This document shows positions 1 to 64,000 of a stretch of 64,000 nucleotides of DNA, piece after piece. The notes below the pieces were generated by a model. The model saw only the letters and a list, made by a program, of their open reading frames with translations. It did not search any database and was not told the DNA's origin. A program made the translations under genes and the position numbers. Position 1 is the first letter of the stretch. Each line of letters opens with the position of its first letter. Source of the DNA: Aureimonas altamirensis (GTDB lineage Bacteria > Pseudomonadota > Alphaproteobacteria > Rhizobiales > Rhizobiaceae); NCBI RefSeq assembly GCF_001463885.1, contig NZ_BBWQ01000005.1, positions 124,001 to 188,000 on the forward strand, read 5' to 3'.

Positions 1-202
1 GTCGGTCGTGGGCTTCGACGATATCGAGTTTGCCGCCCATGTGACGCCCGCATTGACGACCATCCGCCAGCAAAGGGAAGAGATCGGCTCCGCCGCCGCG
101 CGTCTGATGCTGGATCTGTTGGCCGGACGGGACACGAAGGCCGAGACGATCCTGTCGGTGGAACTCGTCGTCCGTGCCTCCACGGCAGCCATCCGGAGCT
201 GA
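1..202 (+). CDS. LacI-family transcriptional regulator, C-terminal fragment
   Basis: The frame is open from the first bases of the window and ends at a TGA at 200-202, so only about 66 C-terminal residues are visible and the start lies upstream. The fragment carries the hallmark end of the LacI/GalR effector domain: a GFDDIEFA motif followed by a segment resembling the TTIRQQREEIGSAAARLML helix, then an LLAGR turn and a final strand reading ELVVRAST. These regulators bind a sugar in this domain and DNA through an N-terminal helix-turn-helix that is outside the window. The gene reads straight into a sugar ABC operon with a candidate operator between them, so it probably represses that operon. 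Family assignment is firm; ligand unknown. Confidence 0.9.
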   Translation, partial: SVVGFDDIEFAAHVTPALTTIRQQREEIGSAAARLMLDLLAGRDTKAETILSVELVVRASTAAIRS

Positions 203-214
203 TTGCATCGGCCG

Positions 215-230
215 ATGTTATCGATTACAT
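215..230. promoter_or_regulatory. Candidate LacI-type operator
   Basis: The 16-mer ATGTTATCGATTACAT is a dyad around a central CG with one mismatched pair (14 of 16 positions symmetric). AT-rich arms around a central CG are typical of LacI/GalR-family operators. It lies 13 nt after the stop of the LacI-type gene and 34 nt before the start of the binding-protein gene, where a repressor of the importer would act. Direct binding is inferred. Confidence 0.5.
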
Positions 231-264
231 TTCTACCCTGGGTTGGAGATCTCGGGAGGAAATC

Positions 265-1281
265 ATGCTCGGTAAACTGGTCGGCGCGGCCGTATTCGGC
301 GCGCTCATGGCAGGTGTGGCGCATGCGGAGACATTCCGCATCGGGCTGTCGAACAGCTTCGTCGGTTCGGAATGGCGAACCCAGATGATCGAAGAGGCGC
401 AGGCTGCCGCGGCGGCCTGGAAGGACAAGGGCGTGGATGTCGAAGTCGTCGTGCAGAGCGGCGATGTCGACGTGCAGGGCCAGATCGGCCATATCCGCAA
501 CTTCATCAATCAGGGCGTGAACGCCATCATCATCAATCCGGGCAGCCCCACGGCTTTCAGCCCGGTCTTCGCGCAGGCCAAGGCGCGCGATATCCTGGTG
601 ATCGCAACCGATGCCGAGGTTGCGTCGAAGGACGCCATCTATGTCGGGATCGACCAGAAGGCTTGGGCGGCGCAGTCGGCCGAATGGCTGGCCGAGGCGC
701 TGGGCGGCAAGGGCAACCTCGTCACCATCAACGGCATTGCCGGCAATCCGGCGAACGAAGCCCGCGTTGCCGGGTATCGCGAAGTCTTCGCGCAGCATCC
801 CGATATCAAGATCCTGAACGAGGCGAACGCCAACTGGGACCAGGCACAGGGCCAGCAGACGATGCAGAACCTGCTTGCCACCTATCCGGACATCCAGGGC
901 GTGTGGGTGCAGGACGGAATGGCGGACGGGGCGTGGCGCGCGATCGAGGCCGCGGGCAAGAAGGATTCCATCGCGGCCACCGGCGAGATCCGCAAGGATT
1001 TCATGACCCGCTGGGAAAGCGAGGGGCTCAATTCGGCCGCCTCCGTCAACCCTCCGGGCGTCATGGCCAGCGCACTCAACGTGGCGGTCCTGGCCTTGCA
1101 GGGCAAGGAATTCAAGGATGGCGTCTTCGGTGGCCCGAACGCCAATGCCATCTACATTCCCATTCCCTTCGTCGACAATGACAACCTTGCCGAAAACCTG
1201 AAGGCCGCCGAGGACAAGCCCGGCTACTGGTCGGTTACGGCAACGGTCACTCCGGAAGAAGCAGAGGCCTTCTTCAAGTAG
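265..1281 (+). CDS. Sugar ABC transporter, periplasmic substrate-binding protein
   Basis: 338 residues. A short hydrophobic leader ends at about residue 21 (VAHA, then ETFRIG), a Sec signal peptide for periplasmic export. The mature protein fits the Peripla_BP_4 (ribose-binding-like) fold: an opening strand FRIGLSNSFVGSEWR, a GVNAIIINPGSP motif where these proteins contact ligand between lobes, and repeated alpha/beta units. The start is preceded by a strong GGGAGGAAATC ribosome site. It is first in an operon with one fused ATPase and two permeases, the layout of ribose/xylose-class importers. The sugar cannot be told from sequence. Confidence 0.9.
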   Translation: MLGKLVGAAVFGALMAGVAHAETFRIGLSNSFVGSEWRTQMIEEAQAAAAAWKDKGVDVEVVVQSGDVDVQGQIGHIRNFINQGVNAIIINPGSPTAFSPVFAQAKARDILVIATDAEVASKDAIYVGIDQKAWAAQSAEWLAEALGGKGNLVTINGIAGNPANEARVAGYREVFAQHPDIKILNEANANWDQAQGQQTMQNLLATYPDIQGVWVQDGMADGAWRAIEAAGKKDSIAATGEIRKDFMTRWESEGLNSAASVNPPGVMASALNVAVLALQGKEFKDGVFGGPNANAIYIPIPFVDNDNLAENLKAAEDKPGYWSVTATVTPEEAEAFFK

Positions 1282-1288
1282 GACGCGC

Positions 1289-1311
1289 GGGCCGGGGTCA
1301 TGCCCCGGCCC
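1289..1311 (+). terminator. Hairpin after binding-protein gene (attenuator or mRNA stabiliser)
   Basis: A 9-bp G/C stem (1289-1297 with 1303-1311) with a 5-nt loop sits between the binding-protein gene and the ATPase gene. No T-run follows, so complete termination is unlikely. Such hairpins in importer operons commonly favour the upstream binding-protein message over downstream genes. The role is inferred. Confidence 0.5.
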
Positions 1312-1336
1312 GATCCCGTCGCGGCAGGGAGTTTTC

Positions 1337-2833
1337 ATGGCGGCCATACTGGAGGCGACGCACGTCGCCAAATCCTTCGGCGCGGTCAGGGCGCTGGTCA
1401 AGGGTGATCTCGTCGTGCAGCGCGGCGAGATCCACGCTTTGCTTGGCGCCAATGGCTGCGGCAAGAGCACGCTGTGCAAGGTTATCGCAGGTGCGCTTGC
1501 CCCCAGCGGCGGAACGCTTCGCATCGACGGACAGGAGCGCAGCTTCGCCTCGCCGCGCGAGGCCGAGCGCGCCGGCGTGTCGCTGTTCTATCAGGAGCTG
1601 AGCCTCGTTCCGCAACTGTCGGTCGAGAGCAACATCTTCCTCGGGCACGAGCCGCGCCGCTTTGGTTTCGTCGACAGGGCGGCGCTGCGGCGCGAAGCGG
1701 ACCAACTGATCGGCCTCTTTTCCGGCGTGGTCGGCGCCTCGCTGACCCCATCGGCGACGGTTGCGGACCTGTCGCCCGACGAGCGGCAGATCGTGGAAAT
1801 CCTCAAGGTCTTCGCCACCCGGCCAAAGCTGATGATCATGGACGAGGCGACCGCCGCCCTCGATGGACGACAGGCGGCACGGCTGTTCGAGATATTGCGG
1901 GCAAAGCGCGGCGACGGTGTCTCCACCATCATGATTTCGCACCGGCTGGACGAAGTCTTCGCCGTCTGCGACCGCATCACCGTCATGCGCAACGGAGAAA
2001 GCGTAGCGGCGCTCGACGTGGCTTCCACAGATCGTGCCGCCGTCGTGCATCACATGGTGGGAGATGTCGTCCTGCCGCAAAGGCCGGCGCATGCCCCAGT
2101 CCGTACGGGCCAACCGCTTCTTGCGCTCGATGCGCTGTCCGCCGACCGGTTCCGCGATGTCTCGCTGAAGATTTGGCCGGGCGAAGTCGTCGGCCTTGCC
2201 GGGTTGCAGGGGCAGGGGCAATCGGCATTGCTGCGCAGCCTCTTCGGAGCAGAACCCGCCATCGGCGGAACTCTGACACTGGATGGCGCAGAGGTTTCCA
2301 TCCGCAGGCCGGGCGATGCCGTGCGCCGCGGCATCGCCTATGTGTCGGGGGATCGTGGACGCGACGCCGCCCTGCACGGACGCTCGATCTTTGAGAACGC
2401 CGTTGCCGGCATTCTGGCGCGGGAGGGCACGCGGCTGCTGCGCCCGAAGACTTTGCGCCAGCGCGCCGAGGCGGCCGCCGGCGATCTGGGGACACGCTAT
2501 GCCAGCCTGGACGCGCCCATCGGCTCGTTGTCGGGCGGCAACCAGCAGAAGATCTTCATCGCACGCTGGCTTGCCACGAGGCCGCGGCTTCTGCTGCTGG
2601 ACGATCCGACCAAGGGCATCGACCTCGGCGCCAAGGCGGACCTGTTCGCGCTGATGCGGCGCCTGGCGGACGAAGGGGCCGCCATCCTGTTCTATTCGTC
2701 GGAGGATTCCGAAGTGCTCGACCAGACGGACCGCTGCCTCGTCTTCAACGGCGGCCGCGTGGTGACCGAGCTTTCCGGCTCGCGCATGACGGCGCTGGAC
2801 CTGACGCGCGCCGCCTATGGGGAGGCCGCATGA
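1337..2833 (+). CDS. Sugar ABC transporter, fused double ATPase (RbsA/MglA type)
   Basis: 498 residues with two nucleotide-binding halves, as in RbsA, MglA and XylG. The first half has Walker A GANGCGKST at 37-45 and Walker B LMIMDEATAALD, but its signature is LSPDERQ rather than LSGGQ. The second half has a degenerate P-loop (GLQGQGQSALL) and an intact LSGGNQQK signature followed by LLLLDDPTKGIDLGAK. This split of features is normal for the family, where one composite site hydrolyses ATP. It acts on the inner face of the membrane, powering the two permeases encoded next; its end overlaps the first permease start by 4 nt. Confidence 0.95.
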   Translation: MAAILEATHVAKSFGAVRALVKGDLVVQRGEIHALLGANGCGKSTLCKVIAGALAPSGGTLRIDGQERSFASPREAERAGVSLFYQELSLVPQLSVESNIFLGHEPRRFGFVDRAALRREADQLIGLFSGVVGASLTPSATVADLSPDERQIVEILKVFATRPKLMIMDEATAALDGRQAARLFEILRAKRGDGVSTIMISHRLDEVFAVCDRITVMRNGESVAALDVASTDRAAVVHHMVGDVVLPQRPAHAPVRTGQPLLALDALSADRFRDVSLKIWPGEVVGLAGLQGQGQSALLRSLFGAEPAIGGTLTLDGAEVSIRRPGDAVRRGIAYVSGDRGRDAALHGRSIFENAVAGILAREGTRLLRPKTLRQRAEAAAGDLGTRYASLDAPIGSLSGGNQQKIFIARWLATRPRLLLLDDPTKGIDLGAKADLFALMRRLADEGAAILFYSSEDSEVLDQTDRCLVFNGGRVVTELSGSRMTALDLTRAAYGEAA

Positions 2834-3774
2834 GACGGCTGCTTCACAATCGCCCCTGGCTGATTACGCTGGCGGTCCTTGTCCTGCTGGCGGCGGTCAA
2901 CACGGTATTGCAGCCATCCTTCGTCCAGCCGGCCGTACTGCAATCCAACCTGACGACCTTTCTTCCGCTCATCCTCGTCGCCATCGGGCAGACATACGTC
3001 ATCCTGGCCGGCGATATCGACCTGTCGGTCGGCAGTATCGTGGCGCTGAGCAACGTGGTGACCGTCTCTGTCTTCGCGGCGCTCGGCAACGGACCGGACG
3101 CTATTCCCTATGGCATGGCGGCCGGCCTTGCGACGGGGCTTCTGGTCGGGCTGCTCAACGGCGTGCTCGTTTCCGTGCTGCGGCTTCAGCCCATCGTCAC
3201 TACATTCGCAACCGGCATCGTTCTGGCGGGAGCTGCCATCTGGGTGCTGCCGCAAGCCGGCCTTCCCGTGCCCGACGGCTACTGGATGGTGTATTCCGGC
3301 ACGGTGCTGGGCGTCCCGACCGTACTTCTGATCCTTGCGGCCGCGGCGCTCTGCGTCGCCATCCTGTCGCGCAGCGTCTTCCAGGCCCATCTTCTGGCCG
3401 TCGGCGGCAACCGCGCCGGCGCCTTCCAGACCGGCCTTTCGGTGGTGCGTCTTCGCATCCTGGCCTACGGGCTGTCCGGCCTGTTCTCGGCTGTCGCGGC
3501 CCTTTGCCTGACAGGCGAGACCGCATCGGGAGATCCGCTGCTGGGCGGCGCCCTCGCGCTGTCGGCCATCTCCGCGGTGGTCCTTGGCGGCACCGCGCTG
3601 TCGGGCGGGCAGGGCGGAGCGGTGGGCTCCATTCTCGGCGCGCTCGTGCTCGGGTTGATCGGCAACGTCATCTTCTTCGCCGGGCTGCCCTTCGAATACC
3701 AGACGCTCGTGCAGGGGCTTATCGTTCTTCTGGCCCTGGCCGGCGGCGTCGTCGTGACAAGGCGCACCGCATGA
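2830..3774 (+). CDS. Sugar ABC transporter permease (RbsC-like), first
   Basis: 314 residues, almost entirely hydrophobic with roughly 8-10 membrane spans. It contains the branched-chain/ribose permease motif DIDLSVGSIVALSNV near residue 60 and a late GGTALSGGQGGAVGSILGALVLG glycine-rich segment, both typical of RbsC/XylH-type permeases. The start overlaps the ATPase stop and its own end overlaps the second permease by 4 nt (ATGA at both joints), so the three are translationally coupled. Two distinct permeases suggest a heterodimeric channel rather than the RbsC homodimer. Confidence 0.92.
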   Translation: MRRLLHNRPWLITLAVLVLLAAVNTVLQPSFVQPAVLQSNLTTFLPLILVAIGQTYVILAGDIDLSVGSIVALSNVVTVSVFAALGNGPDAIPYGMAAGLATGLLVGLLNGVLVSVLRLQPIVTTFATGIVLAGAAIWVLPQAGLPVPDGYWMVYSGTVLGVPTVLLILAAAALCVAILSRSVFQAHLLAVGGNRAGAFQTGLSVVRLRILAYGLSGLFSAVAALCLTGETASGDPLLGGALALSAISAVVLGGTALSGGQGGAVGSILGALVLGLIGNVIFFAGLPFEYQTLVQGLIVLLALAGGVVVTRRTA

Positions 3775-4730
3775 CCCGCTCCCTCCGCACCATCGTCGCC
3801 GACCCGCTGTTTCTGGCCCTGTGTGCCGCCGCAGGCCTGCTGGCCATCGGCGAGATCCTTTCGCCTGGTTTCGCGCGCGGATCGCAGATCGTCAGCCTGC
3901 TGACCGTCGCGGCAATCCTCGGCATCGTCGCGGCAGGCCAGAATCTCGTCATCCTCGGCGGCCGGGAAGGCATAGATCTGTCCGTCGGGGCGATGATCTC
4001 GCTGGGCGCGGTTCTGGCCGGAAACGTGATGAACGGCAGCAACGCCGCGCTGCCCTTCGCCATTCTGGCGGCGGCGGGCGTGCCGTTCCTGATCGGCCTC
4101 GTCAATGGCTGCGGCATAACGCTGCTGCGCATCCCGCCACTGGTCATGACGCTGGGCATGACGGCCGTCATACAGGGTGCACTGGTGGTCTACTCGCAGG
4201 GTGTGCCTTCGGGCAGCGCCGCGCCCGCTTTGTCTGCCTTCGTGAACAGGCCGCTTATCTTCGGCATTCCGGGAATCCTGTTCGTGTGGGCGGCCATCGC
4301 GGTGCTCATGCTGTTCATGCTGCGCCGGACCCGCTTCGGCTTTTCGGTCTATGCCATCGGCTCCAACGAGCGCGCGGCGGCATTGACCGGCATTCCCGTA
4401 CCGGCCGTTCGCATCCTGCTCTACGGCTTGTCCGGGTTCTTCGCGGGCCTGACCGGCCTGTTCGTCATCGGCTATACGGGCACGAGCTTCATCAGCGTCG
4501 GCAACCAGTATGTGCTGCCATCCATCATCGCCGTCGTCATCGGCGGCACGTCGCTTGCAGGCGGCACGGGCGGCTATCTGGGCACGGTCGCTGGCGCCGT
4601 CGTGCTGACGCTGCTGCAAAGCGTGCTCATAACGCTCAACCTCGATGTCTGGGCGCGGCAGATCATCTTCGGGCTGACGCTGCTTGCCCTGCTGCTGCTG
4701 TACGGGCGGCAGCGCGCATTGCGCGTGTAG
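3771..4730 (+). CDS. Sugar ABC transporter permease (RbsC-like), second
   Basis: 319 residues. The chosen ATG at 3771 overlaps the preceding stop; the same frame is open for about 950 nt upstream but that stretch is out-of-frame reading of the first permease. Family motifs are present: REGIDLSVGAMISLGAV and a GGTSLAGGTGGYLGTVAGA segment, with multiple membrane spans throughout. It is last in the sugar importer operon. A cluster of converging genes starts 6 nt after its stop. Confidence 0.92.
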   Translation: MTRSLRTIVADPLFLALCAAAGLLAIGEILSPGFARGSQIVSLLTVAAILGIVAAGQNLVILGGREGIDLSVGAMISLGAVLAGNVMNGSNAALPFAILAAAGVPFLIGLVNGCGITLLRIPPLVMTLGMTAVIQGALVVYSQGVPSGSAAPALSAFVNRPLIFGIPGILFVWAAIAVLMLFMLRRTRFGFSVYAIGSNERAAALTGIPVPAVRILLYGLSGFFAGLTGLFVIGYTGTSFISVGNQYVLPSIIAVVIGGTSLAGGTGGYLGTVAGAVVLTLLQSVLITLNLDVWARQIIFGLTLLALLLLYGRQRALRV

Positions 4731-4736
4731 GCCCGG

Positions 4737-5141
4737 TCACCGGTCCGAAACGTCGAACCGCTCGTCGACCGGCACCCCGAGCGACGTCGCCAAGGCGTTG
4801 GTGCGGCTGGCCAGCGCGATGACGGCCAGAAGCTCCCTGTGCATGTCCGGCGTCAGGCCCTTGGCCCTCGCGCCGGCCGTGTGCGAGTGCACGCAATAGC
4901 TGCATCCATGGGCCGTCGACACGGCAATATAGATCAGCTCCTTGGTGAGCGGGTCCAGCGCACCGTCGGCCATCACCCTGTCGATGCTGTCCCAGACATC
5001 GCGAAGTTCCACCGGATCGTGCGCCAAGGCACGCCAGAAGTTGTTGACATAATCCGTACCGCGTCGTGCACGGATTTCGTCGAACACCGCGACGGCTTCC
5101 GGGGCGGCATCACCATCGCCGAGCAACGGAACGACGGCCAT
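4737..5141 (-). CDS. Carboxymuconolactone decarboxylase / AhpD-like protein
   Basis: 134 residues, a full-length single CMD domain. The segment LTKELIYIAVSTAHGCSYCVHSHTAGARAKG holds the CxxC-x2-H motif (CSYC followed by HSH) that in AhpD-type members forms the redox-active site; MTA and LAV helices follow as usual. Members reduce peroxides or decarboxylate lactones, and the substrate here cannot be assigned. Its start overlaps the stop of the upstream cyclase-family gene (TGATG), so the two are co-translated and probably act in one pathway. Confidence 0.85.
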   Translation of the reverse strand: MAVVPLLGDGDAAPEAVAVFDEIRARRGTDYVNNFWRALAHDPVELRDVWDSIDRVMADGALDPLTKELIYIAVSTAHGCSYCVHSHTAGARAKGLTPDMHRELLAVIALASRTNALATSLGVPVDERFDVSDR

Positions 5142-5971
5142 CAGACCAGCGCCAGCACGCGGGCAGGGCCGCCTGTGCCGCCACGGTGCTTCGGTGCGCC
5201 GACCACGATGGTCGCCCCGAGGACGGGCAGCTCTTCCAGGTTGGCAAGCCCCTCGATGCCGTAGCGTCCGGCGGGCAACCAGGAATTATGCACCGCGAAG
5301 TCGGCCGAGTTTCCGGGATCGAGCGACAGCGTATCGACGCCGATGGCTGCTACGTCATGCTCCAGAAGCAGATCCGTTGCCGACTTTGCAAAGCCCGGAA
5401 AGGCGAATGCGCCGGCCTCGTCGTTGCGGAAGGCGGGCTGGCCCACCTTTGCCGCCCAGCCGGACCGCAGCGCCACGACCGCGCCTGCGGGCAGGTCGCC
5501 ATTGGCACTGATCCACGCTTCGATGTCTGCTGCCTCCACCGTGGCGTTTGCCTCTTCCCGGGCCCGATCGGTGATGTCGATGATGGCCAGCGGGGCAACA
5601 AGGCTTCGCGGCTCGAGTTCATCGACGCTGGTGCCATCGGCGCTGAAGTGCAGCGGCGCATCGATATGGGTGCCGGTGTGCTCGAAGATGGTCAGCTTGT
5701 GCAGCTGATAGCCGCTGTCCTCGAACTTGACCGCCCATTCATAGGTGATGCCGGGTTTGCCGTCGAAGGTCGGGAAATCAGAATCGTATGTGTGCGTCAG
5801 GTCTACGACGCGGCCGGCCTGGGCCTGGGCCTGGGCAAGAGCGGGCCGGAGGAATGCGCCCGGCATCGCCGCGGCGGCTCCGGCGACGAGGGCGCCGCCC
5901 AGAAGCGCCCGGCGCGACAGCATCGACCGCTTCACGCCCTCCATCACACAATGATTGCACATGCCGCACAT
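5141..5971 (-). CDS. Cyclase-family metal-dependent hydrolase, Tat-exported
   Basis: 276 residues. Residues 1-8 carry three cysteines (MCGMCNHC), then a twin-arginine leader (SRRALLGG around 19-26) with a hydrophobic stretch and an ALAQA cleavage region near 44-48, so the protein is likely folded in the cytoplasm and exported. The catalytic HTGTHIDAPLH motif is at about 98-108 and supplies metal ligands in the kynurenine formamidase / polyketide cyclase superfamily. A later segment GVDTLSLDPGN also fits. Family members open or close amide or ester rings; the substrate is unknown. It is the first gene of a two-gene unit with the CMD protein. Confidence 0.85.
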   Translation of the reverse strand: MCGMCNHCVMEGVKRSMLSRRALLGGALVAGAAAAMPGAFLRPALAQAQAQAGRVVDLTHTYDSDFPTFDGKPGITYEWAVKFEDSGYQLHKLTIFEHTGTHIDAPLHFSADGTSVDELEPRSLVAPLAIIDITDRAREEANATVEAADIEAWISANGDLPAGAVVALRSGWAAKVGQPAFRNDEAGAFAFPGFAKSATDLLLEHDVAAIGVDTLSLDPGNSADFAVHNSWLPAGRYGIEGLANLEELPVLGATIVVGAPKHRGGTGGPARVLALV

Positions 5972-6055
5972 CCCCGTAACGATGAAACCAGTCGGTACGG
6001 GGATGCTAATTACAAGTTTGCTACGAGGACAAGTCGATGCGCCGCCATCGGCAGA

Positions 6056-6631
6056 TCAGCGATACTCGAACCAGTTCTCGTCGACGACGTGCCTTTCATC
6101 GAAAAACCAGGCGGTCGCCTGAATATCATCGCTGCCCGCGACATTGAAGATGCGTTGCCAGCTATTGCGAACCCTGCTTCTGAATGGTTCGGGATAGGGA
6201 CGATCGCACATTCTTATTCCGGCAGCCGTCAGATCGGCCTCGAACGCTTCGTCCTCCGCCATGCCTCGATCACGCGCACGCTCATCCGCCAGGCACCAAT
6301 CGTTCAGGCACGCGTGCCAGGCGCCGAAATCGCTAAGTACAACCGTCTCGTCGGGAACTTCAAGCGAGACGAGGACATGATCGCGCAAGTGGCGGAAGTC
6401 CTTATCGTCCATACGGGGTTTCGGGCCTTTCCGCCACAGTCGCCAAGCCCAGACCGGCCACCGCGGGACGCCATCGGGTGGCGGCCCGATCCGTTCCTCC
6501 ATGCGGTCGGCAAGCCATTCGTAGGCCGGCTTGAAGTCTGGGAAATCAATCAGGTCGGGCCGACCAATAAAGCGTCCCTCACGCTTCATAAAGTCTCGCC
6601 CCTTTTCGCACATGATGACGTGTATGCGCAT
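6056..6631 (-). CDS. DUF3841 family protein
   Basis: About 191 residues from the ATG at 6631 (MRIHVIMCEKGRDF); an open frame continues 32 codons upstream but looks non-coding. The sequence matches what I know of DUF3841: an N-terminal aromatic segment, AYEWLADRMEERIGPPPDG, PVWAWRLWRKG, a charged linker, then VLVSLEVPDETVVLSDFGAWHACLNDW and a late NSWQRIFNV helix and WF segment. The biochemical role of the family is unknown. It stands alone between the cyclase and lipoprotein genes. Confidence 0.7.
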   Translation of the reverse strand: MRIHVIMCEKGRDFMKREGRFIGRPDLIDFPDFKPAYEWLADRMEERIGPPPDGVPRWPVWAWRLWRKGPKPRMDDKDFRHLRDHVLVSLEVPDETVVLSDFGAWHACLNDWCLADERARDRGMAEDEAFEADLTAAGIRMCDRPYPEPFRSRVRNSWQRIFNVAGSDDIQATAWFFDERHVVDENWFEYR

Positions 6632-7006
6632 CCGACGCCTCCCCGTCCCATGCCGATAGAGGCGCAGTGCAGGTACAGCAATCGGCCTTCCCGGATAGTC
6701 GCAGCGAGGAGAAACGAGAAGTAACAAGTCGTGAGCGACTCACAGTAGCCAGCGTTGAGGCTACGCAAACAACCCATTGAAATCATGAATTTTGAAAAGT
6801 GCGGCCTGCGTTGGATAGAATTTGTGGAAAAGCATGAGTGACGGCACCAGCGGCGGTACCTGCAGTCAGAGGGCGCAGCGACTGCGCCCTCGCTCATTTC
6901 AGCCTCAACCAGCCCGGCGCCCCATACGCGTAGCGCTCGCGTTTCGGCGCCGATCAAGATTGCATCAAGGCTGATCCGCCATCAATGCGGATGTGCGCCC
7001 TGCGGA
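6632..7006. other. Non-coding stretch with one hairpin
   Basis: About 375 nt without a convincing gene on either strand. It contains a perfect 9-bp inverted repeat with a 3-nt loop at 6870-6890 (AGGGCGCAG / CTGCGCCCT) with no clear T-run, so it may be a weak terminator for the lipoprotein gene, which is read toward it. The side nearest 6632 would hold the promoter of the DUF3841 gene. Nothing else is recognised. Confidence 0.4.
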
Positions 7007-7333
7007 TCAATAACGCCGGCCGTCCCGGTAGTACCGGTCGTCGCGGTAGTAGCGATCGTCGCGCCGGTCATAGTCGCGCCGGTCGTAACGGCGATCGTCG
7101 ACATAGCGGCGATCGTCGCGCGGGGCGGTGGCTCGGCCGATCAGCGCGCCGCCACCGGCGCCTGCCAGGCCGCCGATGATCGCGCCGTCGGTGCCGCCGA
7201 TCGCATTGCCGACAAGCGCGCCGCCGGCGCCGCCGATGCCGGCGCCTGCCAGCGTCCGCTCATTGGTCGTGCAGCCGGTGATCGTCAGCGCCGCAAGCCC
7301 AAGTCCAAGCACCATTCCAAAAGTCCTGGCCAT
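7007..7333 (-). CDS. Glycine-zipper lipoprotein with Asp/Arg/Tyr-rich tail
   Basis: 108 residues from MARTFGMVLG (an upstream in-frame ATG adds 8 residues without a leader). A hydrophobic leader ends in a lipobox LTITGC, with Cys 21 as the predicted lipid-modified residue. Residues about 30-67 are a glycine-zipper region (GAGIGGAGGALVGNAIGG...GGLAGAGGGALIG), typical of small outer-membrane lipoproteins of the 17-kDa antigen / SlyB type. The last 40 residues are a low-complexity tail of DDRRY, DRRDY and DDRYYR repeats. Membrane association is strongly predicted; the function is unknown. Confidence 0.8.
   Translation of the reverse strand: MARTFGMVLGLGLAALTITGCTTNERTLAGAGIGGAGGALVGNAIGGTDGAIIGGLAGAGGGALIGRATAPRDDRRYVDDRRYDRRDYDRRDDRYYRDDRYYRDGRRY
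7012..7125 (-). repeat. Tandem short repeats encoding the D/R/Y tail
   Basis: Degenerate repeats of about 15-21 nt (on the plus strand, variants of CGGCGATCGTCG and CGCCGGTCGTAA) encode the DDRRY/DRRDY units of the lipoprotein tail. The copies are unequal in spacing, as expected of a tract prone to expansion or contraction. Confidence 0.6.
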
Positions 7334-7571
7334 TCCAGCCTCCCTTTTTTCGGTCACGCGCCCGTCAAGGCACCATGTTCAGTTTCGAAATGTCCGAAAC
7401 GCACCCTGCGTCAAGATGCGGGCAGGGCGGCAGCCGAAGAATGTGCCTTCCCCGATGTGCGCGATAACGACGAAGCGGGTCTATGAACTGCGTCGTCCTC
7501 TTCCGCATTGCGACGGCGACGATCCTGTTGTCTATGTCAGTGCCGACAACGCCGGAAAAAGGACACCGCTT

Positions 7572-8873
7572 GTGAGCGAGGCCACCCTCTTTGCCAGATT
7601 CGTAGCCTTGGTAGGGCAATGTGCAGTCGCCATCCGTCACTCGGGCCAGGGCCAGACGGCGCCGGTCTATGGCGCGGCTCCGGCTATTCCGCTTGCCAAG
7701 CCGCAAGGCAAGGTGCCGACGCTGAAGATGCCGACGGCCAGGGGATGGGAGGGCGACCACAAGCCCGTTGCCGCGCCGGGGTTGAAGGTCAATGCCTTTG
7801 CGCGAAAGTTGGTGCATCCGCGCAATATGCACGTTCTGCCGAATGGCGATGTCCTGGTGGCCGAATCGATGGGAGAGCAGGAGACCCCGCGTTCCCTCTT
7901 CGACCATGCCATGTCCGCAACGATGAAGCGGGCCCGTGCCGCGGGTAACAGCCCCAACCGGATCACGCTGCTGCGCGATGCCGACGGCGATGGAGTTGCC
8001 GAGGAAAGCCACGCCTATATCGAAGGGGTTCGCCAGCCATTCGGGTTCGCGCTTGTCAACGGGACGCTCTATGTCGGCGCCAGCGACGCCTTGCTGGCCT
8101 ACCCCTACGTGCCCGGTTCGAACCGGATAACGGCGCCCGCCACGAAGCTGATGGACCTTATTCCCGGCGGGCACTGGACGCGCAATCTCATTGCCAGCAA
8201 GGACGGCTCGAAGCTGTATGTGGCCGTCGGCTCGTTGAGCAATATCGGCGACGAAGGCATGGCCGCGGAAGAAAACCGCGCTTGTATCCACGAATACGAT
8301 CTGGCGACGGGGCAATCGCGCATCTATGCGGGTGGCTTGCGCAACCCCGTCGGCATGGCCTTCGAGCCCGAGGGCGGGCTGCTGTGGACGGTCGTCAACG
8401 AGCGCGATGGTCTCGGCGATGAAACACCGCCCGATTATCTGACCTCCGTTCGCGATGGCGCCTTCTACGGATGGCCATACTGCTACTGGAACCGCGTGGT
8501 GGACGATCGCGTGCCGCAGGACAAAGCGAAAGTCGCCTCGGCGACGCAGCCCGATTATGCGCTCGGCGGACATACGGCGTCGCTCGGGCTCTGCTGGCTT
8601 CCGGAAGGAACGTTGCCCGGCTTCCCGGCCGGCATGGCCATCGGCCAGCATGGCTCGTGGAACCGCTCGAAGCTGTCGGGCTACAAGCTGGCCTTCGTCG
8701 CTTTCGATAATGGCAAGCCCGTCGGCATGCCTCGCGACATCCTGACCGGTTTCCTGTCGCCGGATGAGAAATTCTCGTTCGGTCGCCCGGTGGGGGTGGC
8801 GCTGGCGGCCGATGGTGCGGTCCTGATGGCCGACGATGTGGGCGACGTCATCTGGCGCGTAACGGGCGCTTAA
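7572..8873 (+). CDS. PQQ-dependent sugar dehydrogenase (L-sorbosone dehydrogenase-like)
   Basis: 433 residues using a GTG at 7572 with an AAAAAGGA ribosome site 8 nt upstream; the frame is open further upstream but that part overlaps the divergent lipoprotein gene. The body is the six-bladed propeller of the sorbosone/glucose dehydrogenase family: HPRNMHVLPNGDVLVAES, DADGDGVAEE, GVRQPFGFAL, YAGGLRNPVGMAFEP, LWTVVNERD, YGWPYCYWNR, IGQHGSWNRS and FGRPVGVALA. Such enzymes oxidise sugars in the periplasm. The N-terminus is only weakly hydrophobic (FVALVGQCAVAI), so a signal peptide is uncertain and either export differs or the leader has been damaged. Confidence 0.82.
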   Translation: MSEATLFARFVALVGQCAVAIRHSGQGQTAPVYGAAPAIPLAKPQGKVPTLKMPTARGWEGDHKPVAAPGLKVNAFARKLVHPRNMHVLPNGDVLVAESMGEQETPRSLFDHAMSATMKRARAAGNSPNRITLLRDADGDGVAEESHAYIEGVRQPFGFALVNGTLYVGASDALLAYPYVPGSNRITAPATKLMDLIPGGHWTRNLIASKDGSKLYVAVGSLSNIGDEGMAAEENRACIHEYDLATGQSRIYAGGLRNPVGMAFEPEGGLLWTVVNERDGLGDETPPDYLTSVRDGAFYGWPYCYWNRVVDDRVPQDKAKVASATQPDYALGGHTASLGLCWLPEGTLPGFPAGMAIGQHGSWNRSKLSGYKLAFVAFDNGKPVGMPRDILTGFLSPDEKFSFGRPVGVALAADGAVLMADDVGDVIWRVTGA

Positions 8874-8896
8874 ACCGCGCGGCAATACGGCCCTGG

Positions 8897-10483
8897 TCAG
8901 AAGGCGAGGGCGGCCCCATCCGATCGCGGATCGGTGGCCGCTTCCATAAGCCCATCGGGATGCAGCACGGCTGCGCCCGCATGGCCCATCGCATCGCTGA
9001 AATTCGCCAGAAGCTCGGTTGCGTGGCCGCGCTGACGCAGCGTTTCCACCGTCTGCGTATCGAACCGCCCTTCGAGCTTCAAGGTGGTGCTGTCCTCTCC
9101 CCATGTGCGGCCCAGAAGCCAGCGCGGCGCGGTGATGGCGGCCTGCAACGGCATGCCGTGGTGGACATGGCGGGTAAAAACCGCCGCCTGGGTCTGCGGT
9201 TGTCCTTCGCCGCCCATGGTGCCGTAAGCCATCAGGCGTCCGTCCGAAAGCTCGGCCATGGCGGGGTTCAACGTATGGAAGGGGCGTGCGCCGGGGCGGA
9301 GCTGGTTTGGCCCGGGCTGCAGCGAGAAGGCCGAACCCCTGTTCTGGAACTGAATGCCGGTTTCAGGCGCTGTCAGGCCGGAGCCGAACTCCCAGAAGAC
9401 ACTTTGAATGAAGCTTACGACGGTTCCTTCGCTGTCGGCGGCTCCCATCCAGATGGTATCGCCGCGTTTGGCGACATGCGGCCAAGCAAGCGCCCGGCCA
9501 CGGTCCACCTGGCTTGCCAGCGCATCCAGACGATCGGGCGCCAGCCAGGTCGATGCGGCCTCCGCCATATGGTCGGGATCGCCAAGGCCGTCATTGCGCA
9601 GGATGAAAGCCTGTTTCGTGGCTTCGACCAGCAGATGGATATGGTCGGCGGAGCAGGAGGCTTCATCCCGCAGGAGCCTGTCGTAGAGAGCCAGGATCAT
9701 CAGTGCCGACACGCCCTGCGTGGGTGGCGTCATGTTGTACAGGCGGCCCCACCGCGTGGTGACCGACAGGGGCTCGACCAATTCCGCGTCGAAGCGGTTG
9801 AAGTCCGCCAGTTGCAGCGGGCTTCCGGCGCGCTCGAGAAAGCGGGCGTTGGCCTCTGCGATGGCCCCCCGGTAGAAGCCGTCCAGCCCGTGCTCGGCAA
9901 GATGGCGCAAAGTGGACGCAAGCGCCTCCTGCCGCAGCCTGGAGCCGGCCGCCGGCACGGCGCCGCCCGGCAGGTAGATTTCGGCGAAGCTGTCCACATT
10001 CTTCAGTTCGTCGAGTTTCGCGGCGGTCGTCACGGCCTGGTTCTGGCTGACGGCGATGCCTTCGGCGGCATAGTCGATGGCAGGGGCCAGCAGCCGCGAC
10101 AGCGGCAGGCGGCGCCCCTCGGGCATGAGGTTGAGCGCCTTTGCCCAGCCCGCGATGGTGCCCGGCACGGTAACGGCGACAAGCGCGCCACGGGTCGGTA
10201 TGACGCTGCAATCCCGGTCGCGATACCATTGGGGTGTCGCACGCATGGCCGCGCGGCCACATGCCGAAATGCCGACCGGGCTTTCGCCCTTTCTTCGGAC
10301 CAGCCAGAAGCCGTCACCGCCGATGCCGTTCATATGGGGATAGACGACGGCAATCGTCGCCGCCGCCGATATCATCGCCTCCACAGCCGTTCCGCCTTCG
10401 GCAAGCACGCTCTGGCCGGCCAGCGCGGCGATGCGGTGCGGCGCGGTGAACGCGCCCTTGTAGCCGAAAGAGGTGGTCAGCAT
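8897..10483 (-). CDS. Gamma-glutamyltransferase family protein
   Basis: 528 residues from MLTTSFGYKG. Ntn-hydrolase features are present: an N-terminal APHRIAALAGQSVLAEGGTAVEAM segment, AVVYPHMNGIGGDGFWLV, PGTIAGW, and the processing site RGDTIWMGAADSEGTVVSFIQS, where the Thr of GDT is the predicted nucleophile released by self-cleavage. The end (GEGQPQTQAAVFTRHV, then PRWLLGRTWG) matches family members annotated as oxamate or gamma-glutamyl amidohydrolases. No signal peptide is seen, so a cytoplasmic hydrolase is more likely than a periplasmic GGT. The start overlaps the end of an M20 peptidase remnant, suggesting they once formed an operon. Confidence 0.88.
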   Translation of the reverse strand: MLTTSFGYKGAFTAPHRIAALAGQSVLAEGGTAVEAMISAAATIAVVYPHMNGIGGDGFWLVRRKGESPVGISACGRAAMRATPQWYRDRDCSVIPTRGALVAVTVPGTIAGWAKALNLMPEGRRLPLSRLLAPAIDYAAEGIAVSQNQAVTTAAKLDELKNVDSFAEIYLPGGAVPAAGSRLRQEALASTLRHLAEHGLDGFYRGAIAEANARFLERAGSPLQLADFNRFDAELVEPLSVTTRWGRLYNMTPPTQGVSALMILALYDRLLRDEASCSADHIHLLVEATKQAFILRNDGLGDPDHMAEAASTWLAPDRLDALASQVDRGRALAWPHVAKRGDTIWMGAADSEGTVVSFIQSVFWEFGSGLTAPETGIQFQNRGSAFSLQPGPNQLRPGARPFHTLNPAMAELSDGRLMAYGTMGGEGQPQTQAAVFTRHVHHGMPLQAAITAPRWLLGRTWGEDSTTLKLEGRFDTQTVETLRQRGHATELLANFSDAMGHAGAAVLHPDGLMEAATDPRSDGAALAF

Positions 10484-10656
10484 GCGGGTGCTCCTGCAAG
10501 GCAATCATATACGGTCAGCGCCAGTATGGAGGCCAGCACCGGCAGTTCGGCAATGTCGAGATGCTCATCCGGACCGCCGAGATTATGCGGTGTCAAGCCA
10601 AGCACGATGGTTGGCATGCCCGCCCTGCGCCAAAACTCGAACCGCGTCGATCTAAC
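10477..10656 (-). pseudogene. Remnant of an M20-family peptidase (C-terminal end only)
   Basis: About 59 codons read as the last part of an M20/ArgE/DapE-type metallopeptidase: STRFEFWRRAGMPTIVLGL, then GGPDEHLDIAELPVLASILAL, which matches the family pattern of a Pro-Thr-Val strand, a Gly-x-Asp-Glu metal-site segment and a final helix. The catalytic N-terminal domain and the dimerisation domain are missing; upstream sequence toward the IclR gene shows no continuation. The stop overlaps the start of the gamma-glutamyltransferase-like gene, so a peptidase-amidohydrolase pair was probably broken by deletion. Confidence 0.65.
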
Positions 10657-10951
10657 CCACCCGCCGGATTGTCGATCGGCTGGTTCCGGCCGATCTGTTA
10701 TCTCGCAGCGAAGACACAGAGGATCGGCGACGCACAAAGCCTATAAGGAGTTGCCGCAGACAGTGCCGCAGGATCTGGCGCGCCGCCTACTGGCGATCCT
10801 GTTCGAGCTTCAGCCGCATCTGGACAGCTTCAATGGCCCGCCCTCGGCTTCGCCGACACGAGGCCCGGGGGGCACAAGCGCTAGACCTTATGGAATCAGG
10901 GGGCAGTTCGGCGCCTTTCACGCGCGCGGGCCTCAAGCACCGACAGCGTGT
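10657..10951. other. Non-coding stretch, likely decayed
   Basis: About 295 nt between the peptidase remnant and the IclR gene. A plus-strand frame gives a protein-like run (LARRLLAILFELQPHLDSFNGP, from about 10780) but no start, no length and no family I recognise. It is best read as leftover of the deletion that removed the rest of the M20 gene. Confidence 0.35.
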
Positions 10952-11722
10952 TCAGGCGAAGGAGGGCTCGAGCGCTGTGGCGGCCGAGGCGAGCTTGGTC
11001 AGATAGTCAGCGTGGTTGCGAAGGGCATCGGCCTTCGGTGCGACAAGGCAGAGTGTGGCCGCCGCCGTGCCGTCCGGCCGGGTAATCGGCACCGCAAAGC
11101 AGTGCGTGTAGCTGTCGACGATCGAATCGAAGGTGAAGTAGCCGTCCGCGACGGCCTTATGGGCCTGCCTGGCGAACTCGTCGAGCGGGAGCCACTCCCC
11201 GGACGGCAGTTGGAAATCCTCTGCCGGCACAAAGGCGCGGATCTCTTCCTGGCTGAGGTGGCCAAGCAGAAGGCGGCCGGAGGCAGTCCACGGAATAGGC
11301 GTGCGCTCGCCGACGCTGGACGAGATGCGAAAGGGCCGCGAGCCTTCGCGCATCATCGCGACCGTGTACTTGTTGCCATCGAGGAGACAGAACTGGGCAG
11401 TCTCCTGCGTCTCGGCCGCCAGGCGGTCCAGCACCATCGAAACGCGGCTCGGCATGTCGGAATGGTGGCCGTAGGCCTGCCCGTAGAGAAACAGGCGGCG
11501 ACCGAGGAAGACGCGCCCTTCGGCGTCGGCCGCTTCCAGGACGTCGAGCTTCACGAGGGCGGAAACGATCTCATAGATGGTCGATCGCGGAGCGCCCATC
11601 GCAGCCGCGATCTCGTTGGGACGGAGCGGGCGGCCTGCCTCGCGCAGAGCGTCGAGAATCTCGAAGGCCCGGTCGAGCCCACGGGCCCGCCGGTTGACGG
11701 TCTTCTCCTCGCGCAAATCCAT
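10952..11722 (-). CDS. IclR-family transcriptional regulator
   Basis: 256 residues. An N-terminal winged helix (RAFEILDALREAGRPLRPNEIAAAMGAPRSTIYEIVSALVKLDVL, about 18-63) is followed by the IclR effector domain, with GERTPIPWTASGRLLLGHLS, a DGYFTFDSIVDSYTHCFAVPI region and a final ATLCLVAPKADAL segment. It is transcribed as the last gene of the amino-acid importer / RidA cluster and is the natural candidate to bind the dyad found upstream of that cluster at 15191-15206. Effector unknown; probably a product of the imported amino acid. Confidence 0.9.
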   Translation of the reverse strand: MDLREEKTVNRRARGLDRAFEILDALREAGRPLRPNEIAAAMGAPRSTIYEIVSALVKLDVLEAADAEGRVFLGRRLFLYGQAYGHHSDMPSRVSMVLDRLAAETQETAQFCLLDGNKYTVAMMREGSRPFRISSSVGERTPIPWTASGRLLLGHLSQEEIRAFVPAEDFQLPSGEWLPLDEFARQAHKAVADGYFTFDSIVDSYTHCFAVPITRPDGTAAATLCLVAPKADALRNHADYLTKLASAATALEPSFA

Positions 11723-11748
11723 CCCGCTCTCCGATCTCGATCCGGCGG

Positions 11749-12132
11749 TTATTTCCGCTTGTAGGCCACGCAGTCAATCTCGACCTTGCAATCGACCATC
11801 ATGGACGACTGCACGCAGGCGCGGGCCGGCGGCGCAGCCCCGAAATACTCGGCATAGACGGCGTTGAAGCTCCAGAAATCGCGCGGGTCGTCGAGCCACA
11901 CGCCGACACGCACGACATCTCCCAGGTCGTAGCCGGCCTCGGTGAGGATGGCGATCAGGTTTTGCATCGTCCTGTGCGTCTGCTGGATGATTCCGCCCGG
12001 TACGATCTCGCCGTTCTCCATGGCCACCTGGCCGGAGACGTAGAGCCAGCCATCGGCTTCCACGGCGCGGGCGAAGGGCAACGGCTTGCCGCCGGCGCCG
12101 GTCTCGCCGGCTCCATAGCGCTTGAGGGTCAT
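11749..12132 (-). CDS. RidA / YjgF-family protein
   Basis: 127 residues from MTLKRYGAG; an open frame continues 37 codons upstream into the ATPase gene but is not expected to be used. The sequence has the family's SGQVAMENGEIVPGGIIQQTHRTMQNLIAILTEAG core and the late AYFGAAPPARACVQSSMMV segment with the conserved arginine that binds carboxylates. RidA proteins hydrolyse reactive enamine/imine intermediates made by PLP enzymes. That suits its neighbours, an amino-acid importer and a PLP-dependent D-amino-acid enzyme. Confidence 0.9.
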   Translation of the reverse strand: MTLKRYGAGETGAGGKPLPFARAVEADGWLYVSGQVAMENGEIVPGGIIQQTHRTMQNLIAILTEAGYDLGDVVRVGVWLDDPRDFWSFNAVYAEYFGAAPPARACVQSSMMVDCKVEIDCVAYKRK

Positions 12133-12145
12133 ATGATTTATCCTG

Positions 12146-12916
<771 letters not shown>

Positions 12917-12927
12917 GGGAGCGCCTT

Positions 12928-13590
12928 TCACGCGACGCTCACGCGGCGCTCGACATGGCGGCCGAGACGCTCGATGGCGTAGTTGACGATGAAGTAGAGG
13001 AAGCCGGCGAAGAGATAGAATTCGAGGCTGTGGAAGGCGCGGCTGATGACCTCCTGCGTGCGAAGGAGTAGCTCGGCGACGCCGATCACGGAAAGCAGCG
13101 TCGACGCCTTCACCATCTCGGCTGCCGTATTGATCAAGGGCGGCAGCGCCAGGCGCAGCGCCTGGGGCCCAAGCACGTATCGAAAGGTCTGCCCGAAAGT
13201 CAGGCCAATCGCCTTGGCAGCCTCGGTCTGCCCCTTGTGAACGGTCTGGAGTGCGCCGCGCGTGATCTCGCCCACATGCGAGGCGCAGAATAACGTCAGC
13301 GCCAGGACGCCGGCCTGGAAGGCGGTCAGGTCTAGCCCAACAGTGCCGAGGATGTAGAAACTGGCGAGAACCAGCACAAGAACCGGCGTTCCCCGGATCA
13401 CATCGGTGTAGACGCGCGCCAGTAGGCGGACGAAGCGGTTGCCGTATGTAAGCGCAAGGCCAAGGCCGGTGCCGAGTACCGTGCCGCCGAGAATGGCAAG
13501 GAAGGAGATCGCGACCGTGGTGCCGAGGCCGTAGAGAAGCGGCCAGCGCGCCAGCCAGACGATCTCGAAGAAGGAGGGAGGTGCGTTCAC
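12928..13590 (-). CDS. Polar amino-acid ABC transporter permease, second
   Basis: 220 residues. The GTG at 13590 is chosen because GAGGTAGGG precedes it; the frame is open much further upstream but there overlaps the first permease in another frame. The HisM/GlnP-type features are a [28 protein letters not shown] first span, [21 protein letters not shown], and the ATPase-docking loop [30 protein letters not shown]. It pairs with the adjacent permease to form the membrane channel. Confidence 0.9.
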
Positions 13591-13595
13591 GGGCC

Positions 13596-14258
13596 CTACC
13601 TCGAGACGGAGAGCCGCGCTTCGACGCGGCGCAGGATGGCGGCCAGGATCGAGCAGGTCGCGATGTAGAGGCCGCTCGCCACGATCCATGTCTCGATCAC
13701 GCGGAAGGTCTCGACGTTGATCTTGCGCGCTTCGAAGGTGAGTTCGGGAACCGCAATCGCGGCGGCGAGCGAGGTGTCCTTGAAGAGGCCGATGAACGTA
13801 CTCCCAAGCGCCGGCAGCACGGCGCGGATCATGACCGGCAGGATGATGCGACGGCGGATCTGTCCTTCTGTCAGGCCAATGGCGAGACCTGCTTCGCGCA
13901 GGCCCTTGGGAACGCCGATGAGGCCGCCGCGGAACACCTCGGCAAGGTAGGCGGCCGAGTAGAGCGCCAGCGCCAGTACGAAGGAGCTCTGCTTCGACAG
14001 GCGAAGCCCGAGCTGGGGTAGCGCGAAGAAGGAGAACAGGACGATGACGAGAAGCGGCAGGTTGCGGAACAGGGTGACATAGGCGCCGGCCGGCGCTGAA
14101 AGCATGCGCATCCGGCTGATCCGACCGAAGGCGAGCACAAGCCCGAGGACGCAGCCGATGCCGATTGCGACAACCGCAAGCACGAGGCTGAGGCCGAGAC
14201 CCCACAGAAGGTTATCAAAGTTCCGCCAGACGGCGTCGAAGTTGAGGGTATATCCCAT
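13596..14258 (-). CDS. Polar amino-acid ABC transporter permease, first
   Basis: 220 residues, the same length as its partner. It shows the usual opening span ([29 protein letters not shown]), the [20 protein letters not shown] segment, and the docking loop [32 protein letters not shown]. Five nucleotides separate its stop from the next permease start, so they are probably coupled. The binding-protein gene lies 75 nt upstream with a hairpin in the gap. Confidence 0.9.
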
Positions 14259-14293
14259 CGGGATCGCTCGCGTGGCGGGGACAATCGGGTCGG

Positions 14294-14322
14294 GGCGGTC
14301 CGGACTGGATGGCCGGACCGCC
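14294..14322 (-). terminator. Hairpin after binding-protein gene
   Basis: A perfect 10-bp G/C stem (14294-14303 with 14313-14322) with a 9-nt loop lies between the binding-protein stop and the first permease start. There is no T-run, so it more likely stabilises or attenuates the message than fully ends it, raising binding protein over membrane subunits. Confidence 0.5.
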
Positions 14323-14333
14323 GGTTCGGACGG

Positions 14334-15170
14334 TTACTTGAACTCGACGGGGAAGCCGATCGCCGGGGGCGGCAGATCCTTCCCGAACCACATCTTGAAG
14401 GATGCCGCGTAGGTGTCGAACTCGACGCCGGTCATCGCCTCGTGCAGCGCGGTGTTGACGAAGTTCAGCCAGTCCTGATCGCCCTTGGCAACGGCGCAGG
14501 CATAGGTTTGCGGGCTCCAGCCGTACCCAGCGTCCTTGTATTGGCCGGGGTTCTGCGTGACGTACCAGGCGATCGACGACTGGTCGGTGGCTGCGGCGTC
14601 GGCACGGCCCGACTGGAGCGCCTGGTAGAGGAGGTCCTGCGACTCGTACTGGTCGACCTTCGCCTCGGGCAGGGCCTTGTGGACGAGCTCTTCGGCATAG
14701 ACGTTCTGAAGAACGGCGATGGTCACGGACGAGCCCGCTGCCTTCAACGCATCGTAGTCGGCATACTCGCCGCTTTCCTGCAACATCAGGCCGACGCCCT
14801 CGCGGTAGTAGGGAATCGTGAAGTTGACCTGCTGGGCGCGCTCGCCGGTCACGGTCATGAACTGGCAGGTCATGTCGACCTTGCCCGTCGTGATGTTGGG
14901 GATGCGGGCGTCGGACGACTGGTTGACGAACTCGACCTTCTCCGCGTCGCCGAACAGCGCCTTGGCGACGATCTTGGCCATGTCGACGTCGAAGCCCTGG
15001 AGCGTGTCGGACGCATCCTTGAAGTGCCAGGGCGCATTGGTCGATCCGGTGCCGACCACGAGCGTCCCGCGCGCCAGAACGTCGTCCAGCTTTGCCGCCT
15101 GGGCACCCGTCGGGAGAAGGGCGACGGATGCGGTCGCCATGAGCCCAAGAACTACAGCCTTCACAGTCAT
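14334..15170 (-). CDS. Amino-acid ABC transporter, periplasmic binding protein
   Basis: 278 residues from the ATG at 15170, which has GAGGAG 7 nt upstream; an ATG two codons earlier is too close to that site. The signal peptide MTVKAVVLGLMATASVALLPTGAQA ends at about residue 25. The mature protein is a family 3 solute-binding domain: RGTLVVGTGSTNAPWHF, GFDVDMAKIVAKALFG, IPNITTGKVDMTCQFMTVTGERAQQVNFTIPYY, then a second lobe with AVLQNVYAEE and GRADAAATDQSSIAWY. It is first in the operon behind the candidate IclR operator. The substrate is a polar amino acid or related compound. Confidence 0.92.
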   Translation of the reverse strand: MTVKAVVLGLMATASVALLPTGAQAAKLDDVLARGTLVVGTGSTNAPWHFKDASDTLQGFDVDMAKIVAKALFGDAEKVEFVNQSSDARIPNITTGKVDMTCQFMTVTGERAQQVNFTIPYYREGVGLMLQESGEYADYDALKAAGSSVTIAVLQNVYAEELVHKALPEAKVDQYESQDLLYQALQSGRADAAATDQSSIAWYVTQNPGQYKDAGYGWSPQTYACAVAKGDQDWLNFVNTALHEAMTGVEFDTYAASFKMWFGKDLPPPAIGFPVEFK

Positions 15171-15190
15171 TGCCATTCTCCTCGAGTCAT

Positions 15191-15206
15191 GTCCGCTATA
15201 ACGGAC
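15191..15206. promoter_or_regulatory. Candidate IclR-family operator
   Basis: GTCCGCTATAACGGAC is a dyad with 14 of 16 positions symmetric. IclR-family operators in proteobacteria often have this TCCG-N-TATA-N-CGGA form. A further partial half-site (CAGCGGA) follows within 15 nt. It lies between the divergent binding-protein and D-amino-acid-enzyme genes, 20 nt upstream of the binding-protein start, and the IclR gene is the last gene of the same cluster. Confidence 0.55.
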
Positions 15207-15278
15207 GTTTGACCGCAACAGCGGAATGCCTTATCAATGGTCATGCCTTGATCTTTGTCAACCGCCTTTCGGGAGAGT

Positions 15279-16339
15279 ATGATGGGACCTGCATTCGAGA
15301 CCCCGGCGGTGGTGATCGATCTCGCCATCGCGCTGCGCAACATATCCCGTGCGCAGGCTCATCTGGCCGAGCAGGGCTCGCCGTGCGTCCCCACATCAAG
15401 ACCCACAAGCTGGCAAAGCTTGCAGTTGCGCAGATCGCGGCCGGGGCCGTCGGCATCACCTGCCAGAAGATCGGGGAAGTCGAAGCGCTTCTGGACGAGG
15501 CTCCCACCATCATGGACGTCTTCCTGTCATATCCGGTGCTTGGGACCGCGAAGCTGGCACGGCTGAGGACATTGGCGCGGCGCACCCGCCTTTCCACCGT
15601 GGCCGATAGCCAGGAGGTCGTCGAAGGCTTGTCTGCGGCCTTTGAGGGCGAGCCGCAATCCCTGCGCGTCCTTGTGGAATGCGACACGGGTGGAGCCCGC
15701 TGCGGCGTCCAGTCTGCCGAGGAGGCTGCCTCTTTGGCCAGGCGCATCGCGGAGGCGCCGGGGCTGGAGTTCGGCGGGCTGATGACCTATCCCGCCGCCG
15801 GCGGCCAGGCTTCGGCAACCACGTTCCTTGCGAAAGCGAAGGCGGCCATCGAACGTCAGGGGCTGGAGGTGCCTGTCGTCTCGTCCGGCGGAACGCCCGA
15901 TCTTTGGGAGACGCGTGCCGATGGCATCATCACGGAGTACCGGCCCGGCACCTATGTCTACAATGATCGCTCGCTTATCGCCCGCGGTGCCGCTGCGGAG
16001 GCGAACTGCGCGCTACGGGTCGTCGCGACCGTCGTCTCAAAGCCGACGCCGCAGCGCGCGGTGATCGACGCGGGAACCAAGGTCCTGACCTCCGACCTGC
16101 TCGGTCTTGTCGGCCACGGTCTGGTCTGCGGTCTGCCGGACGTGACGATCGACCAGCTTTCCGAAGAGCACGGACGCCTGACCAGCGCAAACCCGATCCC
16201 ATTGTCAGTCGGCGACAGGGTCGAGATTGTCCCCAATCACGCCTGCGTCGTCAGCAACATGGTGGACGCCGTTCATGTTCGGATGCCGGATGGCGCCATT
16301 GAACTCTGGCCCGTCACGGCGCGTGGACGCGTCACCTGA
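15279..16339 (+). pseudogene. D-threonine aldolase / D-serine dehydratase-like PLP enzyme, single frameshift
   Basis: The product would be about 353 residues of the alanine-racemase-fold DSD1/DTA family. The N-terminus (MMGPAFETPAVVIDLAIALRNISRAQAHLAEQG) is in one frame and the rest, starting LAVRPHIKTHK, in another. Restoring one C near 15378 (GGCTCG to GGCCTCG) rejoins them exactly. The PLP lysine motif RPHIKTHK and the C-terminal metal motif PNHACVVSNMVD are both intact, as is everything else, so the break is either very recent or a base-call error. Members split or deaminate D-threonine, D-serine or 3-hydroxyaspartate. The position divergent from the amino-acid importer suggests that the imported compound is its substrate. 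Confidence 0.8.
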
Positions 16340-16408
16340 AGGACGGGGTGAGCCAAGCGCGAGGCGGCCGCTTATTCTGGATCGCCCGCAGGCGCCGATA
16401 ATTATTCG

Positions 16409-16879
16409 TTAGAGCCCCAGTTCGGTCAGGCCGGGATAATCGTCGGGGCGCTTCTGGCCCTCCCACAGGAACAGTCGCTCTGCCTGGCTGATCTCCACGT
16501 CGTTGATCGAGGCCTCGCGGCGCTCCATCAGGCCATTCTCATCGAAGCGCCATTGCTCGTTGCCATGGCTGCGAAACCATCGGCCCTCGCCATCGCGCCA
16601 TTCGTAGGCGAACCGGGCGGCGATCTGGTTGCCGTGAAATGCCCAGACTTCCTTGATCAGGCGATATTCGTGCTCGCGGTCCCATTTGCGGGTAAGGAAG
16701 GCGACGATCGCCTCGCGCCCCTGAAAGAATTCGGATCGGTTTCGCCACCAGGAGTCTTCGGTGTAGGCCAGCGAGACCTTTACGGGGTCGCGGCCGTTCC
16801 AGGCGTCTTCGGCCCGCCGCGCCTTGATGGCCGCGGTCTGCGCATCGAAAGGTGGAAGCGGCGGTCGTTGTTCAAGCAC
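16409..16879 (-). CDS. DUF1348 / NTF2-like family protein
   Basis: 156 residues from a GTG at 16879, which has an ideal GGAGGAAACCA ribosome site; an ATG 10 codons earlier lacks one. The sequence is the compact SnoaL/NTF2-like DUF1348 type: [86 protein letters not shown]. Its function is not known. It lies 66 nt downstream of cyanase on the same strand and probably belongs to the same transcript. Confidence 0.85.
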
Positions 16880-16945
16880 TGGTTTCCTCCGGCATTGGAC
16901 GGCGCCCACCTTGCCGGCGCCGTCCGTCGCTTGTCGAGCGGGCGC

Positions 16946-17434
16946 TCAGTCCTGCTTGTAGCCGAGAGCGGGGAAATTGCCCTCCGGCTGATGGTAGCGG
17001 TACGGCAGGAACTTTCCGGACATGGTGATGCGCACCCGATCGCCTGCGTCGTTCGGCTCCCGCTCCATCTGAAGGTCGAAGTCGATGGCAGACATGATGC
17101 CGTCGCCGAACTCCTCGTGGATATATTCCTTCATCGTGGGGCCGAAGACCATGATCGCCTCGTGAAAGCGGTAGAGCGTCGGGTCCGTCGGCGGCACAAG
17201 GCTCTGCTCGCCTCGGTAGGGCACTTCCCCGAGCATCTTTTCTTCGGCCGGCGTAAGGCCGAACAGCGCCGCAGCCTTGGCGGCCTGCACCTTTGGCAGG
17301 CGCATCTGACCCAGCAGCGCCGTCATGATGTAGAGCTGCGAATAGCCGCCGATCTCCTCGGCGATACCCTTCCAGGTCAGGTTTTTCTCGCGCTTCACGT
17401 CGAATATCTTTTCGACCAGATCCATGCGTTTCAT
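16946..17434 (-). CDS. cynS: Cyanate hydratase (cyanase)
   Basis: 162 residues from MKRMDLVEK (E. coli cyanase is 156). The enzyme converts cyanate and bicarbonate into ammonia and carbon dioxide via carbamate. The N-terminal helix-turn-helix-like domain (TWKGIAEEIGGYSQLYIMTALLGQMRLP) leads into the catalytic part, where the known triad is preserved: Arg 89 and Glu 92 in LYRFHEA and Ser 115 in GDGIMSAIDF. It follows an ABC importer in the order binding protein, permease, ATPase, cyanase, as in cyanobacterial cynABDS operons, so ammonia from imported cyanate is the likely purpose. Confidence 0.95.
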   Translation of the reverse strand: MKRMDLVEKIFDVKREKNLTWKGIAEEIGGYSQLYIMTALLGQMRLPKVQAAKAAALFGLTPAEEKMLGEVPYRGEQSLVPPTDPTLYRFHEAIMVFGPTMKEYIHEEFGDGIMSAIDFDLQMEREPNDAGDRVRITMSGKFLPYRYHQPEGNFPALGYKQD

Positions 17435-17495
17435 TGCAATGTTTCCTTTCATACTGAGCGTGTTCCGCACCCCCGGCGGGCGCGGCATGTTCTGT

Positions 17496-18479
17496 TCAGG
17501 AAGCCGCGCGGCCGTCGGTCTGCGCCTCGGCAGCAGCAGCGAGCGCGGGTCCCGCGTCGGCGATGGGCTGGACCACCGGCGGCGCCTTGGCGTTCCAGGA
17601 GAGGCCGCCGGCAATCTCCTGTCGGAAGGTGGCCGAGCGGGTGACCAGGAAGTCCATCAGATGGTTGCGCAGCGCGTAGTAGCCGGGTAGCCGGTGCAGG
17701 TCGTTGCGTACGCGGTCGCGCGGCAACGTGTTGTGAACGATCTCGGCGACGTGCGCGCCCGGCCCGTTCGTCATCAGCACGATCTTGTCGGCGAGATAGA
17801 TCGCCTCATCGACGTCATGCGTGATCATCAGGACGGTCTGGTCGGAGGAGACGCAGATGCGCCGCACCTCGTCCTGCAGGGTGCCGCGGGTCAGAGCGTC
17901 GAGCGCCGAGAACGGCTCGTCCATGAGCAGCGTTTTCGGCTCGATCGACAGCGCGCGGGCAATGCCGACGCGTTGCTTCATGCCGCCGGACAGTTCGGCC
18001 GGCTTGCGGTTTGCCGCTTGCCCCAGCCCGACAAGCTCGATGAAGCGCATCGCGTGTTCGCGGACCTTATCCTTGCTCCATTTCGGCTGGCGGGCCGACA
18101 CGGCGTAGGAGACGTTGCCCAGAACGCTCATCCAGGGCAGCAGGGCGTGGCCCTGAAAGATGACCGCGCGATCGAGCGAGGGGCCGTCGATTTCCTTGCC
18201 GTCGACGATGACGACGCCGTCCGAGGGCGCGTCGAGCCCGGCAAGGATGTTGAGAACGGTCGTCTTGCCGCACCCCGAATGGCCGATGATGCAGACGAAC
18301 TCGCCACGGTCGATCGCCAGCCAGAGGTCCTCGAAGATCGTCAGTTCGCCTTCGCCTTTGCGCGGATAGCGCTTGGCGATGCCTTCGATGGAGATCAGTC
18401 TTTTGCCGGGCATGGAAGCTCCCGTCCGGGTTTGCTGTTGGGTCGCTGGGCGGCGCTTGAGCGAGAGAATGTTATTCAT
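17496..18479 (-). CDS. cynD: Cyanate/nitrate-type ABC transporter ATPase
   Basis: 327 residues. Walker A GHSGCGKTT, Q-loop VIFQGHALLPWMSVLGNV, signature LSGGMKQRVGIARALS, Walker B TLLMDEPFSALD and switch LMITHDVDEA are intact. The GHALLPWMSV segment and the C-terminal extension (LPRDRVRNDLHRLPGYYALRNHLMDFLV) are typical of the NrtD/CynD group rather than of SsuB/TauB. An internal Met at residue 23 (MPGKRLISIEG) could be the true start. It sits between the permease and cyanase, so cyanate rather than nitrate is inferred; no nitrate reductase is nearby. Confidence 0.9.
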   Translation of the reverse strand: MNNILSLKRRPATQQQTRTGASMPGKRLISIEGIAKRYPRKGEGELTIFEDLWLAIDRGEFVCIIGHSGCGKTTVLNILAGLDAPSDGVVIVDGKEIDGPSLDRAVIFQGHALLPWMSVLGNVSYAVSARQPKWSKDKVREHAMRFIELVGLGQAANRKPAELSGGMKQRVGIARALSIEPKTLLMDEPFSALDALTRGTLQDEVRRICVSSDQTVLMITHDVDEAIYLADKIVLMTNGPGAHVAEIVHNTLPRDRVRNDLHRLPGYYALRNHLMDFLVTRSATFRQEIAGGLSWNAKAPPVVQPIADAGPALAAAAEAQTDGRAAS

Positions 18480-18489
18480 TGCGCTCGCC

Positions 18490-19329
18490 TCACTCCGGGA
18501 ACGTCACGAGGCGCGCGGCGCCTGCAAGAATCTGGTCGAGGATCATGCCGATGACGCCGATCATCAGGATGGCGACGATGACGTTGACGATGGATAGGTT
18601 GTTCCATTCGTTCCAGACGAAGTAGCCGATGCCCGTTCCGCCCACGAGCATTTCGGCCGCGACGATGACCAGCCATGCAATGCCGATCGAAATCCGCATG
18701 CCGGTGACGATAGTCGGCGCAGCGGCCGGCAGGATCACCGTAAAGGCCCGCTTCAGCGGCGAGATTTCCAGCGTGCGGGCGACGTTCAGCCACTCCTTGC
18801 GGGTATTGGCGACGCCGAAGGCGGTGTTCACCAGCATCGGCCAGATCGAGCAGATGAAGATGACGAAGATCGCCGAGGTCGATGAATCCTGGATCGTGTA
18901 AAGTGCGAGCGGCATCCAGGCCAGCGGCGAGACCGGCTTCATGATCTGGATGAACGGGTTCAGCGCCTTCGACACCAGCGGCGACATGCCGATCAGGAAG
19001 CCGAGTGGCACCGCCACGATGAACGCCAGAGCGAAGCCAAGAAGAACGCGGCCGAGCGAGTAGGCGAGCTGGATGCCGATGCCCTTCGAGTTCGGGCCCC
19101 GGTCGTAGAACGGGTCGGACAGATGGCCCCAGAGCGTAGAGAAGAGGTCGACGGGCCCGGGCATGGCCGAGGCGCCCTGCGTAACCTGCGCGCCCATCAG
19201 CGCTGCATATTCGGGGTCGAGCCCCTCGGCCGCCGTGCCCCCGCCGGTACTCCAGTGCCAGAGCACCAGGAAGGTCGCGAGGATGGCAAGCGACAGGAGG
19301 CCCGCCCGCATATTCTGCGAAAGCGTCAT
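18490..19329 (-). CDS. cynB: Cyanate/nitrate-type ABC transporter permease
   Basis: 279 residues with about six spans in the NrtB/CynB style: an N-terminal span AGLLSLAILATFLVLWHW, a periplasmic stretch mentioning a LFSTLWGHLSDPFYDRGPNSKGIG segment, then GRVLLGFALAFIVAVPLGFLIG and the ATPase-docking EWLNVARTLEISPLKRAFTVILPAAAPTIVTGMR. The late segment (IVAAEMLVGGTGIGYFVWNEWNNL) is also family-typical. It starts 3 nt after the binding-protein stop and ends 10 nt before the ATPase start, so the subunits are tightly coupled. Confidence 0.92.
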   Translation of the reverse strand: MTLSQNMRAGLLSLAILATFLVLWHWSTGGGTAAEGLDPEYAALMGAQVTQGASAMPGPVDLFSTLWGHLSDPFYDRGPNSKGIGIQLAYSLGRVLLGFALAFIVAVPLGFLIGMSPLVSKALNPFIQIMKPVSPLAWMPLALYTIQDSSTSAIFVIFICSIWPMLVNTAFGVANTRKEWLNVARTLEISPLKRAFTVILPAAAPTIVTGMRISIGIAWLVIVAAEMLVGGTGIGYFVWNEWNNLSIVNVIVAILMIGVIGMILDQILAGAARLVTFPE

Positions 19330-19332
19330 GCG

Positions 19333-20712
19333 TCAGCTCCGCTTGATCGGGAAGGAGGCGAGGTAGCCCTCCGGGTCCGCCGGGTCGAATGCCTTGCCCA
19401 TGACCGAGAAGGTCTTGGTGGTCTCGGCAGGCGGCGTCAGGCCGGCCTCTTCCATCAGGCGGCGGGCGTCGGTGGCGAGATAGACCTCGGAGGCGATGCC
19501 GGCATAGTCGATATCGCCCTGCACCTGACCCCAACGCTTCATCTGCGTCATGATCCAGACCGCGAAGCTCTCCCAGGGGAAAGGCTCGAAGTCGATGCGG
19601 TTCGGATCCCGCTGCACGGTGCCGAGGCCGTCGGCATAGGTGCCCGTCAACACCTGGTTCACGACCGTTTCGGGCTGGTTGAGATATTCCTGTGGCGCGA
19701 TGGCGGTGGCGATCTCGGCGCGATGCTCCGGGTCTGTCGCGTAAGCCGTCGCCTCCATGATGGCGCGCAGAAGTGCGGCGTAGGTGTTCGGCGAACCCTC
19801 GACGAAGGCGCGTGAGGCCGCAAAGCCGCAGCACGGATGCCCATCCCAGATCTCCTTGGACAGCATGTGGATGAAACCGACGCCGTCATAGACTGCGCGC
19901 TGGTTCACCGGATCGGGCGCAAGGAAGCCGTCGATGTTGTCGGCACGTAGATTGGCGACCATCTCTGGCGGCGGCACGGCGCGAATGGAGACGTCGGCAT
20001 CCGGGTCGATGCCGGCTTCCGCCAGATAGTAGCGCAACAGGTAGTTGTGCATCGAATAGTCGAAGGGCACTGCGAAGCGGAAGCCCTTCCAGTCTGCCGG
20101 GTCGCGACGGTCGCGTTGCTTCATGGCCAGCGTGATCGCCTGCCCGTTGATGTTCTCAACCGCCGGCATAGTGTAGGGCACGGCGTTTGCGCCGGCGCCC
20201 ATGGTGATGGCGATCGGCATCGGCGCCAGCATATGGGCAGCGTCGTACTCGCCGTTCATCGTCAGGTCGCGGATCACCGCCCAGCCCGCCGTCTTCACCA
20301 CGTTCACGTTAAGCCCCTGGCGCTCGTAGAAGCCCATCGGGTGCGCCATGATGATCGGTGTCGCGCAAGTGATCGGAATGAAACCGACGTTGAGGTCGGT
20401 CTTTTCGAGCGGCCCTGTCCCCTGGGCAAGAACCTCCGAAAGCATCCCGACCGGCAAGAACTGCGCGATGGCGGCCGCGGCGGTCGTGGTGCCAACTGCC
20501 TTGAGGAACGCGCGGCGCGAGCGGTCTTGCGGGAAGATGGCACGTACCAGGGCGCTTTCGACGACGCGCGTCACCCGCGCATTGCTGTCCTCTGCCACCG
20601 CTCGCGCCTCAAGGCGGAGCGCGGCGTCGTGCTCGGCATCGCTGACATGCTTTCCGCACGCGCAGCGGCCAAGCGCGGTGCCTGGAAGGAACGGACTGTC
20701 GAAGAGACCCAT
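19333..20712 (-). CDS. cynA: Cyanate/nitrate-type ABC transporter binding protein, Tat-exported
   Basis: 459 residues from MGLFDSPFLPG, with AAGGA upstream. The family has a cysteine-rich leader, seen here as RCACGKHVSDAEHDAA, then a twin-arginine signal (DRSRRAFLKAVG) near residues 64-75 and a hydrophobic stretch. The mature part has the NrtA/CmpA/CynA core: LNVGFIPITCATPIIMAHPMGFYERQGLNVNVVKTAGWAVIRDLTMNGEYDAAHML and DNIDGFLAPDPVNQRAVY. It is the first gene of the cyanate operon and lies just downstream of the sigma-54 promoter at 20753-20769. Ligand specificity is inferred from cyanase. Confidence 0.9.
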   Translation of the reverse strand: MGLFDSPFLPGTALGRCACGKHVSDAEHDAALRLEARAVAEDSNARVTRVVESALVRAIFPQDRSRRAFLKAVGTTTAAAAIAQFLPVGMLSEVLAQGTGPLEKTDLNVGFIPITCATPIIMAHPMGFYERQGLNVNVVKTAGWAVIRDLTMNGEYDAAHMLAPMPIAITMGAGANAVPYTMPAVENINGQAITLAMKQRDRRDPADWKGFRFAVPFDYSMHNYLLRYYLAEAGIDPDADVSIRAVPPPEMVANLRADNIDGFLAPDPVNQRAVYDGVGFIHMLSKEIWDGHPCCGFAASRAFVEGSPNTYAALLRAIMEATAYATDPEHRAEIATAIAPQEYLNQPETVVNQVLTGTYADGLGTVQRDPNRIDFEPFPWESFAVWIMTQMKRWGQVQGDIDYAGIASEVYLATDARRLMEEAGLTPPAETTKTFSVMGKAFDPADPEGYLASFPIKRS

Positions 20713-20752
20713 GAGGCAGCATCCTTGTTCGAGGCGGGGCTGTCGTCCTCGA

Positions 20753-20769
20753 TGCAAACGCCATGCCAA
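20753..20769 (-). promoter_or_regulatory. Sigma-54 (-24/-12) promoter of the cyanate operon
   Basis: Read on the minus strand the site is TTGGCATGGCGTTTGCA. It matches the RpoN consensus TTGGCAC-N5-TTGCA at all invariant positions, with the GG and GC doublets at the required distance (12 nt from first G to G of GC). Transcription would begin near 20742, about 30 nt before the binding-protein start. The only nearby activator gene encodes a protein with the GAFTGA motif needed to drive this polymerase. Confidence 0.8.
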
Positions 20770-20821
20770 GTCGGATTGCGGGCTACCGTCGGCGCGTTGG
20801 ACACAGCCGACGAGAACAATC

Positions 20822-20850
20822 ACGAAATTTCGTTTCGTAAAAATACGAAA
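20822..20850. promoter_or_regulatory. Palindromic upstream activator sites
   Basis: Two overlapping dyads built from one ACGAAA half-site: the perfect 12-mer ACGAAATTTCGT at 20822-20833 and TTTCGTAAAAATACGAAA at 20833-20850 (six-base arms, six-base spacer). They are about 80-108 nt upstream of the predicted sigma-54 start site, the usual enhancer distance, and 18 nt before the activator gene's own start, which suggests autoregulation. AT-rich symmetry of this kind is conspicuous in a GC-rich background. Confidence 0.7.
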
Positions 20851-20867
20851 TCTCGTTAGATCAACTC

Positions 20868-22766
20868 ATGATGCTGACACTGCCAACCGTTCCCATCTCG
20901 CTGGCCATTCTCGTCGTCGATCCGTCCCGTGACCGGGTGGTCGGCGCAAACACTTCTGCCGAACGGCTCCTTGGCGCTGCCGATGGAGCACTTCTTGATG
21001 CCCGGTTTTCCGCTTTGCATCCCGGGCAGCTCCCCGCGCTGATCGTCTTCTGCGATGCGGTGCAGACCCTCGGACACTACTGGACGCGCGGCCTTACACC
21101 CCGGCATGCAGGCGGCGGCGATATCGAGGTGGAGTATCGCGGCGATCGCATCGAGGGGCCTGACGGCCAGACGCTCATCCTGCTCACGGTGATCGACCTG
21201 AAGGAGCAGGCGCGCCACGCGACCGACGCGTCAGCCAACCGCTTCCACGACGCGGGAATCGCCGAGTGGCAGCGGATCGATCGCATCTTCCGCGATATCG
21301 AGCGTGAGAACCAGTTGATCCTTCGTGCGGCCGGTGAGGGTATCTACGGTGTCAACGCGGACGGTAAGACGACATTCCTCAACCCTGCCGCCGAAGCGCT
21401 GCTCGGTTGGCGCGCCGAGGACCTCGTCGGTCGCGATATGCATGAAACCGTGCATCACCATCATGCAGATGGCCGCCCCTACGCCAACCATGCGTGCCCG
21501 ATCTACGCGGCCTTTCGCGATGGGGCGGTTCATACGGTGGACGACGAGGTCTTTTTCCGGCGCGACGGCACGTCGTTCCCGGTCGAATACACATCTACTC
21601 CGATCCGCGAGCGAGGCGTTGTCGTAGGGGCGGTGATCGTCTTCCGCGACGTGACCCAGCGCCGCCGTGCGCAGGAGGAGCTTCGCGGAGCGCTGGCCGA
21701 GAACGACCGGCTGCGGCAACGCCTCGAGATGGAGAACGCCTATCTTCAGGAGGAAATCCGCAACGAGTTCCATGATCGCGGGATCGTCGGGCGATCGGCC
21801 TCGGTCGAGATGCTGCGCCGACGCATCGGCCTCGTGGCGCCTTCCGACGCCGCTGTTCTTGTCACCGGAGAATCCGGGACCGGCAAGGAGCTCGTCGCAC
21901 GCGCCATCCACGAGGCAAGCGGGCGCGGCAACCGGCCTCTCATCCGCGTCAACTGCGCCGCCGTGCCGCGCGATCTGTTCGAATCCGAGTTTTTCGGCCA
22001 TGCGCGGGGCGCATTCACGGGCGCGCTCCGTGACCGCGCCGGACGTTTCGAGCTCGCAGACGGAGGCACGCTGTTTCTCGACGAGGTCGGCGAGATTCCG
22101 CTCGAGCTTCAGGGAAAGCTCCTGCGTATCCTGCAGGAGGGTCAGTACGAGCGGATCGGCGAGGAAAAGACGCGCGAGGTCGACGTACGGATCATCGCGG
22201 CGACGAACCGCGACCTGCAGGCCGAGGTTGCCGCCGGACGCTTCCGCTCCGATCTCTATTTCCGCCTGAACGTCTTTCCGATCGAACTCGTACCGCTGCG
22301 CGAGCGCTCAGAGGACATCCCGCTTCTCGTCACCCATTTTCTCGAAAGCCCGACACGCAAGGGCGGCCCCAAGGACCTGCGCATCAGCAGCGCCGACATG
22401 CAGCATCTTCTCGACTACGATTGGCCGGGCAACATTCGGGAACTGCAGAACGTGCTCGAACGGGCGATCATCCTGGCGAAGGACGGACGTCTCCTGATCG
22501 ACCTTCCTGCTTCTCCGGGCCGCGCCGCGCGTATCGACGACCGCGCCGGATCGGGCAGGAATGCGATTGCAGTCGATGGAAGGCCACGGCCCGAGATCGA
22601 GCGGCTGGCTGCCGAGCGCGCCGACATCGAACAAGCGCTTCGGCTCGCCAAGGGAAAGGTTTCCGGCGCAGGCGGCGCCGCCGAACTGCTCCAGCTCCGG
22701 CCAACCACGCTGGCGTCCCGGATCAAGGCGCTCGGCATCCGAAGCTGGCAATTCAAGGATAAATGA
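20868..22766 (+). CDS. PAS-domain sigma-54-dependent transcriptional activator
   Basis: 632 residues. An N-terminal PAS-like sensor (about 10-110) and a clear second PAS (about 145-262, with [26 protein letters not shown] and a PAC end [22 protein letters not shown]) are joined by a coiled coil (263-300) to the AAA+ domain. That domain has Walker A GESGTGKE at 334-341, GAFTGA at 381-386, Walker [13 protein letters not shown] and an arginine-finger region. The end has a Fis-type helix-turn-helix ([38 protein letters not shown]). There is no receiver domain, so it likely senses a small molecule. The [16 protein letters not shown] loop inside the second PAS could bind metal or a cofactor. Confidence 0.93.
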
Positions 22767-22915
22767 AGAAGCCAGCTATCCCGATAAATGCAAACACCTT
22801 GCCTGAGGTCACGGGCGCGAAAGGCGCGCCTTCTGGTCGCACGCAGCAACCGATACCGCTCTCGAAGCCTTCTGCTTGACCGAGTGACACTCGGCAATCC
22901 TCGGGAGCGGGCACC

Positions 22916-25900
22916 ATGCTGAAGAAGACATCTGTCGAGGACATCGTCGAGCACGCGGAACATCTTCAGCCGCTGAACCCCACCGCAGCCGTCGCTGCGG
23001 TTCTCCACCAACGGTATTCTTCCAAGGGCGCATCCCCACTTCTCTATGTCGCGCAGACATCGCGCCGGGCACGGGATATCGCCTCGCTGGTGTGCACGCT
23101 CGCCGCCGACAACGAGGCTGCGGCTTTCTTCCCTCGCTGGGACGGTTTCCCCGAAGAAGGGATACCGGCAAGTGTCGAAGCCTCCGGAACCCGCATGGCC
23201 GTCTTGCGCTGGCTGCTCGACCGTCGCCGGCGTCCGGGCGTCATCGTCACAACCGCAGCTTCCGTCCTTCGTCGCGTTCCGCCGCGCCGGATCTGGCGCA
23301 ACCTCCATGTGGAAATTGCCGTCGGCGATACGCTTGATGTCGAGACCGCGAAGGCCAGGCTTCTGGACCTCGGTTATACGCTGGACGAGCGCGTCGACGC
23401 GCACGGCGAAATTGCCGTTCGCGGCCACGTACTGGAGGTTTTTCCAGCGGCCGCGCCGCGCCCGTGCCGGGTCGAGTACGAGGATGGACGCGTCCGGGCC
23501 ATCCGGTCCTACGATCCGACGACGCAACGCTCCGTAGGTTCGACAGAAAATCTGATCGTCGATCCTGCCGGCGAATGCGTCGGCGAAGAAGCCGGAAGCC
23601 GCGCCCTGCTTCTGACCCAGGCCTATAGCGATGTCGAGACGATCTTCGACTATGTGCCTGACAGCGAAATCCTCATCGAGGAGGGTGTCGAAGATCGCGC
23701 CGCCGAATTCCTGGCAATTGCAGCCGAAGGCGAGAACAATGCCGACTTCCTCGGCAAGGACGAGTGGCAAGGCAGTCTCGCCGCGCGACTGGGCGCGGTG
23801 GTGCACGAAGGTTCCACTGAACGCGGCGAAGCTCATTTGCCTGCCTTTGCCGGCGAAGCCGATCCGTTGGAAGCCTGTTACCGCTTCGCGGCACCGCTGA
23901 TCGATAAGGACTACCGCTTCGTTCTTGCAGGTCGCTCGGGCCAAATGTTCCGGTTTTGGGCGCGCCGGCTGTCCCGCAGGCTTGGGACGCCCCTTGGTGA
24001 GGCTGCCAACTGGGATGCCGTGCGCAGTGCCGCTACCGGCACCGCACATTGGCTGGCTGCGCCAATCGACGAGGGGTTCGTCAGTCACGGAGAGCGCATC
24101 GTCGTGGTTGCCTTGCGCGATCTCGTCGGCCAGAGCCTGCAGGAGCGAAGCGATGCAAGCTTCGACGCATCCACGCAGGCCGCGGAGGCATTCTCGATCG
24201 GCGACGCGATTGTCCACTTCGATCACGGGGTCGGTGTGCTCGAGGGTCTGGAAGATCTCGACGGGAGATCCGAGGCGATGCGCCTTCGCTACGCCGACAA
24301 CGCAACGCTTCTCGTTCCGATGGACGAAGTGGGCGCCCTTTGGCGCTATGGCGGCAGTGGCGAGGATGCCCCGCTCGACAAGTTGAAAGGCGGCGGATGG
24401 GTCACCAAGCGTGACGCGATGATCGGCGAGGTCGGGCGCACGGCCGAAAGGATGACGGCGCTCTTGCGCGAGCGCGAGGCCATGCGCTGCGAGCCGATCC
24501 GGCCCGACCGCGTTGCCTTCGAGCATTTCTGCGCCCGCTTCCCCTATGACCCCACGCCCGACCAGGCAAAGGCCGCAAGCGACGTTCTGAGCGATCTCGC
24601 CTCGGGCCGCCCGATGGACCGGCTGTTGTGCGGCGATGTCGGTTTCGGCAAGACGGAGATTGCTCTGCGCGCGGCGGCGGCGGCCGTGTTTGCGGGGCGA
24701 CAGGTTGCGGTGGTCGCACCCACCACGATCCTGGCGCGCCAGCACTTCGACGTGTTCCGCAAGCGGTTTGCCCGGCACGGACTCGAGGTCGTGCAGCTTT
24801 CCCGTATCCAGAAGCCAGCCGAGGCCCGGGCCGCAAAGGCAGCGATGGCAGATGGCACGGCCCGCATTCTGGTCGCCACGCATGCAATCTGCGGAAAGGG
24901 CGTCGATTTCGATGACCTTGCACTCGTGGTCATCGATGAGGAACAGCGCTTCGGCAGCCGCCACAAAGCGGCAATGCGCCAACTGGCAGAAAATCTGCAC
25001 GTCCTTTCGATGACCGCGACGCCGATCCCCCGCACCTTGCAGGCCGGTTTTGTCGGGCTGCACGATGTCAGCGTGATCGCAACCCCGCCGACGCGCCGGC
25101 GCCCTGTGCGCACCACCAGCGTCGCCTTCGAGGATGCGACGATCCGTAATGCGCTGCGCGAGGAGCATAAGGGAGGAGGGCGCTCCTTCGTCATCTGCCC
25201 CAGGATCGAGGATATCGACACGATGGCGGAGCGGATCCGCGGCATCGTCCCGGAGCTGGAGGTGGCGGTGCTCCACGGCCGGATGAAGGCCGCCGAGGCC
25301 GACCGCGTCATGCTGGCCTTCGCAGACGGAGGGGCGGATGTGTTGGTTGCCACCAATATCGTGGAAAGCGGCATCGACATTGCCGTGGCCAACACCATTG
25401 TCGTCACGCGGCCGGACCGCTTCGGGCTGGCGCAACTCCACCAGTTGCGTGGTCGAGTTGGGCGCGGTGCGCGCCGCGGCGCGATGCTTCTTGCGACGGA
25501 ACCCGGCGAAGAACCGACCGGCGCCGCACGCCAACGGCTTGAGACGCTGGAGCGGCTCAACCAGCTCGGCGCGGGCTTTGCAATCAGCGCACGCGACCTG
25601 GACCTTCGCGGTGCCGGCGAACTGCTCGGCGAAGAGCAGGCAGGGCATCTGCGCATGATCGGCGTTTCGCTCTACCGCCGGATGCTTCAGCGCTCGCTTG
25701 CGAATGCGCGGGGCGAGACCCCACAGGACGAGTGGCGTGCGCAGGTTGGCATCGGTATCGAAGGCACGGTTCCGGCAGAGCATCTGCCCGAACCCGAACT
25801 TCGTATCGAGCTTGCCTCTGCGCTCGATCGGGTCGATGACGAGCCTGGTCTGGACAGGCTGCACAGTGACACGCTGGACCGCTTTGGCCCAATGCCAGCA

Positions 25901-26158
25901 AGCCTGGAAACGATGTTTGCGTTGGCGGCATTGCGTCTGCGCTGCCAGACGTTGGGCATCCGCCGGCTCGACGCCGGGCCGAAAGCCGTGGCGGCGACTT
26001 TCGTGCAGGCAGATGCGGCGGCGTTGCAGAAGCGGATAAGGCTAGAGACAGACGGGCCGCTTCGCTGGTCGGACTGCAAGCTGGTTCTTGAGGTTGCCTC
26101 CCAGACGGATGCCGAACGATGGGAAGCGGTGGAGGCTCTCCTCGACCGGCTGGCCTGA
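22916..26158 (+). CDS. Mfd-like transcription-repair coupling translocase (paralogue)
   Basis: 1,080 residues. The order matches Mfd: a UvrB-like N-terminal module (ARDIASLVCTLAADNEAAAFFPRWDGFPEEG), a CarD-like RNA-polymerase-interaction domain near 425 (FSIGDAIVHFDHGVGVLEGL), a RecG-type translocase with GDVGFGKTE near 572, DEEQRFGSRHK near 674, LSMTATPIPRTLQ, TNIVESGIDIAVANTIVV and QLRGRVGRG, and a C-terminal TRCF domain (LHSDTLDRFGPMPASLETMF). It is shorter than housekeeping Mfd (about 1,150-1,170) and its N-terminal and interaction domains diverge. It lies 60 nt before a UV-damage endonuclease gene, so it is more likely a second, specialised Mfd than the main one. Confidence 0.85.
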   Translation: MLKKTSVEDIVEHAEHLQPLNPTAAVAAVLHQRYSSKGASPLLYVAQTSRRARDIASLVCTLAADNEAAAFFPRWDGFPEEGIPASVEASGTRMAVLRWLLDRRRRPGVIVTTAASVLRRVPPRRIWRNLHVEIAVGDTLDVETAKARLLDLGYTLDERVDAHGEIAVRGHVLEVFPAAAPRPCRVEYEDGRVRAIRSYDPTTQRSVGSTENLIVDPAGECVGEEAGSRALLLTQAYSDVETIFDYVPDSEILIEEGVEDRAAEFLAIAAEGENNADFLGKDEWQGSLAARLGAVVHEGSTERGEAHLPAFAGEADPLEACYRFAAPLIDKDYRFVLAGRSGQMFRFWARRLSRRLGTPLGEAANWDAVRSAATGTAHWLAAPIDEGFVSHGERIVVVALRDLVGQSLQERSDASFDASTQAAEAFSIGDAIVHFDHGVGVLEGLEDLDGRSEAMRLRYADNATLLVPMDEVGALWRYGGSGEDAPLDKLKGGGWVTKRDAMIGEVGRTAERMTALLREREAMRCEPIRPDRVAFEHFCARFPYDPTPDQAKAASDVLSDLASGRPMDRLLCGDVGFGKTEIALRAAAAAVFAGRQVAVVAPTTILARQHFDVFRKRFARHGLEVVQLSRIQKPAEARAAKAAMADGTARILVATHAICGKGVDFDDLALVVIDEEQRFGSRHKAAMRQLAENLHVLSMTATPIPRTLQAGFVGLHDVSVIATPPTRRRPVRTTSVAFEDATIRNALREEHKGGGRSFVICPRIEDIDTMAERIRGIVPELEVAVLHGRMKAAEADRVMLAFADGGADVLVATNIVESGIDIAVANTIVVTRPDRFGLAQLHQLRGRVGRGARRGAMLLATEPGEEPTGAARQRLETLERLNQLGAGFAISARDLDLRGAGELLGEEQAGHLRMIGVSLYRRMLQRSLANARGETPQDEWRAQVGIGIEGTVPAEHLPEPELRIELASALDRVDDEPGLDRLHSDTLDRFGPMPASLETMFALAALRLRCQTLGIRRLDAGPKAVAATFVQADAAALQKRIRLETDGPLRWSDCKLVLEVASQTDAERWEAVEALLDRLA

Positions 26159-26217
26159 CATGCGGCGGGCTGCTTGGGTTTGGGCGCCGATCCTGAAATT
26201 CCGGAGACAATCCACGC

Positions 26218-27222
26218 ATGAATGAACGAACGGCGCGGCTCGGCTTTCCCGTAAAGGTGATGGCGCGGGACGATCTGAAGAGCAACGACACGCGTCGTGC
26301 GGCCAGTGATCCGCATCTGAAGGTGTCGCTCGAATATGTCGACGCGATCCTCGATCATCTGGACCGACACGATATCCGGATGTACCGGATGTCGTCGGAT
26401 CTTGCGCCCTATGCCACGCATCCGGACATGCCGCAGTTCCACGCGATGGTTGACGAAAGCCATGCCGAGCTTGCCGCGCTCGGACAGAAGGCGCGGCGGC
26501 TCGACATGCGGTTGTCGTTCCACCCATCGCAGTACATCGTGATCAACAGCCCGGACGACGCGCTCGTCGAGCGCAGCGTGCGCGACCTTCTTTCCCAGGC
26601 GCAGATGCTGGATCTCATGGAACTCGGCCCGGAAGCCGTGCTGGTTATCCATGTCGGCGGGACCTATGGCGACGTGGAAGCCGCGCGTGCACGATGGGTC
26701 GAAACCTGGCATCGGCTGCCCGAACCGGTGCGACGCCGGCTCGTTCTGGAGCATGACGACCTGCGCTTTTCCGCCGCCGACGTGCTCTGGATCCACGAGC
26801 ATACCGGCGTGCGCCTCATCTTCGATCATCAGCACTTCTGGTGCCTGAACCCGGAGCGCGCCGATCTGCGGGCCACCCTTCAAGCAATCTTGCGGACATG
26901 GCCCAGCGGCCAGCAGCCGAAGGTACACTTCTCGTCCCCGCAAACGCAGATGCGAGAGCAGGAGACGATCGATCGCAAGACAGGCAAGAAGAAGATGCGG
27001 CTGACGCAGCCCGTCTTCACCGGGCATGCCGATTTCTGCAACCCGTTCGAATTTGCCAACTTCATGCGGCAGGCGGACGGCCTTCAGTTCGACGTGATGC
27101 TGGAGGCCAAGGCCAAGGATCTGGCGCTCCTTCGGCTGCGGCCCGATCTTCTGCGCTATGCGCCCGATGTCGCCAGGCGCTTTGGCCTCGAAGGAGAGCC
27201 GTTGGACCCTCCGCCTGCCTGA
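26218..27222 (+). CDS. uvsE: UV DNA damage endonuclease (UVDE family)
   Basis: 334 residues. UVDE is a TIM-barrel, metal-dependent nuclease that nicks DNA 5' of pyrimidine dimers and other distortions, bypassing UvrABC. Family motifs are in order: IRMYRMSSDLAPYATHPD, MRLSFHPSQYIVINSP, VLVIHVGGTYGD, RLVLEHDDLRFS, RLIFDHQHFWC, KVHFSSPQTQM, HADFCNPFEFANFM and DVMLEAKAKDLALLRLRPDL. They carry the His, Glu and Asp metal ligands and the active-site lysine region. It lies 60 nt after the Mfd-like gene, in the same direction, and is probably co-transcribed. Confidence 0.93.
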   Translation: MNERTARLGFPVKVMARDDLKSNDTRRAASDPHLKVSLEYVDAILDHLDRHDIRMYRMSSDLAPYATHPDMPQFHAMVDESHAELAALGQKARRLDMRLSFHPSQYIVINSPDDALVERSVRDLLSQAQMLDLMELGPEAVLVIHVGGTYGDVEAARARWVETWHRLPEPVRRRLVLEHDDLRFSAADVLWIHEHTGVRLIFDHQHFWCLNPERADLRATLQAILRTWPSGQQPKVHFSSPQTQMREQETIDRKTGKKKMRLTQPVFTGHADFCNPFEFANFMRQADGLQFDVMLEAKAKDLALLRLRPDLLRYAPDVARRFGLEGEPLDPPPA

Positions 27223-27254
27223 TCGGTGCCCATTGGAAGCCCCCTCCGGCTGCC

Positions 27255-28814
27255 TCAGGCGCGGCCATCGGAGCGGAGGAAGGCGTCGGCGGTACGCAGG
27301 CTGAGGGCCATGATGGTCAAGGCCGGGTTGGCCGCAAGCGAGGTTGGAAACACGGAGTTGTCGGCGATCCAGAGATTGCCGATGTCGAAAGTGCGTCCGA
27401 ACCGGTCGACCACGGCGTCATCACCGCTCAGGCCCATGCGGCATGTTCCGATCGTGTGCGCGGTGCGCTCGAGTACCCAGATGTCCGTTGCGCCCGCGGC
27501 CTCCCAGAGCGAGCGCATGAACGCGACTGCGTGGGCCTTCAACGCCTTTTCGTTTTCGCCATAGGAGAAGCGGATAAGCGGCTTGGCCATCCCGTTTTCG
27601 TCCCGCTCGTCCGAGAGCGTCAGGCGGTTGTCGTCGCTTGGCAGGCATTCGCCGTTGATGCCGATGCCGGCAAGATGGTTGTAGCGATGGAGATACTCTA
27701 TCAGCTCGCGCCCCCACAGTCCGCGGCCGCGCGCAACCTGGTCCGCAAAGGTCTGCAGGACGACGCCAAGGCTCTGAACAAGATAGCCGCCGGCGAACTG
27801 AGCCTTTTCGGGGCGCACCATCTCTTCGGTCATCATCGACGACGGATAGCCACGATGCATGTGCATCTCGGGTTCGAAGGTTCCCCAGACCTGGGTCGCG
27901 ACATGGGCGGTGTAATTGCGTCCAACCTGCCCGCTGGAATTGGCAAGGCCCGTGTGCAGCAGCAGCCGGGGCGTCTCGATGGCGCCGGCGCAGAGAAAGA
28001 CGGCAGCGCAGCGCTGCCGCCGGTTGCGACCGTCTTTCGTATAGACGACGGCGCTGATGTTGCCTTGAGCGTCCCTCTCGAAGCCATGCGCCATGCACTC
28101 CGCACGGATCTCGGCCCCGTGTGCAACGGCCAGGGGCAGGTAGGTCACGTCCATAGACGACTTCGAGCCGTTGCGGCAGCCCTGGTGACAGTAACCGCAT
28201 CCCACGCAGGCATGGCGTATTCCGTGCCCTTCCTGCTCGACGCGTCGGGAGACCAGCGCGGCGGGCGCATCGGCATGGCGAACGCCAAGGGCCGTACAGG
28301 CATGCGCCATCGCGCGCGCCGGTGCGTTGCGTGCCACCGGAGGGTGCGGGTAGCGTCGGCTTTCATCCCAGGGATAGCTTGCCGGCCCGGAAACGCCGAT
28401 AAAGCGCTCGACATCCTCATAGTAGGGAACGAGCTCATCATAGCCGAGCGGCCAGTCCACGCCCTTGCCGGTCTCTGTCTGCAGGCGAAGATCGCGGCGG
28501 TCGACCCGTGGCACGAAGGCGCCCCAGTGCAACGTCGAGCCACCAACGCCGATGCCGCTGTTGTTGGCGCCGAATGCCTCGGGCGTCGCACCGCCGCTGA
28601 TCCGCTCGCGCATCCAGTAAAGGTCTGCCGAGGCAGTCTCGTCGGCAACGAACTCGCTTTCCGGATGGCGATTGGCACCGGCTTCGAGGGCCACCACCTT
28701 CAATCCCGCCCGCGCGAGTCGGGAAAGAAGAGGCGCGCCGCCCGCTCCGGTGCCGATCACCACGGCATCGACCATGTCTTCGTCCCGGTAGCGCACCATA
28801 CGATCAAGGTTCAT
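27255..28814 (-). CDS. GMC-type FAD-dependent dehydrogenase, catalytic subunit
   Basis: 519 residues from MNLDRMVRYRDEDMV; the frame is open upstream but only as antiframe of the next gene. The FAD-binding VIGTGAGGAPLLSRLARAGLKVVALEAG motif is near residues 18-45, a second FAD site is GIGVGGSTLHWGAF, and a four-cysteine cluster (CVGCGYCHQGC) is in the middle. The C-terminus has TIGTCRMG and ADNSVFPTSLAANPALTIMALSLRTAD with the catalytic His/Asn pair region. It matches the large subunit of gluconate/sorbitol-type dehydrogenases and its start overlaps the stop of a subunit-3-like gene. Confidence 0.9.
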   Translation of the reverse strand: MNLDRMVRYRDEDMVDAVVIGTGAGGAPLLSRLARAGLKVVALEAGANRHPESEFVADETASADLYWMRERISGGATPEAFGANNSGIGVGGSTLHWGAFVPRVDRRDLRLQTETGKGVDWPLGYDELVPYYEDVERFIGVSGPASYPWDESRRYPHPPVARNAPARAMAHACTALGVRHADAPAALVSRRVEQEGHGIRHACVGCGYCHQGCRNGSKSSMDVTYLPLAVAHGAEIRAECMAHGFERDAQGNISAVVYTKDGRNRRQRCAAVFLCAGAIETPRLLLHTGLANSSGQVGRNYTAHVATQVWGTFEPEMHMHRGYPSSMMTEEMVRPEKAQFAGGYLVQSLGVVLQTFADQVARGRGLWGRELIEYLHRYNHLAGIGINGECLPSDDNRLTLSDERDENGMAKPLIRFSYGENEKALKAHAVAFMRSLWEAAGATDIWVLERTAHTIGTCRMGLSGDDAVVDRFGRTFDIGNLWIADNSVFPTSLAANPALTIMALSLRTADAFLRSDGRA

Positions 28815-29434
28815 CGCGTGCCCTCGATCTCGGCATCGGTCCAGCCTTCGAAGGCTGCGCCGCCATGCGCACCGTTTGCCTGCCCCTCGTAACCGATCGA
28901 GGCGATGGCCTGGGGATGCGCTACATAAAGCCTCACGGCATCCGAACGCAGATCCTCGAACCAGTCCGACATCTGCGCGGCGTCCAGACCGGTGGCCGCG
29001 GGGCGAACGAATGTCCCTTCCGCGATGGTGGTCAGCATACGCTGCTGCGCGGCCGTCGGCAGACCCGCGAAGCCCGATGCGCCATCCCGCCGGCTTGCGG
29101 CATCGAGCGTATCGAGCGCCAGGGCATAGGCCTTTGCGTCGTCCGGCAGGCGCTCGGTGCGCCACCCGTTACCAGCCCGCGAATGGAGGTTCATATCTAT
29201 GCGCTTTGCAAGATCGAGGCCCGGTATGTCATGCGGAACCACTTGCGCCAGAACCGCACGCAGGGTGCGGTACTGCGACCCTGTCAGGCATTTGGGGGCC
29301 TCGTCGGCCAGGTCCGGCTGCGCACGATCTGCAAGGATTGCAGCAAGACGCGGCGAGACGCGGTTTTCGTCATCATGGCGCATCTGCACGTGGTCGGTCA
29401 GGCTGCGATGGTTTTCCGACAACGGCCCGCTCAT
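28811..29434 (-). CDS. Gluconate 2-dehydrogenase subunit 3-like protein
   Basis: 207 residues from the ATG at 29434. The segment CLTGSQYRTLRAVLAQVVPHDIPGLDLAKRIDMNLHS, followed by DTLDAASRRDGASGFAGLPTAAQQRMLTTIAEGTF and DAVRLYVAHPQAIASIGYEGQAN, is that of the small partner of GMC-type dehydrogenases. Unlike many family members it shows no obvious Tat leader. It overlaps the large subunit by 4 nt downstream and the GH15 gene by 4 nt upstream. No cytochrome subunit is encoded nearby, so the electron acceptor is not evident. Confidence 0.82.
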   Translation of the reverse strand: MSGPLSENHRSLTDHVQMRHDDENRVSPRLAAILADRAQPDLADEAPKCLTGSQYRTLRAVLAQVVPHDIPGLDLAKRIDMNLHSRAGNGWRTERLPDDAKAYALALDTLDAASRRDGASGFAGLPTAAQQRMLTTIAEGTFVRPAATGLDAAQMSDWFEDLRSDAVRLYVAHPQAIASIGYEGQANGAHGGAAFEGWTDAEIEGTR

Positions 29435-31263
29435 TCTGCCTCCTCGCCACAAAGCGTCGACATCGCCATGATATGTGCGAGGTGGCTGAGGCCTTGCGGC
29501 ATGTTGCCGAGGTAGGCGCCGGTCGCCGGGTCGATCATTTCGGAAAGCACTCCGGCGCCATGCTCCAGCGCACGGTCCAGTCCGGTCAGCCTTTGGCGCG
29601 CTTCCCCGGCCTGCCCGAGGATCGCCCAGGCCTCCACCATCCAGTATGAGCAGGCGAGGAAGCAGCCTTCCTCTTTCTCCGCGCCGGAGTAGCGGTAGTG
29701 GAACGGCCCTTTGCCGAGTTCCCGGTCGATGGCTTCGAGCGTCGCGCGAAGGCGGTCGCGGCCGTCGAAGCCGAAGCGCACGGCAAGCGCCAATGAAGCA
29801 TCCAGGCGCGTCGTGCCGGGGTACATGGTGAAGGCGCCGGCCTTCTCGGACCAGCAATGCTCTTCGATCCAGGCGGCGATCCGGTCGCGTTCGCGGGTCC
29901 AGCGCTCGCGACATGTCGTGGGAAGCTGCCCGGCATCGGCCAGCTCCACCGCGCGGGCAAGTGCCTGCCAGCAGCTTATCTTCGACATCGTGTAGTGCTG
30001 GATGTCTTCCAGCTCCCAGATGCCGCTGTCCGGGGTGCGCCACAGATCGGCGCACTCGTCGGCCAGGCCGGAAAGCGTCGCGGCACTGCGGTTATCGAGT
30101 ATGTTGCCGCGCTCCACGAAGCGTGACGCCGTCTCGAAAATATCGCCATAGACTCCGTGCTGGCGCTGCTTGGCGGCGACGTTTCCGGTGACGACCGGCT
30201 TGGAGCCCTGATAACCGGGCATTGCCCATTCATGGACGCCGGAGACGGGACCGCCGTCGAGCGCGTAGCAGACCTGCGTGCCGTGCTCTTCGATCTGGTC
30301 GAGCAGCCACGAGAACGCCGCCTTCGCCTCGGCTTCCGCACCGGCGGCAAGGAACGCCTTGATGGTGTAGCCGGCGTCACGCACCCAGGCGTAGCGGTAA
30401 TCGTAGTTCTTCGGGCCGCCGATCTTTTCGGGAAGCGAGGTTGTCGGGGCAGCGGCGATGGCGCCCGAGGGCGAAAACAAAAGCAGTTTCAAGGCTAGCG
30501 CGCTGCGCAGGAAAGCATGGCGGTTTTCCCCGTCATAGGCGACCCGGTCGGCCCAGACCCGCCACTCATTGTCGGAAATGTCGATCCGCTCGTCGATCTC
30601 CTCGATCGATGGAACGACAAGCGGACCGTCGCTGCAGACGACGATGGCCAGCGTGCGCTTCTCACCCTCGTGCATTTCGAAGCGGCCGGACACGCATTCG
30701 TCGGACCAATCCATTTCGAGCTCCGGCGAATGCAGGAACAACCCCAGTACCGTCCCGACATTGAACACGGTCTGCTTGCCGATGGTCGAATGATAGGGAT
30801 TTACCGTGTCGCCGCGACGGCCCGGCCGCATCAGAACATCGAAGGTGAGGGAACCGCTGACGCATTCGACACGGCGTGCGAGTTCGCCCCAGGGCAGGCG
30901 TCCCGCCGTGCCGCTGTTCAGCGACTCCGTCATGACCGCTTTGCCCCTGGCCGTGGTGAACACGGTCTCGAAGACGTTGCTGGCCTCGCGATAGCGCTGC
31001 TCGACCTCGAACGGCTCGTCCGGGCAGATCACGAACCGGCCGCCATTCTCGCCGTCGAGCAAGCGGTCGAAGAGCGGGGGTGAATCCATGTTCGGAACGC
31101 ACCACCAGTCTATCGAGCCATCGGCCCCGGACAGCGCAACCGAACGCCCTTCGCCGATGGCTCCATAATCCTCCAGCGCCAAATACCCATCCGTGCGTTC
31201 TCCGCGGCGACGGTCTCTGAGGTTTCCGGGAAGCAAGGTGGCAACGCGCTCGAAAAAGGTCAT
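29431..31263 (-). CDS. Glycoside hydrolase family 15 protein (glucoamylase/trehalase-like)
   Basis: 610 residues. An N-terminal beta-sandwich part begins YLALEDYGAIGEGRSVALSGADGSIDWWCVPNMDSPPLFDRLL, and an (alpha/alpha)6 catalytic barrel follows with YDYRYAWVRDAGYTIKAFLAAG, GPVSGVHEWAMPGYQGSKPV, GIWELEDIQHYTMSKISCWQALARAVELAD, and EEGCFLACSYWMVEAWAILG near the end. These acidic residues (E in GIWEL, E near EEGCFLACSYW) are the usual catalytic pair region. No signal peptide, so it acts in the cytoplasm on trehalose or an alpha-glucan oligomer. Encoded in a chain of overlapping genes with the GMC dehydrogenase and an SDR. Confidence 0.9.
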   Translation of the reverse strand: MTFFERVATLLPGNLRDRRRGERTDGYLALEDYGAIGEGRSVALSGADGSIDWWCVPNMDSPPLFDRLLDGENGGRFVICPDEPFEVEQRYREASNVFETVFTTARGKAVMTESLNSGTAGRLPWGELARRVECVSGSLTFDVLMRPGRRGDTVNPYHSTIGKQTVFNVGTVLGLFLHSPELEMDWSDECVSGRFEMHEGEKRTLAIVVCSDGPLVVPSIEEIDERIDISDNEWRVWADRVAYDGENRHAFLRSALALKLLLFSPSGAIAAAPTTSLPEKIGGPKNYDYRYAWVRDAGYTIKAFLAAGAEAEAKAAFSWLLDQIEEHGTQVCYALDGGPVSGVHEWAMPGYQGSKPVVTGNVAAKQRQHGVYGDIFETASRFVERGNILDNRSAATLSGLADECADLWRTPDSGIWELEDIQHYTMSKISCWQALARAVELADAGQLPTTCRERWTRERDRIAAWIEEHCWSEKAGAFTMYPGTTRLDASLALAVRFGFDGRDRLRATLEAIDRELGKGPFHYRYSGAEKEEGCFLACSYWMVEAWAILGQAGEARQRLTGLDRALEHGAGVLSEMIDPATGAYLGNMPQGLSHLAHIMAMSTLCGEEAE

Positions 31264-32258
31264 CCACGCTTCCCCAGGGTGCCACGTGTCAGGGCCCTCA
31301 ATGCCGCGCCTGCGAGCAGCAGGCCGCCGGCAGCAGCCACCTTGAGCAGGCGCACATCACGGCTCGTTATGTACTCGGAGCGAGAGCCGACGACATCTCG
31401 CGTCCTCGGCCCATCGATGCGGGCCAGCCCTTCCGCTGGCGCTGCGAGGTTGCCGTCGCGGGGCGGCATCGCATCGCCTTGCTGCGCCTGCATCATGCTC
31501 GCCGCCTTTCGGTCCGCGATGCCCGGCGCCAATGCCTGGCCGAGCGCCATCATCATCGTCGACCGCCCAACCCAGATCTCGCGCTGCGGATTGCGGACGG
31601 AAGAGTAGACGGCCTCGGCACACAGGCGCGGATCGAACAAGGGGTCCGGGATGACCTGTTCATGGCCGGTGCGATTGCGCGCCCAGGTTGGTTGCGGTGT
31701 GTTCACCCCCGGCAGGTAAACGACAGACAGGGTAATCGGCGACTTTTCGGCGATCAGTTCGCTCCGCAGCGAGTCCGTGAATCCGCCGACGGCGGCCTTT
31801 GCCGCGCAGTAGGCGGCCTGCAGGGGCGCTGCCCGTATGGCAAGGCCGGACGAGACCTGAATGATCGCGCCTTTTCCCTGACGGCGCATCTGGCGCAGCG
31901 CAGCAAGCGTGCCGTAGACCTGCGAAAGGTAGGTGGATGCCGCAACCTGCTGGTATTCCTCGGGGGTGATCTCATGAGCGGGCGCGACGACCGTAGTCAT
32001 CGCATTGTTGACCCACGCGTCGATCCGCCCGAACTCGGCGATCACACGGTCGGCTGCGGCGCTGACTGCGGCTGGGTCCGCAACGTCGGCCTCTATTGTT
32101 AGAACACCGCCGCCATGGCGTTCGAACTGTCGTTTCGCCTCGTCCAAGCGGGCGGCACCACGGGCGAGAATAGCGACCTGCCAGCCGGATTTCGCAAAGC
32201 GTTCGGCAATCGCAAGCCCGATCCCGGCGCTCGCACCGGTGACAACCGCTACTTTCAT
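31260..32258 (-). CDS. Short-chain dehydrogenase/reductase with C-terminal membrane anchor
   Basis: 332 residues. The NAD(P) motif TGASAGIG is at about 7-14, NNAMTT replaces the usual NNAG, the active serine is in IIQVSSGLAIRAAPLQAAYCAAKAAV and the YxxxK pair is YCAAK. After the Rossmann domain (about 250 residues) a variable linker leads to a hydrophobic C-terminal segment (LLKVAAAGGLLLAGAALRAL), a likely single membrane span. Its stop overlaps the GH15 start, making it first in a four-gene chain of overlapping frames that ends with the GMC dehydrogenase. Substrate unknown. Confidence 0.88.
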   Translation of the reverse strand: MKVAVVTGASAGIGLAIAERFAKSGWQVAILARGAARLDEAKRQFERHGGGVLTIEADVADPAAVSAAADRVIAEFGRIDAWVNNAMTTVVAPAHEITPEEYQQVAASTYLSQVYGTLAALRQMRRQGKGAIIQVSSGLAIRAAPLQAAYCAAKAAVGGFTDSLRSELIAEKSPITLSVVYLPGVNTPQPTWARNRTGHEQVIPDPLFDPRLCAEAVYSSVRNPQREIWVGRSTMMMALGQALAPGIADRKAASMMQAQQGDAMPPRDGNLAAPAEGLARIDGPRTRDVVGSRSEYITSRDVRLLKVAAAGGLLLAGAALRALTRGTLGKRG

Positions 32259-32490
32259 TCTCTGTCTCTCCTGGAATGCGCAAGTCGGTGAAGACGATTA
32301 CCGATGCGCCAGGTAGGAGGAGCGGTGATTGCCTTGCGTTGCACAACGTGGAAAGCCCGAAGACGTTTCTGTGAAATTGTGCGTTGCAGGTGCGACCAAT
32401 TAGCCAGCTCGCGATATGGGGAAGGGAACCACGCCGACCGCCGCATGTTCCGCGTCACCGAGACCTGAACATAGATGCAATTGGAACACC

Positions 32491-33315
32491 GTGGCTCTTA
32501 CTCTTCTCATCGTCGCCAGCGAAACCGCCGAGCAGCAGGAGGATCGTCGCAAGTCCTCGGGCGCTGCCTCCCATGAAACATACGCAGCGACGCTCCGGGA
32601 GCTGGAGCCCGGCGTCAGCATTCACAATTGCTCCTGCATCGACGGTTCGGACTTGCCTGACCTGAGCATCATCGACGGCGTTCTTTATGCGGGATCGCCC
32701 ATAGCCATGCATAAGGAGTCGACGGAAACACGCGCAGCAGCCCGCTTTGCGACCGCTCTCTTCGACGCCGGCGTACCGGCCTTCGGATCTTGCGCAGGTC
32801 TGCAGATCGCCGCCGTCGCTTCCGGCGGAACATGCCGCCCCCGGCGGCAGGCCATGGAGGCCGGCTTCGCCCGGGGGATCACCGCGACCGAAGCGGGACG
32901 TACCCACCCCATGTTGCACGGACGCCCGATCGTATGGGATGCCCCTGCAATGCACTCCGGCATTGTCGAGGCTCTTGGCCCCGGTGGAACGGTTCTGGCG
33001 CAGACGCGAAGCACGCCGATAGAGGCCGCCGAAATCCGCTTCGGCAATGGTGTCTTCTGGGGCGTCCAGTACCATCCGGAACTGACGATCACCGAAATTG
33101 CCGGTGCCCTGCGTCGTCAGGCGCAAGACCTGGTCGAGGCAGGGATGAGCCGCAGCGAACAATCGGTAAATGACTATGCTGCCGCGCTCGAGGATCTGGA
33201 CGAAGGCGGTGGACCGGACACGGCCTGGCAGATCGGGATCGACGAGGAAGTCACGATCGCAACACGGCGAACGACGGAGCTCCGTAACTTTCTGTCGCGG
33301 GTGAAGACGGCCTAG
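32491..33315 (+). CDS. Class I glutamine amidotransferase-like protein
   Basis: 274 residues from a GTG at 32491 preceded by TTGGAA; the frame is open a further 25 codons upstream without a convincing start. The nucleophile Cys 101 is in FGSCAGLQIAAVASGG (the usual GxCxG elbow reads GSCAG), and the catalytic His-Glu pair is in FWGVQYHPELTITEI. The last 70 residues extend past the amidotransferase domain and are helical and acidic (YAAALEDLDEGGGPDTAWQIGIDEE). GMP-synthase-type glutaminase domains of this kind release ammonia from glutamine or hydrolyse gamma-glutamyl compounds; no synthase partner is adjacent. Confidence 0.85.
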   Translation: MALTLLIVASETAEQQEDRRKSSGAASHETYAATLRELEPGVSIHNCSCIDGSDLPDLSIIDGVLYAGSPIAMHKESTETRAAARFATALFDAGVPAFGSCAGLQIAAVASGGTCRPRRQAMEAGFARGITATEAGRTHPMLHGRPIVWDAPAMHSGIVEALGPGGTVLAQTRSTPIEAAEIRFGNGVFWGVQYHPELTITEIAGALRRQAQDLVEAGMSRSEQSVNDYAAALEDLDEGGGPDTAWQIGIDEEVTIATRRTTELRNFLSRVKTA

Positions 33316-33370
33316 CTCGCGCGCGACGTTTGGCAATTCACCGCATGTGCCCGTTCCATGCCCGCCGGCA

Positions 33371-34396
33371 TCACGCGCGGCGTGGAAGGTGCTGCACCAC
33401 GACGTTCGGCACGCGATACAGCCAGTCCAGGCCCACGCGTCTGGCGGTAACGTAGATCGCCATGGCGACCGCTATGGCCACCACCATCGTAAACGGAACA
33501 CCCCAGTAGCGCAGCAGCGGCACATGGATGGCATAGGCCGCCAGACCGGCCGCGAGAAGCGAGACGACGGGCGTATGCCCGACATAAATCGGCAACGAGT
33601 TGCGACCGAAATAGCCAAGCGTCTCCCGCACCGGCGCAAGCCGTGCGGCGTAGACCGCAACTGCGCTGGCCGTAGCCAAGGCCACCGCCGACAAAGCCGT
33701 GCGGCCTATGCCGAAGGCCATGCCATCCAGCGCCGGCAATGCCGCGAGCAACGCCGTAAAGAGACCGCCTCCGATCAGCAGCACCGGCAACGGCCTCTGG
33801 CCCAGCCATTCCACAGCTGGCGCCCCGAACCAGGCCCCGGCAAGAAAGAACGGCGCGTAGGCCAGCACATTGTGATGGGCGAAACTGGTAAGCGGCAGAA
33901 AGCCTGCAAAGGTTGCAACCGAGATGGCCGTAGCCCCGGCCAGGGCCGGCATGGCCCAGGGGCGCAGTGCCTTGGCGACAATCGCGTAAAGGGCCAGTGC
34001 CCAGATGAACCAAAGGCCGGAGCTGGGAACAAGCCAGGCCGTCAGCAGGTCGGCGTGGAGATCGCCCTCCTGCGGTGTCAGCGTGTTATCGATGGCGTAG
34101 CGATAGAAGTAGAAGCGGATCAGCGTCCAGAGCGCGAAGAGATACGCGAAAAGCAGAATGCGGCGCCGAAAGAGATCGCCCCAGCTCCGCCGAAACATGC
34201 CAGCCGCCAGAAAGCCCGAAATGCAGAAAAACAGCGGCATTCGTACCGGCTCCATCAGCGTGTTGAGCTGAACGAAGGCATAGGATGCCTGATCTTCAAG
34301 CCGCAGGTACATGGTGGAATGATACAGAACCACCAGCAGTATCGAACCGCCCTTCGCGACATCGAGCCAATCGATGCGTTCGGCATGATGAGCCAT
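33371..34396 (-). CDS. Acyltransferase family 3 membrane protein
   Basis: 341 residues from MAHHAERIDWLDVAKG, with GGAGGAAATCC just upstream. About ten hydrophobic spans and the opening IDWLDVAKGGSILLVVLYHSTMYL, in which the conserved His of the H(x)3-type motif lies, followed by MPLFFCISGFLAAGMFRR, identify an OafA/NolL-like acyltransferase. A late GRNSLPIYVGHTPVVSLLA segment is also typical. Such proteins O-acetylate surface glycans, glucans or antibiotics. It stands apart from other polysaccharide genes except the GT29-like gene next to it. Confidence 0.9.
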   Translation of the reverse strand: MAHHAERIDWLDVAKGGSILLVVLYHSTMYLRLEDQASYAFVQLNTLMEPVRMPLFFCISGFLAAGMFRRSWGDLFRRRILLFAYLFALWTLIRFYFYRYAIDNTLTPQEGDLHADLLTAWLVPSSGLWFIWALALYAIVAKALRPWAMPALAGATAISVATFAGFLPLTSFAHHNVLAYAPFFLAGAWFGAPAVEWLGQRPLPVLLIGGGLFTALLAALPALDGMAFGIGRTALSAVALATASAVAVYAARLAPVRETLGYFGRNSLPIYVGHTPVVSLLAAGLAAYAIHVPLLRYWGVPFTMVVAIAVAMAIYVTARRVGLDWLYRVPNVVVQHLPRRA

Positions 34397-34555
34397 GGAT
34401 TTCCTCCGTCCGAACCGCAGCGGCTGGATAAGAATGCACCATTGACTTATGATTGTGACAGAAACCTGCCGCAGTGCAATATGCCGCTTCGCGCGGGCGG
34501 TCTCCGACCTGCACACCCGGCGTTGCCGCTACGCTGAAGAGTTAAGCGCAATGGG

Positions 34556-35143
34556 CTATCGAAGGGGTTTTAGCTCCAGCGCGCCCCTGCGGTGCTGCTC
34601 CTGGAACCAGGAGCGTTCCGCCGACCAGGGATGCAGCGGCCATCCTGTAAAACCGAAACCATAGATGGCAATCGTCCAATCCGGATGGCGCCGTAGCAGA
34701 TCGAAGGCGACGAGATAGCCGGTGCTGGGACATATCGGATCGATGGCGCCGAACGCACGCAGCGCTTCACGAGCAGCATCGTGAATGTCCTCATCCAACG
34801 TCCGCGGCCGCAGGTCGAAGGGCGCCAGGGCCAGTGTCATTTCCTGCGTCCAGCACAGACCGGATGGCCCGTCCTGCAGGAGAGGGAACGGGAAGATGAC
34901 TTCGCTCGCACTGCGAAGCGCGGTCATACTGTCGAAACCGTTGTCCTTGACCCACTCCTGGGGCTGGCCGCCTCGATTCACAAGCGCAAGATGGGTCACC
35001 CGCTGGCCGGCCCACCGACCAAGGCCGGGAGCATTGTTGAATCGTACGACCATGTTGCAAGCATCGATTTCCGACGAGAGATCGGCCATGTCGGGCGCGT
35101 TTCCGACGATTGCAACGGTCATGGCGCAGTCTGTCACCGTCAT
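34556..35143 (-). CDS. GT29-like (sialyltransferase-type) glycosyltransferase
   Basis: About 195 residues from an ATG at 35143 (MTVTDCAMTVAIVGNAPD); the ATG 7 codons later is an alternative. The sequence follows the sialylmotif layout of family GT29: a first motif VAIVGNAPDMADLSSEIDACNMVVRFNNAPGLGRWAGQRVTHLALVNRGG and a second motif CPSTGYLVAFDLLRRHPDWTIAIYGFGFTGWPLHPWSAERSWFQEQH. Rhizobial homologues are often named urease operon accessory proteins without evidence of that role. The donor sugar is unknown, and true sialyl transfer should not be assumed. No signal or membrane span. Confidence 0.7.
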   Translation of the reverse strand: MTVTDCAMTVAIVGNAPDMADLSSEIDACNMVVRFNNAPGLGRWAGQRVTHLALVNRGGQPQEWVKDNGFDSMTALRSASEVIFPFPLLQDGPSGLCWTQEMTLALAPFDLRPRTLDEDIHDAAREALRAFGAIDPICPSTGYLVAFDLLRRHPDWTIAIYGFGFTGWPLHPWSAERSWFQEQHRRGALELKPLR

Positions 35144-35262
35144 ATCGGTATCCGCTTGGTGTCCATTGTCGGCAACGTCGCCCGGACGGTTCGGTTGCCC
35201 ATTGGGCGAAGGGATTTTCCAAGGACGCACACTTAAGTTCAGTTCCGGGGATTGCGCCGTTC

Positions 35263-35277
35263 GTTCGCTTTATGTTC
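35263..35277 (+). promoter_or_regulatory. LexA (SOS) box of dinB
   Basis: GTTCGCTTTATGTTC matches the alphaproteobacterial LexA consensus GTTC-N7-GTTC exactly. It lies 61-76 nt upstream of the dinB start, at a position suited to blocking its promoter. It could also affect the divergent GT29-like gene. Confidence 0.8.
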
Positions 35278-35338
35278 TAATTGGTCGAGCGCTGACGTGG
35301 CTGTGGCATGCGGCATCCAGGGTTGGGAATAAAGTGCG

Positions 35339-36487
35339 ATGGACCTCGGAAACGGGATGGTGGAGACAGTCTCGGATACCGTACCGGAGCAACAAAGCGC
35401 GCCGTCTGAACGCAAGATCATTCACATCGACATGGATGCGTTCTTCGCGTCCGTCGAGCAGCGGGACGACCCGTCCCTTCGGGGTAGGCCCGTAGCGGTG
35501 GGTGGCTCTCGCGAGCGCGGGGTCGTGGCTGCCGCAAGTTACGAAGCACGCGTCTACGGCGTCCGTTCGGCCATGCCTTCGGTGACTGCACGGCGGCGTT
35601 GCCCGGATCTGGTTTTCGTCAAGCCGAGGTTCGAGGTCTACAAGGCCGTATCCATGCAGATCAGGGCCATTTTCGCCGAGCAGACGGAATTGATAGAGCC
35701 GCTGTCACTCGACGAAGCCTATCTGGATGTCACGGACAGCCTTGCGGAAGACCAGACGGCAACCGCCGTTGCCGAAATCATTCGTCGGCGCATCCGGGAG
35801 GTTACGGGGCTGACGGCCTCGGCCGGCGTTTCCTACAACAAGTTTCTCGCCAAACTCGCTTCCGACCAGCGCAAGCCCGACGGGCTTTTCGTCATCCGCC
35901 CTTCGCAGGGCGCAGGCTACGTCGCTGCCTTGCCGGTCGGCCGGTTTCACGGGGTAGGGCCCGCCACCGCCGCACGCATGGAACGGTTGGGAATTCGTAC
36001 CGGCCTGGACCTGCGCGAACGCTCGGAGGCGGAGTTGGTCCGCCATTTCGGCAAGAGCGGGCCCTATTATTACAATATCGCACGCGGCATCGACCATCGG
36101 CCCGTGCGCGCAAACCGGATCCGCAAATCTATCGGCGCGGAAAGCACCTTCTCGCGCGATCTCTACACGCAGGAAGAGCTGCGCGAGGCGCTGGCACCTA
36201 TCGCGGAAAAAGTCTGGGCAGCTTGTGCCGCGCGCCAGATTCGGGGGCGCACGATGACGTTGAAGATTAAATATGCCGATTTTCATCAGATCACCCGTCG
36301 CAGCACGCTGGCCGTTCCGTTGCAGGACAGCGATGCGTTCCACAGCCTCGCCCTGCGCATGCTGGAGGAACGGCCACCCAGCGCGAAGGGTATCCGGCTT
36401 CTCGGCGTTTCCCTCTCAAGCCTGACCGATGGAGGCGAAGCCGCCGCGCCGCCGCAACTCGACCTGTTGGCCATGGTACCCGAATGA
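35339..36487 (+). CDS. dinB: DNA polymerase IV (Y-family translesion polymerase)
   Basis: 382 residues. The catalytic motifs are intact: IIHIDMDAFFASVEQRDDPSLRG (first acidic residues at about 31-33), PVAVGGSRERGVVAAASYEARVYGVRSAMP, and IEPLSLDEAYLDVTDS with the Asp-Glu pair. A GVSYNKFLAKLASDQRKPDG segment and helix-hairpin-helix region (FHGVGPATAARMERLGIRTGLDLRER) follow, then the little-finger domain (GRTMTLKIKYADFHQITRRST). The canonical beta-clamp peptide at the very end is not obvious (LDLLAMVPE), though QLDLLAM resembles it. An SOS box upstream implies LexA control. Confidence 0.95.
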   Translation: MDLGNGMVETVSDTVPEQQSAPSERKIIHIDMDAFFASVEQRDDPSLRGRPVAVGGSRERGVVAAASYEARVYGVRSAMPSVTARRRCPDLVFVKPRFEVYKAVSMQIRAIFAEQTELIEPLSLDEAYLDVTDSLAEDQTATAVAEIIRRRIREVTGLTASAGVSYNKFLAKLASDQRKPDGLFVIRPSQGAGYVAALPVGRFHGVGPATAARMERLGIRTGLDLRERSEAELVRHFGKSGPYYYNIARGIDHRPVRANRIRKSIGAESTFSRDLYTQEELREALAPIAEKVWAACAARQIRGRTMTLKIKYADFHQITRRSTLAVPLQDSDAFHSLALRMLEERPPSAKGIRLLGVSLSSLTDGGEAAAPPQLDLLAMVPE

Positions 36488-36572
36488 GTGGTTTTGGCCG
36501 TTATCCAATGGCGAGCCGTGGGCCCGAGCCTGTGAACGCTTTGGGTAAGGCGGCCGCCGGCCGGTCGTCGAT

Positions 36573-36923
36573 ATGGTGAAACGGACCGCAGAACCGACGA
36601 CGACGCCGGATGGCCGCTACATCGTCGTACGCGGGCGGCTCTGGCGCCGTGCGAACCCGCATCTGCCCGAAGACGAACGCAGCCGGCTGGTGCATCAACT
36701 GATGAGCGCCCGCCGGGCGGTTCGGTCCGCCTTGGCGACCGGTGACAGGCAAGCGGAAAAGGCCGCTCGCGCCGAGGTTCACCAAGCCAAAACGGGGCTG
36801 GGCGAACGCGGGCCGGTCTGGTGGGAGGATGGCGCGCCGGACCTGAACCGGCATCTTGTGCGCACGACACCCTATGCCGCCTGGTTCAAAGCGCTCGACG
36901 CGCCGCCGGAGGGCAAGGGTTGA
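36573..36923 (+). CDS. Conserved hypothetical protein downstream of dinB
   Basis: 116 residues, arginine-rich and helical. It starts MVKRTAEPTTTPDGRYIVVRGRLWRRANPHLPEDERSRLVHQLMSARRAV and ends in ERGPVWWEDGAPDLNRHLVRTTPYAAWFKAL. The pattern (a short beta strand, RGRLWRxxNP, a long helix, then WWxDGxPDxNR) is one I associate with uncharacterised alphaproteobacterial proteins. No motif suggests an activity. It follows dinB by 85 nt on the same strand and may be carried on its SOS-controlled transcript. Confidence 0.7.
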   Translation: MVKRTAEPTTTPDGRYIVVRGRLWRRANPHLPEDERSRLVHQLMSARRAVRSALATGDRQAEKAARAEVHQAKTGLGERGPVWWEDGAPDLNRHLVRTTPYAAWFKALDAPPEGKG

Positions 36924-37007
36924 ACAAGGCAGCCCAAGCGGTTTTCATCGACCGCCTTCGCATCGACTACACAGCCTGAGGTGCAATCTGTTTGACCTAA
37001 GTTCCTG

Positions 37008-37235
37008 CGTCCGAACTCAACCTGCCACGGCCCATGTGACCAGTAGGGGACATCAGTCGGCCGACCGCCATTGGGCGACGACATAATCCATCAGCGCGCG
37101 TAGCGTCACGAAATCCTTGGGTTCACCGGCCGGTGCGCCCTGCGTCCGGCTAGATCCACACCGATGGGAAAGCTTATGAAAAAGCTCACTGGCTGCGGAA
37201 CTTGCTCACGCACGGGCTGACAGCCGTTTTGGGAC
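37008..37235 (-). pseudogene. Decayed partial copy of the DUF1989 gene (left island flank)
   Basis: On the minus strand, three fragments in different frames spell the C-terminal third of the intact DUF1989 protein encoded at 42175-42789: VPQPVSFFISFPIGVDL (intact: VPQPLNLFMNIPIGADF), TQGAPAGEPKDFVTLRALMDYVV (intact: TQGAPAGAPGDFVTLRALMDCVV) and NGGRPTDVPYWSHG (intact: NGGRPTDVPVLVTR). About 40-50 nt present in the intact gene are missing near 37070. The similarity continues for a few bases past the stop codon and ends near 37008. Both copies have the same orientation, so they form an imperfect direct repeat around the island. Confidence 0.85.
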
Positions 37236-37535
37236 CAACTCCGGACTGTCCGCTTTTGCTTTTTTGCGAAACCGAGGCAGTCATCCGCCATGCCATTGTG
37301 CCAACGCTTCGTTAAGAGCAGAAACCTGCCGTAACCGCGTCATAGCGACATAGTCTTACCGCCTCCAGACAGCAACTATATAAAGCTGCCTAGCTAGGTT
37401 TTTCACCCTGCGCCAATTGTCACCAGGAGCATGAGCCGGAATCCAGATTCGTGATTGCGATCGACCATAATCCTCCGCACTATCTGCTCGAAGATTTCGC
37501 CTGCCCACTAAGCGGTTAGGCGCCGAGGGGAATGC
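37236..37535. other. Leader region of the reverse-transcriptase gene
   Basis: 300 nt with no gene, clearly more AT-rich than its surroundings. A TATATAA at 37377-37383 could be a -10 element, giving a leader of roughly 145 nt, and a CCTAGCTAGG palindrome follows at about 37389-37398. Several defence reverse transcriptases use a structured RNA encoded next to the gene, so a template RNA here is possible, but no convincing long hairpin is seen by eye. Confidence 0.4.
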
Positions 37536-40500
37536 ATGGAGCGCCTAAAACCGACACTTGAGGATGTCTCGCAAGAGTACGTCCTGATCCAGGCCTGGAA
37601 GAAGGCTTCGGCGTGGATCAGGTACCACAACTGGTTCTCGGATACGCTCGAGCTGGACTACGCCACCGCGAACCTGCCGAAGTTCCTGAGATCTATCGGC
37701 GACGAGCTGCGGACCGGGACATGGACTCCCCAGCCCCTTCGCCTTGTACCGGCACCCAAAAGCCAGAAGTGGTATGTGGCCAAGGATGGCATCTGGAAGC
37801 CTGATGATCCCCGGGAGGTGAACCTCCGGCCATTGGCCCACGTCAGTCTGCGTGACCAGGTCGCGGCCACCTCCCTTATGCTCTGCCTGGCGGATCGAGT
37901 AGAGACGCTGCAAGGTGACCCCCGCCCGTCTGAAGACAAGGAAAAAGCCTGGAGCGCCGTCATATCCTACGGCAACCGGCTCTTCTGCGATCCAGACGGG
38001 GTCGGCGGGCTACATCACCGTTGGGGTTCGTCCAAGCTCTACCGGTCTTTCTCGATCGACTATCGCAGCTTTATCGGTCGACCGGAGGAGATTGCCCGGG
38101 CGCTGGACGCCGAGGGGCGCCGAGTTGTTATTGTCACCTCAGACCTAAAGCAATTCTACGATCGGGTCCGTCCGGCGATGCTCATCGAGCAGCTGGATGG
38201 CATAAGGCGTGGAGAAGACGACCCAGACTTCTATTCGCTCGCGGCACAGGTACTGAGTTGGCGGTGGCACAAGCAGGATCTGGGAGAAGTCGACGAATAT
38301 GCCGAAAAGGGCATCAAAATTCCGGGCTTCAGAAAAATCTGTCTTCCTCAAGGTCTCGTTCCCGCGGGCTTCTTCGCAAACCTTGCTCTCCTAAACTTCG
38401 ATCGGCAATTGGCAGCTTGCAGGAAGACACCGATCTTCGCCGGCGCCACGCTTCGCGACACGTCGCGTTATGTCGATGATGTCCGGCTGGTTCTGACTGT
38501 CCCAAGAGAAATCTCCCTTAAAGAGATCAAGGACGCGACTTTTTCCTGGCTTCAGGATGTCCTGACCGAAACTTCTCCTGGCCTGCTGGTATCCCCCGAG
38601 AAGACCGAGGCGGTTGAATTTCGAGAGGGCAATCGGCCACTGCTTCGCCAGGGTCGAAAGATGGCCAGGATTCAGAGCGCTATCTCCGGGGGGTTCGATG
38701 CTGCCGGAGGTGAGGAAATCATCGACGCTGTGCAAAGCCTCGTTCGAGCTCAGGAGCACTATACCCAAAGCCGGAAAACCGCCAAAGAGCGATTGCTGCC
38801 GGTTCCCGACGTGCGCGACACCACGGTCGCCAGATTTTCGGCCGCGCGCTTCAGGAGCACTTTCAGGTCTCTCCGACCGCTTCTGGAAAACAGCCAGGCC
38901 GCAGAAACCGACGCAGATACGCTCGCGGACGAGACGGCCTTCCGCCGCGAAGGCATGACCCGTTCGGAGCTTGACGACGAAGCGCGCAACTTCGCATTCG
39001 CGCTTGTCCAACAATGGATGGACGATCCATCGAATGTGCGCCTTCTCAGGATCGGGCTGGATATATGGCCGTCCCCGCACGTCCTGAAGCAGGTTCTAGA
39101 ACTGCTGCGCCCCTACCTTAAACGTACGCAAGGCCAGCCGCGGCTCGTTGCCTTGTATTGCCTTTCGGAACTCTTCAAGGCCGGCGCGACGGAAACTGGC
39201 TTCGTCGAGGATGACGAGTACCTCCCGAGTGCTGTCGACGTCAACGAATACCGGGCAATACTGGCGGACGAGGCCATCCTGGTGGTTTCGACCGCCACCC
39301 CAACGACCCCCTGGTACCTCCGGCAGCAGGCCCTGCTGATGTTGGCGGTGACCCGGTCCCGAATAGCGACCCAGTTCGACGATCGGCTTCGGATGCCGGA
39401 AACGCAGCTTTATCTGGAATTTCTCTCGTTCCTGAACCGGGATCGGGAGCCATCGAGCTACGATGATTTTGCTATTCTCGCGGTGATGGCACGGCGCTCA
39501 GTGCTCGACGAAAACGATGCGCGCCAATTGCTGGTCGGTAGCATTGACAGGGGTATTTTAGAGAGTATCGCCATGCGCGACCCGGCATTCGCGGCGGAAC
39601 TCCGCCCGGCCTGGATTTTGGAAGCACCGGAAGGATCTCCGTCGGATGGTTGGGTACCCCTAGTACACTCGCTTTCGTCCCGACGCTTGGACAGGATCGA
39701 CCTTCGTAACGAGATCGGCGTCCTCAGTTTTATGCACGCATTCGCGGCGATGATGCTGAAGGAGGATCTGCCCGAGATCATCCCGCCGTCTATCATCGAG
39801 ATGAGGGTATCGGACGACCCCCGACATCCGGAGGTAATGGAGCTTCGGATCGCTACGGAGGCCAACGAGGCCGAAGGCTTCCTGCAGGTGCTTTATCAAC
39901 CGCCTAGCTGGTGTGAAGCGAGCCTTCGCTGGAAATTCCAGATGGGTTACCTCGCCAGGTTTATCCTGACCGGGAACCTTGATTTCACGGAAGTCCGCAC
40001 AACGTCCTGGCGAGAGACCAGAACGATCTATCGTCAGGTCAGGAGCCACTGGTTCCAACGTTCCTATGGCCTCCATAATGGGCATGAAGGTTTCGGTGAC
40101 GACTGGCTGGCAATCTCTCAGACGACGGAGGATCTGCTTTATTCGATGCTGGCATGGCCCGGCTGCAGGATCGAAGACGGTGAGTGGTTAAAATACAACC
40201 ACCGTCAACTTTTACTATTCATGCGTGACAAGCTGAGAACGGCCAAGCTGCAGGTAGGGGACGCCACCGGCACATTGATGTTACCTATACTGGCGCCGCT
40301 GCTGACACATCCACATGGAGATCGTCCGCTGCGCGGTTGCGTCATACAGACCATCACGCCCGAGCCGCACGAAATTACAGAGACGGATCTAACGCTTTCC
40401 GCGCCCGCGATCAGGAAGAAGCATCGCAATCATCTTTCCACGGCATTAGCGGCGGTCAAAAAGATGCTGGATCTGCGGGCGACACACCATAAGCATGAAA

Positions 40501-41237
40501 AGCGACTGGACTGGCTGATCCTTCCGGAGCTCGCCGTCCACCCAAAAGACATCAAGACCCACCTGATCCGGTTCGCCCGAGACTACAAGACTATTATCCT
40601 GGCTGGCCTCGCCTATGAGGTGGTGGAGCCGGGCAAGGCGCCGGTCAATTCCGCGCTGTGGATACTGCCGCAGCTGGTTGCTGGCCGTGGCCTGCAGGTC
40701 AAGACGAGACGCCAGGGAAAGCATCATCTCGCGAGGATGGAAAAGGACTGGGAAGACAAAAAGCTGATCCGCGGCTTTCGACCGGTCCAGTGGCTGGTCG
40801 GCTACAACTGGGCCGTGAATCCAGCTGCCGATCCGCTTTGGCTTACCTCTGCCGTCTGCTACGATGCGACCGATCTTAGGCTCGCGTCGGACCTCAGGGA
40901 CCGATCGGACGTATTCGCCATCCCGGCCCTAAATCAGGATATCGGTACTTTCGACCAGATGGTCGCGGCGTTGCATTACCACATGTACCAAATGGTGATC
41001 GTAGCGAACAACGGCAGCTTCGGCGGCAGCAGCGCGCATGTGCCGTTCAAGGAAACCCATTTCAAACAAGTTTTCCATAGCCACGGGCAGCCACAGGCCT
41101 CAATTTCATTTTTCGAGATCGAGGACATCCCGGCAATGAAGGATCGCTTGAACCAGGCAACAAAGGTAGTATCTGCATCGCCCGTCAAGATTAAGGGCAC
41201 TTGGAAATATCCGCCTGCCGGAATAGACGTACCCTAA
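37536..41237 (+). CDS. Defence-associated reverse transcriptase with C-terminal nitrilase domain (DRT type 1 / UG1-like)
   Basis: 1,233 residues. The N-terminal third is a reverse transcriptase: VTSDLKQFYDR with Asp 203, LPQGLVPAGFFANLALL with Gln 272, the YVDD catalytic box at 312-315, and GLLVSPEKTEAV after it. A long helical middle (about 400-950) has no motif I recognise. The end is nitrilase-like: LILPELAVHPKD with Glu 998, a lysine pair at 1075-1076, and LTSAVCYDATD with Cys 1108, the expected Glu-Lys-Cys triad, then FAIPALNQDIGTFDQMVAALHYHMYQMVIVANNGSFGGS. The fusion is the published architecture of DRT type 1 anti-phage systems. Base composition is lower in GC than its neighbours, supporting transfer. 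A start 6 nt after GAGGGG is well placed. Confidence 0.88.
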   Translation: MERLKPTLEDVSQEYVLIQAWKKASAWIRYHNWFSDTLELDYATANLPKFLRSIGDELRTGTWTPQPLRLVPAPKSQKWYVAKDGIWKPDDPREVNLRPLAHVSLRDQVAATSLMLCLADRVETLQGDPRPSEDKEKAWSAVISYGNRLFCDPDGVGGLHHRWGSSKLYRSFSIDYRSFIGRPEEIARALDAEGRRVVIVTSDLKQFYDRVRPAMLIEQLDGIRRGEDDPDFYSLAAQVLSWRWHKQDLGEVDEYAEKGIKIPGFRKICLPQGLVPAGFFANLALLNFDRQLAACRKTPIFAGATLRDTSRYVDDVRLVLTVPREISLKEIKDATFSWLQDVLTETSPGLLVSPEKTEAVEFREGNRPLLRQGRKMARIQSAISGGFDAAGGEEIIDAVQSLVRAQEHYTQSRKTAKERLLPVPDVRDTTVARFSAARFRSTFRSLRPLLENSQAAETDADTLADETAFRREGMTRSELDDEARNFAFALVQQWMDDPSNVRLLRIGLDIWPSPHVLKQVLELLRPYLKRTQGQPRLVALYCLSELFKAGATETGFVEDDEYLPSAVDVNEYRAILADEAILVVSTATPTTPWYLRQQALLMLAVTRSRIATQFDDRLRMPETQLYLEFLSFLNRDREPSSYDDFAILAVMARRSVLDENDARQLLVGSIDRGILESIAMRDPAFAAELRPAWILEAPEGSPSDGWVPLVHSLSSRRLDRIDLRNEIGVLSFMHAFAAMMLKEDLPEIIPPSIIEMRVSDDPRHPEVMELRIATEANEAEGFLQVLYQPPSWCEASLRWKFQMGYLARFILTGNLDFTEVRTTSWRETRTIYRQVRSHWFQRSYGLHNGHEGFGDDWLAISQTTEDLLYSMLAWPGCRIEDGEWLKYNHRQLLLFMRDKLRTAKLQVGDATGTLMLPILAPLLTHPHGDRPLRGCVIQTITPEPHEITETDLTLSAPAIRKKHRNHLSTALAAVKKMLDLRATHHKHEKRLDWLILPELAVHPKDIKTHLIRFARDYKTIILAGLAYEVVEPGKAPVNSALWILPQLVAGRGLQVKTRRQGKHHLARMEKDWEDKKLIRGFRPVQWLVGYNWAVNPAADPLWLTSAVCYDATDLRLASDLRDRSDVFAIPALNQDIGTFDQMVAALHYHMYQMVIVANNGSFGGSSAHVPFKETHFKQVFHSHGQPQASISFFEIEDIPAMKDRLNQATKVVSASPVKIKGTWKYPPAGIDVP

Positions 41238-41361
41238 TACTTGATTGACCTAAATGGCCTCTCGGATGACCCTAACTGCATCACCTACGGCTCAGTTATA
41301 CCGATGGCCGACCGCCCTTACCTTTCGAAGAACGCCCTCGACCTGCATGGCCGTTATCCGA

Positions 41362-41880
41362 TCACGTGCGGTCTCGAAAGTTTAGGATCGATGCTCGCAC
41401 ATACTGGGGGATGTTGAGGTACGCGGACCACGCTGACTTCCCGAGGCGGCCTCGGAGTTTCACCTCGCTGGTCAGCGGATTTTCAGCCGGGTTTCCGCAA
41501 TCTGGCACAATATGCATTGCATGGATTATCTTGTTGCATGCCTGATCAAAAGTCAGCGGGATCTCTTGGCCGCCATTCAGGATGTCTGGCTGGAGCGAGC
41601 CGCACCGCAAGGTAATAGGCTGGTGCATCGACTCTGCGGGATCGTTTCGCAGCAGGCTCATATGTTCTGCTTGAACGCGATTGGCGACCGCTGTGCCAAC
41701 CAACAAATGAATAATCTCGTCGGCGAAATGATCGTCGCGCATCAGTCTGAGTGGATCATCCGCCGCGGGCGCCAGTTCAAAAAGCTGCTGGTCTCCGCTG
41801 AACACCAAAAACAGTCGGTAAACATCCCGGATGGCAATTGATGCATTCAGCTCGAAGTTCTTGTGGCCATAAGCAACCAA
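41362..41880 (-). CDS. Hypothetical protein in the reverse-transcriptase island
   Basis: About 172 residues, converging on the reverse-transcriptase gene with 124 nt between stops. The frame starts at a TTG (41880) with GGGAAA upstream; no ATG lies before the part that looks like folded protein (YGHKNFELNASIAIRDVYRLFLVFSGDQQLFEL), so the true start is uncertain. A PLTFDQACNKIIHAMHI segment near residue 105 resembles a motif I have seen in uncharacterised island proteins. There is no signal peptide or span. Coding is supported by length and amino-acid composition; the function is unknown and it may or may not act with the reverse transcriptase. Confidence 0.55.
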   Translation of the reverse strand: MVAYGHKNFELNASIAIRDVYRLFLVFSGDQQLFELAPAADDPLRLMRDDHFADEIIHLLVGTAVANRVQAEHMSLLRNDPAESMHQPITLRCGSLQPDILNGGQEIPLTFDQACNKIIHAMHIVPDCGNPAENPLTSEVKLRGRLGKSAWSAYLNIPQYVRASILNFRDRT

Positions 41881-42174
41881 GATTAGGTTTCCCGTCGTTT
41901 TCCGCCGATATTGCCGACTTGCCCGTGCAGGGGGAGTCTCCGCTTTTAGCTTCCGGAAATGGAATGGTGAACGGCCGAAAATGGCGACGCGAAGCAGCCA
42001 TTGCGTCCCGAGTTAGGCATCAGCAGGTGTAGGTTGTAACCTCAGCATGCAGAAGCGGCGCCCGCGTGTCACATCCGGCAAATAAGAGCCGGATGTGATG
42101 ACAGCGTTGTGCCATTCGGCACTCAAACCTCTAAGATAATGCCGCAGAGTCTCGTAGGGGATGCGCGTCCGAAC
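41881..42174. other. Right part of the island, non-coding
   Basis: 294 nt with no gene I can support. It should hold the promoter of the 172-residue gene at its left end. The inverted repeat at 42069-42098 and the right copy of the flanking repeat (from about 42163) are at its right end. Confidence 0.4.
42069..42098. repeat. Perfect 11-bp inverted repeat
   Basis: TCACATCCGGC and its exact complement GCCGGATGTGA are separated by an 8-nt A-rich loop. There is no T-run, so it is not a standard terminator for the DUF1989 operon, which is read toward it, although it could protect that message's 3' end. Its place near the right edge of the island also makes it a possible recombination or protein-binding site. 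Confidence 0.6.
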
Positions 42175-42789
42175 TCAATCGGTTGCAGCCCGTGTCACGA
42201 GTACGGGGACATCCGTCGGCCGACCGCCATTGATGGGCGTTATGTCCTGCGGACACGACGACAATGCCACCACACAATCCATCAGCGCGCGCAGCGTCAC
42301 GAAATCTCCGGGCGCGCCGGCCGGTGCGCCCTGCGTCAGGCTGAAATCCGCGCCGATGGGAATGTTCATGAAAAGGTTCAGCGGCTGCGGCACCCGCGCA
42401 AGCGTGAAGCCTGCCGCATCCATGGCCTGCCGCAGATTGTCGGCGCAGCTTCGATGCGGCTCCGTGCAGCCAAGGTTGACATAACGCTGCGCATCGCAGG
42501 CCGCCATGATCGTGTCGTGGATACCGGGCGACTTGTCGGTGACGACCGCCAGTATGGGAATGCGGCGGTCGGTGACATAGACGCCGCCGGGCAGGGCGCT
42601 GAGGCGGCTGTTCTCGACGCGGCTGTGCTCCATCGACATGGCATGCGCCGGCTCTTCGGCGCTGAAGGCCCAGGTGTCGACCACCTGCGTGCCGCTTTCG
42701 TTGACGATGGTGATCTCGTCACCCGTCGACAGGCGGATGGCCAGGCCGTGGCCGGCCGGTACGGTGAACCGTTCGGGTGTGTTCGTCAT
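42175..42789 (-). CDS. Urea carboxylase-associated family protein (DUF1989)
   Basis: 204 residues from MTNTPERFTVPAG. The family pattern is complete: VPAGHGLAIRLSTGDEITIVNESGTQVVDTWAFS, MSMEHSRVENSRLSALPGGVYVTDRRIPILAVVTD, HDTIMAACDAQRY, CADNLRQAMDAAG, PQPLNLFMNIPIGADFSL and DFVTLRALMDCVVALSSCPQDITPINGG. The cysteine in ALMDCVVALSSCPQD and histidine residues are probable metal ligands. Relatives accompany urea or guanidine carboxylases and some act as carboxyguanidine deiminase subunits; here there is one protein and no carboxylase. It is last in the operon and overlaps the ureohydrolase by 4 nt. A decayed copy lies 5 kb away at 37008-37235. Confidence 0.88.
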   Translation of the reverse strand: MTNTPERFTVPAGHGLAIRLSTGDEITIVNESGTQVVDTWAFSAEEPAHAMSMEHSRVENSRLSALPGGVYVTDRRIPILAVVTDKSPGIHDTIMAACDAQRYVNLGCTEPHRSCADNLRQAMDAAGFTLARVPQPLNLFMNIPIGADFSLTQGAPAGAPGDFVTLRALMDCVVALSSCPQDITPINGGRPTDVPVLVTRAATD

Positions 42790-43760
42790 GCCGGCACCGC
42801 CATGGCCCGGTCGCGCTGTTCGGCCCACCAGGGCTGGTTGCAGATGAAGCCGAGGAAGCCCGTAACGACGAGCGCCCCCAGATAGGATGTCGCCCCGGTG
42901 CCGACATCGAGCGGCGGGTTAACCTCCACAAAGTCGAAGCCGCGAATGCGATGCCGCGCCGCGATGGCCTTGAGGCTGTCCATCAATTGCGGAAAGGTGA
43001 GGCCGTCCGGCTCTGCCGAGACGCAGCCGGGCACGAGCGACATGTCCAGCGCATCGACGTCGATGGTCACGTAGACATCCGAACCTTCGGGAAGAAGCGC
43101 GGCGATGCCCTCGGCCCCAAGGCGGCGCGTCTCGCTCATGCAGACGACCCGGTTGCCCATGGCGCGCAGCTCTTCCACATGCGTGCGTGTGGTGCGCAGC
43201 CCGCGAATGCCGATCTGGGTCAGCGACAGGCAGGTATCCATGCCGGTGATGTGCCGGAAGGCATGGCTGTTGGTGCGGTCGAGATCCTCGTCGATCTCGG
43301 CAAAATCCTGGTGCGCGTCGAACTGTATGACGTGCATCGGCGTGTCGAAGGCCTCGAAGATCGGATAGGTGATCGAATGATCGCCGCCCAGCATCACCGG
43401 AAACAGGCCGGCATCCAGCATCTCGCGTACGCGGGCGGTGATCAGCTCGAAGGTGCGGCCGGGATTGGCCGGGCGAATGTCCACATCGCCGCAATCGACG
43501 ATCAGCCCGCCTGTCAGCTCGGTGCCCAGATATTCCTCTCCCGTATCGGGATCGTAGAGCGGGTCGCCATAGGGAAACCGCAGCGAATGCTCGCGGATGG
43601 CGCGCGGCCCCATGCGCGAGCCCGGCAGAAAGGGCGAGCCCTCGTCGAAGGGAATGCCGAGAATGCCGATCGCGGCACCGGCGTAATCGGCAGGCGTGGT
43701 CGCGATGCGCGACCGCAGATAGCTGGGTATGCCGGTATAGGCCCGGTTGACGGTTTTCAT
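42786..43760 (-). CDS. Agmatinase/ureohydrolase family protein, first
   Basis: 324 residues from MKTVNRAYTGIPSYL. Members hydrolyse a guanidino group to urea with a binuclear Mn centre. The ligands are present in GGDHSITY, DAHQDFAEIDED and TIDVDALDMS, and the end GFDFVEVNPPLD has the usual Glu. The insertion SHAFRHITGM is family-normal. It could act on agmatine, guanidinobutyrate, guanidinopropionate or guanidine, which cannot be told apart here. It lies between the DUF1989 gene (4-nt overlap) and the importer ATPase (4-nt overlap), so supply and hydrolysis are coupled. Confidence 0.9.
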   Translation of the reverse strand: MKTVNRAYTGIPSYLRSRIATTPADYAGAAIGILGIPFDEGSPFLPGSRMGPRAIREHSLRFPYGDPLYDPDTGEEYLGTELTGGLIVDCGDVDIRPANPGRTFELITARVREMLDAGLFPVMLGGDHSITYPIFEAFDTPMHVIQFDAHQDFAEIDEDLDRTNSHAFRHITGMDTCLSLTQIGIRGLRTTRTHVEELRAMGNRVVCMSETRRLGAEGIAALLPEGSDVYVTIDVDALDMSLVPGCVSAEPDGLTFPQLMDSLKAIAARHRIRGFDFVEVNPPLDVGTGATSYLGALVVTGFLGFICNQPWWAEQRDRAMAVPA

Positions 43761-44575
43761 GATGCGGCTCCTGAAGAGGCGGGGGTATGGCGGAACTGGG
43801 GGTGGAAGGCGCAAACCTTGTCGAAAAAGTCGGCCACGCGCTCATTGTCGCGCGCCTGGATGATCGTGCGCGGGTCGCCGTCGGCGATGATGCGGCCGCG
43901 ATCCATGAACAGAAGGCGCGATGCGATATCGCGCGCAAAGCCCAGCTCATGCGTGACGACCAGCATGGTCATGCCGGCTTGCGCGAATTCGCGCAGCAAC
44001 TGCAAAACTTCGCCGACAAGCTCGGGGTCGAGCGCCGAGGTCGGCTCGTCGAACAGCATGATCTCTGGCCCCATGGCCAGCGCCCGCGCTATGGCGACGC
44101 GCTGCTTCTGCCCGCCGGAAAGGGCGCTGGGCTTACGGTCGGCAAGCGGCGTGATGCGAAGCCTGTCGAACAGGCGTCGGGCCTCTGCCTCCGCTTCGGC
44201 GCGGTTGCGCCCGGCCACCACCATCTGCGGGCGCACCACGTTTTCCATTGCGCTCAGATGCGGCCAGAGGTTGAGCTGCTGGTAAACCATGCCGATGCGC
44301 GGGCGTATGCGGTCGATCTCGCGCGCGGTCTGTCGGCGCACCACGCCCTGCGGGTTCAACTCGCGGCCCAGAAAGCTGCCGCCCACTTCCACGAAGCCGT
44401 CATCGGGCGGATCGAGCCACAGAAGCGTGCGCAGAAGGGTGGATTTGCCGCAGCCGGACGGGCCGACAAGGCTGACGACCTGTCCGCGCGGAATGTCGAA
44501 ATAGACGCTGTCCAGCGCCACGACATCGCCGAAGCGCCGCGTCAGATTGGTGGCGCGCAGGGCAGGGGCCGTCAT
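43757..44575 (-). CDS. Polar amino-acid ABC transporter ATPase of the ureohydrolase operon
   Basis: 272 residues from MTAPALRATNLTRRFGD. Walker A GPSGCGKST, Q-loop GMVYQQLNLWPHLSAMENV, signature [16 protein letters not shown], Walker B IMLFDEPTSALDPE and switch LVVTHELGFA are all intact. It has a short insertion after Walker A (VEVGGSFLGRELNPQGVVRRQTAREIDRIRP) and a C-terminal tail past the usual end. It starts inside the last codons of the second permease. It powers the importer that precedes it and is overlapped by the first ureohydrolase. Confidence 0.92.
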   Translation of the reverse strand: MTAPALRATNLTRRFGDVVALDSVYFDIPRGQVVSLVGPSGCGKSTLLRTLLWLDPPDDGFVEVGGSFLGRELNPQGVVRRQTAREIDRIRPRIGMVYQQLNLWPHLSAMENVVRPQMVVAGRNRAEAEAEARRLFDRLRITPLADRKPSALSGGQKQRVAIARALAMGPEIMLFDEPTSALDPELVGEVLQLLREFAQAGMTMLVVTHELGFARDIASRLLFMDRGRIIADGDPRTIIQARDNERVADFFDKVCAFHPQFRHTPASSGAAS

Positions 44576-45291
44576 CGCGCCGTCCTCCCTTCCAGGATAA
44601 GGTAGCGCGCCACGAGCGGCGACAGGGTGCGGTTGCCGCGCCCGGCATTGAGGCGGCGCTCCAGAAGGCCGGCCAAAAAGCCGAAAAGGCCGGTGATCAG
44701 CCAGTAGAATATCGCCACCGCGATGAACACTTCGAACGGGGCGAAGGTGTTGCCCTGCACGACGAGGCCCTGGAACGTCAGCTCCGCCACGGTGATCGAC
44801 GACAGGACCGAGCTTTCCTTGATCATCGTCATGGTGCAGTTGACGACCGGGGGCACCATCGGCGCCAGCACCTGCGGCACCACGATATTGCGCGCCGCGG
44901 CAAAGGGCGACATGCCGATGGCGCGTGCCGATTCCCACTGGCCGCGCGGCAGCGACAGAACGCAGGCGCGGATGATCTCCGTGTAGTAGGCCCCCGCGAA
45001 GAGCGACAAGGCGACCGTGCCGTTGAACAAGGCCGGGCTCCGCACGCCTGCCGCTGGCAGGCCATATTGCGTCAGGAACACCAGCACGATGAAGGGTATG
45101 CCGCGCATGATCGTCACATAGGCGGCCACCAGCCAGCGCAGCGGCGCGATGGATGACAGGGCAGCGATGGCGGCCAGCGTGCCGATGGTCATGCCGGCAA
45201 GGAAGGCGATGAACGTTATTCTGAGCGTCAGCCATGCGCCTTGAGCGAACAGCGGCAGATTGTCGACGAGAATGGAAAGGTCGAGGCCCAT
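44572..45291 (-). CDS. Polar amino-acid ABC transporter permease, second (ureohydrolase operon)
   Basis: 239 residues from MGLDLSILVDNLPLFAQGAWLTLRITFIAFLAG. A HisM/GlnP-type permease with YVTIMRGIPFIVLVFLTQYGLP and docking loop ESARAIGMSPFAAARNIVVPQVLAPMVPP. Its ATG is at the last base of the partner's stop codon (TGATG overlap). The frame is open far upstream but that part is antiframe of the partner permease. Confidence 0.9.
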   Translation of the reverse strand: MGLDLSILVDNLPLFAQGAWLTLRITFIAFLAGMTIGTLAAIAALSSIAPLRWLVAAYVTIMRGIPFIVLVFLTQYGLPAAGVRSPALFNGTVALSLFAGAYYTEIIRACVLSLPRGQWESARAIGMSPFAAARNIVVPQVLAPMVPPVVNCTMTMIKESSVLSSITVAELTFQGLVVQGNTFAPFEVFIAVAIFYWLITGLFGFLAGLLERRLNAGRGNRTLSPLVARYLILEGRTAR

Positions 45292-45953
45292 CAGCGGCGC
45301 TCCTTTGCGAAGCGGCGTTCCAGAAGCCAGCCGACGAAGGCGAGCGTCAGGTTGATGGCAAGGAACATGAGCGCCGCCGCGACGATGGGCTCGAACGGGC
45401 GAAACCGCGCGGCGCCGATCTGCTGGGCGACGCGCAATGCCTCCACCACCGTGATGACGGCCAGAAGGGCCGTTCCCTTGACGATGACGGTGCCCTCGTT
45501 GACCAGCATCGGCGAGATGCGGCGAAGCAGTTGCGGCAGGATGATCTGCGCCCAGATGACCGGCCGCGACAGGCCAAGCGCGGTCGATGCCTCGACCTGG
45601 CCGGAGTCGATCTCGGGAAGCGAGCCGCGCATGATTTCGGAAATGAAGAAGCTGGAGTTCAGCGCGATGGCGGCGATGCCCGCAACCTCCGGCGCAAGGC
45701 GAAAGCCGGTTGCAGCCGGCAGGCCGTAATAGACCAGGAAAATCTGGATCAGGATGGGCGTGCCGCGGATGAACGACAGAAGCACCGCAATGACCATGTT
45801 GACGGGCCGGATCTTCAACGATCGGACGATGGTCAGGAGGGTGCCGCCCACAAGCGCCAGCGCAAGGGCGATGGCCGCAATGCGCAGGTTGACCAGCGCC
45901 GCCTCGCCGACGCGCGGCATGGCGGCGAACACCAGATCGATGTTGAAATTCAT
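45291..45953 (-). CDS. Polar amino-acid ABC transporter permease, first (ureohydrolase operon)
   Basis: 220 residues from MNFNIDLVFAAMPRVGEAALVNLRIAAIALALALVGG. It has the family's SFIRGTPILIQIFLVYYGLP and EASTALGLSRPVIWAQIILPQLLRRISPML docking loop. With its partner it forms the membrane channel. A strong hairpin separates it from the binding-protein gene. Confidence 0.9.
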   Translation of the reverse strand: MNFNIDLVFAAMPRVGEAALVNLRIAAIALALALVGGTLLTIVRSLKIRPVNMVIAVLLSFIRGTPILIQIFLVYYGLPAATGFRLAPEVAGIAAIALNSSFFISEIMRGSLPEIDSGQVEASTALGLSRPVIWAQIILPQLLRRISPMLVNEGTVIVKGTALLAVITVVEALRVAQQIGAARFRPFEPIVAAALMFLAINLTLAFVGWLLERRFAKERR

Positions 45954-45976
45954 GAAAGGCGACCCTTGCCGAAAGG

Positions 45977-45999
45977 CGAGGCCCCAGGGCGGGGCCTCG
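45977..45999 (-). terminator. Hairpin after binding-protein gene (ureohydrolase operon)
   Basis: A 9-bp G/C stem (45977-45985 with 45991-45999) with a 5-nt loop lies between the binding-protein stop and the permease start, without a T-run. It is the third such structure in this window at the same place in an importer operon. Confidence 0.5.
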
Positions 46000-46012
46000 A
46001 CGTATCGCGATG

Positions 46013-46867
46013 TCAGAGAGCGTCGGGCGGCAGGTAGCCTTCGTCCGGGATTTCCATGCGGAAGCCGAACCATTTGTCCTGAAGCTCGTAGAGGCGGCCG
46101 TCGTCGCGCATCTTGTAGATGACCTGCGAGATGAAATCGCGCAGGTCCGCATCCTCGGGCCGGGTCACCCACGCCTGGTAGGTCCATTGCACGCCGGTTT
46201 CGATAGGCGCGCCCACCTCGAACGTATCGGGATGCTCTTTCACCAGGACGGCGATGGAGGGCAGGGACTGGATCACCGCATCGATTTCGCCGGAGGCAAG
46301 CGCCGTGTAGCAATCGGTGTAGGCCGTATACAGCTTCAGCTCCGCGAAGCCTTCGCCGGCGCCCTTCAGCCGCTCGTCCAGTGCCCGCGCGATGGGCTCG
46401 GCAGAGGATGCGAGCTGCGTGCCGACAATCTTTCCGGCCAGCCCGTCTTCGGTTTCGGTGGCTTCGCCCTTGCGCACCAGCACGTAAGGCTGGCCGTTGG
46501 CGATGGGCGCCGTGTAGGCGTATTTCTTGGCGCGCTCCTCGTTGATGGACACGGTGGTGGCCACGAAATCGAAATTGCCTGCCAGAAGGCCCGGCAGGAT
46601 ACCCTGCCACGGCAGGTCGAGCTGGTTCAGCTTGACGCCGAGCTCCTGCACGACGACGTCGAGGATATCCTTGCCGTAGCCGACGATCTGGCCGCTTTCG
46701 TCGACAAATTCGAATGGCGGAAAGGCCGCCTCCGTGCCGACGGTCACCGTGCCTGCGGCGCGGATCTTGTCGAGCGTGCCGCCGGCGGCAAAGCCGGCCA
46801 TGGGGAAGGCGAGGACGAGTCCTGTCGCACCGATCAACAGGCCGAGCTGGCGTCTGGTCATGTTCAT
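46013..46867 (-). CDS. Polar amino-acid / guanidino-compound ABC transporter binding protein
   Basis: 284 residues with a signal peptide (MNMTRRQLGLLIGATGLVLAFPMAGFA) that includes TRRQLGLLI and might go by Tat. The mature family 3 binding domain reads GTVTVGTEAAFPPFEFVDESGQIVGYGKDILDVVVQELGV, GLLAGNFDFVATTVSINEERAKKYAYTAPI, and lobe two with YTDCYTALASGEIDAVIQSLPS. The acidic ligand pocket implies a cationic substrate, consistent with an arginine- or agmatine-like compound, but that is inferred from the neighbouring ureohydrolases. Confidence 0.9.
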   Translation of the reverse strand: MNMTRRQLGLLIGATGLVLAFPMAGFAAGGTLDKIRAAGTVTVGTEAAFPPFEFVDESGQIVGYGKDILDVVVQELGVKLNQLDLPWQGILPGLLAGNFDFVATTVSINEERAKKYAYTAPIANGQPYVLVRKGEATETEDGLAGKIVGTQLASSAEPIARALDERLKGAGEGFAELKLYTAYTDCYTALASGEIDAVIQSLPSIAVLVKEHPDTFEVGAPIETGVQWTYQAWVTRPEDADLRDFISQVIYKMRDDGRLYELQDKWFGFRMEIPDEGYLPPDAL

Positions 46868-46904
46868 GCGCTTATGCTCCTGGCTCAGGGGATGGAAAAC
46901 CGGT

Positions 46905-47873
46905 TCAACGGTCGAAATATCCGGCGCGGACGGCCGCGCCGATCAGGTTCACCGCAAGGCGGCCGGCAACGATCGAGGTGATGTTGTTGACGTCGCGCGC
47001 GGGGGTGATCTCGACGATATCCATGCCGACGACGCGCCCCTTGCCGACAAGGCCGTGGATGAGGCGGCGGCATTGATGGAAGGTCAGTCCGCCGGGCGCG
47101 GGGCCTTCGACGCCCGGCGCCTCGGAAGGGTCGAGGCCGTCGGCATCGATGGTGATGTAATAGCGCCCGCCGGCCGGAATGCGCGCCAGGACGGCGTCGA
47201 TGCCGCCATCATGCACCTCGAAAGCCGGGATGATCTGCGCCCCGTAGGCCATGGCCGCTTCGTACTCTTCCGGCCGGCCGCTGCCCTGGGCGCGAATGCC
47301 GATCTGGAAGATCTCACCGATATGCGCCATTTCCGATGCCCTGCGGATCGGGCTGGAGAGGCCGTCGTGAACGCCGTTCACGTCGTTGCGCCAATCGATA
47401 TGGGCGTCGATCTGCACGAGGGTGATCGGGTCTCCGCCAAGTTCCGACAGCGCGCGGAAGATGGGAATGGGAATACCATGGTCGCCGCCGAAGGTGATGG
47501 GCATCGCCCCCGCCTTCAGGATCTTGCGCACGGCCTCTTCGGCCCGCGCGAAATGCCCGCCGCCCGGCACTTCCAGGTCGTATGGCACGTTGCCGACATC
47601 CACCGCGCGCACCGGACGGTTGTCGTAGATCGGGCCGCCGACATCGAAATCATGCCGCTCGAGTGAGCGCGAGACACGATCCGTCATGCGACGGATGGTG
47701 TCGGGCGCGTTGATCTGGTCGTTGCTGAGCGCATCAGGCGTATAGGCGCTGCCGTGGGGAATGCCGAGAAAGGCGATGTCGGCCGCAAGGGAATCGAGGT
47801 CCGTATCCACGGTCGAGTACAGGAAACTGCCGTAGGACGTGGCAGCAGGAACCGTCAGGGGCATGGTCGTCAT
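46905..47873 (-). CDS. Agmatinase/ureohydrolase family protein, second
   Basis: 322 residues from MTTMPLTVPAATSYGSF. The metal-site motifs are GGDHGIPIPI, DAHIDWRNDVNGV and TIDADGLDPSEAPGV, ending in GMDIVEITPARD. The AHIDWRN form (Trp after DAHID) and the loss of the Ser in GGDHS distinguish it from the other ureohydrolase in this operon, so the two probably prefer different guanidino substrates. It is the first gene of the operon, next to the long dyad and the divergent LysR gene. Confidence 0.9.
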   Translation of the reverse strand: MTTMPLTVPAATSYGSFLYSTVDTDLDSLAADIAFLGIPHGSAYTPDALSNDQINAPDTIRRMTDRVSRSLERHDFDVGGPIYDNRPVRAVDVGNVPYDLEVPGGGHFARAEEAVRKILKAGAMPITFGGDHGIPIPIFRALSELGGDPITLVQIDAHIDWRNDVNGVHDGLSSPIRRASEMAHIGEIFQIGIRAQGSGRPEEYEAAMAYGAQIIPAFEVHDGGIDAVLARIPAGGRYYITIDADGLDPSEAPGVEGPAPGGLTFHQCRRLIHGLVGKGRVVGMDIVEITPARDVNNITSIVAGRLAVNLIGAAVRAGYFDR

Positions 47874-47939
47874 TTGGCTTCTCTTCGGGCAGGCGCTGAA
47901 ACGAACGGTCATGCCGGCATTGCGGTGGACCGCGGTCAT

Positions 47940-47971
47940 GATTAAGAAATAACCAGACCTATTTTTTAATC
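47940..47971. promoter_or_regulatory. Long AT-rich dyad, probable LysR-type operator
   Basis: GATTAAGAAATA (47940-47951) and TATTTTTTAATC (47960-47971) are complementary at 11 of 12 positions around an 8-nt centre. Such a dyad is striking in this GC-rich DNA. It lies 67 nt upstream of the second ureohydrolase and about 90 nt upstream of the divergent LysR gene, the usual place for the regulator's recognition site. Confidence 0.65.
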
Positions 47972-48060
47972 TTTCATGGGGCGCAGTCGGTGAGAAGGAC
48001 GAGTTTCGAGCCGCGGTTGCAAAATCCGCAACCATGCGATGCGGAGCGAGGTGCGGGCCG

Positions 48061-49035
48061 ATGGCTCCGCGTCTCCTGAACCCGACGCACCGGCAGATCG
48101 GTGCGCTTTCAACCATCGACTTGCGCAATATGCAGATGTTCCGGCAGGTCGCGGATGCCGGAGGGATTACCGCGGCTGTGGAGCGCTTCGGCATCGAGAA
48201 GACGGCGGCCAGCCGCGCCGTGCGCGCGCTGGAACTGCGGCTCGACGGCTCTTTATGCGCGCGCGGCCCGAAGGGATTTGCGCTCACCGATTACGGGCGG
48301 GAGGTCTATGCCGCTGCGGCCGCCATGGACGACGCTCTGGATACGGCGCGCAATCTTATCAACCGGGCGCACCAGACGCTGGAAGGAGAGGTCCGCTTTG
48401 GACTTTGCGACAATTGCCTGACGAATACGGACGCGAAGATCTCGGATGCGATCGAGCTGTTCCAGCGAATGGCCCCTTCGGTGCGTTTATCCCTGTCGAT
48501 CTATCCACCCGACCAGCTCGTGCAGGCCATCGGCGACCGCGAGGTGCACCTGGGCGTGACGTCGGCGGAACATGCTACCGGCGAGACGCTGGTGGGAGAG
48601 CCGCTGTTTCTGGAAAAGACGCGGCTTTACTGCTGCCCGCAGCCGGGGGAGCCTGCACCCCATCTGCACAGGCTGGCGACGCGGGGCTATGGCGTGGTGG
48701 TGCGCCGCTTCACCAAAGAGGGGCCGGGCCGGATGTCACGGCGCATCGCCGCGGCCTGGACATGTGAGGCCAGCGGGTTGGAGGCGGTTGCGACGCTCAT
48801 CAATACGGGTCGTTGCGTTGGCCTTCTGCCGGATCACTTCGTGGAGGGCACGCGAATGCGGCGCCCCTTCATCGTGGTTCCCGGCTCGGAGGAGTTGATA
48901 ACCTCCACGGTGTTCTCGGTCGTGCATGAAAGAGACAGGATCGTTTCGCAGGCCGTCTCGGCCTTGCGCGACGTGCTGATCGACGTCGCGCGCAAAAGCG
49001 GCACGGCCGCGAAGGCCAGGGCGATGCTGGGCTGA
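48061..49035 (+). CDS. LysR-family transcriptional regulator
   Basis: 324 residues from the ATG at 48061 (an ATG 9 codons earlier and one at 48130 are alternatives). The winged helix-turn-helix is LRNMQMFRQVADAGGITAAVERFGIEKTAASRAVRALELRLDGSLCARGPKGFALTDYG, followed by the linker helix and the periplasmic-binding-like effector domain (EVRFGLCDNC, LVQAIGDREVHLGVTSAEH, GLEAVATLINTGRCVGLLPDHFV). It is divergent from the ureohydrolase operon and probably activates it in response to a guanidino compound or product. Confidence 0.9.
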   Translation: MAPRLLNPTHRQIGALSTIDLRNMQMFRQVADAGGITAAVERFGIEKTAASRAVRALELRLDGSLCARGPKGFALTDYGREVYAAAAAMDDALDTARNLINRAHQTLEGEVRFGLCDNCLTNTDAKISDAIELFQRMAPSVRLSLSIYPPDQLVQAIGDREVHLGVTSAEHATGETLVGEPLFLEKTRLYCCPQPGEPAPHLHRLATRGYGVVVRRFTKEGPGRMSRRIAAAWTCEASGLEAVATLINTGRCVGLLPDHFVEGTRMRRPFIVVPGSEELITSTVFSVVHERDRIVSQAVSALRDVLIDVARKSGTAAKARAMLG

Positions 49036-49127
49036 GCCTCAGTTTGTTTGGCGCGATGTCTGGATGGTTTCGTGTGCGGTTTCATGGGCGGCGGCATGCG
49101 CTGCACCGCTCAAGGTTCTGCAAAATA

Positions 49128-49202
49128 TGGTGGGCGCGACAGGGATCGAACCTGTGACCCCCTCGGTGTGAACGAGGTGCTCTCCCGCTGAGCTACGCGC
49201 CC
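49128..49202 (-). tRNA. tRNA-Val (anticodon CAC)
   Basis: The minus-strand sequence folds into a full cloverleaf: a 7-bp acceptor stem (GGGCGCG / CGCGCCC) with encoded CCA end, D arm GCTCAGCGGGAGAGC, anticodon stem CCTCG/CGAGG with loop TTCACAC, and T arm ACAGG-TTCGATC-CCTGT. The anticodon CAC reads GUG, valine. Confidence 0.97.
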
Positions 49203-49267
49203 GATGCAGCGTCCCGGTGTGTCCGGCTGCGAAGGTGCGCCGATATAGTCGGGCCGGGCCTGTCCCG

Positions 49268-49981
49268 TCAACCGGCTATTGCATGCTCCTGCCACAGTTT
49301 GTGCACGAGCTCCGGCGTGACGGCGGCGTAATCGTCGGCAACATGGCTTGCCTCGGCCCGTGCCTCCGCATTCGCGTCATAGCCGAACCCCAACAGGATG
49401 GACGGAATGCCGGCATTGAGGGCCGCGCTGGTATCGGTGCGCGTGTCGCCGATCATTACCGCCCGGGCAGGGTTGCCGCCGGCCTGTTCGATGGTGCCGG
49501 TGATATGGATGGCGTCGGGCTTGCGCGCCGCGAAGGTGTCGAAGCCGGCAATCGCCGCGAAACGCGCCGAAAGCCCGAGCGAATCGAGCAGCAGCCGCGC
49601 CAGCCGCTCGCTCTTGTTGGTGCACACCGCCAGCACGAACCCCGCTTGCTGCAAGCGGTCGAGCGCATCGACCGCGCCGGGGAAGGGCAGCGAATGACGG
49701 GCGATGTTAGCCTCGTAGAAGGACAGGAAGCAGGCGACCTGCTCGTCGAGCTCGTCTTCGCCGAGATCCCGGGCGGCCCAGCCATAGGCCGCCTTCAGCA
49801 TGGCGCGGGAACCGTGCCCGGCAAAAGGACGCACCATATCCAGCGTGACCGGCGCCATCGCCCGGCGTGCGAGGCAATGGTTAAGGCTGCCGGTCAGGTC
49901 CGGCGCGGTGTCCACCAGCGTGCCGTCGAGATCGAATATGGCGATGGGAGGCGCAATGGGCGTGGCTGTCGAAACGGTCAT
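49268..49981 (-). CDS. gph: Phosphoglycolate phosphatase
   Basis: 237 residues of the HAD superfamily. Motif I is FDLDGTLVDTAPDL with the nucleophile Asp and its partner, motif II is VCTNKS, and motif III/IV is ARKPDAIH then MIGDTRTDTSAALNAGIPSI. The cap helix region (LTGSLNHCLARRAMAPVTLDMVRPFAGHGSRAMLKAAYG) matches Gph/CbbZ. It removes phosphate from 2-phosphoglycolate arising from oxidative DNA repair. It is divergent from rpiA, a pairing frequent in the Hyphomicrobiales. Confidence 0.88.
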   Translation of the reverse strand: MTVSTATPIAPPIAIFDLDGTLVDTAPDLTGSLNHCLARRAMAPVTLDMVRPFAGHGSRAMLKAAYGWAARDLGEDELDEQVACFLSFYEANIARHSLPFPGAVDALDRLQQAGFVLAVCTNKSERLARLLLDSLGLSARFAAIAGFDTFAARKPDAIHITGTIEQAGGNPARAVMIGDTRTDTSAALNAGIPSILLGFGYDANAEARAEASHVADDYAAVTPELVHKLWQEHAIAG

Positions 49982-50139
49982 AGCGGCATCAAACCTGCCT
50001 GTGCCGCGGCGTCAAGCGGAGGCAGGGCAAAGGGACGGCTTCCGCGCCTGCGGCAAACGCATTAAACGGGGCTGATTGCAGCTTGTGGCCAGCACGGGGA
50101 TTCGCCGCGCCGGCGGTACCCTATACGAAGGACTGCGAA

Positions 50140-50835
50140 ATGAGTGATGCAGCACGCCTGAAGGAAGACGCGGCACGCGCCGCGCTTGCCCATGTGGAGG
50201 GCGGGATGCGGCTTGGCCTCGGTTCCGGGTCGACGTCCGAGGCCTTCGTGCGCGTTCTGGCCGAGCAAGTCCGCGAGGGGCTGGAGATCGTCGGCGTGCC
50301 GACGTCCGAGCGCACCGCGCGCCTCTGCCGCGAAACCGGCGTGCCGCTGACCACGCTCGACGAGACACCCGAACTCGACCTTGCCATCGACGGCACGGAC
50401 GAGGTCGATCCTGCCCTGCGCCTGATCAAGGGCGGTGGCGGCGCGCTCCTGCGTGAAAAGATCGTGGCCGCTGCCTCTGCGCGCATGATCGTGATCGCCG
50501 ATGCGTCCAAGCAGGTCGAGACGCTGGGGGCGTTCCCGCTGCCGATCGAGGTGAACGGCTTCGGGCTGGTCGCCACCTATCTCGCCATCGAGCGGGCTGC
50601 CGGGCTTCTTGGGCTCAGCGGCGGGCTGACATTGCGCAAGACGGGGGAGGAGCCGTTCTTCACCGATGGCGGACACCTGATCATCGATGCATCTTTTGGC
50701 CGCATTCCCGATCCAGAAGCGCTGTCTGCCGCATTGTACGCGGTGCCCGGCGTTGTCGAGCACGGCCTGTTCCTCGGACTGGCGACCTCGGTAGTCCTTG
50801 CCTCCGACACTGGCATTCGCGTGCTGGAAAGGTAA
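50140..50835 (+). CDS. rpiA: Ribose-5-phosphate isomerase A
   Basis: 231 residues from [16 protein letters not shown], with AAGGA 8 nt upstream. The enzyme interconverts ribose-5-phosphate and ribulose-5-phosphate. Conserved blocks are [60 protein letters not shown] (the catalytic Asp/Glu/Lys region), [12 protein letters not shown] and a final [15 protein letters not shown]. Confidence 0.96.
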
Positions 50836-50931
50836 GGTCTCGGCGGTCCATCGGTCGCAAGGGGCTTCCCCGGCTCCGATTTATTCATTAGTGAGCAGTC
50901 AGCTCATGTTCGAATCCATGGAGATGGAACT

Positions 50932-51462
50932 TTGAAAGTTCTGAAGCTGAAGTTGCGTCGGTCCATGTGCGCCGCGGCTGCCCTGCTCATACTGTCGGCC
51001 GTTCCCGCTTCCGCGCAGGAAATCAGCCCGTCGCACCTTGCAGCGGCCCGGCAGGCCGTCGACGCCATAGACACGACCGAACAGTTCGACCAGATCCTGT
51101 TGAACGCGGCGACGCAGATCAAGGCGGAGTTGATCGTCAACAACCCGAACCTGCAGTCGGAAATCTCCACGATGGTCGACGACAACGCGATCGCCTTGGC
51201 GCCGCGCCGCGCCGACCTCGAAAACGAGATCGCCCGCATCTACGCCAAGATCTTCACCGAGCAGGAACTGCGCGAGATCGGCCAGTTCTATGCTTCGGAA
51301 GCAGGCCGCAAGCTTCTGGCACAGGGCCCCGCCGCCGTCCGCGAAACGATGGGCGCAGCCGATATCTGGGCCAACGGCATCGTGCGCGATCTGCGCCAGT
51401 CGGCAGAAGCCGGCATGCGCCAGCTGGCGCCGGCCGCGGGCAACACCGCCCCGGCCCAGTAA
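50932..51462 (+). CDS. DUF2059 domain protein, exported
   Basis: 176 residues from a TTG at 50932 with GGAG a few bases upstream; no ATG lies before the signal peptide, which reads MKVLKLKLRRSMCAAAALLILSAVPASAQ. The mature protein is helical and matches DUF2059: AARQAVDAIDTTEQFDQILLNAATQIKAELI, FTEQELREIGQFYASEAGRKLLAQGPAAVRET. Function unknown. It lies between rpiA and gor, a common Hyphomicrobiales order. Confidence 0.88.
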   Translation: MKVLKLKLRRSMCAAAALLILSAVPASAQEISPSHLAAARQAVDAIDTTEQFDQILLNAATQIKAELIVNNPNLQSEISTMVDDNAIALAPRRADLENEIARIYAKIFTEQELREIGQFYASEAGRKLLAQGPAAVRETMGAADIWANGIVRDLRQSAEAGMRQLAPAAGNTAPAQ

Positions 51463-51547
51463 GCCCTTCGCCGTCTCCGGCCTTTCGGTGGCGCGTGCAT
51501 GGCGCGCCCCCTTCACGCTACCAGTCCCCGCAAATTGAGGGCGCCCG

Positions 51548-52942
51548 ATGAGCCACTACGACTACGATCTCTTCGTGATGGGTGGCGGTTCGGGCGGGGT
51601 GCGGGCGGCGCGGCGCACCGCCGCGCTGGGTCGCAAGGTTGCCATTGCGGAAGAATTCCGCATGGGCGGAACCTGCGTCATCCGCGGCTGCGTCCCGAAG
51701 AAACTTCTCGTCTACGCCTCCAAATTCTCGGAAGAGTTCGAAGACGCCGCCGGCTACGGCTGGTCGGTCGGCGAAACACGATTCGACTGGGCCACGCTGA
51801 TCGCCGCCAAGGATGCCGAAATCCAGCGGCTGGAAGACATCTATACCCGTAACCTCGAAAAGGCCGGCGCCGAGATCCTGAAGACCCGCGCCGTCCTTGA
51901 AGGGCCGCACGCGGTGCGCCTTCTGGAAACGGACACCGTCGTGACCGCCGAGCGCATCCTGATCGCCGTGGGCGGACGGGCGAACCCCTTTGCCGACATG
52001 CCGGGCGCAGAGCACTGCATCACCTCCAACGAGGCGTTCCACCTGAAGCGCCTGCCGGAGCGGATCGTTATCCTGGGCGGTGGCTACATCGCGGTTGAGT
52101 TCGCCAACATCTTCCACGGCCTCGGCGCGCATGTGACGCTTGTCTATCGCGGCAAGAAGATCCTTGCCGGCTTCGACGACGATCTGCGCGACGGGGTCAG
52201 CGCGGCCATGCAGCGCAAGGGCATCGACATTCGGTGCGAGGATACGCTGGTCGAAGTGCGCCAGAAGGCCGATTGCCGGTTCGAGGCGGTGTTGAAGGGC
52301 GGCGACAGGCTCGACGCCGACGAGGTGATGCTGGCGGTCGGCCGCAAACCGAACACCGAAGACCTCGGCTGCGAGAAGGCCGGGGTGACGCTGGATCACC
52401 TCGGCGCGATAGAGGTCGACGACTATTCCCGCACGAGCGCGCCATCGGTCTGGGCGCTTGGCGACGTCACCAACCGCCTGCAGTTGACGCCGGTCGCCAT
52501 TCACGAGGCGATGTGCTTCGTGGATACCGAGTTTCTCGGCAAGCCGACCAAGCCGGACCTTGAAACGGTGCCGACGGCGGTGTTCTCCCAACCCGAGATC
52601 GGCACCACCGGCCTGACCGAGTGCGAGGCCGGGGAGCGGTTCCGCACTGTGGAGGTGTATACGGCGCGGTTCCGCCCGATGCGCAACATCCTGGCCGGCC
52701 GCGACGAGCAGATGATCACCAAGCTCGTCGTGGACGGGGAAAGCAGAAAGGTCGTCGGCGCGCATATTCTGGGCCCGGACGCCGGCGAACTGGCGCAGGT
52801 GCTGGGAATCTGCGTCAAGGCCGGGCTGACGAAGGACGACTTCGACCGCACCATGGCGCTACATCCGACGGCCGCCGAAGAACTCGTGACCATGTACACG
52901 CCCAGCTACATCCTGCGCGATGGCGCGGTGGAAGACGCATGA
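51548..52942 (+). CDS. gor: Glutathione-disulfide reductase
   Basis: 464 residues. FAD motif GGGSGGVRAARRTA near residue 12, the redox pair in GGTCVIRGCVPKKL near residue 40, an NADP-binding ILGGGYIAVEFANIFHGLG followed by a basic VYRGKKI, then WALGDVTNRLQLTPVAIHEAM and the C-terminal AIHPT-like ALHPTAAEELVTMY with the catalytic His-Glu pair. The enzyme reduces oxidised glutathione with NADPH in the cytoplasm. Its stop overlaps the next gene's start by 4 nt. Confidence 0.94.
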   Translation: MSHYDYDLFVMGGGSGGVRAARRTAALGRKVAIAEEFRMGGTCVIRGCVPKKLLVYASKFSEEFEDAAGYGWSVGETRFDWATLIAAKDAEIQRLEDIYTRNLEKAGAEILKTRAVLEGPHAVRLLETDTVVTAERILIAVGGRANPFADMPGAEHCITSNEAFHLKRLPERIVILGGGYIAVEFANIFHGLGAHVTLVYRGKKILAGFDDDLRDGVSAAMQRKGIDIRCEDTLVEVRQKADCRFEAVLKGGDRLDADEVMLAVGRKPNTEDLGCEKAGVTLDHLGAIEVDDYSRTSAPSVWALGDVTNRLQLTPVAIHEAMCFVDTEFLGKPTKPDLETVPTAVFSQPEIGTTGLTECEAGERFRTVEVYTARFRPMRNILAGRDEQMITKLVVDGESRKVVGAHILGPDAGELAQVLGICVKAGLTKDDFDRTMALHPTAAEELVTMYTPSYILRDGAVEDA

Positions 52943-53574
52943 GCCTTATCCATGACGACCACCCCGACCTTGCCGCGCTGATCGGCGAGGGGCGGGTCGT
53001 CGCCTATTTCGGGTATGGCTCTCTGGTCAATCGCCGAACGCTGCGCACGCGTTTCCTGGGTATTCGTCGCGCCGAGGTGGCCGGGTGGCGGCGCTTCTGG
53101 CTGCCGCGGCCGCAGCCGGTGCCGGCGCTTCTGTCGGTGCGGCCCACAGAGGATTTCGTGACGCAGGGCGTCATCGTCTACGACCTCGCCGATCATCTGC
53201 CGCTGGTGGACGAGCGCGAGGCCGGCTACATGCGCCGCGTCGTCACAGCCGACAGGATCGTGGTGGAAGATCCGGCGCCGGGCGAGGTGCCCCTGTTCAT
53301 CTACGAGGCATCTGCCGACGAGGAGACGGCATCCGAAGCGGGCGCATTCATTCTCCAATCCTATCTGGATGCCGTCATGCAGGGCTTCCACGCTCTGTAC
53401 GGACGTGCGGGGCTGGAGCGCTTCGTGGATGAGACCGAAGGTTTCCGAACGGCGGTGCTGCAAGACAGGCATGCGCCGCGTTATCCACGCCCGGTAGAGC
53501 TCGAAGAGGGGGAGGCCGCCCTTTTCGATGCGCTTGTCTCGGCGCGCGGCGCTACCCATCTGCCGCTTGGCTGA
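52939..53574 (+). CDS. Gamma-glutamylcyclotransferase-like protein
   Basis: 211 residues from an ATG overlapping the gor stop. The N-terminal VVAYFGYGSLVNRRTL motif (YGSL) binds the gamma-glutamyl group, and the central PLVDEREAGYMRRVV carries the catalytic Glu region of the GGCT/ChaC-like fold. It ends with an additional helical part (GAFILQSYLDAVMQGFHALYGRAGLERFVDETEGF). Coupling to glutathione reductase suggests a role in glutathione turnover, but this is inferred. Confidence 0.8.
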   Translation: MSLIHDDHPDLAALIGEGRVVAYFGYGSLVNRRTLRTRFLGIRRAEVAGWRRFWLPRPQPVPALLSVRPTEDFVTQGVIVYDLADHLPLVDEREAGYMRRVVTADRIVVEDPAPGEVPLFIYEASADEETASEAGAFILQSYLDAVMQGFHALYGRAGLERFVDETEGFRTAVLQDRHAPRYPRPVELEEGEAALFDALVSARGATHLPLG

Positions 53575-53659
53575 CACGGCCTTTTTGCCGTGACAATTCA
53601 GACCATTGGTGTTTAAACAGCCAGCTTGATGCGTAAAGCTTCCGCAGGAGAATGGGGCA

Positions 53660-55042
53660 ATGACGAAGGATTGGACACCGGCAACCTGGCGCTCGAAGGA
53701 TATCGAGCAGGTTCCCGACTATCCGGATCCGGCCGCCTTGGCCGAAACGGAGAAGCGTCTTGCCAGCTTTCCGCCCCTCGTTTTTGCAGGTGAGGCCCGC
53801 AAACTGAAGCGCTCGCTTGCCGAGGTCGCCGAGGGCCGTGGTTTCCTGCTGCAAGGCGGCGATTGTGCCGAAAGCTTCGCCGAGCATGGCGCGGACAATA
53901 TCCGCGACTTCTTCCGCGCGTTCCTGCAGATGGCCGTCGTCCTGACCTTCGCCGCCTCTTCGCCCGTCGTGAAGGTGGGGCGGATCGCGGGGCAGTTCGC
54001 CAAGCCGCGCTCGTCGAACTCCGAAAGCAAGGGCGGCAAGACGCTGCCCTCCTACCGCGGCGACATCGTCAACGGCATCGAATTCGACGAGGCCTCGCGC
54101 ATTCCCAGCCCGGAGCGGCAGGAAATGGCGTACCGGCAGTCTGCCGCGACGCTGAACCTTCTGCGCGCCTTCGCGCAGGGCGGTTACGCCAACCTCGATA
54201 ACGTCCACCAGTGGATGCTCGGCTTCCTGTCGGGCTCGCCGCAGGCGGAGCGATACCGTGAGATCGCGGATCGGATTTCCGAGACGATGAACTTCATGCG
54301 GGCGATCGGCATCAATTCCGAAAACCATCCCGCTTTGCGCGAAACCGATTTCTTCACCAGCCACGAAGCCTTGCTTCTGGGCTACGAGGAAGCGCTGACG
54401 CGCGTCGATTCCACCAGTGGCGAGTGGTATGCCACCTCCGGCCACATGATCTGGATCGGCGACCGCACCCGGCAGCTCGAGAACGCGCATGTCGAGTATT
54501 GCCGTGGCATCCGCAACCCGATCGGGCTGAAGTGCGGGCCGAGCCTGGACCCGAGCGATCTGCTGCGGTTGATCGACCGCCTCAACCCGCAGAACGAGGC
54601 AGGCCGGCTGACGCTGATCACGCGCTTCGGACACGAGCGGGTCGAAGCGCATCTGCCCAAGCTGATCCGCGCCGTGGAAGCGGAAGGACGCAAGGTCGTG
54701 TGGTCGTGCGACCCCATGCACGGCAACACGATTACCGTGAACGACTACAAGACCCGGCCCTTCGACCGCATCCTCGCGGAGGTGCAGGCCTTCTTCAACG
54801 TGCATCAGGCCGAGGGCACGCACCCCGGCGGCATCCATGTCGAGATGACCGGCAAGGACGTGACGGAATGCACCGGCGGCGCCGCCCGGCCTGTCCTGGC
54901 GGAAGACCTGTCGGACCGTTACCACACGCATTGCGACCCCCGCCTGAATGCCAACCAGGCGCTGGAGCTTGCATTCCTGGTTGCGGAGCTGGTCAAGAAG
55001 CATCACGCGCAAGGTGAAACGCGCACGGCCGTCAATTTCTGA
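53660..55042 (+). CDS. aroG: 3-deoxy-7-phosphoheptulonate synthase, class II
   Basis: 460 residues. It makes DAHP from phosphoenolpyruvate and erythrose-4-phosphate, the first step of aromatic synthesis. The class II signature is clear: [41 protein letters not shown] with the metal Cys, [17 protein letters not shown], a [11 protein letters not shown] segment, [66 protein letters not shown] and [19 protein letters not shown] good GGAG ribosome site precedes the ATG. Confidence 0.95.
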
Positions 55043-55069
55043 CAGGCGGCGCCTCTGACGATCGACTAC

Positions 55070-55107
55070 GAACCCCCGGAGCGCAGCTCCGGGGGTTCTC
55101 TATTTCT
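55070..55107 (+). terminator. Rho-independent terminator after DAHP synthase
   Basis: A perfect 13-bp stem (55070-55082 with 55086-55098) with a GCA loop is followed by TCTATTTCT. It overlaps the last codons of the converging DedA gene and may end both transcripts. Confidence 0.85.
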
Positions 55108-55780
55108 GGACGGTCTTTTCTTCGTCGGTCAGCGGGCCGACATGGCCGACGCGCGCCACGGGCTGATCCTCCTGCCGGCCTTTTCCCCACATGGGGCCGA
55201 ACTGCCGCCAGCCGAGATACAGCGCCAGCGCGACGGCCAACCCTATGAGGACATACAGCACCACATGCTCCACGGTTTCGAGCCGGGCAAAGACGGAGCT
55301 GATCGAGTAGCCGAAGACGTAGCCGATGGACGTGAAGATGCAGGCCCACAGGCCGGCGCCGATGAAGTTGAGGATCAGGAAGCGTGGCACGGTGATGCTG
55401 GACAGGCCGAGGGCGATCAGCCCCGGCATGCGCAGGCCGTAGACATAGCGGTTCACGATGACGAAATAGGCGTGGAACCTGTCCACGAGGCGCAAAGCCT
55501 TGGCAAATTTGGGCTTGCGGATCCAGCGCCGGACCCAGCGATGGTTGGAGAAGTAGCGGGCGAACAGGAAGACAGCGAGATCACCCAGGAACGAGCCGAC
55601 GAAGGCGAGGCTCATCATGAGTTGCAGTGAGTGGCTGCCCTTGTAGGCCAGAAAGCCGCCGATGATCGCGAAGACCTCGCCTTCGAAGAAGGTGCCGACG
55701 AAGACGATGATCAAGCCGAACCGGTCGATGAGTCCGAGGATTTCGTACAAGATGCCTCCGCATGGGTCGCGCTTTGTCAC
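55100..55780 (-). CDS. DedA-family (SNARE-associated) membrane protein
   Basis: 226 residues with five or so spans. The family motif FVGTFFEGEVFAIIGGFLAYKG near residue 27-48, GSFLGDLAVFLFARYFS, a VDRFHAYFVIVNRYVYGLRMPGLIALGLSS segment (FxxR-G pattern) and FILNFIGAGLWACIFTSIGYVFGYSISSVF identify a DedA/YqjA-type protein. Such proteins help move polyprenyl carriers or keep the membrane potential. It is convergent with DAHP synthase. Its last 30 residues are a charged tail. Confidence 0.88.
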   Translation of the reverse strand: MTKRDPCGGILYEILGLIDRFGLIIVFVGTFFEGEVFAIIGGFLAYKGSHSLQLMMSLAFVGSFLGDLAVFLFARYFSNHRWVRRWIRKPKFAKALRLVDRFHAYFVIVNRYVYGLRMPGLIALGLSSITVPRFLILNFIGAGLWACIFTSIGYVFGYSISSVFARLETVEHVVLYVLIGLAVALALYLGWRQFGPMWGKGRQEDQPVARVGHVGPLTDEEKTVQK

Positions 55781-55861
55781 TCAAGGTATGCGCCACCTTG
55801 CTCCACCGCGCGTGGATGCTTAAGCATCTATCGTCACGGTAGACAAGGAGCCAGTTTCGCA

Positions 55862-56170
55862 ATGCTTATTCCACCGGCGGGCGACATTGCCATGGCGGCC
55901 ACCGTCGTCGGCGTTCTGTTTCTCGTCCGCTTCCTTCTGACGATCCGGCGCATCCGTGCCGGCGAGCCACGCGCGACGACGATGTGGGCCGATCTCGGAC
56001 AGGTAACGCAGCCGCTGGCCTTCGGCCGCACGGCCGAGCCCGACAGGCGGCACGCGATGCGGCAATTCGTGGTCGGCGCCGTCTTCACGGCGTGCGGCCT
56101 TGCCATATCGGCATGGCTGATTGCCTCCAGCGTCCTTGCGCCCATCGTACAGCGCGGCCTGGACATTTGA
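55862..56170 (+). CDS. Small membrane protein, hypothetical
   Basis: 102 residues from the ATG at 55862. Two predicted spans (AATVVGVLFLVRFLLTIRRI and FVVGAVFTACGLAISAWLIASSVLAPIV) flank a short basic loop. No family recognised. It stands 37 nt before the glutamyl-tRNA synthetase gene and may share its transcript. Confidence 0.65.
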   Translation: MLIPPAGDIAMAATVVGVLFLVRFLLTIRRIRAGEPRATTMWADLGQVTQPLAFGRTAEPDRRHAMRQFVVGAVFTACGLAISAWLIASSVLAPIVQRGLDI

Positions 56171-56206
56171 TTGCTTTCACCCGTACCGCGGAATAAGGCT
56201 CCGGCC

Positions 56207-57589
56207 ATGAGTGTCATCGTTCGCTTCGCCCCGTCGCCCACGGGCTACATCCATATCGGCAATCTGCGGCCGGCCTTGTTCAACTGGCTGTTCGCCAAGG
56301 AGCGGCCGGCAGCCGCGCCGGGGCGCTTCGTTCTGCGTTTCGACGATACCGATACCGCACGATCGCGCCGGGAATATGCCGACGCCATCTTCGACGATCT
56401 CGCGTGGATCGGCATCCACCCGGACGAGGTGGTGCGGCAGTCGGACCGGCTGGCCCTCTACGACGCCGCCGCCGAGAAGCTGCGCGGCAAGGGGCTGCTG
56501 TATCCGTGCTACGAGACGGCCGATGAGCTGGAGCGTCGCCGCAAGCGATTGATGGCGCGGGGCCTGCCGCCCGTCTACGGCCGCGAGGCGCTGGCGCTGA
56601 CGGCCGAGGAACGTGCCGCCTTCGAGGCACGGGGCATCCGCCCGCATTGGCGCTTTCTGCTGCCGAACTTCGCATCCAGCCCCTTCGAGACGCAGCGCAC
56701 CGAGGTGCATTGGGACGATCTGGTGCGCGGGCCGCAGACGGTGGATCTGGCGTCGCTGTCGGACCCTGTATTGGTGCGGGAAGACGGGTCCTATCTCTAC
56801 ACGCTGCCGTCCGTCGTCGATGACGGCGCCATGGGGATCACCCATGTCATCCGCGGCGACGACCATGTGACGAACAGTGGCGTGCAGATCGCAATCTTCG
56901 AGGCGCTGGATTACGCCGTGCCGACGCTCGGCCATCATAATCTTCTGACGACGGTGGACGGCGAGGGCCTGTCCAAGCGCTCGGGCGCCTTATCCATCCG
57001 TACTCTGCGGGACGAAGGCTATGAGCCGATGGCGATCGCCTCGCTGGCCGTACTTGTGGGTGCATCCGGGTCCATCGAGCCGATGCAAAGCCTTGGTGCG
57101 CTCGGCGCGCGTGTCGACCTGTCGCAGGTGTCGTCCTCCAACGCGAAGTTCGACCCTGCGGAACTTGGGCGCCTGAACGCGGAGCTGACGCATGAGCTGT
57201 CTGCCGAGGCGGTCGCGGCCCGGCTTGCAGAGTTCGATGTCCCGCCACAGGATGCGGAAGCCTTCTGGATGGCGGTGCGCGGCAATTGCAGCAAGGTTGC
57301 CGACGCCGCGGAATGGGCACGCATCGTCTATCGCGGGCCATCGCAGATCGTGTTTTCGGGCGAGGATCTTGAGTTCCTGCGCACGGCCTTCACGCTTCTG
57401 CCGGCAGAGCCATGGGATGGCGACACCTGGCGCGTGTGGACCAATGCCGTGAAGGCCGCGACCGGCCGCAAGGGCCGGGGGCTTTTCATGCCGCTTCGCC
57501 TGGCGCTGACAGGGGTGGACCATGGCCCCGAACTGGCCGCGCTTCTGCCCGTCATCGGCCATGCCCGCACCGTGCAGCGCATTCCCTGA
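56207..57589 (+). CDS. gltX: Glutamyl-tRNA synthetase
   Basis: 460 residues from [24 protein letters not shown]. The class I signature HIGH appears as HIGN and KMSKS as LSKRSG. Other blocks are [77 protein letters not shown] and [18 protein letters not shown]. It is on the short side for GluRS. Many alphaproteobacteria have two GluRS enzymes, one of them charging tRNA-Gln with glutamate; this one resembles the shorter form, but which tRNA it prefers is inference. Confidence 0.9.
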
Positions 57590-57603
57590 ACAATAGGGGG
57601 GTG

Positions 57604-57627
57604 CAAAGGCGGGCGAGCCCGCCTTTG
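57604..57627. terminator. Bidirectional terminator between gltX and malic enzyme
   Basis: A perfect 10-bp stem (57604-57613 with 57618-57627) closes a CGAG loop. The arms begin CAAAG and end CTTTG, giving short A and T runs either side, suitable for ending both converging transcripts. Confidence 0.6.
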
Positions 57628-57643
57628 CCGAATTGCCTGACGG

Positions 57644-59950
57644 TCAGCCGCGCTTCTGGACCGCTTCGGCCACGGCGATGGCCGTCATGTTGACCACGCC
57701 GCGCGAGGTGGCCGACGGGGTCAGGATGTGCGCCGGCGAGTTGGTGCCCAGCAGGATCGGGCCGACATGCAGCGAATCCGTCATCGCCTTGACGACGTTC
57801 ATGGTGATGTTGGCTGCATCCAGCGTGGGGAAGATCAGCAGATTGGCAACGCCCGTTAGCGTCGACTGCGGCATCACGCGGCTGCGCAGCTCTTCCGACA
57901 ATGCGGCGTCGCCATGCATTTCTCCGTCGATTTCCAGGTTCGGCATGGCCTGCCGCACGATGGCGAGCGCCTCGCGCAGCTTGATCGCATCTTCCGTTTC
58001 ACCGGTGCCGAAGTTGGAGTGCGACACCAGCGCGACCTTGGGCGCGATGTTGAAGCGGTCCAGTTCCTTGGCGGCAAGCTGGGTGAACTCGGCGATATCG
58101 GCAGCGGACGGGTCTTCCTGCACGTAGGAATCGGCAAAGAAGAGCGGGCCCGACTGCGTGATCAGCAGGCTGAGGGCCGAGATCTTCGACACGCCGGGCG
58201 TTGCGCCGATAACGTGGCGGATATCACGGATATGGCGCGAGAAGCGGCCCGCAAGACCGCAGATGAGGCCATCCGCCTCGCCGCGGGAAACCGACACCGC
58301 GCCGATGACCGTGGTGTTGGTGCGCACGATGGTGCGGGCGGTGTCCGGGTTGACGCCCAGACGGCCGACCTTGGAGAAATAATGGTCCACATAGTCGCGG
58401 TAGCGCGGGTCGTCTTCCGGGTTGACGACTTCGAAATCCTTGCCGGGACGGATGCGCAGGCCGAAACGCTCAAGGCGCGTCTGCAGGACGCTCGGACGCC
58501 CGATCAGGATGGGCTGGCAGATGTTTTCCTCCAGCAGCACCTGGGCGGCGCGCAGCACGCGCTCGTCTTCACCGTCGGAAAAGATGATGCGCTTGCCCGA
58601 TTTGCGCGCCACGGCGAACACCGGCTTCATGATCAGGCCGGAGCGGAAGACGAAGCGGTTGAGCTTGTCCAGATAGGCATCCCAGTCGGAGATGGGGCGC
58701 GAGGCGACGCCGGTGGCCTCGGCGGCGCGCGCCACGGCCGGCGCGATCTTCAGGATCAGACGGGGATCGAAGGGTGAGGGGATGAGATAGTCGGGCCCGA
58801 AGACGGGCGTCTCCGAACCATAGGCCTTGGCCGCAACTTCCGACACTTCCTCTCGCGACAGTTCCGCGATGGCGTCGACGGCGGCGATCTTCATCTCTTC
58901 GTTGATCGAGGTCGCACCGCAATCCAGCGCGCCACGGAAGATGAAGGGAAAGCAGATGACGTTGTTGACCTGGTTGGGAAAGTCCGACCGCCCGGTGCAG
59001 ATCATGGCATCCGGGCGCACGGCCCGCGCCAGATCGGGCATCACTTCGGGGGTGGGGTTGGCCAGCGCCATCACCAGTGGCCGCTCGGCCATCTTTTCAA
59101 GCAGCTCGGGCTTCAGGATGCCGCCGGCCGACAGGCCGAGGAAGATATCCGCGCCGCCGATCACATCGGCCAGAGTGCGGGCCTCGGTATCGCGCGCGTA
59201 GACCTCCATCCAGCGGTCCATGCGCTTTTCGCGGCCCTTGTAGACGACGCCTTCGATATCGGTGCAGGTGATGTTTTCCAGGCGCGCGCCGAGCGATACG
59301 AGCAGGTTTAGGCAGGCGAGGGCTGCCGCGCCGGCGCCCGAGGTGACGATCTTCACGTCCTCGATGGCCTTGCCGGCCAGAAGAAGCGCGTTGCGGACGG
59401 CGGCGGCCACGATGATGGCCGTTCCGTGCTGATCGTCGTGGAAGACGGGGATACCCATGCGGGCGCGAAGTCGCTCTTCCACCTCGAAGCACTCGGGGGC
59501 CTTGATATCCTCGAGGTTGATGCCGCCGAAGGTAGGCTCCAGCGCGGCCACGACATCGACCAGCCGGTCGATTTCCCTTGCGTCCACCTCGATGTCGAAG
59601 ACATCGATATTGGCGAATTTCTTGAAGAGGACCGCCTTGCCCTCCATCACCGGCTTGGAGGCCAGCGGGCCGATATCGCCGAGGCCCAGAACCGCGGTTC
59701 CGTTGGACACGACGGCCACGAGGTTGGCGCGGCCGGTGTAGTCGGCTGCCAGCGAAGCGTCTTTTTCGATTTCCAGGCAGGGCGCGGCGACGCCGGGCGA
59801 ATAGGCAAGCGCCAGATCGCGCTGGTTGCCGAGCGTCTTGGTGGCGCGGATCTCCAGCTTACCCGGCTGCGGATATCGATGGTAGAACAAGGCCTGTGCG
59901 TCGAGATCCCGGTTCGGCTGGTTCGGCTGGATGTCTTCTGTTCCGGGCAT
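57644..59950 (-). CDS. maeB: NADP-dependent malic enzyme with phosphotransacetylase-like domain
   Basis: 768 residues. The N-terminal half is malic enzyme: [98 protein letters not shown], then the NAD(P) domain [16 protein letters not shown]. The C-terminal 320 residues are a phosphotransacetylase-like domain ([85 protein letters not shown]). This fusion oxidises malate to pyruvate and matches the MaeB/Tme type; the extra domain is thought regulatory. Confidence 0.94.
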
Positions 59951-60183
59951 CGGTTCCTCGCTGTTGTATGGGCAGCCCCGCCAGGAGGCGGAAGGTCTCG
60001 TCTAGAACATCGGCGCACGCCGCGCAAAGGTCTGGGCATCCCCTACACGCATTTGTTGTGCTTCGGTCATTCGAAACAGTTTGGCATCGATCCGTGCAAT
60101 GCCTGAGGTCGGCGCAGTATCATATGGATGTCATGGGAATCGGGCATTGGCTGCACTGCAGGTAAACAGGAGCTCGCAGCCCC

Positions 60184-61026
60184 ATGGACTCCATATCGGA
60201 CGTGCCTGGCGGCACCGCCGCACCCGCCACCATCGCGCGGCAGTTCCGCACGCTGTTCCTTTCCGATGTTCATCTGGGCTCGAAGGCCGCGCAGGCCGAG
60301 CTGCTGGTCGACTTCATGCGCTTTCACACCGCGCCGACCATCTATCTCGTCGGCGATATCGTCGATGGCTGGCGTCTGCGTCGTAGCTGGCACTGGCCGG
60401 CCTCGCACAACGATGTCGTGCAGAAGCTTCTGCGGCAGGCGCGCAAGGGCAGCCGCATCATCTACATACCGGGCAATCACGACGAGTTTCTGAGGCCGTT
60501 TCCCGGCGAGCATTTCGGCGGTATCGAAGTGCGCATCGACGATGTCTTCGAGGCGGCCGACGGGCGCCGATACCTCGTTATCCATGGCGACGAATTCGAT
60601 GTCGTGGTGCGCAATGCGCGGCTGATCGCCTATCTGGGCGACTGGGCCTACGACGCCGCCATCGCCGTCAACCATGTCTTCAACCGCATGCGGCGCTGGG
60701 CCGGCTTTCCCTACTGGTCGTTGTCGTCCTGGGCCAAGCTGAAGGTCAAGAACGCCGTCAGCTTCATCGGCGCCTTCGAGGATGCGCTGGCTGGCGAGGC
60801 GCTGCGGCGCGGATGCCAGGGCGTGATCTGCGGTCACATCCATCATGCCGCCATCGCAGAGCGGGCCGGCATCACCTACATCAATACCGGCGACTGGGTG
60901 GAAAGCTGCACGGCCATCGGCGAACGGCACGACGGCACCTTCGAGATGATCCGCTGGACCGGCCATGGCATGCAGGGCGTCACCGGGCACGAGGCGGAAC
61001 GCGCGGCCGAGCCCGTTGCGGCCTGA
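60184..61026 (+). CDS. LpxH-like metallophosphoesterase (UDP-2,3-diacylglucosamine diphosphatase family)
   Basis: 280 residues. The five calcineurin-like metal motifs are FLSDVHLGS, GDIVDGW, PGNHDEF, IHGDEFD and CGHIHHAAI. An inserted helical cap (AVNHVFNRMRRWAGFPYWSLSSWAKLKVKNAVSFIG) is typical of this bacterial subfamily, which removes UMP from lipid A precursors or acts on related pyrophosphates. The GT4 gene follows in the same direction, a frequent pairing in this order. No signal peptide. Confidence 0.85.
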   Translation: MDSISDVPGGTAAPATIARQFRTLFLSDVHLGSKAAQAELLVDFMRFHTAPTIYLVGDIVDGWRLRRSWHWPASHNDVVQKLLRQARKGSRIIYIPGNHDEFLRPFPGEHFGGIEVRIDDVFEAADGRRYLVIHGDEFDVVVRNARLIAYLGDWAYDAAIAVNHVFNRMRRWAGFPYWSLSSWAKLKVKNAVSFIGAFEDALAGEALRRGCQGVICGHIHHAAIAERAGITYINTGDWVESCTAIGERHDGTFEMIRWTGHGMQGVTGHEAERAAEPVAA

Positions 61027-61147
61027 GGGGCCGCCTACCACCAATTGACGAAGCAAGCATTCCGAAGGCGCGCGGGCTTCCTGGCGGAAAGACGCTATAC
61101 CTTGGCGTAACGCCAAATCTTCAAGTCTTTCAGCCGGGTGCTCTGGA

Positions 61148-62344
61148 ATGCAGGTCGCGTATCTCATCAATCAATATCCCAAGACGAGCCACAGCTTCAT
61201 CCGCCGCGAGATCCTGGCACTGGAAGCCGCCGGCCAGACGGTTGTGCGAACCGCAATGCGTGGATGGGACGCCGACCTTGTGGACCCGGACGACCGGGCA
61301 GAGCAGCAGCGCACCTTTTACCTGTTGAAGGACGGCGCACGGCCGCTGGCCGCGGCGATGATGCGGCTGGCCGTGAAGCGGCCCGCAAAATTCGGGCAGG
61401 CGGTCAAGCTGACGGTGGCGATGATGCGGCGCAGCGACCGCTCTGCCGCGCTCCATGCCATCACTTTGGCCGAGGCCTGCCTGCTCGTCGAGTATCTGGA
61501 GAAGGCCGGGGCAACGCATATCCATGCGCATTTCGGGACCAACTCGGCGGAAGTCGCCATGCTGGCATCCTGCCTTTCGGACATCCCCTACAGCTTCACC
61601 GTCCACGGGCCCGACGAATTCGATGCGCCGCGCTTCATGAAACTCGGTGAGAAGGTGGCGCGCGCCCGCTTCGTCGCGGCAATCAGCCATTTCTGCGCCA
61701 GCCAGATCTTCCGCTGGGCCGCCTTCGAAGACTGGGGCAAGGTGCGGATCGTCCGCTGCGGGCTCGACCCGGACTATTTCCTCGACAATCCGCCACCGCC
61801 CTCCCACCCGAGGCGGCTGGTCTGCGTCGGCCGGCTTGGCGGACAGAAGGGGCATTGGATCCTGGTACAGGCAGCTGGCCTGCTGCACCGGCAGGGCGTG
61901 GATTTCGAGCTGGTTCTCGTTGGCGACGGCGAGTTGCGAAGCGAGATCGATGGTCTCATCCGGTCGGAAGGGCTGGAGGGCGTCGTGCGCATAACCGGCT
62001 GGGCCAGCGGCGAAGAGGTGCGCGCGCAGCTTCTGGCGGCGCGGGCGATGATCCTGACAAGCTTTGCCGAAGGACTACCGGTAGTCATCATGGAAGCCTA
62101 TGCGCTCGGCCGGCCGGTGCTGGCCACCGAGATCGCCGCTATCCCCGAACTGGTGAAGGAAGGGGAGACGGGCTGGCTCTTCGGCGCCGGCTCCGTCGAA
62201 GATGCCGCCGATGCGATGCGCCGCTGCCTCGAGACGCCGGATGTCGCCTGCGAGGATATGGGCCGGCGCGGACAGGCGCTGGTGCGCCAGCGCCATGATC
62301 TGTCGCGCGAGGCAGGTTACCTCGCCGAACTGTTCAGGGCCTGA
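61148..62344 (+). CDS. Glycosyltransferase family 4 protein
   Basis: 398 residues from MQVAYLINQYPKTSHSFIRREI. The N-terminal domain has THIHAHFGTNSAEVAMLASC and the C-terminal domain the GT4 core: RLVCVGRLGGQKGHWILVQAAGLL, FELVLVGDGELRSEIDGLI, VRITGWASGEEVRAQLLAARAMILTSFAEGLPVVIMEAYALGRPVLATEIAAIPELV with the E-x7-E donor-binding motif. It probably adds a sugar to a surface lipid or polysaccharide. It lies downstream of the LpxH-like gene. Confidence 0.9.
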   Translation: MQVAYLINQYPKTSHSFIRREILALEAAGQTVVRTAMRGWDADLVDPDDRAEQQRTFYLLKDGARPLAAAMMRLAVKRPAKFGQAVKLTVAMMRRSDRSAALHAITLAEACLLVEYLEKAGATHIHAHFGTNSAEVAMLASCLSDIPYSFTVHGPDEFDAPRFMKLGEKVARARFVAAISHFCASQIFRWAAFEDWGKVRIVRCGLDPDYFLDNPPPPSHPRRLVCVGRLGGQKGHWILVQAAGLLHRQGVDFELVLVGDGELRSEIDGLIRSEGLEGVVRITGWASGEEVRAQLLAARAMILTSFAEGLPVVIMEAYALGRPVLATEIAAIPELVKEGETGWLFGAGSVEDAADAMRRCLETPDVACEDMGRRGQALVRQRHDLSREAGYLAELFRA

Positions 62345-62383
62345 AGGCCGGTTCCGAGACGGCTCCGGCAATGCCGTCGCGGC

Positions 62384-64000
62384 TTAAGCCGCGACGCTGC
62401 CGCGCATGTTCACCTTGCGAAATGGCGTAACCTTGCCTTCGCTTTCCGCCGAAAGGCGGTTGGCAAGGCGCACGGCAAGGGCCATGGCCGTCAGGGTGGG
62501 GTTGGCCTGACCCGAGGTCGGCAGAACCGCCGTGCTGGTGACGAACAGATTGGGCAGGTCGAAGCTGCGCAGATTGCCGTCGACGACACTGTCGCGGGCG
62601 TTGGCGCCCATGCGGACCATGCCGATCTGGTGCGTGCCGTGCCGTGCCTGGGCCATGACGGCGGCCACACGCTCTTCGCGCGGCATGCGATAGTCGATCC
62701 GGCCGAAGCCAGTCTTCTCCAGCCAGGTCTCGAACAAATCGTGCACCTTGACCACCGATTGGGCGTCCGAGCGCGGAAAACGCAGATCGATCTCCAGCCT
62801 TGGCAATCCCAGCGCATCGGTCTTGTCGGTCAGCCAGACGCGGCTGAGCGGATCGGGACTATGCTCGGAATGATAGGACAGGCCGTAGCGCCGGTTGCGA
62901 TTATGCACGAACAGGCCGGGCAGGCGCTCGCGACGGCCATAGCGGCGCATTAGGAAGCCGGCGGCCTGGGCCATCGCTTCCGGCGCACCCTTCAAGACGT
63001 TCTGCAGGTGCGCCCTGATCTCGCGCGGGGCATCGGGAATGTGCCGCCGGCGGATCGCCTCGGCGACGATGAGACGGCCGACAGGTCCCAGCGCCATCAC
63101 CAGATAGACGAGCGACAGGATGGGGCTGCCATGGCGCGGATCGGCCACAGGCGGCACCACCGGCCACAGAGCGGTGTTGAGGACGCCCTCTCGAAGCTGG
63201 GTCTCCATGCTGGGCACGAAGCGCCGGCGGACATAGGAACCGCTGTCGTGGACGAAGAAGTCGAAAGCCTTGTCGATATCGCCTGTCGCCATGGTGATGT
63301 CGGCGATCTCGCCGATCAGATGTCCCATGTAGTATCGGCCGAGAGGGCCATCGGGCCCGCCGAACAGGTTTGCATGCCGGCGCTGCGTCGCCAACAGAAG
63401 CCGGGCGCTTTCCAGCCCCCCGGCCGCGATGACGAGCCTGTCTACGCCGAGGCGCCGCCGTTCCCCGCCGTCGGCACGGACGATTTCCACGTCGCGCACC
63501 CGCCCATCGGGCGAAATGCCGATATCGGTGACGACGCAGCGCAGCCGGACATCGATCAGCGGGCTGCGGGCCAGAAGCTTGCGATGGGTGACATGAAGCT
63601 TCTGCTCGTTGGCCCAGCGCTCCAGCGTATCGAAGCTGAAGCTGTCGTCCGCGCAGGTGACGCCCGGGATCGGCGCGCTGTAGACGACGTCGCCGGCATC
63701 CGCGATCTGGCATGCCCGCGCGTAATGCGGGAATATATCGTCATACGAGATGGGCCAGTTCGCATTCACCAGGCCGGGCCTCGGAACGAAGTCGACCGGA
63801 TCGTAGATGACGCAGCGTGCGCCCCACAGGTTGGATGTACCGCCAAGCGCACGCGCCGTCGCCACGCTCATGTCGTCGTGCCGGTCGGGCGTCGCGAAGT
63901 CCGCTTCGGCCAGCGCCTGGATGGAGTCGGACTGGCGGTGACCGCCGGATTCCAGCAGCAGGACAGGTATCTTCAGTCGCTCAAGCTCGACTGCCAATGT
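62384..64000 (-). CDS. GMC-family FAD-dependent oxidoreductase, N-terminus beyond window
   Basis: At least 537 residues are visible; the frame enters from the window end without a believable start and its FAD-binding GxGxxG lies outside (the visible part begins AVELERLKIPVLLLESGG, which is the strand after that motif). It continues ATARALGGTSNLWGARCVIYDP, a substrate domain, and ends MVRMGANARDSVVDGNLRSFDLPNLFVTSTAVLPTSGQANPTLTAMALAVRLANRL with the HQIGMVRMG active-site region. It differs from the other GMC enzyme in the window in lacking the cysteine cluster and a small-subunit partner. Confidence 0.88.
   Translation of the reverse strand, partial: TLAVELERLKIPVLLLESGGHRQSDSIQALAEADFATPDRHDDMSVATARALGGTSNLWGARCVIYDPVDFVPRPGLVNANWPISYDDIFPHYARACQIADAGDVVYSAPIPGVTCADDSFSFDTLERWANEQKLHVTHRKLLARSPLIDVRLRCVVTDIGISPDGRVRDVEIVRADGGERRRLGVDRLVIAAGGLESARLLLATQRRHANLFGGPDGPLGRYYMGHLIGEIADITMATGDIDKAFDFFVHDSGSYVRRRFVPSMETQLREGVLNTALWPVVPPVADPRHGSPILSLVYLVMALGPVGRLIVAEAIRRRHIPDAPREIRAHLQNVLKGAPEAMAQAAGFLMRRYGRRERLPGLFVHNRNRRYGLSYHSEHSPDPLSRVWLTDKTDALGLPRLEIDLRFPRSDAQSVVKVHDLFETWLEKTGFGRIDYRMPREERVAAVMAQARHGTHQIGMVRMGANARDSVVDGNLRSFDLPNLFVTSTAVLPTSGQANPTLTAMALAVRLANRLSAESEGKVTPFRKVNMRGSVAA

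Follow-up and report, generated by a model that had tools for sequence, protein, structure and literature searches.

The closest described system is the DRT1 protein studied by Neville et al. (2026; PMC13275509), whose cryo-EM structure is PDB 9yfd. That paper describes abortive infection with DNA-driven filaments. The protein synthesizes semirandom, template-free DNA, using its own Ser402 as primer; once it carries DNA it stacks into filaments that are dormant, and in which a C-terminal lid closes the nitrilase. Both active sites are needed, and T4 Dda is required. Nitrilases are described there as unprecedented in anti-phage defence (PMC13275509).

We have compared with this system a gene lying in a 64,000-nucleotide stretch of an Aureimonas altamirensis contig (the window). 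Its main interest is that its product and the only DRT1 protein with a worked-out mechanism fall in separate main branches of the family.

Gene, domains and family assignment

A single ATG-to-stop open reading frame, drt1 (Drt1a), spans exactly 37536..41237 of the plus strand, on which all features of the protein given below also lie. It encodes a reverse transcriptase (RT), a helical region and a nitrilase in one chain of 1,233 aa, the length reported in the first-pass annotation. The gene had also been described as lower in GC than its neighbours, and this is so, with 0.579 for the open frame against 0.642 (10633-37000) and 0.649 (42165-49120). Could it then be a decayed, non-functional relic inside an AT-richer insertion? 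The flanks would suit such a reading. On the left, 37007..37211 repeats the 3′ end of the DUF1989 gene (42175-42828) in decayed form, with direct repeats of 76-96% identity to 42165-42403, and on the right 41238..42164 (GC 0.548) has no recognised gene. Yet all 1,233 codons are open, the catalytic, priming-loop and lid residues are intact, and the GC at the three codon positions (0.63/0.43/0.68) is like that of coding sequence, so that we regard a relic as highly improbable. Judged from its sequence, the gene is a real, intact DRT1 (UG1) reverse transcriptase-nitrilase.

The PADLOC model Drt1a (PDLC03745) covers residues 3-1230 of the protein with E=0 and 1240 bits, far beyond chance; generic RT models score 35-36 bits. 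In the PDB, only chain 9yfd_A matches by sequence at E<=0.001 (E 8.9e-115). The first-pass annotation had proposed an RT fused to a nitrilase of the UG1 class (DRT type 1), to be checked by a profile search, and the Drt1a match bears this out.

Pfam matches the protein with RVT_1 alone (184-360), and the RT domain occupies approximately residues 1-370 (37536..38645), as judged from this match, the RT folds found with Foldseek, and identity to L126. L126 is closely related to 9yfd (2349.5 bits) and full-length, and served as its proxy for identity figures. Identity to L126 is 34.8% in the RT domain (356 columns), 19.0% in the middle (468 columns) and 28% overall. The middle, approximately residues 371-888 (38646..40199), is mostly helical by the AlphaFold model; there (pLDDT 86.3, pTM 0.87) residues ~372-742 are almost all helix, with mixed structure beyond. 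These 500 residues had been described as lacking a recognised domain, which stands for Pfam but not for the modelled helix, and the solved DRT1 carries a named alpha-helical repeat domain (PMC13275509). Residues ~889-1233 (40200..41234) form a predicted nitrilase-superfamily domain, matched by PADLOC RTasNitrilase (residues 769-1231, E 3.6e-63) and by amidases in Foldseek. A weak match to PADLOC CARF-nitrilase (E 0.0011) was also noted.

A quite different reading is that the RT is templated, being retron-like, DRT2-like or group II derived, and copies a nearby non-coding RNA. It draws on the RVT_1 match and on the Foldseek ranking, where group II intron RTs and DRT2 head the list by E-value. 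However, 9yfd is missing from the 50 fold matches listed, probably because the fold library, closed on 8 April 2026, did not contain it; moreover, the model retrieved RT folds and, separately, nitrilase-superfamily amidases, not the group II intron or retron best hits without a nitrilase fold that had been named at the outset as a contrary result. Against the 1240 bits of Drt1a, generic models reach 34-36 bits. Group II intron and retron identities are both rejected, since the RT/maturase model scores 34.2 bits, far under its cut-off of 300, and retron_St85_RT reaches 18 bits where 235 would be needed. No RNA partner emerged either: Rfam gave no match at E<=1 in 34000-44000, and a single tRNA and nothing else in six related loci. 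Flank similarity among 10 loci lies inside the open frame or within about 40 nt of its start, the exception being a 44-nt stretch further up that is common to two loci (L046 and L049), and no downstream similarity was found in the same comparison (blastn E<=1e-3, plus strand). With no Rfam match near the gene and no telling conservation in the flanks, a non-coding RNA partner is rejected, and we give a templated RT very little credence.

Active sites and the priming serine

A single-protein scan of genome contigs found no relatives. With an alignment as query, 184 relatives were found, of which the best 80 were kept. Conservation was counted in an alignment of DRT1 relatives with 88 rows (86 different, two pairs being identical). 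This leaves out L096, L102, L107 and L122, which have no suitable 900-aa open frame, L036-L039 and L041, which are partial, and L003, whose contig is as long as that of L047 and which was taken to be the same record. The window protein's branch accounts for 61 of the 88 rows, from many phyla; the other branch, with the relatives of 9yfd, has 27.

The RT motifs noticed initially are all present, namely YVDD at 312-315, D203, and QG at 272-273. D203 (38142..38144), the predicted first catalytic Asp, is conserved in 87/88 rows with one gap, and the YVDD of the RT active site (38469..38480) in every row. In the studied DRT1, D324N/D325N in its YVDD abolished defence (PMC13275509).

In the nitrilase domain, the predicted catalytic Glu E998 (40527..40529) is present in 88/88 rows, and the predicted nucleophile C1108 (40857..40859), which aligns with the cysteine of CYDATD in 9yfd, in 87/88 with one gap. 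These two members of the originally suggested triad are thus upheld, but its lysines are not. K1075 is Lys in 5/88 rows (44 gaps) and K1076 in 4/88 (43 gaps), and both are ruled out as catalytic residues by this poor conservation. The conserved lysine is K1062 (40719..40721), in the motif QGK, predicted to be the catalytic Lys. It is accompanied by E1069 (40740..40742), which we take to be the second Glu of the nitrilase tetrad. Each is conserved in 87/88 rows; only L084, a row with an interrupted frame, lacks them, having a gap at either position. The predicted nitrilase set E998, K1062, E1069 and C1108 is therefore intact in the window protein.

The loop after the RT core contains S384 (38685..38687), the predicted DNA-priming serine. 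It is found in all 88 rows, and is the sole S/T/Y column so conserved within residues 360-470. In the 88-row alignment it shares a column with the leading Ser of the GTSS of L126, equivalent to S402 of 9yfd. A 13-row alignment and the pairwise alignment place a two-residue gap otherwise, putting S384 two columns ahead; the correspondence is uncertain because it hinges on the placement of this one gap. What the enzyme copies had been listed as an open question. For the studied homologue the answer is that nothing is copied (PMC13275509), and since its DNA is made without a template this is no longer an open question for the family.

The C-terminal lid and the two branches

The C terminus carries the predicted lid motif K1224-Y-P-P-A1228 (41205..41219). 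The Lys is conserved in 84/88 rows (four gaps) and the Ala in 84/88 (two gaps, one Ser, one Gly). They correspond to K1219 and A1223 of the studied DRT1, both required for defence there (PMC13275509).

The contacts around the lid are another matter. In 9yfd an R1210/Y1215 pair holds the entwined C termini (PMC13275509). The window protein has no equivalents of these residues, and even inside the solved branch the pair is not conserved, with Arg and Tyr each in 3/27 rows; in the window protein's branch the counts are 5/61 and 0/61. Given this lack of conservation, the filament lock may differ in the window protein. Immediately before the lid Lys, an aromatic residue occurs in 54/61 rows of its branch (W 45, F 8, Y 1; four gaps) compared with 0/27 in the other. 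In the window protein this is W1223.

These differences raise the possibility of a DRT1 member under different control, in which other contacts work the nitrilase lid, perhaps without the entwined filament of 9yfd. The separate branch with no recognised drt1b, the unconserved residues of the pseudoknot contact and the branch-specific aromatic all point this way. On the other side, both branches retain the residues whose replacement cost the homologue all or much of its defence (the priming Ser, the RT Asp, the Cys, and the Lys and Ala of the lid), and non-conserved tail residues of the homologue had effects of <=10-fold (PMC13275509). We consider such control possible but unlikely. We are similarly doubtful of its fuller form, a distinct, purely solo branch that retains the priming serine and the lid but in which contacts of the W1223 type lock the dormant state and nitrilase control is unlike that of the published structure.

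The gene product is very probably an anti-phage protein of the DRT1 type (UG1; class 3 UG/Abi) that works alone, by a mechanism of self-primed DNA, filament and nitrilase. By analogy with the homologue, the RT domain would add deoxynucleotides to its own Ser384, needing neither template nor RNA partner. The short covalent DNA would lead to tetramers that then stack as filaments. Tetramer formation would ready the C-terminal nitrilase (E998, K1062, E1069, C1108), with the lid (K1224...A1228) of a neighbouring chain holding it shut. Phage replication enzymes would lift this block, and the freed nitrilase would attack an essential metabolite, sacrificing the infected cell. Counting against this reading are the low identity to L126, the gap-dependent match of S384 to S402, the unconserved R1210/Y1215 pair and, as set out below, the lack of a promoter-like site and of recognised defence genes among the neighbours checked.

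Partners and genomic setting

No Drt1b partner adjoins the window gene by PADLOC analysis of the two right-hand open frames, which have no match in Pfam or PADLOC (each at E<=0.01); nor does 41240-42164 match DNA of 60 other genomes. The drt1b gene, small and coding for a transmembrane protein, adjoins L126 and L044 but none was recognised in the window protein's branch. Downstream open frames of L086, L108 and L111 with a predicted membrane segment were rejected as Drt1b; that of L108 matches PDC-S42 and that of L111 ThsA. Absence of drt1b does not exclude a DRT1, because it accompanies only about 18% of drt1 genes (PMC13275509).

Presence of drt1 is patchy, as it occurs in 0/60 other genomes sampled from the genus, family and order, and in the sister genome (G005) most of 10633-49123 has been replaced. 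No mobile element carrying drt1 was delimited; on the left no copy of the tRNA end was found, and among the part of the window genes that was checked no integrase was recognised. None of the genes checked beside drt1 is a recognised defence gene, and no promoter-like site was found in 36900-37700 (chance expectation 0.2).

We also examined 87 open frames neighbouring 23 loci of the window protein's branch (PADLOC, E<=1e-10). They matched 132 PADLOC families, and pAgo, Mokosh and DISARM-type models are among 25 listed. The control of 87 same-genus open frames (of 102 rule-chosen) near dinB, DUF1989 or tRNA-Val sites is not neutral, and also yielded 45 families, among them GajA and GajB, each hit by two members. 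As the control is not clean, support for this branch sitting in defence islands is weak.

Comparison with known systems

The window protein shares RT and nitrilase with the UG5 RTs (RT_UG5-nitrilase, PDLC03780), but matches that model with only 110.2 bits, the better of two stretches being the nitrilase part (981-1189). To PADLOC Drt1a, matched over the whole length, there is no defining difference; six further genome hits of nearly full length reach 1275-1380 bits, five of them in the opposite branch. Its sister in the tree (local support 100) is L045 from a Hyphomicrobiales MAG (contig JAIYDI010000046.1), with 57-58% identity and a resolvase/recombinase gene to the right of its locus.

What is new is one more member of the already known DRT1 family, from the other main branch. 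The published mechanism was found with a protein of one branch; the window protein is an intact, apparently partner-free member of the other, the larger in the 88-row sample, and so offers an independent test of what a DRT1 cannot do without. One would expect the core common to the two branches (S384, E-K-E-C, and K and PA of the lid) to be important in each of them, and the non-conserved tail contacts not to be. In common with the DRT1 of 9yfd it has the RT-helical-nitrilase order in one chain, YVDD, the priming-loop serine, the nitrilase E, K, E and C, and the C-terminal K..PA lid. It differs in being about 28% identical, as measured on the close relative L126, in its place in the other main branch of the tree, in its tail contacts, and in a priming loop two residues shorter ahead of the serine.

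An intact member of the DRT1 family

At 37536-41237 (+) the window carries a single 1,233-codon open frame. Its product matches the PADLOC Drt1a profile PDLC03745 over residues 3-1230 (E = 0, 1240 bits), and a second PADLOC Drt1a model (PDLC02171) at 419.6 bits, compared with 35-36 bits for generic reverse transcriptase (RT) models. The sole Pfam match, RVT_1, lies slightly below the cut-off (29.5 versus 29.6 bits). With the NCBIfam group II model the protein scores 34.2 bits, far short of the cut-off of 300. Among PDB sequences a single match reached E ≤ 0.001: 'Defense-associated reverse transcriptase 1', 9yfd_A, which covers residues 4-608 and 806-1210 (E = 8.9e-115). The identification made in the first-pass annotation, a DRT1-like RT fused to a nitrilase, is thus borne out by both the PADLOC and the PDB matches. 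We conclude that this is a genuine, intact DRT1 and a further member of an already known family; these systems were reportedly first described by Gao (2020) and Mestre (2022). Published work presents UG1 as an RT class with a fused nitrilase (PMC8934634). What the enzyme copies had been called an open question; for the family this no longer holds, since the study of 9yfd, a DRT1 that makes DNA without a template, answers the template question (PMC13275509).

An AlphaFold2 model of residues 34-1233, made with 50 homologues, has a mean pLDDT of 86.3 and pTM of 0.87. The middle region is predicted to be nearly all helix over about residues 372-742, and mixed beyond 742. Foldseek searches with the model returned RTs (group II, DRT2, AbiK, DRT9 and retrons) and, separately, nitrilase-superfamily amidases, each match spanning part of the chain only, with query TM-scores of 0.13-0.23 among the 50 matches listed. 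The structure 9yfd was not among these 50; the library extends to 8 April 2026, and so probably does not contain it.

Active sites, lid and priming serine

Conservation was examined in an alignment of 88 rows, comprising the window protein, 78 of 82 loci from scans of genomes (the best 80 of 184 relatives) and viral contigs, and 9 others. The YVDD motif of the RT is conserved in every row (88/88), and D203, Q272 and G273 in 87/88 each, with one gap. In the nitrilase part E998 is likewise conserved in 88/88 rows, and K1062, E1069 and C1108 in 87/88, the single gap at all three being L084, a relative with an interrupted reading frame. The catalytic lysine had been placed at K1075 or K1076, and this assignment fails: lysine occurs there in 5/88 and 4/88 rows, the conserved lysine being K1062. 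The predicted secondary structure would put E998 near where one strand (model 960-968) ends, K1062 directly past another (model 1019-1028), and C1108 with a strand on one side and a helix on the other. C1108 aligns with the cysteine of CYDATD in 9yfd, where C1116A abolished defence (PMC13275509). In the C-terminal lid, K1224 and A1228 are each conserved in 84/88 rows; they correspond to K1219 and A1223 of 9yfd, both required for defence (PMC13275509).

DNA synthesis by the studied DRT1 starts with a nucleotide joined to S402, within GTSS (PMC13275509). L126, a close relative of 9yfd that matches it over the full length (2349.5 bits), has an identical GTSSIPERNG stretch, and in the 88-row alignment its corresponding serine shares a column with S384 of the window protein, which is serine in 88/88 rows. 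Over residues 360-470 this is the sole fully conserved hydroxyl column, the runners-up being residue 430 (S/T/Y in 85/88) and residue 373 (79/88; glycine in the window protein). Counting against this match, 13-row and pairwise alignments have a two-residue gap after the serine, which places S384 two columns ahead of S402. What speaks for the predicted equivalence of S384 and S402 is the larger alignment, together with conservation; the loop carrying the priming serine is disordered in 9yfd (PMC13275509).

Genomic setting and distribution

The sister genome G005 is colinear with window positions 1-10632 and 49124-60142, the identity being about 89-92%. The interval 10633-49123 is not, save for three short matches (60-369 bases, 73-80%), and these 38.5 kb or so are largely replaced by other sequence in G005. 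The 3′ end of tRNA-Val(CAC) (49128-49202) marks the right edge of the variable region, and in G005 this tRNA end recurs as a 50-base copy (L156 13355-13404) about 2.3 kb from the tRNA; the tRNA thus looks like an integration hotspot. The open frame has a GC content of 0.579, as against 0.64-0.65 on either side, confirming the lower GC noted earlier. This fits drt1 being acquired DNA within a variable region, but no mobile element was delimited.

The gene is bracketed by an imperfect direct repeat (37007-37211 and 42165-42403, about 5.2 kb apart). A DUF1989 gene (42175-42828) supplies the right copy with its 3′ end, and the left is a decayed copy of that end. The DUF1989 to LysR block (42197-49035) is found at 88% identity in genome G012 (L145 3301-10136), on a different contig from the tRNA-Val site. 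To the right of drt1, overlapping frames at 41362-41880 (-) and 41512-41841 (+) have no Pfam or PADLOC match, and DNA 41240-42164 has no match among 60 related genomes. Elsewhere in the variable region (22916-27222) a 1080-aa DEAD helicase resembling TRCF/UvrB adjoins a UvdE-type UV endonuclease; the PADLOC Cas3 matches of the helicase look like generic helicase similarity.

The DRT1 protein was absent from all 60 other genomes sampled in the genus, family and order. In the class sample 49/385 genomes matched the profile at E ≤ 0.001, a threshold that 3/14 named control genomes also passed; matches were near full length in 3 genomes, own genome included, the remaining matches listed being short and inside profile positions 175-384. 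At E ≤ 1e-30, where 0/14 controls matched, 8/398 genomes of the phylum sample did so, own genome included, 5 of them near full length in one match. Seven of 72,556 plasmid records matched at E ≤ 1e-5, one covering only 8% of the query, and none of 50,697 phage records.

Branches of the family and comparison with the studied DRT1

A midpoint-rooted FastTree of the 88 rows places 27 with L126 and 61 with the window protein. With a support of 93 for both deep branches, where exactly the rows divide is not firm; L098 forms a long branch. L045, from a MAG of the Hyphomicrobiales, is the sister of the window protein (local support 100), with which it shares 58% identity. Between the window protein and L126 identity is 28.3% overall (RT part 34.8%, middle 19.0%, nitrilase part 34.5%).

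Profiles found the small transmembrane partner Drt1b beside L042, L043, L044, L125 and L126, all in the L126 branch. In the window's branch, inspection of the longest downstream frame of each locus recognised none; two of these frames, those of L086 and L108, were also profile-scanned, and some loci end near the gene. In the Paenibacillus relative L111 the gene after drt1 (4316-5206) matches Thoeris ThsA models (E = 1.5e-40). In L041, from a Sphingopyxis plasmid (6001-9931), the DRT1 frame stops after 797 residues, with an IS256-family transposase gene (ISSpma2) just past it.

Among annotated relatives, L043 adjoins Qat genes, L042 a viperin gene and L044 type I-F CRISPR genes, all three in the other branch from the window. 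For the window's branch the defence-neighbour test was positive, but the control set was not clean. Among the control frames, GajA and GajB (Gabija) each turned up in two members, probably as neighbouring pairs on the left side of L147 (G009) and L148 (G004), at about 187-3685, around 5 kb away from dinB-like sequence.

The studied DRT1 forms tetramers and filaments driven by DNA, has its nitrilase occluded by the C-terminal lid, needs both active sites and acts by abortive infection, T4 escaping through dda mutations (PMC13275509). We infer that the window protein works likewise: DNA would be primed on its own serine and drive assembly of tetramers, then filaments; the nitrilase would be occluded by the lid, and both active sites would be needed, with abortive infection as the outcome.

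The tail lock may differ. In 9yfd an R1210/Y1215 pair ties the C termini (PMC13275509). In a gappy tail alignment, less sure than that of the lid, these columns hold R in 3/27 and Y in 3/27 rows of the 9yfd/L126 branch, and R in 5/61 and Y in 0/61 rows of the window's branch. An aromatic residue (W 45, F 8, Y 1) stands before the lid lysine in 54/61 rows on the window's side of the tree, where 4 rows have a gap, and in 0/27 of the other branch. The poor conservation of the pair and this branch-specific aromatic suggest that C termini in the window's branch may be locked differently from those of 9yfd.
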